From positions 1 to 34,383 of the forward strand of contig JALEGL010000011.1 in assembly GCA_022763185.1 (NCBI GenBank): a stretch of 34,383 nucleotides of DNA. Reading direction: 5' to 3'. Below, piece by piece: positions 1-34,383 of the stretch. The DNA is from a bacterium (GTDB taxonomy: Bacteria; Bdellovibrionota_G; JALEGL01). The position numbers and the translations under genes are program-made. Within the stretch, counting starts at the first letter, position 1; each line of letters begins with the position of its first letter. The notes beneath the pieces were generated by a model, which did no database searches, had not been told where the DNA came from, and worked only from the letters and a program-made list of their open reading frames with translations.

Positions 1-268
1 ATAACCACCTTTGAATTACATGTATGTTGAATCGGACCATTCTTGGAGCAGGGCGTACCACAGGGATTTTACCTTGATAGACCCAGTTACGAATGGTGCC
101 TTTGCTGCATTTAAGCAACAAAGCCAATTCATCTACAGTCAACAAATCATCTATTCTCTTGTCAATGAACACAGAAGCATGCTGCTTCTTATAGTTCTGT
201 ATACCATATTCAGTGTGATCACTGAATGTTTCTTTTGTATTTAAACCCTTCAATTGAGAAGGGTTCAA
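1..268 (-). CDS. Excisionase-type HTH DNA-binding protein (3' end outside window)
   Basis: The reading frame is open from 268 to the left edge and gives 89 residues. Residues about 41-89 form a classic helix-turn-helix_17 (excisionase/MerR-like) domain. It begins with LTVDELALLLKCSKGTIRNW, continues through a YQGKIP turn and an R-containing wing, and ends in an IQRWL helix. Members bind DNA as Xis/recombination directionality factors or as small regulators in mobile elements. I chose the TTG start at 268 because AGGAG sits 5 nt upstream and the TTG overlaps the upstream stop as TTGA, a coupling style used all along this operon. A second TTG at 253 or the GTG before FIDKRIDD are alternatives. 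Family assignment is good. Whether it is a true excisionase is inferred from its place in a conjugative element; an integrase gene would lie outside the window. Confidence 0.75.
   Translation of the reverse strand, partial: MNPSQLKGLNTKETFSDHTEYGIQNYKKQHASVFIDKRIDDLLTVDELALLLKCSKGTIRNWVYQGKIPVVRPAPRMVRFNIHVIQRWL
244..265. repeat. 8-bp inverted repeat over a gene junction
   Basis: Perfect arms AACCCTTC (244-251) and GAAGGGTT (258-265) flank a 6-nt loop. On the minus-strand transcript the hairpin lies just after the TTG start of the excisionase-like gene and touches the upstream stop. No U-run follows, so it is not a typical terminator. It could tune translation of the downstream gene. Confidence 0.4.
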
Positions 269-633
269 GCAGTCTCCTGAGCATTTTTAGCAGTTATTTG
301 AGGAGTAATAGTGCTTACTTTATTGGCAGTATATTGAGCTTTCTTGATCTTTTTTTGCATGGTTTTCAACATGCTTTCTAAGTCCATAGAATCATTTAGA
401 TCATTTAATATGCTTTTAAAATACTCTCTTTTTAAGAAATGATCAGAGATTATTCTGCTCTTATCTTTACTGTAATAAGTGTTGTAAAATCTATTGATAA
501 TCCAATCATTCAACTTAGATGAAGTTAATCGAATAAACTTCTGATCTTGTTTTAAATCATCAATCATGGTGTTTAATAAATTCATAGAATTTGAATCTAT
601 TTTTCTTCTGCTTATTTTTAATGTTTCATTCAT
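265..633 (-). CDS. Small uncharacterised basic protein of the mobile element
   Basis: The protein has 122 residues and I do not recognise its family. It is largely helical in appearance, has no signal peptide or membrane segment, and is lysine-rich near residues 90-100 (QKKIKKAQ). The start is supported by AGGAG about 9 nt upstream. The gene overlaps the downstream excisionase-like gene by a TTGA junction and follows a 177-nt palindrome-rich gap. That position, between a replication-relaxation gene and a recombination-type HTH gene, would suit a relaxosome accessory or DNA-processing factor. This is inference from context only. Confidence 0.7.
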   Translation of the reverse strand: MNETLKISRRKIDSNSMNLLNTMIDDLKQDQKFIRLTSSKLNDWIINRFYNTYYSKDKSRIISDHFLKREYFKSILNDLNDSMDLESMLKTMQKKIKKAQYTANKVSTITPQITAKNAQETA

Positions 634-667
634 ACTTTTTTCTCCTATGTTTATTTTTTATAAATAT

Positions 668-693
668 CTTAAAACCCTTGTTTGAGTTTTAAG
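668..693. repeat. 8-bp inverted repeat in leader of the 265-633 gene
   Basis: Arms CTTAAAAC (668-675) and GTTTTAAG (686-693) flank a 10-nt loop. It ends 35 nt upstream of the ATG at 633, so the hairpin would sit in the 5' leader of the small gene. It could be an operator half-site pair or an RNA hairpin. There is no U-tract for a terminator on the minus strand. Confidence 0.45.
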
Positions 694-700
694 GTCGTTT

Positions 701-724
701 TTTAATGTTTTAAAAAACATTAAA
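701..724. repeat. 24-bp palindrome with 11-bp arms
   Basis: Perfect arms TTTAATGTTTT (701-711) and AAAACATTAAA (714-724) are separated by 2 nt. It lies in the gap between the replication-relaxation gene and the small gene. The symmetry with a tiny spacer is typical of a dimeric regulator operator; it could also be part of an origin of transfer. Confidence 0.55.
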
Positions 725-748
725 TTCTGGTTACTTATAAATTTACCC

Positions 749-802
749 CTACAGAGTGTGTCAGTTATACAACTGAAGATTAACTGTCAGTGCTCTCTGT
801 AG
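749..802. repeat. Nested inverted repeat, candidate oriT, operator or termination element
   Basis: Outer arms CTACAGAG (749-756) and CTCTGTAG (795-802) enclose inner arms CAGTTA (762-767) and TAACTG (781-786). CAGTT can alternatively pair with AACTG at 771-775. The element begins 8 nt after the stop of the replication-relaxation gene on the minus strand. No T-run follows, which argues against a simple intrinsic terminator. Origins of transfer and site-specific recombination sites often have nested repeats like this, but no nic site can be assigned without the relaxase. Confidence 0.45.
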
Positions 803-810
803 AGAAATCT

Positions 811-1566
811 TTATTGTAAAGTTAAAACTTTTCCTTTCTGGTTTTTAAATTTAACTGTTCCGTTATGGCTAAGGACATTGTCTAAAGTGCAAAAGTACAA
901 TCTTGAATTTTGATTTGTGGTTACTTTTGTTTCACTAAGTTCCATTTGATTTCGAATTGCAGGGCTTGAGTGGATATACAAAATCAATGGATACGATGTT
1001 AAGGTGTAGTAATCCAAAATCTTTTTGTGACATTGCTTTTTAGACTTTTGCGATAACTCGAGTTCTAAAGGGACGGTTTGAATTTTCCCAGTACCAAAGT
1101 TAAAGTGAATTGCTGCATCACTGCGTAGCCTAGAAAAGCCACTTCTGACTTTTGACGGGTCATGAATGGACTTCTTATGTAGATGATTTTCAGATTCAAT
1201 TTGTACAACTGTATTTAATGAACACAGTTTTTGTTTAACCTCAATGAGCTTGAGGTCATGCAATATTGAATCACTTTTAAGCTGAGTATAAGAAAAGTCA
1301 TACCACTCTGAATCAATGTAATGTGCAAATGCTTTTTTTGAAATGCTATAAACATTTTTATATTGCCCATAATGGTTGATTGGTTTTTTATCCAACCAAG
1401 AGTAATGAGACAACTTATTCAGACGGTTTACAACCGTCTGATAAGCAATATTGGTAAAAATATTTTGTGCAATGTGTTCAAGTAAAGCTACTCTATGTTC
1501 AAAGAGATATTCAAAAATTTGAATATCTCTTGCGTTGATAAGGCAGCCTTTTTTAATTTTGGGCAT
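811..1566 (-). CDS. Replication-relaxation family protein (Replic_Relax-like)
   Basis: The protein has 251 residues from the ATG at 1566. I chose this start over an upstream in-frame ATG at 1689 because AGGAAA sits just upstream and the longer form would run deep into the preceding gene. Residues about 10-80 form a winged-HTH-like N-terminus (INARDIQIFEYLFEHR followed by the helix TVVNRLNKL). A later HDLKLIEVKQKL segment matches the conserved His-Asp-Leu helix of the replication-relaxation family. These proteins accompany FtsK-like ATPases on mobile elements and are thought to act in element replication or transfer initiation. The coding region overlaps the FtsK-like gene by 14 nt. Family is assigned from the N-terminal pattern and position; the molecular role is not established. 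Confidence 0.65.
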   Translation of the reverse strand: MPKIKKGCLINARDIQIFEYLFEHRVALLEHIAQNIFTNIAYQTVVNRLNKLSHYSWLDKKPINHYGQYKNVYSISKKAFAHYIDSEWYDFSYTQLKSDSILHDLKLIEVKQKLCSLNTVVQIESENHLHKKSIHDPSKVRSGFSRLRSDAAIHFNFGTGKIQTVPLELELSQKSKKQCHKKILDYYTLTSYPLILYIHSSPAIRNQMELSETKVTTNQNSRLYFCTLDNVLSHNGTVKFKNQKGKVLTLQ

Positions 1567-3070
1567 CGTTATTTCCTTTCTTGTCATCTTCAATAGGAAA
1601 ATCACTCTGGCTTTTCTCAGTAACTTCAGTCTCTTCAGGAATATAGATAAGCTCTTGCTGATTGTTTCTTTTGAGGATCTCAAACTCACCCTTAATCTGC
1701 TTAAGTCTATGCTCCATTTCCTCTTCAGAAATAAATGGGGCCTGTACTGTGCTTAATAATGGACCACATTTCCAAATACCGCGTCCTGCGATATCAGGAA
1801 GTTTGTTAGCATCGGCAGCATTAAGAACATTCTGAGAACCAAAGGGTGTATGCATTCTAAAGATCATGCGTCCCTCAATATTGTCTTGAATGTGCGTATC
1901 CACGGTTTCTTTGGTCACTTTTTGAGTGGCCAAAACCAAATGAATCCCAGCAGCTCTGCCAAGCTTGGCAATGTTGTGAGTCAGCTCTCTGGCTCGAGCA
2001 GATAGCTCATTATCTTCTTTGCTTTTTCCAGCACTTTTGGCAAAAAGTACACTGGCTTCATCAATGCCTACAATAATACGATCAACTTTGTCCCGTTCAC
2101 AGTTTATAGCCTTGCGTCCTTGCTCAGCTAAATTATTAAATCGCTTAAGCATTTCATCGCAGATTTTTTCTAATGCTGTAACCGCTTCAGTTTCATTTTT
2201 TGCAACACTGACATTGGGTAAGTGAGCAAAGTCATTCATCTCAACGCCTTGTTTAAGGTCAATCAAACACATTTGAATGTTCTTAGAGCTTTCCAATAAA
2301 CCCAGTAAAGCTTGCCTAAAGAACATCGATTTTCCACCACCAGTAGTGCCTGCAATAAGCATGTGTGGCAGTTTGGTGATGTCCTGATCAATATAACCTT
2401 CACGTGTTTCTCCAATTCTAAAAGAGTAGGTGGATGTGATTGCATAGTCAGAGTAATGACTTACTTTGGGTAAAGTCTTCTTAGATAAAAGAACTTCAAC
2501 TAAAGCTGGGTCGGACAGGGCTTTGATATCTTCAACCGGCATATGCATGGCTGAAGCAATGTGATCTTTCTTGTCCGTGATGTCTTTAAATGCTACCCCT
2601 GGGCAAGATAAGATCATTTTTTGTTGCATGCTATTGAGTTTTTGCACACTTTTGATTTTGGCTAAGTCACCACTGCCGTTCTTAAGACCCACTTGGTCTA
2701 AGCTTTTTTGCATGCGCTTGCGCTGCAATATAAAGTAAGATCCAATACAGCCAAAATACACAATAAGATAAACAGCAAACAGTAGCATGAAATAATAGGC
2801 GTCATGACTGTCATAAAGTTTGTACACTGGCGCATCAACAAATCGCCCTAACCAGTCTGTCCATCCGGTAAAGCTTAATAAGTGTTGCTTATGCTTGGCA
2901 ATAATACAGGATGCTGCCATGCCGATATAAATACCGATATGGGCAAGCAGTCTGTCTTTAGGGAAATGATAAATTCCCCTAAAGACACCGGTAGTGATGA
3001 TGGCTATACATATTCCTATGCCAGTGAGTACACTGACAATTTGATCTAAATCATTTTTATTCTGTGACAT
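1553..3070 (-). CDS. FtsK/SpoIIIE-type DNA-translocase ATPase, probable coupling protein
   Basis: The protein has 505 residues. Hydrophobic segments at about 11-30, 43-58 and 92-115 anchor the N-terminus. The ATPase core has Walker A GTTGGGKS at 241-248 and a Walker B ending IIVGIDE at 332-338, with ATQK at about 381-384 as the sensor-like motif of FtsK-type motors. The family pumps double- or single-stranded DNA through membranes. In a conjugation operon it would feed DNA into the type IV channel in place of a VirD4/TraD coupling protein. It lacks a recognisable gamma DNA-reading domain. Translation starts 2 nt after the VirB10-like stop with an AGGAGA ribosome site. Function as coupling ATPase is inferred from position; the FtsK-fold call is firm. 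Confidence 0.87.
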   Translation of the reverse strand: MSQNKNDLDQIVSVLTGIGICIAIITTGVFRGIYHFPKDRLLAHIGIYIGMAASCIIAKHKQHLLSFTGWTDWLGRFVDAPVYKLYDSHDAYYFMLLFAVYLIVYFGCIGSYFILQRKRMQKSLDQVGLKNGSGDLAKIKSVQKLNSMQQKMILSCPGVAFKDITDKKDHIASAMHMPVEDIKALSDPALVEVLLSKKTLPKVSHYSDYAITSTYSFRIGETREGYIDQDITKLPHMLIAGTTGGGKSMFFRQALLGLLESSKNIQMCLIDLKQGVEMNDFAHLPNVSVAKNETEAVTALEKICDEMLKRFNNLAEQGRKAINCERDKVDRIIVGIDEASVLFAKSAGKSKEDNELSARARELTHNIAKLGRAAGIHLVLATQKVTKETVDTHIQDNIEGRMIFRMHTPFGSQNVLNAADANKLPDIAGRGIWKCGPLLSTVQAPFISEEEMEHRLKQIKGEFEILKRNNQQELIYIPEETEVTEKSQSDFPIEDDKKGNNDAQN

Positions 3071-3072
3071 AA

Positions 3073-3990
3073 TTATCTCCTATTGTTGGGTAAAAGCTCA
3101 ATCCAAAGTACCGTGTCTTTTTTTAAGACAGCGTATTCTTTGACTTGAGATAAATTGTTTAAACTGCGCTGAGTTTCCGTTTGGGAACTTCTATAAATGC
3201 TTTGAAGAGCAGCATTACGCATATTTGCTTTGATGGTGGGTTCACCAAATTGATTGAGGGCTTCACGTTCGGTTAAAACGTCACTGGCTCCTGCTAAGAC
3301 ATTGCCGCCTAAGCTGGATAAGAAACGCTTACTTCTACCGGTTTTTTCCTTTCCTCGGATGCCTTCTTGCTTGCTTTTAAAGTCTAAAGTGCGTACACGC
3401 ACGGGCTTGATTTGACCATCGGGGGTGATGGCTTTGTTCAAGTTGATGTAGACTTTGCTGCCTTTGCCAGGATACTGATAGCCTCCTTGCAAGATGGTTC
3501 CAGGAGGAAAGTGCTCTTCTTCATGGTAATGAATGCCCGAGTGCACAATCACTTCAATCACCTTATGAATTCGAGTATCCACATTGTGCAAGAGCATAGC
3601 TTGCATGCGAATACCTCTCGCTGGAACAGCCAAGGGATTGTCAAAGCTGACAGCAATCGGTGCTCCATAGTCATAAGGTCGTTGAGGGGTTCTAACTTTG
3701 CGCTTTCTTCTTTTCTTAGGACGCACCTTTTTTCTTTTGGGTGTCAGTCCCTTGACAGCTTGATTAGAAACAATCTCATCAGAAGGGCTTTCTAAAAGCT
3801 CAGGTTCAACCAAAGCAATATTGCTGTAGCGCAAAGTCTTTTCTTTTTTAGTGTGAAAGAACAAAGAAAAGATCACGGCAAGCAACATCAACATGCCCAT
3901 GCAAACACTCACTTTGAGGGTATCAATGACTTGTTTAGAGCCATCTTGCTTCATCCAAAATGATCGTAAGAATTGCATAATCTTAGTCAT
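3073..3990 (-). CDS. VirB10/TrbI-like type IV secretion channel protein
   Basis: The protein has 305 residues. It has a short cytoplasmic start, one membrane segment at about 28-46, a linker, and a C-terminal beta-barrel-like domain. The barrel pattern is recognisable: IRMQAMLLHNVDTRIHKVIE, then FPPGTILQGGYQYPGKGSKV, then a proline/basic strand and a final LKKDTVLWIELL strand. VirB10 spans both membranes and forms the core channel with VirB7 and VirB9. The protein is short for the family and its linker is odd: residues 85-104 hold 14 Lys/Arg instead of the usual proline-rich stretch. AGGAGG lies 6 nt before the ATG, inside the end of the VirB9 gene, and the genes overlap by ATGA. Confidence 0.8.
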   Translation of the reverse strand: MTKIMQFLRSFWMKQDGSKQVIDTLKVSVCMGMLMLLAVIFSLFFHTKKEKTLRYSNIALVEPELLESPSDEIVSNQAVKGLTPKRKKVRPKKRRKRKVRTPQRPYDYGAPIAVSFDNPLAVPARGIRMQAMLLHNVDTRIHKVIEVIVHSGIHYHEEEHFPPGTILQGGYQYPGKGSKVYINLNKAITPDGQIKPVRVRTLDFKSKQEGIRGKEKTGRSKRFLSSLGGNVLAGASDVLTEREALNQFGEPTIKANMRNAALQSIYRSSQTETQRSLNNLSQVKEYAVLKKDTVLWIELLPNNRR

Positions 3991-4682
3991 AAGGACCTCC
4001 TATTGATAATGATGGATGAATATTTTGATTTGTAACTAAAGTTAAGGCTTAAGCTTTGCTTAGACGGGTAGTAAAAGGTTAAACGTCCAGTAGATGTTTG
4101 GCCTTTTTTAATAACACCTTTGCTGATGCTTAAATAGTGTCTGAGCTTTAAGACTTTGCCCATACGCTTAAACTTAACTTTAAGTTTTTTGCTATGAACG
4201 GTGCGTGACTTTATGTTCTTAAGCTTAAAGTCTAAGATGTATTGCCCTTTTTTAGGAACATACCTTAAACGTATAAACTCAAGCTTCAGTCCTTTGCCTA
4301 AAGAGCGTGAGGCAGCTTTGAAGGTTTGTGCTGATCTTTTTTGTGATTGGATCAATACAATATCATCAAAGTAGGGTGACTGCTCATGACTTAAGAGTTT
4401 GAAGTTCAACAAATCATGCTTGCCATAGACAAGCATGTTGCTGATCACAAAACCCTTAGGTCTTATGGCAATATCTTGCCCGTAAACCTGCACATCAAAA
4501 AATGCAGGATTACCCAACATGATATTGCGTGGCCGCTCATGCAAACGAATCACACTGACCTTGCCCATTTTTAAATGGACAGGGACTGGCTTATGTTTAA
4601 CCTGGCTTAAGTGCCAAATCGTTTTTGAAACCCCTACTTGCGTATATATAAAAAGTAACCCTGCAATAACATAGCGGCTCAC
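3987..4682 (-). CDS. VirB9/TraK-like outer-membrane core component
   Basis: The protein has 231 residues with an N-terminal signal (YVIAGLLFIYTQVGVSKT). The next 80 residues follow the VirB9/CagX N-terminal pattern: KVSVIRLHERPRNIMLGNP, DVQVYGQDIAIRPKG, SNMLVYGK. This domain contacts VirB10 and sits below the outer-membrane ring. The C-terminal half is very basic and only loosely VirB9-like. It starts with GTG overlapping the VirB8-like stop (GTGA). Neighbour order VirB8-VirB9-VirB10 supports the assignment. A TraK-type secretin-like name would describe the same role in F-type systems. Confidence 0.75.
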   Translation of the reverse strand: MSRYVIAGLLFIYTQVGVSKTIWHLSQVKHKPVPVHLKMGKVSVIRLHERPRNIMLGNPAFFDVQVYGQDIAIRPKGFVISNMLVYGKHDLLNFKLLSHEQSPYFDDIVLIQSQKRSAQTFKAASRSLGKGLKLEFIRLRYVPKKGQYILDFKLKNIKSRTVHSKKLKVKFKRMGKVLKLRHYLSISKGVIKKGQTSTGRLTFYYPSKQSLSLNFSYKSKYSSIIINRRSL

Positions 4683-5467
4683 TTTTCAAATTCCATGATT
4701 TTATCAACGTAAAAGCCAAAAGGATTAAACCTGGTTTTGCGACCCTGAATGATGTTTAAACGCAACTGGACTGGCACAATGATAGGAATATCATTGATGC
4801 GCAAGATCCGATCAAATACTGCAAAAGCAGCAGTATCGGTTACAATCGGTTTAATGCGAGTGACATATTGTTCAATGGTCTCTCCTTGTTTGTTCTTGGC
4901 TTTATCTTTACCTAAGTAAGCGACAAGATCCTTAGAGAATCTTTTGGTGATCATTGGGCGTAAGTTGTAGACCAATTTCTGTGGATCAAACTCTGCCCAA
5001 GTATAGCGCTGTTTGACAAACTTCTGGATAAAGTCTTTCAAATCACCAGGCTGCATTTGCAATGCTGCAAGTTCTTTAACGGACTGATCTTTTCTGTCAT
5101 AAGCCAAGAATGGTTTATTGACCAAGTAAAAGATGCTTGCACTTGAGATCAATAAAGCAACAATGACGACCAAGCTTAAATACTTAAACAGCTCTAAGCT
5201 TTTTACCACACTGGTCCATTGATAAACAATGGGCTCAATGCTTTTGTCTTTGACTTTGTGTTTTTTTAATAAATCCTTTTCATTTAGATCAGGATATACT
5301 TTTTGCTCTTCATCATGATGCTCAATTAAGTCATCATTTAAAGGACTCTTTTTGGTTATGGTTGTTGTATCAAGATGATTAATATTGGATACTTGATCCA
5401 CAATTAAGGTGTCTTGATGGTTGATATTCCCTGCGTTTAATCCCTGCTGCAGTTGTTTTGGTTTCAT
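4679..5467 (-). CDS. VirB8/TraE-like inner-membrane assembly protein
   Basis: The protein has 262 residues: a hydrophilic cytoplasmic region of about 90, one membrane helix at about 92-115 (LELFKYLSLVVIVALLISSA), then a periplasmic domain of about 145 residues. This is the VirB8/TraE layout, although the cytoplasmic tail is longer than usual. The periplasmic part ends with a strand-rich stretch (IPIIVPVQLRLNIIQG) typical of the NTF2-like fold of VirB8. The tail contains a small internal repeat, NINHQDT and NINHLDT. The gene begins 15 nt after the VirB6-like gene, behind AGAGAAACAG. Confidence 0.75.
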   Translation of the reverse strand: MKPKQLQQGLNAGNINHQDTLIVDQVSNINHLDTTTITKKSPLNDDLIEHHDEEQKVYPDLNEKDLLKKHKVKDKSIEPIVYQWTSVVKSLELFKYLSLVVIVALLISSASIFYLVNKPFLAYDRKDQSVKELAALQMQPGDLKDFIQKFVKQRYTWAEFDPQKLVYNLRPMITKRFSKDLVAYLGKDKAKNKQGETIEQYVTRIKPIVTDTAAFAVFDRILRINDIPIIVPVQLRLNIIQGRKTRFNPFGFYVDKIMEFEK

Positions 5468-5482
5468 GACTGTTTCTCTTTT

Positions 5483-6358
5483 TTAGTTGTTCTCCTTGTT
5501 TAAGGTGGTGTTAAAACTACGATTGGCCCTATGCTGACCGTAGTGTTTTTGCTGAGCTTTTGGCTCATCAAACTTTGTGTTATCTTTATTGGAAGACATC
5601 AAGTTTTGCTTAAACTTATGTCCGGCACTGATCACTGGCATGGCTGAGACACCAGTAGCTACAGATTGCAATCCACTGCTGATCAGTGAGTTGGTAGCAA
5701 TGGGTACAAAGATCATGCTCAAGCCAATGCATAAGTTGACCAAAGCCGTGGTAAAAAAGTTGTCCCAGCTTTGTACTTCTGGACTGACAGCAAACTTGAG
5801 CAGCATGACGCCTAAGATGCTCCACAGTACTTTCCATATGGTTACCTGAATCAAGCCTTTAAACAGACTTGCTGTAATGAAGGATGTATAGCGTGAGACA
5901 TACATCAGGATCATCAAAGGTGAGACCACATAAAGTATACTCCAGACAAACTGGATGAGGATATTAGTAATGAAAATACCAATATAGGCTATGAGGTAAG
6001 ACACCAAGTTAATCACAAAGATTAGCGCTTCTCTAAACTGCAGCCACTTAGGGGACGTTTCTTCATAGTTCTTTTGAATCTCATCCAACAGATCAGTCAG
6101 CTGTCCAATGCCATTGATGTGTTCGGTTAAGCCATCACCCACCATAGCAATGATCCCCATGATCTGCTCAAAAGACAGTAGTATGATAATCGATATCACT
6201 GTTCTTTTAAGAATATTCATGGGATTGGGCGTATACTCATCCACATTGAGAAACTCCAGAATGATCAGGAACAAGACAAAAGGTACCAGCATCATCCAAT
6301 AAGCGGATACCAAATGAGCTCTGATCTCTCCACAGACTTCTGGTAAAAAACCAAACAT
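5483..6358 (-). CDS. VirB6/TrbL-like polytopic inner-membrane protein
   Basis: The protein has 291 residues with about six hydrophobic segments, including a long central pair around YLIAYIGIFITNILIQFVW. A hydrophilic tail after about residue 245 is rich in Lys, Gln and Asn. VirB6/TrbL proteins form the inner-membrane DNA path of type IV secretion, and size and topology agree. Sequence within the family is poorly conserved, so the call relies on topology and position between VirB5-like and VirB8-like genes. The start ATG shares an A with the upstream stop (TAATG). Confidence 0.75.
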   Translation of the reverse strand: MFGFLPEVCGEIRAHLVSAYWMMLVPFVLFLIILEFLNVDEYTPNPMNILKRTVISIIILLSFEQIMGIIAMVGDGLTEHINGIGQLTDLLDEIQKNYEETSPKWLQFREALIFVINLVSYLIAYIGIFITNILIQFVWSILYVVSPLMILMYVSRYTSFITASLFKGLIQVTIWKVLWSILGVMLLKFAVSPEVQSWDNFFTTALVNLCIGLSMIFVPIATNSLISSGLQSVATGVSAMPVISAGHKFKQNLMSSNKDNTKFDEPKAQQKHYGQHRANRSFNTTLNKENN

Positions 6359-7044
6359 TATTCAAACTCCGGCAGTTTAAAACCATCACTGAACATGGAC
6401 TTTGATTTTTTAAGATCGTCACCTACAGTGTTAAAGTGATTGACTGAGTCTTTGTTATATTTATTGTCCAAAGCCAGCTTCTCACTTTGTAGTTTTAGCA
6501 TCTGACCATTGACTTTAAGCAATTGATTCAAGGTATGCAGAATCTGGGCATTGGTTTGAGCATTAGCACGCAAAGCACCTTTAGGGCTCAAAGCATTGGC
6601 AGACTCTGTGATCTTGATGGCGTTGTCTTCTTGCTCTTTGGCGTACTTAGAGATGTTGACATTCATCTTTAAGCTTTCAGCAATGCTTTTGTCATGCAGC
6701 TCTTGAATAGCTGATTCAGCACTGTCTGGTATCTCTCCATACAGCTTTTTAATCGTACTTAAAGCAATGCCCATGCTTTGCAGTTCTTTTAAAACGGCTT
6801 CATCTTCAACAGGTAAAGTGTTCTGAATATGATTAAGTCTATCCAAACCACTGTTGACTTGCTCAAGAATATGCCGCTGAGCTCTGCCTTCACGTAAGAC
6901 ACTGCGCAGTTGATTGTAACGTTTCTTACTTTCAACCACGATCTTAATCAGATGTGGAATCGCTGCAGCACTGCCAAATATGGCATAAGCGTTGGTGCTT
7001 ATACATATGATTAAAATAAACCCTCCAAGTTTTAATGTTCTCAT
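6358..7044 (-). CDS. VirB5/TrbJ-like periplasmic transfer protein
   Basis: The protein has 228 residues with a signal peptide ending near TNAYA. The rest is almost wholly helical, with IPHLIKIVVESKKRYNQLRS and a long coiled-coil-like body, as in TrbJ/VirB5 minor pilus proteins. These are periplasmic or pilus-tip proteins needed for substrate transfer. It starts at an ATGA overlap with the VirB4-like gene. The identification rests on the TrbJ-like opening, the helical content and gene order; direct sequence similarity is weak. Confidence 0.68.
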   Translation of the reverse strand: MRTLKLGGFILIICISTNAYAIFGSAAAIPHLIKIVVESKKRYNQLRSVLREGRAQRHILEQVNSGLDRLNHIQNTLPVEDEAVLKELQSMGIALSTIKKLYGEIPDSAESAIQELHDKSIAESLKMNVNISKYAKEQEDNAIKITESANALSPKGALRANAQTNAQILHTLNQLLKVNGQMLKLQSEKLALDNKYNKDSVNHFNTVGDDLKKSKSMFSDGFKLPEFE

Positions 7045-9491
7045 TTTCTTTCATGTTCTCTCTTCTTGTTTGTATTGTTAAAATGCTCTGAAGCAATATA
7101 AGTTAAAGCTTCGAGCGTTTGTTTATTAGGATGTTGTTGTTTGACTGTTTGAATGACTTGCTTGTCATTTGGATCAGTGGTGCAAATCCAATACGCCAAT
7201 TGATCAAAGGATAAACGCAAAATACTTTTACGAGTATCTTGAACATACATTAATTCACTGTAGTGTCCTTTGCTCATGCTTAGAGATTTGACCGCTTCAA
7301 TTTCAGTATCATTGAGTAATAACTTGTCTTGAAAATCCTTCCAGTCAATACCACGCTGCTTTAATATAAAAGTAGAAATAGTATTGGGTAAAATAGCATC
7401 AGCCATAGAAGGATTCTTTAAAAAATCTTTGTAGTTTTGACTGATCGCCAAAATACCAGCATTAAACTTTCTAAAGGTACGATACGCTTCTAAAGTAAAA
7501 GCCAAACCACTGGGTGTTTCAAAGAGTTTCCAAGCTTCATCAACGATTAAAAGGTAAGGTCTATCTAACTCACGAGAAGCTTCTGATTGAATGAAGTCTG
7601 TAAACAGGAGTAAGAATACATTTTGCAGATCTTCATAAGCGTCTAAGCCTTTGATCTCAATGGTGACTAAGTCCTTGTCAATATTGACATTACTCTGGCC
7701 GTCCAACATCTTTCCGTACATGGTATCGCCCGTCCAAGTGTATAAGGTCTGTGCATAGGCATGCATATTTGGATTATCTGAAGCAAGAAGTTGGTTTTTA
7801 AAGTCTGATAAGGTAGGTGTAGTATTGACACTTGCTTCATCATAGGTTTTAAAAATCAGTTCTTCTAACTGCGCTTTGTCTCTCTTGGGCAATCCATATT
7901 GATGTTTATCGACCAGGATGTTCTCCAATACAGCCAAGATCAGTTTGATCTTATTGGCACTTGGAACACTATGCCCTTTTGGTAAATCAAACATATTCAA
8001 GTAAATATCTGAATCAGTTGTTAAGTTGATAAACTCACCACCCAAGACTTCAATAAGCTTTTGTGAGGAGGCGCCATTGTCTATCCAAATGATTTTGGGC
8101 GTCGGCTTTTGCCCATAGAACTGTAGCATCAACTGTGAAATGGTAAAACTTTTTCCTGAGCCAGACCCGCCAAAGACTAAGCCATTCCAATTGGGTAGGC
8201 TTGAATCAAATGGATTAAGACTAAAGGGTATGTTGTCTTGATTGCTCAATAAGCATACAGGTTTATCATTGCCTTGCCATGCGCTAAAAGCAGGAATCAT
8301 GTGTGCAGCATTGCTACTTTTTACTTTCTTGCTTCTAAAGGTTTTACATATACCTGGTATATTGCTCATAAAAGCATCCAAACCCGCATAGGTTTCAATC
8401 ACCCCTTGTGCTTGATTCATCTGGGTGAACGCCTTTAAAACTTCATCACATTTTAAATCAAGGTCTTGATCCGTGTATCCCCAGATAATCACGTTCATGG
8501 AGCAGTTAACTAACTTCTCAGTTCCTTCCAATAAATCTTTGGATAGAGATTCAATCTGATTGAGTTTGTTTTCAGACTCTAAGTCTCTAACGCCATTAGA
8601 GCCATTGGCCATAGAGTGTGCCAAGCGCCTATGCACTGCCATCTTTTCCATTTCTTTTTTTTGTGTCGGTATCTCAATCGTATGAGAGATCCAGCAATGA
8701 AAGGGCAGTTTTAAAATACTCTGCACCATCGAAGCAGTACTGACACCTTCAGGTAAAGTATGCAGACTAATGGTTCTAAACTTCAGTCTGCCCAGTTCAA
8801 CATTATCTTTGCTGACATGCAGATCAGTCAGTGTTAACTGTGAGACAAAGTCACCGGCTGTATTGTATTGAGCTCTTTGTACTTTATCTAACCTATCTAA
8901 GTTTAAATGCTCGTAAAGCATGTCAAACCATTCACTGTTTTTAAGTTTGATCGGCTTAAAATTACAATGCTGCAGTGAAGACTCTATCTGTTTAATATGT
9001 CGTTCAAAAGCATAATAATGCTGATCAAAATCTGTTTGTGACAAGCGCTGATATCTTTTAACACTTTTGAAAAAGCCACCTTTGGCCAAACCATGACTTT
9101 GACTTCGAACAAAAACATAAAGCTCTGGTTGAAAAAACAGTTTGTCTGTGTTCTTTTTATTTAAAAAGTCAAAGCGATGTTGAGCTATACCTTTGTATGT
9201 ATCATTACTGTCACTTGATAGTGCTTTATGCTTATTGATGATTGAATCAACGTTGGATGTTAGCCTGTAGAAAAACTGTAGGCTCAATCCTTCATGTGCA
9301 CTGTTGAGCATGTTTTTTATGTGCAACAGTGTTGTGTTGATACTTTCTGCTGTGGCTAGATTGATGTCTATGCCATTAAGTTTAAAGCCTATGCCTAATG
9401 AGCCATCATCAAATACCATTGTATCTTTGAAAGGATGCCAAAAAGGCAAAAGCTCAGCTATACTAGGATAGCTTGATTGTTTTGATAACAT
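7041..9491 (-). CDS. VirB4/TraC-type conjugation ATPase
   Basis: The protein has 816 residues from the ATG at 9491. AAAGGAAAC lies upstream of this start; an earlier in-frame ATG at 9566 would overlap VirB3 by over 100 nt and has no good ribosome site. The N-terminal half is the TraC/CagE-like domain. The C-terminal half is a RecA-like ATPase with Walker A GGSGSGKS at 441-448 and Walker B RPYLLIVDEAW starting near 644. VirB4 powers pilus assembly and substrate transfer at the inner membrane and is the most conserved type IV secretion protein, making it the best phylogenetic marker here. Length is normal for the family. Confidence 0.93.
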   Translation of the reverse strand: MLSKQSSYPSIAELLPFWHPFKDTMVFDDGSLGIGFKLNGIDINLATAESINTTLLHIKNMLNSAHEGLSLQFFYRLTSNVDSIINKHKALSSDSNDTYKGIAQHRFDFLNKKNTDKLFFQPELYVFVRSQSHGLAKGGFFKSVKRYQRLSQTDFDQHYYAFERHIKQIESSLQHCNFKPIKLKNSEWFDMLYEHLNLDRLDKVQRAQYNTAGDFVSQLTLTDLHVSKDNVELGRLKFRTISLHTLPEGVSTASMVQSILKLPFHCWISHTIEIPTQKKEMEKMAVHRRLAHSMANGSNGVRDLESENKLNQIESLSKDLLEGTEKLVNCSMNVIIWGYTDQDLDLKCDEVLKAFTQMNQAQGVIETYAGLDAFMSNIPGICKTFRSKKVKSSNAAHMIPAFSAWQGNDKPVCLLSNQDNIPFSLNPFDSSLPNWNGLVFGGSGSGKSFTISQLMLQFYGQKPTPKIIWIDNGASSQKLIEVLGGEFINLTTDSDIYLNMFDLPKGHSVPSANKIKLILAVLENILVDKHQYGLPKRDKAQLEELIFKTYDEASVNTTPTLSDFKNQLLASDNPNMHAYAQTLYTWTGDTMYGKMLDGQSNVNIDKDLVTIEIKGLDAYEDLQNVFLLLFTDFIQSEASRELDRPYLLIVDEAWKLFETPSGLAFTLEAYRTFRKFNAGILAISQNYKDFLKNPSMADAILPNTISTFILKQRGIDWKDFQDKLLLNDTEIEAVKSLSMSKGHYSELMYVQDTRKSILRLSFDQLAYWICTTDPNDKQVIQTVKQQHPNKQTLEALTYIASEHFNNTNKKREHERK

Positions 9492-9801
9492 GTTGTTTCC
9501 TTTGTTGTAGGGTTTTTGAATATTGGCCAGCACTATAAAAGCCTGCTTGTTGATGAAATCGAACACAGTGCTTTAAAAAATCATCAGGTTTGTTGCGTTT
9601 TCCCAATAGAAGCACTCCTGCCAATAGACTTGGCAGTACAAAAACCATAATAATGTTAAGTGATGTCTGACCGAACAATACGTTCATGATTGAGGCAAAA
9701 ATTAAGACCAAGAGAAGATCTTGGGCGTTGATACCCAAGATCTTAAACTGGCTCTCTAAATGCCGATGAATCTCACTAGAATGAAGAGAAGCCATCGCCA
9801 T
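9463..9801 (-). CDS. VirB3/TraL-like membrane protein
   Basis: The protein has 112 residues. A short hydrophilic start leads to two adjacent hydrophobic stretches, about residues 26-62 (LLLVLIFASIMNVLFG and IIMVFVLPSLLAGVLLL), and a basic tail with KHCVRFHQQAGFY. That matches VirB3/TraL, a small inner-membrane partner of VirB4. It lies between a pilin-like and a VirB4-like gene, the usual VirB2-B3-B4 order. It starts at a TAATG junction and overlaps VirB4 by 29 nt. Confidence 0.8.
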   Translation of the reverse strand: MAMASLHSSEIHRHLESQFKILGINAQDLLLVLIFASIMNVLFGQTSLNIIMVFVLPSLLAGVLLLGKRNKPDDFLKHCVRFHQQAGFYSAGQYSKTLQQRKQHVIKTIKLS

Positions 9802-10085
9802 TATCCTGCCGCACTTTGAATGAAAGCAATGATCTGCGGTGCCATAAAGCCTATGGCACTGGCTGTGATCACAGCAAAGATTTTACCTTTTGCTTCTGCG
9901 CTTCCAGAGATAGATAAGAATGCTGCATAAATCAATCCCAGAACACTCATCAAGGGTAAAACCACGCCAATGAGTTGCCCGGTGAGATTGCTCATCTTGC
10001 TTTCAAATCCACCAAATGCATACGCTCCATCTGGAGCTATAATTAAAAACCCTACAAATAACCCTGCTAAAGCAGCATGTCTCAC
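9801..10085 (-). CDS. VirB2/TrbC-like pilin precursor
   Basis: The protein has 94 residues. A signal peptide ends at AYA (about residue 23). The mature part of about 70 residues has two hydrophobic helices (LTGQLIGVVLPLMSVLGLIY and IFAVITASAIGFMAPQIIAF) separated by a short Ala/Lys loop. This is the VirB2/TraA pilin layout. It starts with GTG, preceded by AAAGG and overlapping the upstream stop as GTGA. The pilin would polymerise into the conjugative pilus. Confidence 0.85.
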   Translation of the reverse strand: MRHAALAGLFVGFLIIAPDGAYAFGGFESKMSNLTGQLIGVVLPLMSVLGLIYAAFLSISGSAEAKGKIFAVITASAIGFMAPQIIAFIQSAAG

Positions 10086-10405
10086 TTCACCTTTCTAAGC
10101 AATAACTCATGATTATAGGGTGGGATTTTAACTTTGATGCTACCAGTATCCGTTGAATGACCTTGACCCACAGTGGTTCTATAGTTTTTCTTGCCGTCGT
10201 AAGCTTCAACTTTGTAGGTTTCCTTATTGTTGGAAAAAGATGTAGCTCTTACGTAGAATCTTCTGCTTTGAGGAAACATATCGATCTTAAGTCTATAGTC
10301 TCCTTCAAACTCTTCTCTAAAAGCAACACCTGCGGGGTAATGTTTTTGATTGTATGGATCTCTCCATTCCACATTTATTTTTTCTGATTTTTTATCGTCA
10401 TACAT
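10082..10405 (-). CDS. Uncharacterised protein upstream of pilin
   Basis: The protein has 107 residues, with no signal peptide or membrane helix, and a beta-strand-rich, basic composition (YRLKIDMFPQSRRFYVRATS). I do not recognise a family. AAGGAAG is placed 8 nt before the ATG. The gene is translationally coupled to the VirB2-like gene by GTGA, so its product is likely made in step with pilin. A cytoplasmic pilin-biogenesis or regulatory factor is possible; nothing in the sequence proves it. Confidence 0.72.
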   Translation of the reverse strand: MYDDKKSEKINVEWRDPYNQKHYPAGVAFREEFEGDYRLKIDMFPQSRRFYVRATSFSNNKETYKVEAYDGKKNYRTTVGQGHSTDTGSIKVKIPPYNHELLLRKVK

Positions 10406-10447
10406 AATGTATTCTTCCTTTTTGTTTAATGTTCATACTATCCAAAC

Positions 10448-10759
10448 TCATAGACCCATAAGTCCAGCGTTAAGAGATTTGGATGGATTGTGACTAAATC
10501 GTTGTTGATGCAAACGACGCAAAGTTTGTAATGCATCTTTGTACAATGCATGCACCCGTTTCATGGGCAGCTTGCTTGTTTTTGCAATATTACTCAAGGA
10601 CATGCCTCGATAAAAATGCAAGTGCGCCACCATGAACTGTTGCATAGGTAAAAAGTGCAGCTCTCTTGCGAGAAAGTACTTTTCATCTTCACACAGCAAT
10701 GTGCTTTGATTTAGTTTTTGTTTATGATTTATATTCCCTGCAAATTCAACATGTCTCAC
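10448..10759 (-). CDS. Sigma-70 region-4-like HTH regulator
   Basis: The protein has 103 residues. Residues about 33-83 match a sigma factor region 4: ELHFLP, then QQFMVAHLHFYRGMSLSNIA, then KTSKLPMKRVHALYKDALQT followed by LRRLH. Region 2 is absent, so it cannot be a complete sigma factor. It is more likely a small DNA-binding regulator of the operon or a partner of RNA polymerase. The start is GTG at 10759, overlapping the stop of a 19-codon leader peptide (GTGA). Being first in the transfer operon suits an autoregulatory or transfer-control role. Confidence 0.75.
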   Translation of the reverse strand: MRHVEFAGNINHKQKLNQSTLLCEDEKYFLARELHFLPMQQFMVAHLHFYRGMSLSNIAKTSKLPMKRVHALYKDALQTLRRLHQQRFSHNPSKSLNAGLMGL

Positions 10760-10815
10760 CTAAAAGACCTTAAGCTTGATGTTGAACGTCCCTGCCAAGA
10801 TATCATCTTGAACAT
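10756..10815 (-). CDS. 19-residue leader peptide with perfect Shine-Dalgarno
   Basis: A tiny frame, MFKMISWQGRSTSSLRSFR, begins at ATG 10815 behind AAAGGAGG, the strongest ribosome site in the neighbourhood. It ends at TGA 10756-10758, which overlaps the GTG start of the sigma-like gene. The arrangement suggests that ribosomes load on the peptide and re-initiate on the regulator. The peptide shows no run of one amino acid, so classical attenuation is unlikely. Confidence 0.6.
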   Translation of the reverse strand: MFKMISWQGRSTSSLRSFR

Positions 10816-10827
10816 ATTTTCCTCCTT

Positions 10828-10919
10828 TAACAGAAGTCATTAATGCTTTGCAACACTTTTTTTAAAAAAATTAAAAAAAGTTTTAAAAAGTCAAAAACAA
10901 CTTCTTTGTATTTCTGTTA
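10828..10919 (-). promoter_or_regulatory. Structured 5' leader of the transfer operon
   Basis: On the minus strand TAACAGAA (10919-10912) can pair with TTCTGTTA (10835-10828), the second arm ending 4 nt before AAAGGAGG. Inside lies ACTTTTTTT pairing with AAAAAAAGT over a T-rich loop. The predicted RNA would begin at about 10921, putting the first arm at its 5' end. This could hide or expose the ribosome site of the leader peptide. Pairing is seen by eye only. Confidence 0.45.
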
Positions 10920-10930
10920 CACCAATGCAT

Positions 10931-10948
10931 AAGCATAATGCGTGCCAA
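10931..10948 (-). promoter_or_regulatory. Sigma-54 promoter of the conjugation operon
   Basis: The minus strand reads TTGGCACGCATTATGCTT. The GG (-24) and GC (-12) elements are exactly 10 nt apart, and TTGGCACG matches the RpoN -24 consensus fully. The -12 part, ATGCT, differs from TTGCT by one base. Start of transcription is expected near 10921, leaving a leader of about 106 nt before the leader peptide. Confidence 0.72.
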
Positions 10949-11130
10949 GTTGAGAAAAATAACAAGGGCATAAAAACCGTCCGAAAATCGAACGATACTG
11001 ACTGAATACAAAACGATTGCGGTGTAAGTTCAGTCTGATTAAGGGATAAATTGTTCTTTGGTCGTTACTCTATACAGATTACATGCGACATTGAAGATGA
11101 TGGCTTGAGAATCACTTGTCGCAATGGGAG
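10949..11130. other. Non-coding upstream region with a possible activator site
   Basis: No gene is seen in 10816-11130 apart from the promoter and leader described separately. This part holds an inverted repeat, GACTGAA (11000-11006) and TTCAGTC (11029-11035). Its centre is about 95 nt upstream of the predicted sigma-54 start, which is where enhancer-binding proteins usually bind. No terminator hairpin for the AbiE operon was found. Confidence 0.35.
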
Positions 11131-11946
11131 CTATTTTCCTTTCCATGCATCGCCATGGAGTTTGTTTAATAAATTGTTAGATACGTAATGATAAGCGTCC
11201 TGTATGTTCCATGTTTTGTTGCTCGCAAGAAGAGGAATCATATCTTTTTTAAAAATACTGTCTTGCATTTTTAAACTTAAATTGGATTCAAATTGGGCTC
11301 TTGATACTGGCAGGTTTTGTTTTCTTGTATAATGCTCAAAGCATTGAACTAGCTTGTCTTCGTTAAAATCAAGAGCTTGCTTTGCTTCATGCAAATCAAA
11401 TAAGTCCCTTCCTTTTTTTCTTTGATACAAAGCCCGCAGCTTTGTTCCAAGAAGTTCTTCAAGTTCGTAGGTCAGGATATTCACATTTTTTGTAAACCAC
11501 GGATTGTTAACTTTAAAAGGTTTATGAATAAGTTTAAAAACATTGTTATGTTCTCGTGTATTGATTTCAATCTTAAGACGCATTTTTTTAATAGGGTGAA
11601 TGCTTGTTTCAAATCTATAAATGAACGTAACGCGACCTTCTCCTCGCTTATATTTGGGTTGTCCTAGCCAAGGATTTAAGGTTTCATGAATGGCGTCGGC
11701 CGTAGGACCAATGGGTTCAGCGTGTATTTGCGTTAAATCAATATCTTCAGAGTAACGCTTTAACTGTTTGATGAAAATTTTGTGTAAAGCAGTTCCCCCT
11801 CTAAAAGCCAGTTTCTCAGACAGTATAGGATTTGAATACAGTTCAGCTAAAGCTTTAGATAAGATGAGATCTTGTTCCACCAAAGCATCATCTTGCCAAG
11901 GCGCTTGCGTTGCTTTCCAAGCAGTAATATTTGCAGCAGGAATCAT
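11131..11946 (-). CDS. abiEii: AbiEii-type nucleotidyltransferase toxin
   Basis: The protein has 271 residues of the AbiEii/MenT nucleotidyltransferase family. The key motif is FRGGTALHK (residues 48-56) followed by YSEDIDL (65-71), giving the Gly-Gly/Asp-x-Asp metal and NTP site of DNA polymerase beta-like transferases. Later LEELLGTKLRALYQRKKGRD and DLFDL are also typical. In AbiE systems the toxin is bacteriostatic and aborts phage infection; some relatives modify tRNA 3' ends. It overlaps the antitoxin gene by ATGA. All catalytic residues appear present, so it is likely active. Confidence 0.9.
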   Translation of the reverse strand: MIPAANITAWKATQAPWQDDALVEQDLILSKALAELYSNPILSEKLAFRGGTALHKIFIKQLKRYSEDIDLTQIHAEPIGPTADAIHETLNPWLGQPKYKRGEGRVTFIYRFETSIHPIKKMRLKIEINTREHNNVFKLIHKPFKVNNPWFTKNVNILTYELEELLGTKLRALYQRKKGRDLFDLHEAKQALDFNEDKLVQCFEHYTRKQNLPVSRAQFESNLSLKMQDSIFKKDMIPLLASNKTWNIQDAYHYVSNNLLNKLHGDAWKGK

Positions 11947-12719
11947 AAGTCTGGATCGATCCTTTCATTGATAATAATGCGCCATTTTTGATCCAATTCG
12001 CCGTCCTGTTGGCTATGACTTGGAATTAAATGGGTTTTGTTTTTTTTCTTTGGCAAAGCTTCATAAAGAGCCTTTGCAATAGAGTGTTCTTCAATAAAGT
12101 CTAAAATATATCCAAGTCTTTGACATACAGTAATAGGATAAACATGAACAAGGTCTTTGACTTTATCTTGTCGTATCACTTCAGCTAACTCGATTAAGAC
12201 CGTGGCCACGTTATGAATATGACCACAGACTTCCATATACATAACCAAATCAAAAGCAGTGGCTTCTGGAGATGAAATAAGCATTGTTCCTGTTTGAGTG
12301 GTTTTTTCTATGCTCGGAATATCAAGCGTGTTCTTTTTGATCTGATAATAAATCCCCAGCTTTTTAGATGCACGAATCTGTTTTTGGCTGACTACTTGAA
12401 ACTGCATAGAAGCTTGGTGACTTGCTCCATGCAAAGACGCTGCTGTCAGTAATCCAACATAATAAGGAGCGTTGAGGTATTGCATCAAAGGGTCGATATA
12501 CCAAGAAGGCGGCACGACACCGGTGCTTTTGTATTCAATGGGGACAATTGCATAAAAGCCTTGAGCGGGCTTAATGATTCGCTTTTTTTGCAATAAGCGA
12601 TGTAACGCGATTTTTGTGTTTTGTTTTGACCTATGAGGGAGTTTAAATATATCTTCAAGAGTGAAGGTATACTGTCCTTGCTTTTGTAATTGGTCTATAT
12701 ATTGGCTTATTGATTCCAC
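11943..12719 (-). CDS. abiEi: AbiEi-type antitoxin and transcriptional regulator
   Basis: The protein has 258 residues from GTG 12719. It has an N-terminal winged helix (FTLEDIFKLPHRSKQNTKIALHRLL), then the AbiEi core with YYVGLLTAASLHGASH and SPEATAFDLVMY. AbiEi proteins silence the AbiEii toxin gene and repress their own promoter by binding inverted repeats. The open frame extends upstream, but those codons lie in the promoter, so GTG 12719 fits best. The predicted transcript start is only about 6 nt before it, with no ribosome site, suggesting near-leaderless translation. Confidence 0.85.
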   Translation of the reverse strand: MESISQYIDQLQKQGQYTFTLEDIFKLPHRSKQNTKIALHRLLQKKRIIKPAQGFYAIVPIEYKSTGVVPPSWYIDPLMQYLNAPYYVGLLTAASLHGASHQASMQFQVVSQKQIRASKKLGIYYQIKKNTLDIPSIEKTTQTGTMLISSPEATAFDLVMYMEVCGHIHNVATVLIELAEVIRQDKVKDLVHVYPITVCQRLGYILDFIEEHSIAKALYEALPKKKNKTHLIPSHSQQDGELDQKWRIIINERIDPDL

Positions 12720-12722
12720 TGT

Positions 12723-12761
12723 ATTTACAAAAGTATACAAAAAATGTATACTTTTGTAAAT
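12723..12761. promoter_or_regulatory. Symmetric divergent promoter and operator
   Basis: Perfect arms ATTTACAAAAGTATACA (12723-12739) and its reverse complement (12745-12761) flank 5 A residues. Each strand reads TTTACA, 17 nt, TATACT. The plus promoter (12724-12729 and 12747-12752) serves the GNAT gene. The minus promoter (12755-12760 and 12732-12737) serves abiEi-abiEii. The repeat is a natural AbiEi binding site, so AbiEi could repress both directions. Confidence 0.8.
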
Positions 12762-12791
12762 TGAAATGAAAAAAGTTGAGTAGGAAAAGCA

Positions 12792-13319
12792 ATGAATCAA
12801 GTAATTATCAGAAGAGCAAAACAGCAAGATGCTGCAGAAATTGCCAATGTACACTTAAATTCATGGAAAGAGACGTATGTAAACCTTTTGCCTGATGATT
12901 TTCTTGAAGGTCTGCATCTAACATTTAAAAGCCGCTATGAGCTTTGGAAAAACGTGACTTCAAATCAAGATCAAATATGTCTGGTTGCAGAGTGTAAAGA
13001 TCATGGCGTTGTTGGCTTTATTACGGGTGGAGATGGACGTGATGAAGAACGAAGCCATGAATTAGAAGTTTACAGTATTTATCTTCTTAAAGCGTATCAG
13101 GGTAAAAAAATTGGCTTTGGCTTATTAGAGCAATTTTTTCTAGAGCAATTAAATAGGAATTATCAGCAAGCGTATTTATGGGTTTTAAAAGATAACCCAA
13201 CCATAAAATTTTATGAGCAAACAGGTGCGAGCTATCAGAATATTGATAAAAAAGATGAAATAGGTGGCAAAGAAGTTTCTGAACTACTTTATTCCTGGCA
13301 AAAATTAAGCTTGAGTTAA
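12792..13319 (+). CDS. GNAT-family N-acetyltransferase
   Basis: The protein has 175 residues. It opens with VIIRRAKQQDAAEIANVHLN, typical of GNAT strand 1-helix 1. The acetyl-CoA loop QGKKIGFG is at 103-110 after VYSIYLLKAYQ, and a terminal NPTIKFYEQTGA motif follows. The substrate is unknown; relatives act on amino acids, aminoglycosides, ribosomal proteins or peptides. AGGAAAAGCA precedes the ATG. It shares the symmetric promoter with the AbiE pair. A role as part of that toxin module, or simply as a neighbour caught by the same operator, is open. Confidence 0.88.
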   Translation: MNQVIIRRAKQQDAAEIANVHLNSWKETYVNLLPDDFLEGLHLTFKSRYELWKNVTSNQDQICLVAECKDHGVVGFITGGDGRDEERSHELEVYSIYLLKAYQGKKIGFGLLEQFFLEQLNRNYQQAYLWVLKDNPTIKFYEQTGASYQNIDKKDEIGGKEVSELLYSWQKLSLS

Positions 13320-13445
13320 GTGACAAAATAGAGAGCTTAGAGCAATATGCAATATGTTCAAAATAGCACAGATAATGATTAATTTTCCGCAAATTACATA
13401 TTGTAGTGCTAGGCGATCGTAATAACGCATAGCATAAAATAACTG

Positions 13446-13475
13446 TTGCAAAAGCCTTACTTATTTTGTTATAAG
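13446..13475 (+). promoter_or_regulatory. Sigma-70-like promoter of the lipoprotein-kinase operon
   Basis: TTGCAA (13446-13451), 18 nt, TATAAG (13470-13475). Transcription would start near 13482, two nucleotides before the ATG at 13484, so the first gene may be nearly leaderless. Confidence 0.5.
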
Positions 13476-13483
13476 TCTGATTT

Positions 13484-14617
13484 ATGAGATGGGTAGTGAA
13501 AATATTAAATTTATTTTTGAGCATTTATATAAGCTCATGTGGTTTAGGTAACGATGTTTTAAGTCGATCAGACTTTATTGAAGACAGAGACGTAGCTTTA
13601 GAAATAATTGATGGTAATGAACAGTCTGGGGTAGTGAATCAACCTTTGGCTAACGCATTAGTTGTAAAAACGATTGATGATGAAGCTTTACCTGCTAGCA
13701 ATGAGAGAGTTGAGTTTCGTGTTGTGGAAGGTACAGCAAGTGTCACGTCTGTTGCTTATACAAATTCAAGCGGTTTGGCTGAAGCCAATGTAACAGTTGG
13801 ACCAAACCCAGAAAATATTAAAATAAGAGCATACTGGCCAAAGGGTGACAGAGAAGTCTTTTTTGATGTATTTGGCAGTTTAGCAATTTTAAAAATAAAC
13901 TCAGCACCAGGTTTTAATAATGAGCCTAAGTGTGTTCGAGAAAATGAAGAGTTCTCTGTGCCAGTCGTTATAGAGCTTATAGGTGCTAACAATACACCTA
14001 TCGCTAATACAGATATTGTAGTGTCTATTAACAATGGTTCTTTAGATCAAACAGCTTTTGAAAGCAGTGTTACATACACCACAGCAAGTAACGGCAAAAT
14101 TACATTTGATGTGGTTGCAGGAGTAACTGAGGAAGACGAATACAAAAAAGATATTAGAGTGACAGCAATTGTTCCAAGTATGATTGACACTCAACCCATT
14201 GTTTTAGATTTAGAGACAACAAAAGATAAATTTATAGAAGCATTATCACCAGAGACTCAATATGCGTTTAGCCCAGAGTTTAACGTTGATCAGTTTACCT
14301 TCTTTGTAAGGGTATTTGGAGAATGTGATGCTATCCTAGAAGGTGAGCCGGTACAGTTTGAGCGTAGATGGACAGCTAAAAGTGATTCTCCTTGTGCTTA
14401 TGATGCAGCTGCACCTCATTATGAAGATTGGTATGTTCATGGAACTACTTTAACAAACGCACACGGATATACTGCATATTCACCTGATTTAGAGGTTGAA
14501 TATTTGGAGCAAAATATCATGTTGCTTCGTCATAACGATGTCAGAGCTAGCTTATTTAATAGTGTAAATTCAAATATTCCAAACTTTAAAGCCAACCATT
14601 ATATTTGTGGAGAGTAG
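13484..14617 (+). CDS. Ig-like-domain lipoprotein
   Basis: The protein has 377 residues. The signal peptide VVKILNLFLSIYISSC ends in a lipobox with Cys at residue 19, so it is probably lipid-anchored in the envelope. Residues about 35-125 resemble a bacterial Ig-like (Big_1/invasin) domain: SGVVNQPLANALVVKTIDDE, then ASVTSVAYTNSSGLAEANVT. A second similar unit follows (about 128-230). The last third contains Cys residues that may form disulfides. It heads an operon with a membrane Ser/Thr kinase, so a sensory or adhesive partner role is possible. ATG 13484 is used; GTG 13496 is an alternative. Neither has a clear ribosome site. Confidence 0.75.
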   Translation: MRWVVKILNLFLSIYISSCGLGNDVLSRSDFIEDRDVALEIIDGNEQSGVVNQPLANALVVKTIDDEALPASNERVEFRVVEGTASVTSVAYTNSSGLAEANVTVGPNPENIKIRAYWPKGDREVFFDVFGSLAILKINSAPGFNNEPKCVRENEEFSVPVVIELIGANNTPIANTDIVVSINNGSLDQTAFESSVTYTTASNGKITFDVVAGVTEEDEYKKDIRVTAIVPSMIDTQPIVLDLETTKDKFIEALSPETQYAFSPEFNVDQFTFFVRVFGECDAILEGEPVQFERRWTAKSDSPCAYDAAAPHYEDWYVHGTTLTNAHGYTAYSPDLEVEYLEQNIMLLRHNDVRASLFNSVNSNIPNFKANHYICGE

Positions 14618-14619
14618 TC

Positions 14620-16119
14620 GTGCAGCAGTTGGGCAATTATCGAATACTCTATAAGATTGCTCAAGGCGGCATGGCTGAAATATTTAAGGCCGAAAAAATT
14701 GGTTTAAATGGTTTTAATAAACCTGTAGCACTTAAAAAAATCTTGGTAGGTCCACAAGTAAACCCCAAAGACTATCGTAAAATGTTATCTGAAGAAGCCA
14801 ATGTAGCTTTGTTTTTAGAGCATTCCAATATTGTTCATTTTTATGATTATTTTGAGCATGACAATGTTCCTTATATAGCGTTTCAGTATGTAGAAGGTCT
14901 CAACCTTGGAGAGTTATTAAATATTCATCAGGAGAATCGAAGATTTGTACCTTTGAACGTATATCTTTATGTCATTTGTGAGACCTTAAAAGGTTTAGAC
15001 TATGCTCATAAGAAACAGCATAATGGGAAGCCTTTAAACATTATTCATAGAGATGTAAGCCCACAAAATATACTCTTAGGATATGACGGAATTGTTAAGC
15101 TTGCAGACTTTGGAATAGCTAAAGCCAATATCGATAGAGAAGAAACACAGCTGCATATGTTAAAAGGTAAGGTTAATTACCTTGCTCCTGAACAAGTTCG
15201 CTTTGAAAAGGTGACTCAAAAAGTAGACCTTTATGCCATTGGTATGATGCTGTTTGAGTATGTTTATGCCTATAACCCATATTTAGCCCATGATCAGCAA
15301 ACCAAAATTTTAAATGATATTGCACAAAATAAGAAGCTGCCTCAAAGACCACCGATTATAAAGGTTTCTCAAGAGTTATTGGATATTATCAACAAAGCAA
15401 TGTCTATAAATCCAGAGCAGCGTTTTAGTGATGCCAAGTCATTGAGAAATGCTCTGATCAAACACTTAGACCCGAGCTGGTTGGTTAATGGCAATGACTT
15501 ATTGCAAACGTATTTGAAGCAATTTAAAGAACAACAAAAGACACGTCCTAAAATCTTAAAGCTCGTAAAAAAGGAGCTTTCTCAAGAAAAAAGAAAGTCT
15601 TCAACGCGTATTGCAACGTATAATTTAGATAGCTCATTGAAAAAGACTTCATCGTCAAATCGATATTTAAAAGTCGTGGCTTTACTCCTAGTGGTAGTAT
15701 CAGCAATAGCGTTAAAGCCAAATGCTGAAGAAGTAAGCACTAAGCGTGAACCTGAAAAGATTGTGGTTAAAACAGAAGTAAAAGAATTGCCCAAGCCACA
15801 AATAGCAAAAAATGTAGCTAAAAAACCTCAGTCTAAATCAAAAGTACTGTATCAAAGACCTAAGAGAACCACGATTTGGCGAGCAGATACAGCTTCATTA
15901 AAAAAGAGTACTAAACCTAAAGTAGGCTCTGTTTATGTTGATGGTCCATATGGCTCAGAAGTGTATATCAATGGGTATAAATTTGGAGGGGTCCCGCTTA
16001 AAAAAGAGCTCAAAGTAGGGAGCTATAAAATTACAATTGTACCAGAGTGGGAGATGCCTTATACCACTGAAGTTAATGTTAAAAACAAAGAGGAGTATAT
16101 TGTTCAGTGGCAACAGTGA
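14620..16119 (+). CDS. Membrane Ser/Thr protein kinase with C-terminal PEGA domain
   Basis: The protein has 499 residues from GTG 14620, preceded by GGAGAG. Kinase motifs are intact: glycine loop IAQGGMAEIF, ATP lysine near K39 (VALKK), HRDVSPQN with catalytic D145, DFG at 163-165 and APE at 189-191. A single membrane helix at about 350-365 (LKVVALLLVVVSAIALK) follows a basic linker. The extracytoplasmic end (about 435-499) is a PEGA domain (YGSEVYINGYKFGGVPLKKE). The kinase is therefore cytoplasmic with an envelope sensor part. It lies 2 nt after the lipoprotein stop and overlaps the next gene, indicating one transcription unit. Confidence 0.92.
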   Translation: MQQLGNYRILYKIAQGGMAEIFKAEKIGLNGFNKPVALKKILVGPQVNPKDYRKMLSEEANVALFLEHSNIVHFYDYFEHDNVPYIAFQYVEGLNLGELLNIHQENRRFVPLNVYLYVICETLKGLDYAHKKQHNGKPLNIIHRDVSPQNILLGYDGIVKLADFGIAKANIDREETQLHMLKGKVNYLAPEQVRFEKVTQKVDLYAIGMMLFEYVYAYNPYLAHDQQTKILNDIAQNKKLPQRPPIIKVSQELLDIINKAMSINPEQRFSDAKSLRNALIKHLDPSWLVNGNDLLQTYLKQFKEQQKTRPKILKLVKKELSQEKRKSSTRIATYNLDSSLKKTSSSNRYLKVVALLLVVVSAIALKPNAEEVSTKREPEKIVVKTEVKELPKPQIAKNVAKKPQSKSKVLYQRPKRTTIWRADTASLKKSTKPKVGSVYVDGPYGSEVYINGYKFGGVPLKKELKVGSYKITIVPEWEMPYTTEVNVKNKEEYIVQWQQ

Positions 16120-16763
16120 AAGTAAAATATACAGTCCTTTTGTTTGTATTTCTATCTGTGCAAAATCTTTTAGCAAAAGACAAACAGTTTGAAGTGATTG
16201 AGCTCGCTCAACAATTTACAGAAGTAAAGCAGTATCAAAAAGTTGTTGATCTTATAGAGCCAAGGCTTAAAAACACTTATTTCAATGAAATAGAATATAT
16301 TGTAAAAGCAAACTACATTTTAGGAATGTCTTATTGTGAATTAAACAATATGGAAAAAGCACAACACTTTCTTAAAGTATCCAATATTTTTAACAAAAAA
16401 TCAGTTGCTCTAGAATCAGGTTTTTCTAATAGGTGTCGTAGAGCGTATAGAGCTTTAAATGGAAATAAAGCTAGTAATTTAAAGCTTTATAAATATGATG
16501 CAAAGAAAGATATTCGGCGCTATTTACCCTATGGTATCGGGCACTTTAAAAGAGGGAATAAGAAAAAAGGAAAGTTTTTTGCTATTTCGGAAGGGACATT
16601 AACGGCTATTGCTATAACTTCAGCAATATTATTTGCTAGTGAAGATACTATTGGCGGGAGGCATTATAATCCAGGTAGAGCAAAAACATATCAAACAATA
16701 TTTTGGTCAGCTTTTGGCGCTAATGTTGGATTGGTTTCGATTGACTTATTAAGTTTAAAGTGA
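16107..16763 (+). CDS. TPR-like envelope protein with C-terminal membrane helices
   Basis: The protein has 218 residues. A signal peptide (YTVLLFVFLSVQNLLAK) is followed by helical pairs of TPR type (ELAQQFTEVKQYQKVVDLIE, then LGMSYCELNNMEKAQHFLK). A conserved LPYGIGHFKRGNKKKGKFF segment resembles DUF5683-type membrane proteins, and two hydrophobic helices follow. It is probably an envelope scaffold for the adjacent kinase. GTG 16107 is chosen because AGAGGAG is about 11 nt upstream. GTG 16116, which overlaps the kinase stop as GTGA, is nearly as good. Confidence 0.72.
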   Translation: MATVKVKYTVLLFVFLSVQNLLAKDKQFEVIELAQQFTEVKQYQKVVDLIEPRLKNTYFNEIEYIVKANYILGMSYCELNNMEKAQHFLKVSNIFNKKSVALESGFSNRCRRAYRALNGNKASNLKLYKYDAKKDIRRYLPYGIGHFKRGNKKKGKFFAISEGTLTAIAITSAILFASEDTIGGRHYNPGRAKTYQTIFWSAFGANVGLVSIDLLSLK

Positions 16764-16808
16764 CAATTTTAAAAATAAAAAAGTATAAAATACAGATTAT
16801 AGTATCAA

Positions 16809-17450
16809 TCAATATATAAAAGGAAGAAGCTTCCAACTTTTCTTTTTGTACTCTGGATATTCATCCGAAAAATGGCTTTTTAAAGCAATTTCTTCAACAT
16901 AAATTCGGTATACATATGCAGGGATTAGAATAAAAGCAGACCAGATCATATAAATTGGTATATTAAAAATTAGAGGAACTGTTAAACCAAATAATAATGC
17001 ACCGGTATATCCAGGGTGACGAATCCATCTGTAAGGCCCACTCGTAACAAGCTTGTGGTCAGATTGAATAACAACTTCTGAAGTGAACCATTGGCCTAAA
17101 TAATGAATTGATTTCCATCTAAATAAAACGCCAAAAAGTCCTAATAAAATGCCAATAATTTCAACAAGATGGATGGGTTTGATATGATTTGTTGTAAAGT
17201 ATTGGAAGACATAGATATAATAAACAGGAATGATTGATAGGTAAAAAGCAAGGTTTATAAACAGCATTGATTTTTTATCATGACTGCTTTTTCCATCTGA
17301 TCCAAGCTTTTCAAAGCTCATTTTTGGGTGAGTGAAGAAAATAAAGCCTAATAATATTAATAAGACCCATGGGCGAAAATTGAACAAGATATTAATGTTC
17401 TTAAATGCTGGAAGAAATAAAATTGATGCTGCTATTAAAAATCCACTCAT
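16809..17450 (-). CDS. Isoprenylcysteine carboxyl methyltransferase-like membrane protein
   Basis: The protein has 213 residues and several membrane segments. GPYRWIRHPGYTG (138-150) is the SAM-binding signature of ICMT/PEMT-type membrane methyltransferases, and an EE pair (186-187) in VYRIYVEEIAL precedes a FSDEYPEYKKK tail, also typical. The family methylates carboxyl or amino groups of lipophilic molecules; the bacterial substrate is usually unknown. It stands alone on the minus strand between two plus-strand operons, with no operon partner. Confidence 0.82.
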   Translation of the reverse strand: MSGFLIAASILFLPAFKNINILFNFRPWVLLILLGFIFFTHPKMSFEKLGSDGKSSHDKKSMLFINLAFYLSIIPVYYIYVFQYFTTNHIKPIHLVEIIGILLGLFGVLFRWKSIHYLGQWFTSEVVIQSDHKLVTSGPYRWIRHPGYTGALLFGLTVPLIFNIPIYMIWSAFILIPAYVYRIYVEEIALKSHFSDEYPEYKKKSWKLLPFIY

Positions 17451-17453
17451 ATC

Positions 17454-17482
17454 TTGCTAATAAAACCTCAATTATTTATCAT
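17454..17482 (+). promoter_or_regulatory. Candidate promoter of the PilZ-histidine-kinase operon
   Basis: TTGCTA (17454-17459), 17 nt, TATCAT (17477-17482), with a further TATAAA at 17484-17489. Only 14 nt separate it from the ATG at 17497, and no Shine-Dalgarno is present, so the message may be almost leaderless. Confidence 0.4.
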
Positions 17483-17496
17483 ATATAAATAGCAAA

Positions 17497-20400
17497 ATGT
17501 CTAAAGAAAAAGAAATAATTATTGCAAGTAACTTATCTTCAGGACATTTTGAAGGCCAAATTCCTTTATATTCTGCTAAACAGATATCACATTACACTGA
17601 CCCAAGTTTTATAGATTATTTTGTAAAAGTTTTGATCGATGAATCTGGTGGAAAACTTAATATCAAACAAGTTTGTAAGCGTTCAGATGATACATTGCAT
17701 TTAGATAATAAGTTGTTATTCAAAGATGAGACTATAATCTTAGAAGATGATGTAAATATAGAAGAAGGTGATACGGTCTATTTTGAACATATAGGAAGAG
17801 TCTATTGCTTTTTCATTAAAAAAAATTCAGATAATAGCCTGCAAATCCCAGTATTATACGAACTAACAAGACGGTTTTGGCAAAGATATACATTAAATGA
17901 AGATATAAAAATTGAGCTGGCGTCGGATGAAGAAGTTTTAAAAGGAAGAATCGTTAATTTTGATATTAATGGTTTAGGCATTAGTTTTGATAAGGGTGAA
18001 CCTAAGCTATTCGATAGTTATAAATTAAAAATATTCAGTGAAGATGAGCCACTTGAGATTTTAGGGCAAATAGTTCATTTTTCTAAAACGAAGGATGAAA
18101 ATATAGCTGGGTTCTATTTTAGTGAAAGAAAGAATAAAAAATATTTAGAAAAATTTTTTTGGACAAACTATAAAAAGTATAACCCAGATATTGAAGAGCT
18201 ATCTGAGAACTCAAGCTTAGAGGAAGTTAAAAAGCAGTTTGAAAACGTTCCAATACCGCAGTTGTTTAATGAAGAGTATTTAAAAAACACCTCTACAATT
18301 AAGACAATCATGTTAAAAAAAGGGAACAGTTATTCTTCTGGTATTTCAATTTGCAAATACAATAAAAAGATGACGATGATGCATACTTTAGTGCTTCAAA
18401 AAGAGCATCTTCATAGTTTACCAGTAAATTTATATGAATATGTAGCAAATCGAGTTTTAGCTACTAATGACAGTGAATATTTTTCTGGGTATTGGCCACC
18501 AAAGAATAAGTATATTGATCGAGGGTACACTAATTTTGTAAAAGGAGATTATGATGATGTTCATCACTTTTACAAGCAAATTAATATATACAACTGCGAA
18601 GTCAATAATGATTTTGACAAACAAATAATAGATAGCTTTAACTCCAATAAAGACTATGTAAAAAATGAGATAAGAAAAAGTCTGGGAGATGTATTTTATG
18701 ATGCATTTGGTGTTGATGAACCTGAAAAAGATATAAAAATTATATCAATTGGGTCAGATAATAACATATCAGGTATTGCAATGTGTTTGCCTAAAAGAAG
18801 CGACCATGGAGTATTTGCTCTATCCAATCAAACATGGATTATAAAAGCAGATGATCTAGATGCAGTAAAACAATTAAAAGCTTTATCTGATAAATATTTT
18901 CAAACTCTAGGACATAATAATTATAATGTTCATACCTTTGAAGAGTATAAAGGTATAGAAAGCAAGCTTAATACTTTAAGGGCATTAAAAGAAGTACATT
19001 TTTGGATTGCTAATAATACCAGAGTAAAGGCATATATTAACTATCTAAAAAGAATAAATTTTGAAATAAGTCTATTAACATCAAAAAAATCAATTTCTAA
19101 AAAATATGTAAAATTTATAAAAGGGTTCACTTCAAGTTTTTATAAAAGAAAATCTTTAAGGTATCAGTCCAAAGAACTTCAAAATGATATGGAAGTGTCA
19201 TTTGATACATCATTTATGAGTATAGACTCAGTAAAAGTTATGGATATAGATACATTTGGAATGAGTGCAGAAATATCTGCAAATCTAAATATTAAAGATA
19301 ATACACATATTGATATAATATTTTCATTAAAAGGTGAAGAAGCGCAGAAGTTAAAAGGTGTAGTAAAGTACTGTAAGCCAAAAGCAGTTTCAGGATTTAA
19401 AGCATTAAATAATCATGTTGGTATTGAGTTTCAAGGATTAGATTTAGAATCAAAAAGAGTTATAAGAGAGTATTGTTTTAGAAAGCTAAATCCAGATTTA
19501 AGTATGTTCTCAAAGCAAGATTTTAGATCTTTAGTGGATCTTTTAGAGAAGTCTAAATATTTTGAATATTACGATAGTACCAAACAAAGACAGTTTGAGG
19601 AGGAGTCGGAGCCAATATATTCCTCTTTAGAATTGCTAATACCGGATTTAGCAAGAGTAACCGTATTCAAAAATGATGAAGATGATTCAATTATAGGCAC
19701 ACACGCATTTTATAGAAGATCAAACAAAACATGGCAACTTCACCAATTGGCAGTGAATGAATCTCTAACAATATATAAGGCAAAGTTTCCTACAAAAGTA
19801 GTATTAAACGGTGCTTTTCAATATCTATGTTTAGATCCAGACGTAGATTTTGTAATTACATACTTTCACAATGATGCGGCAATAGCGAAAACATATTTCG
19901 ATGTAAAAAATCACCATGATAACCCAAAAGAATATGCTTATATAGAGTTTACAGGGTTTTTGTTTGAAGGTTTAGATAAAAAGTCTTATCAATTTGGAAA
20001 TGACTATCAATTGTCTGTTGCAAATGAAAAAGAAAAGAAGTTTCTTCAAAAAGAAGTAAAGAACCTAGTAGAAGATATAGAGTATGAAGCTTTAGAGTAT
20101 GCCAATTTATCGCAAAAAGACTTAATAAAAAAATGGAATAAAACAGGTGCTATAAGAGACCGGGAAGTTTTATTAATCAAAAATAAAAACGGTGAGATAT
20201 TACATTTTGCTATATGTGATGTAAGCCCTTTGGGTATAAATTTTATAGGATTGGTGGATATATTTAGAATTTTTCATCAAAAAACAGACGAAGCGCCAAG
20301 TGCTATTACAATGCAATTGTTAGCTAACTATGCCGCAAGTTATTATAAAAACAAAGGTAGGTCTCAAGTATACTTAGAAGTCGATCCAAACTTAGGTGAA

Positions 20401-20544
20401 TATTTTAATGAGTTAGAAGTAAGGCAATTGGGTAAAAATTGGAGATTAATAGCGGCTAGAAATACATTTATGACTGCACTGCAATATTTTAACAGTAGAT
20501 TTGAGCGGTTACAACAAAGGCTAAAACAATCGGAGAGTAAATGA
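17497..20544 (+). CDS. Large protein with two PilZ (c-di-GMP) domains
   Basis: The protein has 1015 residues and no signal peptide or membrane helix. PilZ 1 spans about 125-225 (RxxxR at 126-130, then FDINGLG at 155-161). PilZ 2 spans about 548-660 (RKSLR at 551-555, then DIDTFG at 583-588). PilZ domains bind cyclic di-GMP through these motifs; here the usual Ser of DxSxxG is Asn or Asp. Regions of about 260-500 and 690-990 look related to each other, and both carry a His-containing segment (MMHTLVL near 294-300; WQLHQLAVNE at 746-755) reminiscent of acyltransferase-type folds, which is tentative. It overlaps the hybrid kinase gene by ATGA and should act in the same pathway. Confidence 0.8.
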   Translation: MSKEKEIIIASNLSSGHFEGQIPLYSAKQISHYTDPSFIDYFVKVLIDESGGKLNIKQVCKRSDDTLHLDNKLLFKDETIILEDDVNIEEGDTVYFEHIGRVYCFFIKKNSDNSLQIPVLYELTRRFWQRYTLNEDIKIELASDEEVLKGRIVNFDINGLGISFDKGEPKLFDSYKLKIFSEDEPLEILGQIVHFSKTKDENIAGFYFSERKNKKYLEKFFWTNYKKYNPDIEELSENSSLEEVKKQFENVPIPQLFNEEYLKNTSTIKTIMLKKGNSYSSGISICKYNKKMTMMHTLVLQKEHLHSLPVNLYEYVANRVLATNDSEYFSGYWPPKNKYIDRGYTNFVKGDYDDVHHFYKQINIYNCEVNNDFDKQIIDSFNSNKDYVKNEIRKSLGDVFYDAFGVDEPEKDIKIISIGSDNNISGIAMCLPKRSDHGVFALSNQTWIIKADDLDAVKQLKALSDKYFQTLGHNNYNVHTFEEYKGIESKLNTLRALKEVHFWIANNTRVKAYINYLKRINFEISLLTSKKSISKKYVKFIKGFTSSFYKRKSLRYQSKELQNDMEVSFDTSFMSIDSVKVMDIDTFGMSAEISANLNIKDNTHIDIIFSLKGEEAQKLKGVVKYCKPKAVSGFKALNNHVGIEFQGLDLESKRVIREYCFRKLNPDLSMFSKQDFRSLVDLLEKSKYFEYYDSTKQRQFEEESEPIYSSLELLIPDLARVTVFKNDEDDSIIGTHAFYRRSNKTWQLHQLAVNESLTIYKAKFPTKVVLNGAFQYLCLDPDVDFVITYFHNDAAIAKTYFDVKNHHDNPKEYAYIEFTGFLFEGLDKKSYQFGNDYQLSVANEKEKKFLQKEVKNLVEDIEYEALEYANLSQKDLIKKWNKTGAIRDREVLLIKNKNGEILHFAICDVSPLGINFIGLVDIFRIFHQKTDEAPSAITMQLLANYAASYYKNKGRSQVYLEVDPNLGEYFNELEVRQLGKNWRLIAARNTFMTALQYFNSRFERLQQRLKQSESK

Positions 20545-23500
20545 TAAAACGTCTTGTAGCAGTATTTTTAGTTACATTAATAGGAATAGTCTATTTTGCA
20601 ACTGAGAATAATATTGAATTAACTGCATATGATGTGAAATATATACTTGATGATCAAGAGAGTTTTAAAAATAAAGATATTTCTGAAAATCATTGGCAAG
20701 AATATACTCTTGGTAAAGGGATAGACCACTATAAAAAACCATATGTATACTGGATAAGATTCAAATTTAATAACAAAAATCAAAATCTAGAAAATCCTGC
20801 ATTAGCATTAGGTAAAATAGGTGATGTTGAAGAAGTTTATTTTAATGGGGAATATCTAGGTGCTAATGGAAGAATAGAGGGTAAGTCGCGATCATTTTAT
20901 CACTATCCAAGAATCTATAGAATACAAAAGAATAAGATAGAAGATGTCAATACCGTTGCAATACGTGCAAAAAAAAGTGCAATATTAAGAGCAGGGATTC
21001 ATTCTGGACCTGTTGCTTTTGGAGATTATGAAGATCTAAGGCAAAAAGTTAATAAGGCTTATTTTTTAGTCTATTACCTTGGAATAATTTTAGGATTTTT
21101 TAGCTTAGTTATGGGTGTTTATCACCTATATTTATATATTAGGATGAGAGATAAAATACAGAATTTATATTATTTCTGTTTTTCATTGTTTTCATCGGCA
21201 TTTATATATTCGCTTTCATGGGGGTTAACTGTACATTTTAAAAGTGAATTTGTAGTAGCTCAAGTAAATTGCTTTCTAGGCGTAATGACAGCTGTAACAT
21301 ATCTGATATTTATTCAACGCTTTTTAAATATAACACTCAATATAAAGCATAAGGTATTCATTGGAATTCAGTTAATATTTCCAATCATATGTTTATTTCC
21401 AAAACAAGTAGATGCAGTATTTAACATATATTCAATCTGGTTTGTTCTTGGGTTAGGAACAATTATCTATGCTGGATATTTATTTATATGGCATTACTAT
21501 AAAAATAACAGGGAAGATCTCAAGGTATTAATGAGCTCTATAGTGGTTATGCTTCTATGCGCTTTTCACGATATTCTTCATAGTTTAGAACTTTTCTCCA
21601 GTTTTCAACTGAGTGGAGTTGGATTCTTTTCGTTAAATATAGGGATAATGTTCTCATTAGCTAAGGATTTCACAACAGCTTACAAAGATGTAGAACAAAC
21701 AGTAAGAGAAAGAACGGATGAATTAGAAAAAGCAATAGATCATGTGAAAATGGTAGAAGATCAGAAAAAAAGAGTTTTTACGAATATCTCACATGATCTT
21801 AAAACACCTATAGCAGTAGCAATTCATAAACTAGATGAACTTTCAGAGTATGTTTTAAAAGAAAAAGGTAGAGAAGTTCTTATAAAAAGTAACAATGCTC
21901 TACTTAGATTGAACTCAATGGTTAAAAATATTTTAGATACCATTTCCTCTGAATCAGGAACAATTAAACTTATATGGAATAAAGATAATGCTGTTAAATT
22001 TATAAAAGACTGGAAAATTGACTTTGAAGAAGTTGGGAAACTAAAGAATAAAACCGTTCATTTTTCAAGTAACCAAGATGAAATTAATATTCCCTGGGAT
22101 AGGGATAAAATGAACCGAGTCTTTGATAATTTTATGACTAATGCTTTAAAATATTGTCCAGAGAATGGTGATATATACATTAGACTTATTGCCTCTGGAA
22201 CACGCTTTCAATTAGAGGTAGAAGATACGGGTGAAGGCTTGCCTGAAGAAGAATGGAAAAGTGTATTTAAGCGATTTTATCAAGGTTCCAGCACCAATTT
22301 AAGAGACCACGGGGGTTTTGGTATCGGTCTTTCATTCGTATATGAAGTGATCAACAAAATGAATGGTAATGTGTTTATTACACATGGAGATGTAGGTAAA
22401 ATCAAATTTGTTGTTGAATTGCCCATCAACCAAGATATTGATTTAATAGAGTCAGAAGCTGAGCAAGAGATCTCTGAACTTAGACCTCATACTTTAAAAG
22501 CTATTGCTGTAGCGGAATATCCAAGAAAATACCCTGAGAAAGAAAATCCAGATTTACCAAGGCTATTGGTAGCCGAAGACAACCCTGATATTGCTGAAAA
22601 CCTGCTTTATATCCTGCAAAAGGACTATAATGTATACTTTGCTGAAAACGGTTTAGAAGCTATAGGCGTTTTAGAAAAGATCTCTATAGACTGTATTTTA
22701 AGTGATTTGATGATGCCTAAGATGGACGGATCTGAGCTCCTAAGTCGTGTTAGAGAAGACTATAGATGGAAACTTATTCCATTTATTATGGTTACATCTA
22801 AGAGCGATCGTGAAAATATCATTGAGCATTTAAATAGTGGTGCACAAGATTATATAACTAAGCCTTTTGAAAAAGATATCTTAAAAGCCAGAGTCCTATC
22901 TCAAAGCCAAACCTCTATCATTAGAAAGCATATGCTTAACTCAGACAAATTGGCTGCTTTAGGTGTGTTAGCGGCTGGTATTGCTCATGAACTTAAGAAC
23001 CCTATTCATGCTGCTAAAAACTTTACGTCAATTATTAGAAAACGTGTACAAATGATATTTGAATCCATGGATAAAAGAGATCCAGAGTTTGAAAAAAAGA
23101 TGAACTATATTATTGATCGTATTGAAGACAACAATCATAAAATGGATGAGATAACTCAAGCAATAGGTTCATATACAAATGGAAATAAAGAGAAAGTAGA
23201 TATCAATATCAATGAAATGATTGATTCATCAATTTTACTATTTGGAACTAAGCTTAAACAAAAAAGCTTAACTATAGAAAAACAGTATACCAAAGATAAT
23301 GTTCATATTTTGGGCTTCTCTCCTTTAAATCAATGTGTGGTTAATTTGATTGATAACGCTATTGCTGTGGCAAAAGATAAAATTGTTATTGAAACAGAAA
23401 GAACAGAGCAAAGAGTATGTATTCGAGTCAAAGATGACGGTGAGGGTATTGCGCCAGAGCTACAAAATAAAATCTTTGATATGTTCATGACCACAAAGCC

Positions 23501-23696
23501 TCCTGGAGAGGGAACAGGCCTTGGCTTATCTATTGTTAAAAATATTGTAGAACTTCAACACGGTGGGACTATAGAAATACTCTCTTCAACACCAAATGGC
23601 ACAACTTTTGAAATAAAAGTACCGTTTGAAGCGCCAGATCCTGAAGATTCTGGAGTAAATGTATTTCATGGAAAGGGAGAAACACATGCCTACTGA
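20541..23696 (+). CDS. Hybrid sensor kinase with two kinase cores around one receiver
   Basis: The protein has 1051 residues. Residues 1-20 form a signal anchor. About 60-160 is a galactose-binding-like sensor (DISM type, YVYWIRFKFNN, IGDVEEVYFNG). About 172-378 holds seven membrane helices. A coiled coil leads to kinase 1: phospho-His 418 in NISHDLKTP, N-box N534, GFGIGLS. A receiver at about 673-785 has E679/D680, phospho-Asp 722, T752 and K774. Kinase 2 has His 816 in IAHELKNP, N939, and GTGLGLS near 991-997. All phospho-acceptors are present. The order kinase-receiver-kinase is unusual. It is coupled upstream to the PilZ protein and downstream to a small receiver. Confidence 0.93.
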   Translation: MIKRLVAVFLVTLIGIVYFATENNIELTAYDVKYILDDQESFKNKDISENHWQEYTLGKGIDHYKKPYVYWIRFKFNNKNQNLENPALALGKIGDVEEVYFNGEYLGANGRIEGKSRSFYHYPRIYRIQKNKIEDVNTVAIRAKKSAILRAGIHSGPVAFGDYEDLRQKVNKAYFLVYYLGIILGFFSLVMGVYHLYLYIRMRDKIQNLYYFCFSLFSSAFIYSLSWGLTVHFKSEFVVAQVNCFLGVMTAVTYLIFIQRFLNITLNIKHKVFIGIQLIFPIICLFPKQVDAVFNIYSIWFVLGLGTIIYAGYLFIWHYYKNNREDLKVLMSSIVVMLLCAFHDILHSLELFSSFQLSGVGFFSLNIGIMFSLAKDFTTAYKDVEQTVRERTDELEKAIDHVKMVEDQKKRVFTNISHDLKTPIAVAIHKLDELSEYVLKEKGREVLIKSNNALLRLNSMVKNILDTISSESGTIKLIWNKDNAVKFIKDWKIDFEEVGKLKNKTVHFSSNQDEINIPWDRDKMNRVFDNFMTNALKYCPENGDIYIRLIASGTRFQLEVEDTGEGLPEEEWKSVFKRFYQGSSTNLRDHGGFGIGLSFVYEVINKMNGNVFITHGDVGKIKFVVELPINQDIDLIESEAEQEISELRPHTLKAIAVAEYPRKYPEKENPDLPRLLVAEDNPDIAENLLYILQKDYNVYFAENGLEAIGVLEKISIDCILSDLMMPKMDGSELLSRVREDYRWKLIPFIMVTSKSDRENIIEHLNSGAQDYITKPFEKDILKARVLSQSQTSIIRKHMLNSDKLAALGVLAAGIAHELKNPIHAAKNFTSIIRKRVQMIFESMDKRDPEFEKKMNYIIDRIEDNNHKMDEITQAIGSYTNGNKEKVDININEMIDSSILLFGTKLKQKSLTIEKQYTKDNVHILGFSPLNQCVVNLIDNAIAVAKDKIVIETERTEQRVCIRVKDDGEGIAPELQNKIFDMFMTTKPPGEGTGLGLSIVKNIVELQHGGTIEILSSTPNGTTFEIKVPFEAPDPEDSGVNVFHGKGETHAY

Positions 23697-24135
23697 TAAA
23701 AAATTAAAAGTATTATTGTTAGAAGATGATCCAGATAATGCTTTAGCAATAGAAATGATCAAGGAAGAAGAGTGGACGATTCATAGAGAACGCCATCCAT
23801 TTTATGCTGATGCGAGTACCATAAATAAATATGATATTGTGTTGGTAGATATTGTATACAATATCAAAAATGATGATTTAACTAAAATTCCTTCAAGTTG
23901 GATTCACGAGAGTGTTTTTATACCGGCCAAAAATTTCATAGAAGATGTTTTAAAAATAAACCCAAAATTTCCTATTGTACTATTAACGGCGCTGACAAAA
24001 CTTCAAGTTTTAGAGCATTCAAATTTGTATGATTTAGGGGCTAATATGATCCATATAGAGAAGCCTGTGGATTTTGACTCAGAAGAATTTAATAATACAA
24101 TCGATGAATTTTTAGAAAAAAGCTCAAAGCTTTAA
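23686..24135 (+). CDS. Stand-alone receiver-like protein with insertion (paralogue 1)
   Basis: The protein has 149 residues from ATG 23686 (GGGAG upstream), overlapping the kinase gene by 11 nt. It is a receiver fold: LLLEDDPDN with acidic pair E13/D14, phospho-Asp D55 in VLVD, T101 in VLLTAL and K126 in IEKP. The gap from Asp to Thr is 46 residues instead of about 30, so about 16 residues (NIKNDDLTKIPSSWIHES region) are inserted. No output domain. Coupling to the kinase suggests it receives phosphate from one of its two kinase cores and relays it. Confidence 0.85.
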   Translation: MPTDKKLKVLLLEDDPDNALAIEMIKEEEWTIHRERHPFYADASTINKYDIVLVDIVYNIKNDDLTKIPSSWIHESVFIPAKNFIEDVLKINPKFPIVLLTALTKLQVLEHSNLYDLGANMIHIEKPVDFDSEEFNNTIDEFLEKSSKL

Positions 24136-24579
24136 CTCTGAATAAGAATCTTCAATTATCTTCATAGGTTTATTTATTGTAAATATAGTAAAAAGATAAT
24201 TTGGTTGGTGAAGCTTAGATTCAATGGATGTGAGCTCTTTCTTAAAAGTTAACTCTAAGTTTTTTGTACTATAGTCAAGTGCCAACAATTTTTCTCTAGT
24301 CTCTTCCATTAAATCTAATAGGCCAGCATGGTTGGATTTAGGAAGTTGTTTTAAAGAAGCTTTTTCATCTATATCAAGTTGCTTTATTGAGATTTTTCGA
24401 AGGAACTCTATTTTTTGTGAATCAGATAAGTGGGCAAACCTATCTATCCATTTTCTTGAGAAGATGTAGTTTTTTCTAAATAGAATTAAAAAGAGATAAT
24501 GCTTAAAAACTGATAGTAGTAGTCCAAGGAAAATTGTAAAAACAACAATCCAAATTATGTGTATATAACTAAAGTCCAT
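24124..24579 (-). CDS. Small single-pass membrane protein, unknown
   Basis: The protein has 151 residues. A long N-terminal hydrophobic helix (IIWIVVFTIFLGLLLSVFKH) is followed by a helical, charged cytoplasmic-type region. I do not recognise a family. The gene starts 9 nt after the FadL-like stop without a clear ribosome site, so it is probably co-transcribed. It ends by overlapping the receiver gene tail to tail by 12 nt. Confidence 0.65.
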   Translation of the reverse strand: MDFSYIHIIWIVVFTIFLGLLLSVFKHYLFLILFRKNYIFSRKWIDRFAHLSDSQKIEFLRKISIKQLDIDEKASLKQLPKSNHAGLLDLMEETREKLLALDYSTKNLELTFKKELTSIESKLHQPNYLFTIFTINKPMKIIEDSYSELKL

Positions 24580-24588
24580 AAAGGCAGA

Positions 24589-25845
24589 TTAAATCTTATA
24601 TCCAATACCAAGAGAAATCGAGTGAATAAAAGCTTTGTAGTTGGTAACTACAGGGATAACCGGTGGTGCCGCTGGAACATCTCTTTCTCCAAATCTAGCA
24701 TTCCAAGTTAGGCCAATATTCAGGTTTTTGATTTGGTAAGCAGCACCAGCAGAGACTTCATGCGCAGCGATATCACCTACAACACGGTTGATGGCTTGGT
24801 CAGGAATAGCTTCATTAAAATCTTTGGCATAACCCGCTCTAACAGATAGATCTTCTGTGGCTTTGTAATCAGCACCAATATGAATCGTATGTGTATTGCT
24901 CCAGTTTTGAGCTAATACAATGGGAGGAAGAGCGCCTACAGTTGCAGTATATTCTTTGATAGAGTCATTCTTTTCGAATTGATACGCCAAACCGATGGTT
25001 AGTTTATCAGTAGGATAAATACCAAAACCAGCATTTAGGGTCATCGGTAAAGTTTGACTTAGGCTGACAGAGTTATTTGGACTGCCTGTAGAAAAATTAA
25101 TCGGGTCGGCTGGATCGTCACCCGTTGTAACATTACCATCCAAGTCTTTCTCTACAATAGAGCGTAAGTTGGCGCCAAAAGAGAAGTACTTTACAGGTTT
25201 GTAAAATAAACCAAAGCTCGCTCCTAAAGCCCAGCCACTAACATCTAAGTCTTCGATGGTATCCACTGTTGTACCGGGGTTATCTGGATCAAGGTCAATG
25301 ATTTGGCCTTTGAGTTCATTTTGTATTCTAACAATACGAAAGCCGGCACCAATACTTAAACCAAAGTCAGATTTATAAGCCAGAGTGGGTATGATTTCCA
25401 TGGAGTAAATTCTGCCTTCATTAGGATTGGTTAGAATGGCGGAAGGGGAGGGAAACTTACCGCCATTACCATGTGGGAAAAACACACCAACACCCATATA
25501 CAAAGGTTTAGCAACGCTAGTGACATATGAAAAGCTAGGAACAGGTAGAAACTCTTTTTCAGCACTTTCTGTGCTACTGCCATCTGGAGTGTAATCTAAA
25601 TTGGTAATGAGAGAATCGGCGCCTATAAAGAAGTGATGGCCTTCAAGTTGAGTAATGCCCGCAGGGTTATGATAAATGGCTGTTGCATCATCAGCAATAC
25701 CTACAAAAGCACCACCCATACCAATGGCTTTAGGCCCAACATTAACAGATTTAGAGAGGCCGGTAGCAAAAGCAGGGCTTAAGCAGAAAATGGTACATAA
25801 AGACACGAGAGTTAAAACGGTACGTTTACAGGTATTGTATTGCAT
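24589..25845 (-). CDS. FadL/OmpP1-family outer-membrane transporter
   Basis: The protein has 418 residues. A signal peptide (LTLVSLCTIFCLSPAFA) precedes the FadL N-terminal hatch, GPKAIGMGGAFVGIADDA and IYHNPAGI, with the conserved NPA. The rest is amphipathic beta strands (HTIHIGADYKATEDLSVRAG) ending in a short terminal strand, HSISLGIGYKI. FadL-type barrels admit hydrophobic molecules such as long-chain fatty acids. GGAGG precedes the ATG. Ligand unknown. It sits between two receiver paralogues, which may regulate it. Confidence 0.92.
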   Translation of the reverse strand: MQYNTCKRTVLTLVSLCTIFCLSPAFATGLSKSVNVGPKAIGMGGAFVGIADDATAIYHNPAGITQLEGHHFFIGADSLITNLDYTPDGSSTESAEKEFLPVPSFSYVTSVAKPLYMGVGVFFPHGNGGKFPSPSAILTNPNEGRIYSMEIIPTLAYKSDFGLSIGAGFRIVRIQNELKGQIIDLDPDNPGTTVDTIEDLDVSGWALGASFGLFYKPVKYFSFGANLRSIVEKDLDGNVTTGDDPADPINFSTGSPNNSVSLSQTLPMTLNAGFGIYPTDKLTIGLAYQFEKNDSIKEYTATVGALPPIVLAQNWSNTHTIHIGADYKATEDLSVRAGYAKDFNEAIPDQAINRVVGDIAAHEVSAGAAYQIKNLNIGLTWNARFGERDVPAAPPVIPVVTNYKAFIHSISLGIGYKI

Positions 25846-25931
25846 GATGAGCCTCCATAATGTGTAGGTATCTGTTTTTGTTACACAATCATGGCGTTAA
25901 ATAGGCTTTTGAGCAAGGAATTTTTACAATA

Positions 25932-25960
25932 TTTATCAAACATAGTTGGGTCACTGTCAA
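25932..25960 (-). promoter_or_regulatory. Promoter of the FadL-like gene
   Basis: On the minus strand, perfect TTGACA (25960-25955), 17 nt, GATAAA (25937-25932). Start of transcription is expected near 25925, giving a leader of about 80 nt. Confidence 0.55.
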
Positions 25961-25976
25961 AAAATAAACAATGAAA

Positions 25977-25991
25977 TGGCACAACACTTGA
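25977..25991 (+). promoter_or_regulatory. Imperfect sigma-54-like site before receiver paralogue 2
   Basis: TGGCACAACACTTGA has the -24 GG and, 10 nt later, GA instead of the nearly invariant GC. It is 37 nt before the GTG start. It could be a weak or decayed RpoN site. Confidence 0.3.
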
Positions 25992-26028
25992 ACTGCTTCT
26001 TGATAATTTTAAATATGGAGGAGTAAAA

Positions 26029-26466
26029 GTGGCCGTAAAAAAAAACCTAAAGGTATTGTTGGTTGAGCAAGACCTGGATAATGCTTTATCATTAGAATTT
26101 ATAAAAGAAGATTGGGAAATAGTACGATATAGTCACCCTACTGAAGTCAATGTAGCAAAAGTTAACAATTATGATGTAGCATTTTTAGATATTGTATTTA
26201 AAAGTCAAAGTGGGGGAAGCCTGTCAGAATCTTTGGTATGGTCAGATCCAGCTATCTTTAAATATACCGAGAAGCTAATTGAAGATATCGTTAAGGTTAA
26301 TCCATCATTGCCAATCATGTTGTTAACAGCAATTGAAGAAGACTTTATCAAAAAAAAATCAAAGATATATAACCTGTGTCCAAATGTCTTATATATGGGT
26401 AAGCCAGTCAGTTTCGATTCAGAATACTTCAATAACAAACTTAACGACTTTTTAGAAAATTTATAA
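26029..26466 (+). CDS. Stand-alone receiver-like protein with insertion (paralogue 2)
   Basis: The protein has 145 residues from GTG 26029, preceded by GGAGGAG. It is clearly a paralogue of the 23686-24135 protein: similar opening KVLLVEQDLDNAL, phospho-Asp D54, T100, K125 in MGKPVSFDSE, and the same 46-residue Asp-to-Thr distance. The acidic pair is E13-Q14 rather than E-D, which may weaken metal binding and phosphorylation. No output domain. It lies just upstream of the sigma-54-driven biosynthetic operon. Confidence 0.83.
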   Translation: MAVKKNLKVLLVEQDLDNALSLEFIKEDWEIVRYSHPTEVNVAKVNNYDVAFLDIVFKSQSGGSLSESLVWSDPAIFKYTEKLIEDIVKVNPSLPIMLLTAIEEDFIKKKSKIYNLCPNVLYMGKPVSFDSEYFNNKLNDFLENL

Positions 26467-26470
26467 AAAC

Positions 26471-26487
26471 TGTTCAATATATGAACA
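26471..26487. promoter_or_regulatory. Palindromic candidate activator site
   Basis: TGTTCA and TGAACA arms flank 5 nt, within a longer imperfect palindrome with AACTG and CAGTT outside. The centre is about 147 nt upstream of the predicted sigma-54 start, suiting an enhancer-binding protein site. It also follows the receiver stop by 4 nt, but no T-run makes it a terminator. Confidence 0.45.
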
Positions 26488-26598
26488 CAGTTGTACGTAA
26501 CTTCAACATTGTTTTGATTTTCAATATAACTTTTGCCACGAAGTTTAGTAAATAGAGTGGAAATAACGCAATTATTGATTTTATCTGGCTCAAAGATT

Positions 26599-26615
26599 TT
26601 GGCACACTGCTTGCT
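26599..26615 (+). promoter_or_regulatory. Sigma-54 promoter of the biosynthetic operon
   Basis: TTGGCACACTGCTTGCT fits the RpoN consensus (TGGCAC, 5 nt, TTGCT). GG (26601-26602) and GC (26613-26614) are exactly 10 nt apart. Transcription should begin near 26626, leaving a leader of about 32 nt before the first ATG. Confidence 0.8.
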
Positions 26616-26657
26616 ATAGTGAAACTCATGTATTTTAAAATTTATGAGGTTTAACTT

Positions 26658-26843
26658 ATGGAATTAATCAAAGAAAAAAATAGTACCAATATACCGTACA
26701 GAAAAAATATTTTTTCAAATATTACAAAGCTGGATGAATCAAAAAAATGTTCAAAACTTTGTAAATGCAAAGATTTTTATTTAGGAGCAGCAATCGATAA
26801 AGAAGCATATGACTCAATGTTAGAGTTTTGGGGGTTAAGCTAA
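26658..26843 (+). CDS. 61-residue Cys-containing small protein heading the biosynthetic operon
   Basis: The protein has 61 residues, with no signal peptide or recognised family. Cys31, Cys35 and Cys37 form CSKLCKC in a Lys-rich stretch, followed by a helical-looking C-terminus ending EFWGLS. GAGG lies 8-11 nt before the ATG. It is the first gene after the sigma-54 promoter and ends 1 nt before the dehydrogenase, so it is likely translated with it. Possibilities are a small carrier or scaffold for the ATP-grasp ligases, a ribosomal-peptide precursor, or a metal/redox helper. It has no carrier-protein Ser motif and no C-terminal Glu as in LysW. Confidence 0.65.
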   Translation: MELIKEKNSTNIPYRKNIFSNITKLDESKKCSKLCKCKDFYLGAAIDKEAYDSMLEFWGLS

Positions 26844-26844
26844 A

Positions 26845-27984
26845 ATGCATCAGTGGAGTAAAGATCAACTAGAGTTAAAGAGTAAATTTCTAGAAATTGG
26901 AAAAAGTACTTCCAAACTTTGCCAAGAATCATATGAAAAAAAAGAATTTTGTTATGATGCATGGAATGTTTTAGCAAAAAATAATTTATGGAAAATTCCT
27001 TTTTCAGAAAAAATGGGAGGCTTAGGGGGAACTTGGTGGGATTTTATTGCCGCTTATGAGGGTTTGTCTGAAAGTTTAGAAGATATAGGTTTGTTATTGA
27101 GCGGTATTGCTCATGTAGGATTGCTGCGTGCAATTGATATATATGGAACATTAGAACAAAAAGATTATTATTTTTCAAAATTATTTGAAGGTGCAGTGGG
27201 AGCAACAGCGATTACTGAAAAAACAGGTGGATCAGATGTTCCAAGAATACAGGTGAATGCACAGGATGATAAAGGAACTTTATATTTAAGCGGTGAAAAA
27301 GTACATATCACAAATGCGCCTATTTTTGATATTGCATTAGTTGTTGGAAGGGTCCCATCTCTTGGGGATAAGAAAGATATTTCGCTGTTCATTTTAGATA
27401 AAAATCAAAAAGGTATAATTAAAGGGCCTAAAGAGGTAATGACAGGTAACCATTCCAGCCCAACTGGCAGCTTTAAACTAGATCAAGTTGAACTAAGTTC
27501 TATTAATATTTTAGGAAACCTGGGTGAAGGATTAAAAAACCTTTACAATATTATTTCGTTAGACAGGGCTTTGTATGGTCTTGTCAGCGCTTCAACAGCT
27601 AAAATGATAATAAAAAATGTTCTTGAAAGGTGTTCAAATAGAGTGTCTTTTAAAAAACCTTTGATAGATCATCAATATGTACAACAAAGAATAACAGATA
27701 TTCAAATACGTCAATATTCAACGCAGTCAGTAACATATAAAGCTCTAAGCAGTCTTTTCAGAAACGATTCAGAAGCAGTTATGGCATGTTCAATAGCAAA
27801 ATTAATTGGAAGTGAATCAATGGTCAAAAATGGAAATGATCAAATAATAATTCATGGTCATATGGGCTATGAAAAAAGTAAGTTTAGTAAATATTTTTTA
27901 GATGCACTAGGCACCATTATAGCTGGGGGAACAAGCGATATTCAAAGGTTGAATATTTTAAATCAAATGAAAGGTTTTGTGTGA
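26845..27984 (+). CDS. Acyl-CoA dehydrogenase-family flavoprotein
   Basis: The protein has 379 residues with the ACAD pattern: FSEKMGGLGGTWWDF, flavin-binding ATAITEKTGGSDVP (120-133), and C-terminal IIAGGTSDIQRLN. The family normally removes hydrogen from acyl thioesters with FAD. Here the MCAD-type catalytic Glu is Gly361 in IIAGGTS, as in isovaleryl-CoA dehydrogenase; the alternative base position in the LDRALYG helix holds Asp240 rather than Glu. It may use Asp, or catalyse another flavin reaction. It is 1 nt after the small Cys protein gene and overlaps the thioesterase. Confidence 0.88.
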   Translation: MHQWSKDQLELKSKFLEIGKSTSKLCQESYEKKEFCYDAWNVLAKNNLWKIPFSEKMGGLGGTWWDFIAAYEGLSESLEDIGLLLSGIAHVGLLRAIDIYGTLEQKDYYFSKLFEGAVGATAITEKTGGSDVPRIQVNAQDDKGTLYLSGEKVHITNAPIFDIALVVGRVPSLGDKKDISLFILDKNQKGIIKGPKEVMTGNHSSPTGSFKLDQVELSSINILGNLGEGLKNLYNIISLDRALYGLVSASTAKMIIKNVLERCSNRVSFKKPLIDHQYVQQRITDIQIRQYSTQSVTYKALSSLFRNDSEAVMACSIAKLIGSESMVKNGNDQIIIHGHMGYEKSKFSKYFLDALGTIIAGGTSDIQRLNILNQMKGFV

Positions 27985-28376
27985 AGTTAAGTTCAAATAT
28001 AAAAGTTGGCGTAAAAAACACATTAGATCATATTGTTCAAGATCAGGATTTAGCTATAAATTGGGGCAATGATTTACATGTGTTGTCGACACCTGTTTTA
28101 TTATGGTTGAGCGAAAAAGCATCTATGAAAGGGATAGATCTCTTGGAAGATCAGATGTCTGTTGGTTATGGGCATAACTCTTTTCATCTCGCTCCAAGTA
28201 TTAAAGGTTCAAAAATAGTAATAGAGAGTACTCTAAAAGAAGTAGAAGGTAATAAACTTACTTTTGAGGTTCTTGCACATGACAGAGAAAAAATCGTTCT
28301 TAAAGGTATTCATACACGATATATCTTAAGCCGTGAAAAATTTGTAAATAAGATAAAAAACATGGAGCAAAGATGA
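27981..28376 (+). CDS. FlK-like hotdog thioesterase
   Basis: The protein has 131 residues. It matches the fluoroacetyl-CoA thioesterase (FlK) branch of the hotdog fold. STPVLLWLSEKAS gives Thr37 and Glu45, SVGYGHNSFHLAP gives His69, and the end carries LTFEVLAHD and GIHTRYI. Those three positions correspond to the FlK catalytic set. FlK protects its producer by hydrolysing a toxic thioester; here it could release the product, edit thioesters or provide self-protection. It starts with GTG overlapping the dehydrogenase stop. Confidence 0.8.
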   Translation: MKLSSNIKVGVKNTLDHIVQDQDLAINWGNDLHVLSTPVLLWLSEKASMKGIDLLEDQMSVGYGHNSFHLAPSIKGSKIVIESTLKEVEGNKLTFEVLAHDREKIVLKGIHTRYILSREKFVNKIKNMEQR

Positions 28377-29578
28377 CTTCTCTTAGTGTGAAAGAAAGTA
28401 AGTTTAAGTATATTCTTGGAGAGTGGTCTATTCTTCATTTTGGACACTTTGCGATTAAAGCTATTTTAGCAATTTATTTGTTATATAAACTTGAGTTTAC
28501 ATCAGCGCAAACGACATCAGTAATTATATTTTTTACAAGTGCCTCGAGATTAAGTCGTATAATTTTTCCTAAAATAATATTGATGTTTTCAGCGAATATT
28601 TTAGCTCCAATTTTACAATTGATATGTGCTGCTGGTTATTTTATAGGTGCTTATACGACTTCATACTTAGGAATGTTAATGTTGGTTACATTAATTGGAT
28701 CTTGCTACGGTTTAAATGCGTTATTGGTCAAAACAATATCAGGAAATTTAAAAAAGGATGGGTCTAAGAAGCTCATTTTTCTATATACCTACCTTAACAT
28801 TGCAGTTAATGTTGCAGCTGCAATTGGACCTCTAATAGGAAATTATTTGTATTTAAATTTTAATGCACATTGGGTGTTTATATTTAGCTCAATAACTCAT
28901 TTTTTATCTGCAATTGTGGCTATCTTTTTTCCAAAGAACAGTCATTCAAATAACACAAATCAAAGCTCTTTCCTGAGAGGTATGACAAAAGCAATATTAG
29001 ATCCTTCATTACGTTTGGTTTGGTTGCATATTGCAATTGTATATGTTTTTATGAGCCAATTTCATACACTTGTACCATTGTATTTAAAGTCATTTCTTAA
29101 TCGAGTTGATTTAATTGGACCTACATATACAGTTAATGCAGCTATAGTTATTTTGTTACAAGTTCCTATTCATAAATATTTTGTTAGAAAAAATATATCC
29201 GTTCATTTGGCAATGTTTATAGGTTTCTTTTTGTTTTTAATAGGAAGTGCATTGCTGCTTTTTAGCCAATATATTTCAGTGTTTTTTATAGTAATAGCAA
29301 TATGGACAGTTGCAGAGGTGATTTGTCTTCCATGTCTAGAAACAATTATTGGTGAACAAAAAGATACAAATTATAGAGCAATCTCTTTTGCAGCAATGGG
29401 CTTGGTTATGGCAATGGGAGAAGGGATAGGAAACTATTTTGGCGTAGGGTTAAGTCACTGGGCAATAAAAAATAATATATTTTTTATTATTCCATTGTCA
29501 CTGTGTGCATGGGCAACTTTAGCGATGATTATTCCGAAAATTTTAGTGTTTTTAGAAGGAGATAAAAGATATGAATGA
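28373..29578 (+). CDS. Major facilitator superfamily transporter
   Basis: The protein has 401 residues with about 12 hydrophobic helices and a central hydrophilic loop near residue 195 (FFPKNSHSNNTNQSS). No cytosolic domain is added. It lies inside the biosynthetic operon, overlapping the thioesterase by ATGA and the first ATP-grasp gene by 8 nt. The likely role is export of the product, giving resistance, as BacE does for bacilysin. Direction of transport is inferred. Confidence 0.87.
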   Translation: MTSLSVKESKFKYILGEWSILHFGHFAIKAILAIYLLYKLEFTSAQTTSVIIFFTSASRLSRIIFPKIILMFSANILAPILQLICAAGYFIGAYTTSYLGMLMLVTLIGSCYGLNALLVKTISGNLKKDGSKKLIFLYTYLNIAVNVAAAIGPLIGNYLYLNFNAHWVFIFSSITHFLSAIVAIFFPKNSHSNNTNQSSFLRGMTKAILDPSLRLVWLHIAIVYVFMSQFHTLVPLYLKSFLNRVDLIGPTYTVNAAIVILLQVPIHKYFVRKNISVHLAMFIGFFLFLIGSALLLFSQYISVFFIVIAIWTVAEVICLPCLETIIGEQKDTNYRAISFAAMGLVMAMGEGIGNYFGVGLSHWAIKNNIFFIIPLSLCAWATLAMIIPKILVFLEGDKRYE

Positions 29579-30779
29579 ACTAAATGTTGTTGTTTTTCAA
29601 AATGTTGCTCATTTTAGAATCGATTGGCTAAATTTAAAGAAAGATTTTAAAGGTCAATTGTTTCTTGTTACGCGTATCCCAGAAACAATTGAAGATGATC
29701 AAAAAAAAGCATTCGATGAAATAATTGTAGTTGATAATTTTGATGAAAAAATGTTGGAACAAGCATTAAAAAAACTGAACTTAAAATTTGATAAGTTTGT
29801 TAGTCATGATGAGTACTCAATTGCTATTGTCAGCCGATTAAGAGAAAAGTTTAATTTAAAAGGAGATAGTCAAGATATTATTTTACCATTTACACATAAA
29901 GTTACTATGAAATCTATGCTAGCTGATTTTTCAGTTATAGATAAGGACTTTGTAGCGATTAAACAATATCTAAAAAAAAACCAAAAAAATATACTTGATG
30001 AGGTCATTGAAAATTTAAAGTTTCCAATTTTTGTAAAACCAGCCGATGAATCGGGAAGTGTTGGAGCAAAAAAAGTTGTTTGTAAAGATGAATTTGAAGA
30101 ATGGCTAAAATCTATACCTGAACAAAAAGATTACATTGTAGAAGAGTTTGTAGAAGGGGATTTGTTTCATTGCGATATTATTATAGAAAATTACAAGCCT
30201 ACGGTTTATTTGTCATGTCAATATGCCTATCCCTGTCATGAAAGTTTTGAAGGGAAAGTAAGAGGGAGTATTTTACTTCCAGAAAATCAAAGTGTAGCAA
30301 AGAGATTAACAGAGTTTTCATCAAAAATCCTTGAAAAAATTAAGTTGCCTGAAGCTAGTGTTCTTCATTTAGAGGCGTTTTTATTAAAAGATGGATCATT
30401 TAAATTTGTTGAGCTAGCAATGAGGCCCCCAGGGTCAATCATTCCTTATATGTATGAGTCAGTTTTAGGAGTCAATATAGAAGAGCTATATTACAGGTTA
30501 CAGATAGGTTTATCATATAAATACAGTGAATCTCGTATGCAAAATGCGGCATGGATTAGTTACCCTCAAAAAAATGGAAAGTTTGTATCAAAACGAAAAA
30601 TTGATCAAGGAACAGTTAAAAGAATAATTTGGAAAAAAGAAGAGGGTGATACTCTCTCTAACCCTGACCCAAGATACCCAGTTTGCCAAATAATATTATC
30701 AGGATTAGATTACGAACAGTTAGAAAAAGACTTTAACTATCTTACAAGAGACTTTTATCCTGCGGAGGTAAAGAAATGA
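29571..30779 (+). CDS. ATP-grasp carboxylate-amine ligase (copy 1)
   Basis: The protein has 402 residues. The N-terminus is a Rossmann-like pre-ATP-grasp domain. Motifs of the ATP-grasp core are present: FPIFVKPADESGSVGAKKVV (K156, nucleotide lysine), IVEEFVEGD (about 189-197), LHLEAF (265-270, E268) and FVELAMRPPG (279-288, E281 and R285). Such enzymes activate a carboxylate as acyl phosphate and join it to an amine, as in BacD, DdaF or carnosine synthase. AGGAG precedes the ATG, inside the MFS gene end. It is adjacent to and homologous with the next gene. Confidence 0.9.
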   Translation: MNELNVVVFQNVAHFRIDWLNLKKDFKGQLFLVTRIPETIEDDQKKAFDEIIVVDNFDEKMLEQALKKLNLKFDKFVSHDEYSIAIVSRLREKFNLKGDSQDIILPFTHKVTMKSMLADFSVIDKDFVAIKQYLKKNQKNILDEVIENLKFPIFVKPADESGSVGAKKVVCKDEFEEWLKSIPEQKDYIVEEFVEGDLFHCDIIIENYKPTVYLSCQYAYPCHESFEGKVRGSILLPENQSVAKRLTEFSSKILEKIKLPEASVLHLEAFLLKDGSFKFVELAMRPPGSIIPYMYESVLGVNIEELYYRLQIGLSYKYSESRMQNAAWISYPQKNGKFVSKRKIDQGTVKRIIWKKEEGDTLSNPDPRYPVCQIILSGLDYEQLEKDFNYLTRDFYPAEVKK

Positions 30780-31999
30780 AAGAGATATTTGCATTTATTC
30801 AAAATGGTGGAGCTCAAAGAATAAAATGGGAAATATTCAATCCAAAAAACAATGAGTTAAACTTATGGACAGATAAAAAAAGCTTAAAAGAGTTAAAGAA
30901 AGAAAAACGAGATAAGTTATTTAAATCTATTACAGTTACTGAGGATTATTCATACCCATACTTAGAAGAGTCACTTAAAAAAGTTGATAAAAAGCCTAGT
31001 AATTTGTGGGTTGCTACCAATGAAGAATATGTAGTTTCAGTTTGTGCAGATTTGAGGGAGAACCTAAATTTAAAGGGAGACTATTCACTTGATAAATTTC
31101 GTAATAAAGATCTGATGAAAAAACAATTGATCAGTAAAGGTTTAGAGCAATATTTACCTAAGTATAAAGTTTTTGATAAAAACAATTACTTAAAAAATCC
31201 AGAAGAATATTTAGAAGAAATTGTTGATTATCTAAGTTATCCAATTATAGCAAAACCAACTGATTTAGCAGGAAGTAAAGGAGTTACTTTAATTTCAAAT
31301 ATTGAGGACTTAAAATCTTGGGTTAAGGATATTATTGAAGATGAAAATCAATATGAATTAGACGATTTTATTGATGGAGATCTTTACCACTGTGATTCTA
31401 TTGTTCAAAATGGAAAGATTAAAAAGGTATTACATTCAAAATATTTAAAGCCTTGTAACAGTTTTCATAATGCGATCCCATGTGCATCTATAGTTGTTCC
31501 AGATCACCTTAAAATTAAGAAAACCCTTGATCAATTAAATGAAGAATTATTAAGTGTTTTTTCTCCTCTTCCAGATGGTACATTTCACTTAGAGCTATTT
31601 ATGACAAAAAATGGTCAGAGCTACTTTTTAGAAGTGGCTGCAAGATCTGCAGGAGGGTTGACTCCTGAAGTTTATGAGAAAACATATGGTTTAGACTATA
31701 GAACATTGCATTATGCACTTCAATGTAGAAAAAATATTTCTTTAGAAACTAAAAATGGACCTTATTCAGCTTGGGCATGGATCCCAAAGAAAAAAGGAAA
31801 AGTAGTTGCTTTAAATAAGCCGGAACATTTTTTAAGTGAATATCAAATTGAATGGAATTGTGAAATTAATGAAAACTTAGAAAAGCCAAAAGGTTTGTTG
31901 GACTACTGTGGGAAACTATTGCTTTGGAGTGATGATTATCAAACTTTAGAAAAAGATTTTAAAACCATAGAGAATTTTAATTTTTTAGAAGTTAAGTGA
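30776..31999 (+). CDS. ATP-grasp carboxylate-amine ligase (copy 2)
   Basis: The protein has 407 residues and is a paralogue of copy 1. Core motifs are PIIAKPTDLAGSKGV (K160), ELDDFIDGD (about 194-202, Asp-Asp where copy 1 has Glu-Glu), HLELFM (271-276, E273) and FLEVAARSAGG (284-294, E286 and R290). GGAGG is just upstream of the ATG and the genes overlap by ATGA. Two ligases in tandem suggest two successive bonds, such as a tripeptide, or two alternative substrates. Confidence 0.9.
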   Translation: MKEIFAFIQNGGAQRIKWEIFNPKNNELNLWTDKKSLKELKKEKRDKLFKSITVTEDYSYPYLEESLKKVDKKPSNLWVATNEEYVVSVCADLRENLNLKGDYSLDKFRNKDLMKKQLISKGLEQYLPKYKVFDKNNYLKNPEEYLEEIVDYLSYPIIAKPTDLAGSKGVTLISNIEDLKSWVKDIIEDENQYELDDFIDGDLYHCDSIVQNGKIKKVLHSKYLKPCNSFHNAIPCASIVVPDHLKIKKTLDQLNEELLSVFSPLPDGTFHLELFMTKNGQSYFLEVAARSAGGLTPEVYEKTYGLDYRTLHYALQCRKNISLETKNGPYSAWAWIPKKKGKVVALNKPEHFLSEYQIEWNCEINENLEKPKGLLDYCGKLLLWSDDYQTLEKDFKTIENFNFLEVK

Positions 32000-32025
32000 A
32001 CCTTAAAATAGAAAGGAAAAGTATT

Positions 32026-33003
32026 ATGAATTTCAATTATAAATTTAGTGAAAAAGAAAATAAAAATTTAGTAACCAATTTTAGTAATTTTTTTAGCCAT
32101 CCTTATAAAAATTATTTCTCATTTAAAAAAGAGGTATCGGAAGTTATAAGTGAAAACAAAAATATAAAAAGGTTTATGGGCTATTTAAAAAATAATGAAT
32201 CTGAAAAAGGATTAAGTTTGATTTCAAACTGCCCGATTGATGAAGTTTTACCAAACCTCACAAAGGATAATCCAGTTGAAGAAAAAAGAAATTTAAAGAA
32301 GACATTTATAGCAGAAGCTTTTTTAGAATCTATAAGTCAAGCAATGAATTTAGAAGTTATAGGGCACAAAAGTGTTAATAACGGTGATTTTTTTCATGAC
32401 ATATATCCGATTAAAAATATGTACCAATCTCAATCTCAAAAGACACTGGATTCGTTAAAGTTTCACAAAGATTTTACCAATCATTTTGCAAGACCGTCTC
32501 ATGTGATAGTTTTATGTCTTCGCAATGATCCAGTTAATGAAATTGTTAGTACTTTTGTAGAAAATCAAGTGGTAATAGAAAATTTACCCCCTCAGGACCT
32601 TAAGCTTTTAAAGCAACCAATTTATTATACTCCTTTTGACGATATAAGCGCTAAAAAAATAGCTTCTATTACAGATAAGAAACCTTTGGAACACGCTATT
32701 ATTGAAGGAAAAAACAATATTCGTTACTTTGAAGGAAGAACAACTTCTGATGTTGCTGAGGCAAAAAAAGTATTAGAACATTTACGACTTCTTATTCATG
32801 AATATAAACAAGAGTATCAAATGCAACCAGGAGATTGTGTTATTTTTAATAATGATCTTTATCTTCATGGAAAAGAAGTAAGAAAAATTAATGATATAAA
32901 TGCTCTTCAAAATAGATGGTTGATGAAGATTCATGCAGTAGATAATATTAAGGCATTTAAAAAACATTTTTCTCCAGAACAGTACGGAGTTGTCAACGGA
33001 TAA
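32026..33003 (+). CDS. Clavaminate-synthase/VioC-like Fe(II)/2-oxoglutarate oxygenase
   Basis: The protein has 325 residues from ATG 32026, which has AAAGGA upstream; a GTG at 31996 overlapping the previous stop is weaker. The metal triad is LKFHKDF (H147, D149) and LYLHGK (H281), with the 2-oxoglutarate Arg in NRWLMKI (R297). CLRND after the first motif and the ND-x-x-x-HGK arrangement match the VioC/AsnO/clavaminate synthase group, which hydroxylates or desaturates the beta carbon of free or tethered amino acids. It would tailor the amino acid building block. Confidence 0.88.
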   Translation: MNFNYKFSEKENKNLVTNFSNFFSHPYKNYFSFKKEVSEVISENKNIKRFMGYLKNNESEKGLSLISNCPIDEVLPNLTKDNPVEEKRNLKKTFIAEAFLESISQAMNLEVIGHKSVNNGDFFHDIYPIKNMYQSQSQKTLDSLKFHKDFTNHFARPSHVIVLCLRNDPVNEIVSTFVENQVVIENLPPQDLKLLKQPIYYTPFDDISAKKIASITDKKPLEHAIIEGKNNIRYFEGRTTSDVAEAKKVLEHLRLLIHEYKQEYQMQPGDCVIFNNDLYLHGKEVRKINDINALQNRWLMKIHAVDNIKAFKKHFSPEQYGVVNG

Positions 33004-33006
33004 TGT

Positions 33007-33759
33007 ATGAATGATGTAGTAGTTATAACAGGTGCGAGCAGTGGTATCGGTGAATCAACTGCGTTATTGGCAGCGAAGCATGGGTATTCAGTTGCAATCA
33101 ATTATAATAAAAATGAAACTTCAGCTATAGAAATTAAAAATAAAATTGAATTGATGGGAGCAAGAACAGATATCTTTCAAGCAAATGTTTCTTGTGAAGC
33201 TGAAGTTGTTCAAATGTTTAGTGAAATTGAAGATAAAATGGGTAAAATTAAAGCTTTAATTAATAATGCAGGAGTAACAGGTGGTTTTGCAAAGGTGGAT
33301 GAAGTTAAAGCAGATCAGATTTTAGATGTTTTGCATACCAATGTATTAGGTACATTACTATGTACTCGAGAAGTAATAAAGAGAATGAAAAAATATTCTG
33401 CTTCTTTTCTAAAAGGCTGTTCAATTATTAATATAAGTTCAACTGTATCAAAAACAGGTGGGGCAAATGAGTGGGTTCATTATGCAGCTTCAAAAGGAGC
33501 TATTGATGCTTATACAAATGGCCTAGCAAAAGAAATAGGGGCACTAGGAATACGTGCGAATACAGTATCACCAGGGTTAGTGAGAACAAATTTACATGAG
33601 CTCAATGGTGATCCAGATAGACCTGATAGATTAGAAGGTTCAGTTCCTTTAAAATATGTAGCAAATCCTAATGAAATCTCTGAAATGATAGTTTGGCTTT
33701 TATCCGAAAATGCGAGTTATGTTTCAGGAGCAAAAATTGAAGTGTCTGGGGGAAGGTAA
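33007..33759 (+). CDS. Short-chain dehydrogenase/reductase
   Basis: The protein has 250 residues of classical SDR type: TGASSGIG (8-15), NNAG (87-90), Ser145/146 in NISSTVSK, and YAASKGA with Y160 and K164. The C-terminal VSGGR is also typical. The closest recognisable groups are FabG-like reductases. In this operon it may oxidise the hydroxyl made by the oxygenase or reduce a ketone before transamination. The ribosome site is weak. It starts 3 nt after the oxygenase stop. Confidence 0.92.
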   Translation: MNDVVVITGASSGIGESTALLAAKHGYSVAINYNKNETSAIEIKNKIELMGARTDIFQANVSCEAEVVQMFSEIEDKMGKIKALINNAGVTGGFAKVDEVKADQILDVLHTNVLGTLLCTREVIKRMKKYSASFLKGCSIINISSTVSKTGGANEWVHYAASKGAIDAYTNGLAKEIGALGIRANTVSPGLVRTNLHELNGDPDRPDRLEGSVPLKYVANPNEISEMIVWLLSENASYVSGAKIEVSGGR

Positions 33760-33760
33760 A

Positions 33761-34383
33761 ATGAATAATTTAAATAGTTTAAAAGGTGATCAGGAGTTTG
33801 TTTACAAGACTTGGGCAAAACAAAAAGATGAATCTCTACTCCATATAGAAAAAGCTTATGGTTGTTATTTTGAAGATAGCGAAGGAAAAAAATACTTAGA
33901 TTTTGCAGCGCAACTTTCTAGCGTTAATGCTGGGCATGATCATCCAAAAATTACGGCATCTATAATAAACCAAACTCTAAACTTAAATGGAGTCAATCCA
34001 TCTTTTTCACATAAAAATAAAAATTTATTAGGTGAAAAAATATCTAAAATTTTACCTGGAGATTTAAATAAAACATTTTTTACTCTAGCTGGGACAGACG
34101 CAATCGAAAATAGTTTGAAAATTGCTCGAATGTATACGGGTAAAAAAAAGGTGATAAGTCGTTACAGATCGTATCATGGTAGTTCATTTGGTGCGATGGC
34201 TGTGAGTGGTGATCCAAGAAGACATTTTTTTTCTCCTGATGACTCATGGGTTATTCGTGTTCCGGATCCTTATCCATACAGAAGTCCAATTTATAGTGAT
34301 AGATCAAAGGAAGAAGGAGACGAAGTTTTATTACAAATGATGGAAGATATTATTCTTTTAGAAGATCCCCAGCAAATTGGAGC
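33761..34383 (+). CDS. Class III PLP aminotransferase (3' end outside window)
   Basis: The frame is open from ATG 33761 to the right edge, giving 207 residues. AAGG lies just upstream. Class III features are the substrate loop LDFAAQLSSVNAGHDHPKI, the TFFTLAGTDAIENSLKIAR cofactor phosphate loop and SRYRSYHGSSFGAMAVSGD. The PLP lysine is beyond the edge. Enzymes of this fold move an amino group to a keto or aldehyde group. It probably acts after the SDR in building the product. The operon continues to the right. Confidence 0.9.
   Translation, partial: MNNLNSLKGDQEFVYKTWAKQKDESLLHIEKAYGCYFEDSEGKKYLDFAAQLSSVNAGHDHPKITASIINQTLNLNGVNPSFSHKNKNLLGEKISKILPGDLNKTFFTLAGTDAIENSLKIARMYTGKKKVISRYRSYHGSSFGAMAVSGDPRRHFFSPDDSWVIRVPDPYPYRSPIYSDRSKEEGDEVLLQMMEDIILLEDPQQIG

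Follow-up and report, generated by a model that had tools for sequence, protein, structure and literature searches.

A nine-gene operon with two ATP-grasp ligases and a TdaE-like flavoenzyme, predicted to be sigma-54-controlled and probably directed to a short exported peptide

Introduction

TdaE, a flavoenzyme of the tropodithietic acid pathway, is a dioxygenase; it first dehydrogenates its substrate and then cleaves the CoA ester in an O2-dependent manner (PMC8283759). Other members of the acyl-CoA dehydrogenase (ACAD) fold convert beta-keto acids into epoxyketones or vinyl ketones (PMC5719088, PMC12624316). The operon analysed in this study encodes one relative of TdaE, accompanied by enzyme types that are known from other described clusters: it has short-chain dehydrogenase/reductase (SDR), ATP-grasp, MFS and aminotransferase types in common with the bacilysin cluster, and an ATP-grasp enzyme plus a 2-oxoglutarate (2OG) oxygenase in common with the dapdiamide cluster. 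Among the open-access papers that were searched, mostly by title and abstract, we found no described pathway or product with this combination of enzymes.

Organization and extent of the operon

The window, 34,383 nucleotides in length, is the entire contig C11 of a genome of 2.25 Mb in size. Nine ORFs are located at its end, all on the plus strand.

26658..26843, plus strand: 61-residue protein with a CxxxCxC motif; no Pfam match, codon score like that of the operon genes
26845..27984, plus strand: ACAD-fold flavoenzyme, relative of TdaE (Pfam)
27981..28376, plus strand: FlK-type hotdog thioesterase (PF22636)
28373..29578, plus strand: MFS exporter (PF07690)
29571..30779, plus strand: ATP-grasp ligase 1, L-amino acid ligase-like (Pfam)
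30776..31999, plus strand: ATP-grasp ligase 2, paralogue of ligase 1 (Pfam; 30% identity to ligase 1)
32026..33003, plus strand: Fe(II)/2OG oxygenase of VioC/AsnO/clavaminate synthase type (TauD)
33007..33759, plus strand: SDR with Y159 and K163 (Pfam)
33761..34383, plus strand: class III aminotransferase, first 207 residues (PF00202 positions 3–180)

Neighbouring ORFs overlap by 4–8 bp or are spaced by no more than 26 bp. The Pfam matches (ACAD with three domains, FlK, MFS_1, two ATP-grasps, TauD, adh_short_C2 and Aminotran_3) back the family call for every gene except that of the unmatched 61-residue protein; together with the ORF map, they bear out the original prediction of nine overlapping or near-touching genes of these families. 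Where testable, the active-site residues of the encoded enzymes appear intact. An Rfam search of the window returned nothing.

The aminotransferase gene is interrupted by the end of the window, as both C11 and C10 enter, and C7 and C14 leave, a repeat of about 0.9 kb whose two copies are collapsed into one. The final 221 bp of C11 are repeated at the end of C10 (99%), where only a fragment of the aminotransferase gene is present, with one base deleted from a T run. C7 and C14 each open with coding sequence for the last third of a class III aminotransferase (PF00202 positions 286–403), and the two are 97% alike. The remainder of the gene is thus located on C14 or C7. Either exit leads to a stop codon followed by one convergent gene; therefore, the operon consists of nine genes, and its continuation beyond the aminotransferase is ruled out. 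Genes related to the mod_HExxH peptide hydroxylase lie near both of these possible downstream contig starts.

Sigma-54 promoter and upstream region

Two elements were located upstream of the first gene.

26600..26615, plus strand: sigma-54 (RpoN) −24/−12 element TGGCACACTGCTTGCT, zero mismatches
26471..26487, no strand: palindrome TGTTCAATATATGAACA, candidate binding site of a sigma-54 activator, from a sequence scan

TGGCACACTGCTTGCT is the sole zero-mismatch sigma-54 match within the window. The genome encodes RpoN and contains eight exact sites, compared to none for the reversed control pattern; read by eye, seven of the eight precede a same-strand gene, one of which is type IV pilin-like. 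Sigma-54 control of the operon, which had been proposed in the original prediction, is therefore well supported as a prediction. The palindrome, one of two with 6-bp arms in the stretch scanned upstream of the promoter, is located 129 bp upstream of the −24 element.

Another operon preceded by a sigma-54 site was noticed on C14 (61.2–69 kb); it encodes a BioF-type synthase, an MFS protein, a GNAT-like protein, a peptide-binding protein and a histidine kinase. Next on the same contig (about 69–77 kb) is a second double-ATP-grasp cluster, with a PLP enzyme and an MFS protein. Small-molecule operons that contain ATP-grasps or are preceded by sigma-54 sites seem to be typical of this organism, and a sparsely sampled phylum (five genomes) is thereby shown to have several of them.

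The 61-residue protein

The codon-usage score of the 61-residue ORF is 0.18, within the range of the other operon genes (0.17–0.27); the remaining same-strand frames score −0.22 and −0.43, and none of 2000 windows sampled within positions 1–10000 reached the score of the ORF. AlphaFold predicted a poor fold (pLDDT 52), in which the body of the protein is disordered and residues 48–58 form one C-terminal helix. A search of plasmids and of the remaining genome identified no relatives of the protein, and hence no case of its co-occurrence with the ligases.

The ACAD-fold flavoenzyme and the FlK-type thioesterase

The flavoenzyme is 36% identical to TdaE over 98% of its length (250 bits). It scored 321 bits against its Streptomyces rimosus relative, up to 159 bits against NCBIfam models and up to 122 bits against PDB chains; these scores come from different programs, and their comparison is rough. 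Judged by sequence, TdaE is the closest among the characterised enzymes that we found. The label of dehydrogenase in the original prediction is thus correct for the fold; as for the function, the nearest relative, which scored above any family model or solved structure found, is a dioxygenase. Different from canonical acyl-CoA dehydrogenases, the protein has the catalytic glutamate neither in the EGT motif nor at the alternative base position: the classical EGT is replaced by AGGT, and SLDR places one Asp at the alternative position. One paralogue in the same genome, located on C3, retains YEGT. Since TdaE and other ACAD-fold enzymes perform such chemistry, an oxygenase or decarboxylase-type role may be regarded as a serious option for the operon enzyme.

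The thioesterase belongs to the FlK family, with a Pfam score of 80 bits (cut-off, 27 bits) and T37, E45 and H69 invariant in an alignment of three sequences; we take these residues to correspond to the Thr/Glu/His triad of FlK.

The exporter and the ATP-grasp ligases

Both ligases have relatives among the L-amino acid and the D-Ala-D-Ala ligases. The top PDB match of ligase 1 is the L-amino acid ligase 4wd3 (E=7e-14), and the ATP-grasp signature and the kinship to known ligases are present; such ligases would form alpha-peptide bonds between free amino acids. ATP-grasp enzymes may also act on carboxylates other than amino acids, or use a peptide or a protein as acceptor. The single plasmid relative of the MFS protein, found in Priestia, adjoins an ATP-grasp gene.

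The oxygenase

Based on the alignment with the Streptomyces relative described below, ATG at 32026 rather than GTG at 31996 is most likely the start of the oxygenase. The protein has the features of VioC/AsnO-type enzymes, namely HxD/E…H iron ligands, a 2OG-binding arginine and the family fold; H147, D149, H281 and R297 are invariant across an alignment of 24 sequences. Its predicted model (pLDDT 87) is best matched by AsnO and L-lysine 3-hydroxylase, with TM of 0.82–0.83. The top fold matches were AsnO, KDO1, NapI and VioC, and the closest of them, AsnO and KDO1, are free-amino-acid hydroxylases. Given this match to AsnO and L-lysine 3-hydroxylase, C3 hydroxylation of a free amino acid would be the likeliest reaction, as judged from the family. 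None of the NCBIfam equivalog cut-offs was reached; the scores against GntD, VioC and clavaminate synthase were 65, 36 and 49 bits, compared to cut-offs of 345, 419 and 450 bits, respectively.

One scan of 84,980 species retrieved 63 oxygenase loci (72–176 bits), with ATP-grasp relatives in the fetched flanks of 0 of the 63. The back-translated patterns used could not match the Streptomyces relative (NGGDFFHD, FHRDFTNHF), and so the scan is not evidence of absence. The oxygenase is absent from the other four of the five same-phylum genomes searched. Oxygenase relatives on plasmids of Vibrio halioticoli, Staphylococcus epidermidis and Streptomyces NBC_01003 were rejected as counterparts; they sit in other pathways.

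Related clusters in Streptomyces and Rhodococcus

ATP-grasp queries were too unspecific to locate related clusters. An FlK profile was searched against 392 genomes from the order that includes G248 (assumed to be Streptomyces-like) and gave strong matches in three of them, two S. rimosus-type clusters and genome G694. On one strand of G694 (L159/L162), the order is ATP-grasp, oxygenase, SDR, class III aminotransferase, KAS-III, ACAD and FlK. Identities to the operon proteins are 39% for the oxygenase, 44% for the SDR, 41% for the ACAD and 49% for the FlK; the oxygenase scores 261 bits, and its active-site regions and C-terminus closely match those of the operon enzyme. The aminotransferases share 29% identity over the available part, and they are probably not orthologues. 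Two blocks, ACAD-FlK and ATP-grasp-oxygenase-SDR-aminotransferase, are common to both loci; their order is swapped, and in the operon the MFS gene stands between them. Compared to the operon, the G694 cluster has a single ATP-grasp and an additional KAS-III; an MFS protein, a second ligase and a small Cys protein were not seen in it. Because G694 was retrieved by the thioesterase alone, the adjoining oxygenase, SDR and ligase independently support one pathway. Relatives of six operon enzyme types thus occur together in a distant bacterium, a co-conservation that the original prediction had named as its own check.

Plasmid searches with each operon gene identified one further cassette on S. rimosus pPZG101, in which an ACAD (42% identity) adjoins an FlK (50%), together with KAS-III, a class III aminotransferase, a PreATP-grasp protein and an MFS protein. 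Two further Streptomyces have ACAD-FlK with the same four partner types. A plasmid of Rhodococcus NBC_00294 encodes an ACAD (36%) and an FlK (32%) with KAS-III, a class III aminotransferase and an MFS protein; it has no PreATP-grasp gene. Different from the operon, the S. rimosus and Rhodococcus cassettes lack a VioC-type oxygenase and an SDR and contain a CGNR regulator, and the S. rimosus ligase belongs to another ATP-grasp type. The MFS protein of the operon is not orthologous to its Streptomyces counterparts, and the same probably holds for the aminotransferase. In a sample of 385 genomes, the operon's own was the only one of the best FlK loci with an adjacent ACAD. The dehydrogenase and the FlK-like enzyme had at first been regarded as misfits; that view is overturned, as they form one conserved pair that also stands beside KAS-III, aminotransferase and MFS genes elsewhere.

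The antiSMASH list for the S. rimosus plasmid contains two BGCs, PKS and NRPS (PMC9045324); therefore, the related KAS-III cassette appears to be unrecognised. As most of the enzymes recur in one Streptomyces genome and the ACAD-FlK pair recurs in further clusters that are unlisted by that mining study, the operon and its relatives look like a real, so far unnamed family of natural-product pathways. A TdaE-like ACAD adjoining an FlK, with an ATP-grasp nearby, provides a search signature for this family.

Discussion

Taken together, we consider it probable that the complete operon, most likely sigma-54-driven, directs the synthesis of a short exported peptide, a di- or tripeptide with at least one non-proteinogenic amino acid. 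The original prediction of a small-molecule operon for an exported modified amino acid or small peptide is supported, and the product named here is a prediction. Because the oxygenase, SDR and aminotransferase genes adjoin, the first building block may be formed by conversion of C-H to C-OH, C=O and C-NH2: the oxygenase would hydroxylate a C-H of a free amino acid, the SDR would turn that alcohol into a ketone, and the class III aminotransferase would convert the ketone to an amine. For the second block, the TdaE-like flavoenzyme would oxidise a small acyl thioester and FlK would release the free acid. In Streptomyces, this thioester would be built by KAS-III; the operon has no KAS-III and might draw the thioester from primary metabolism, and the substrate of the second block is therefore a guess. 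The two ATP-grasps would activate carboxylates as acyl phosphates and join the pieces through two amide bonds, and the MFS protein would export the finished peptide. The 61-residue protein, first in the operon, could serve as an accessory peptide, carrier or regulator.

As a tentative extension, ACAD-FlK might be a mobile warhead-making cassette, a possibility to which we give less than even weight. The TdaE-like flavoenzyme would oxygenate a (beta-keto)acyl-CoA, FlK would set free a small, reactive acid, which would be joined to amino acids by different ATP-grasp systems. If true, this would define a class of NRPS-free peptide natural products that is present in at least two phyla and overlooked by routine cluster callers. 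NRPS-free peptide pathways are difficult targets for rule-based mining.

A ribosomal or carrier-peptide pathway is unlikely, yet it has the best claim among the alternatives. The 61-residue protein would be the substrate, to which the ATP-grasps add amino acids or which they cross-link, and the flavoenzyme, oxygenase and thioesterase would work on a peptide-bound unit. The position of its gene at the head of the operon, the neighbour-like codon bias and the predicted disordered body with one C-terminal helix are compatible with such a role; the ACAD relatives PigA and RedW use carrier-bound substrates, according to their NCBIfam names, and the mod_HExxH-related genes near the downstream contig starts also fit. 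However, in a pattern scan of the Streptomyces and Rhodococcus clusters no small Cys-rich protein stood out as a convincing counterpart, ligase 1 resembles ligases of free L-amino acids, and the oxygenase shares its fold with hydroxylases of free amino acids.

It is less probable still that the operon detoxifies or catabolises an unusual amino acid or acyl-CoA, with the ATP-grasps making a storage or conjugate peptide. Although the ACAD, SDR, thioesterase and class III aminotransferase families are common in catabolism, this ACAD is without the usual catalytic glutamate and comes closest to an antibiotic enzyme, TdaE; the pair of ligases, together with the VioC-type oxygenase and the exporter, suits biosynthesis; and the occurrence is patchy, with strong FlK relatives limited to three of 392 genomes of one order. 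That unrelated genes were gathered in one AT-rich island, as the single occurrence of the exact nine-gene set and the non-orthologous MFS and aminotransferase could suggest, is very improbable, given the two collinear blocks common to a distant bacterium, the overlapping genes and the single promoter.

Against these alternatives, an exported short peptide remains our preferred reading, and the operon can be compared with the described systems. As the original prediction had held, it is neither the bacilysin nor the dapdiamide pathway. Ligase 2 scored 27 bits against the BacD equivalog (cut-off, 850 bits) and 30 bits against the DdaF equivalog (cut-off, 840 bits); the operon contains no Pfam families of anticapsin-forming genes, neither the prephenate decarboxylase nor the cupin of bacilysin and, unlike dapdiamide, no adenylation or carrier domain. 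Like the operon ACAD, TdaE is without the EGT glutamate; its substrate differs, being a tropone-forming CoA ester. TdaD of the tropodithietic acid pathway gives no match to the operon FlK, and, unlike that pathway, the operon is without a prephenate dehydratase or GST-type gene. The operon adds an ACAD-fold enzyme that is possibly an oxygenase instead of a dehydrogenase. A plasmid cluster of Vibrio coralliilyticus OCN008 resembles the operon in having two ATP-grasps, a class III aminotransferase, an SDR and an MFS protein; it differs in having PanB and PanE-like genes where the operon has the oxygenase, ACAD and FlK.

Other gene sets in the same genome

Contig C14 carries two ATP-grasps of its own, in a minus-strand region that is likely another small-peptide cluster. 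C14 also holds an operon that, like the one in the window, lies behind a sigma-54 site, and a module of an SBP5-type peptide-binding protein and a hybrid histidine kinase is repeated in the genome. The features are as follows (L-numbers are sequence stretches with their own coordinates; L119 is part of C14).

C14 ~69-77 kb (L119 8293-16300), minus strand: HAD phosphatase, alanine-racemase-like protein, two ATP-grasps, GntC-like PLP enzyme, 363-aa protein (no family named), MFS
C14:61239-69160 (L119 240-8165), sigma-54-preceded operon: BioF/KBL-type synthase, 399-aa protein (no family named), MFS, GNAT-like, SBP5-like peptide-binding protein, hybrid histidine kinase
L105 3807-9767, L106 1874-8872 and L119 4549-8165: SBP5-type peptide-binding protein and hybrid histidine kinase

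On C7 and C14 the module is accompanied by a MATE exporter, and its kinase and MATE parts share ~88% DNA identity between the two contigs. Relatives of the mod_HExxH (TIGR04267) peptide beta-hydroxylase are located near both aminotransferase exits, the starts of C7 and C14 (L106 550-1368; L105 2809-3756); C3:43047-43433 holds a further copy of a related protein, and C10 a fragment of one (L004 228-683).

Other genes in the window

Two mutually similar response-regulator-like genes (23597-24135 and 25977-26466) each have a near-miss sigma-54 site, TGGCACAAC..TTGAA, directly ahead. The minus-strand genes at 1-10700 look like a putative VirB/Tra-like conjugative type IV secretion system, and the gene pair at 11131-12854 looks like a candidate AbiEi/AbiEii toxin-antitoxin system.

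Plasmid loci of other bacteria

Two plasmids, one from a camel Staphylococcus epidermidis (L019 7730-20241) and one from a Streptomyces (L020 1-8178), carry similar sets of TauD, LeuC/LeuD, cupin, isochorismatase and aminotransferase genes. The Klebsiella grimontii plasmid pNY3A (L021) contains spore-germination and FosB genes, which are Bacillus-typical; this record may be mixed or wrongly labelled. On the Paraburkholderia phymatum symbiosis plasmid, two adjoining ATP-grasps are flanked by nif and nod genes (L023 7863-11113). The Vibrio coralliilyticus OCN008 plasmid carries what looks like a pantoate-derived peptide cluster:

L022 6801-14673: PanB, aminotransferase, SDR, ATP-grasp, PanE-like, ATP-grasp, MFS
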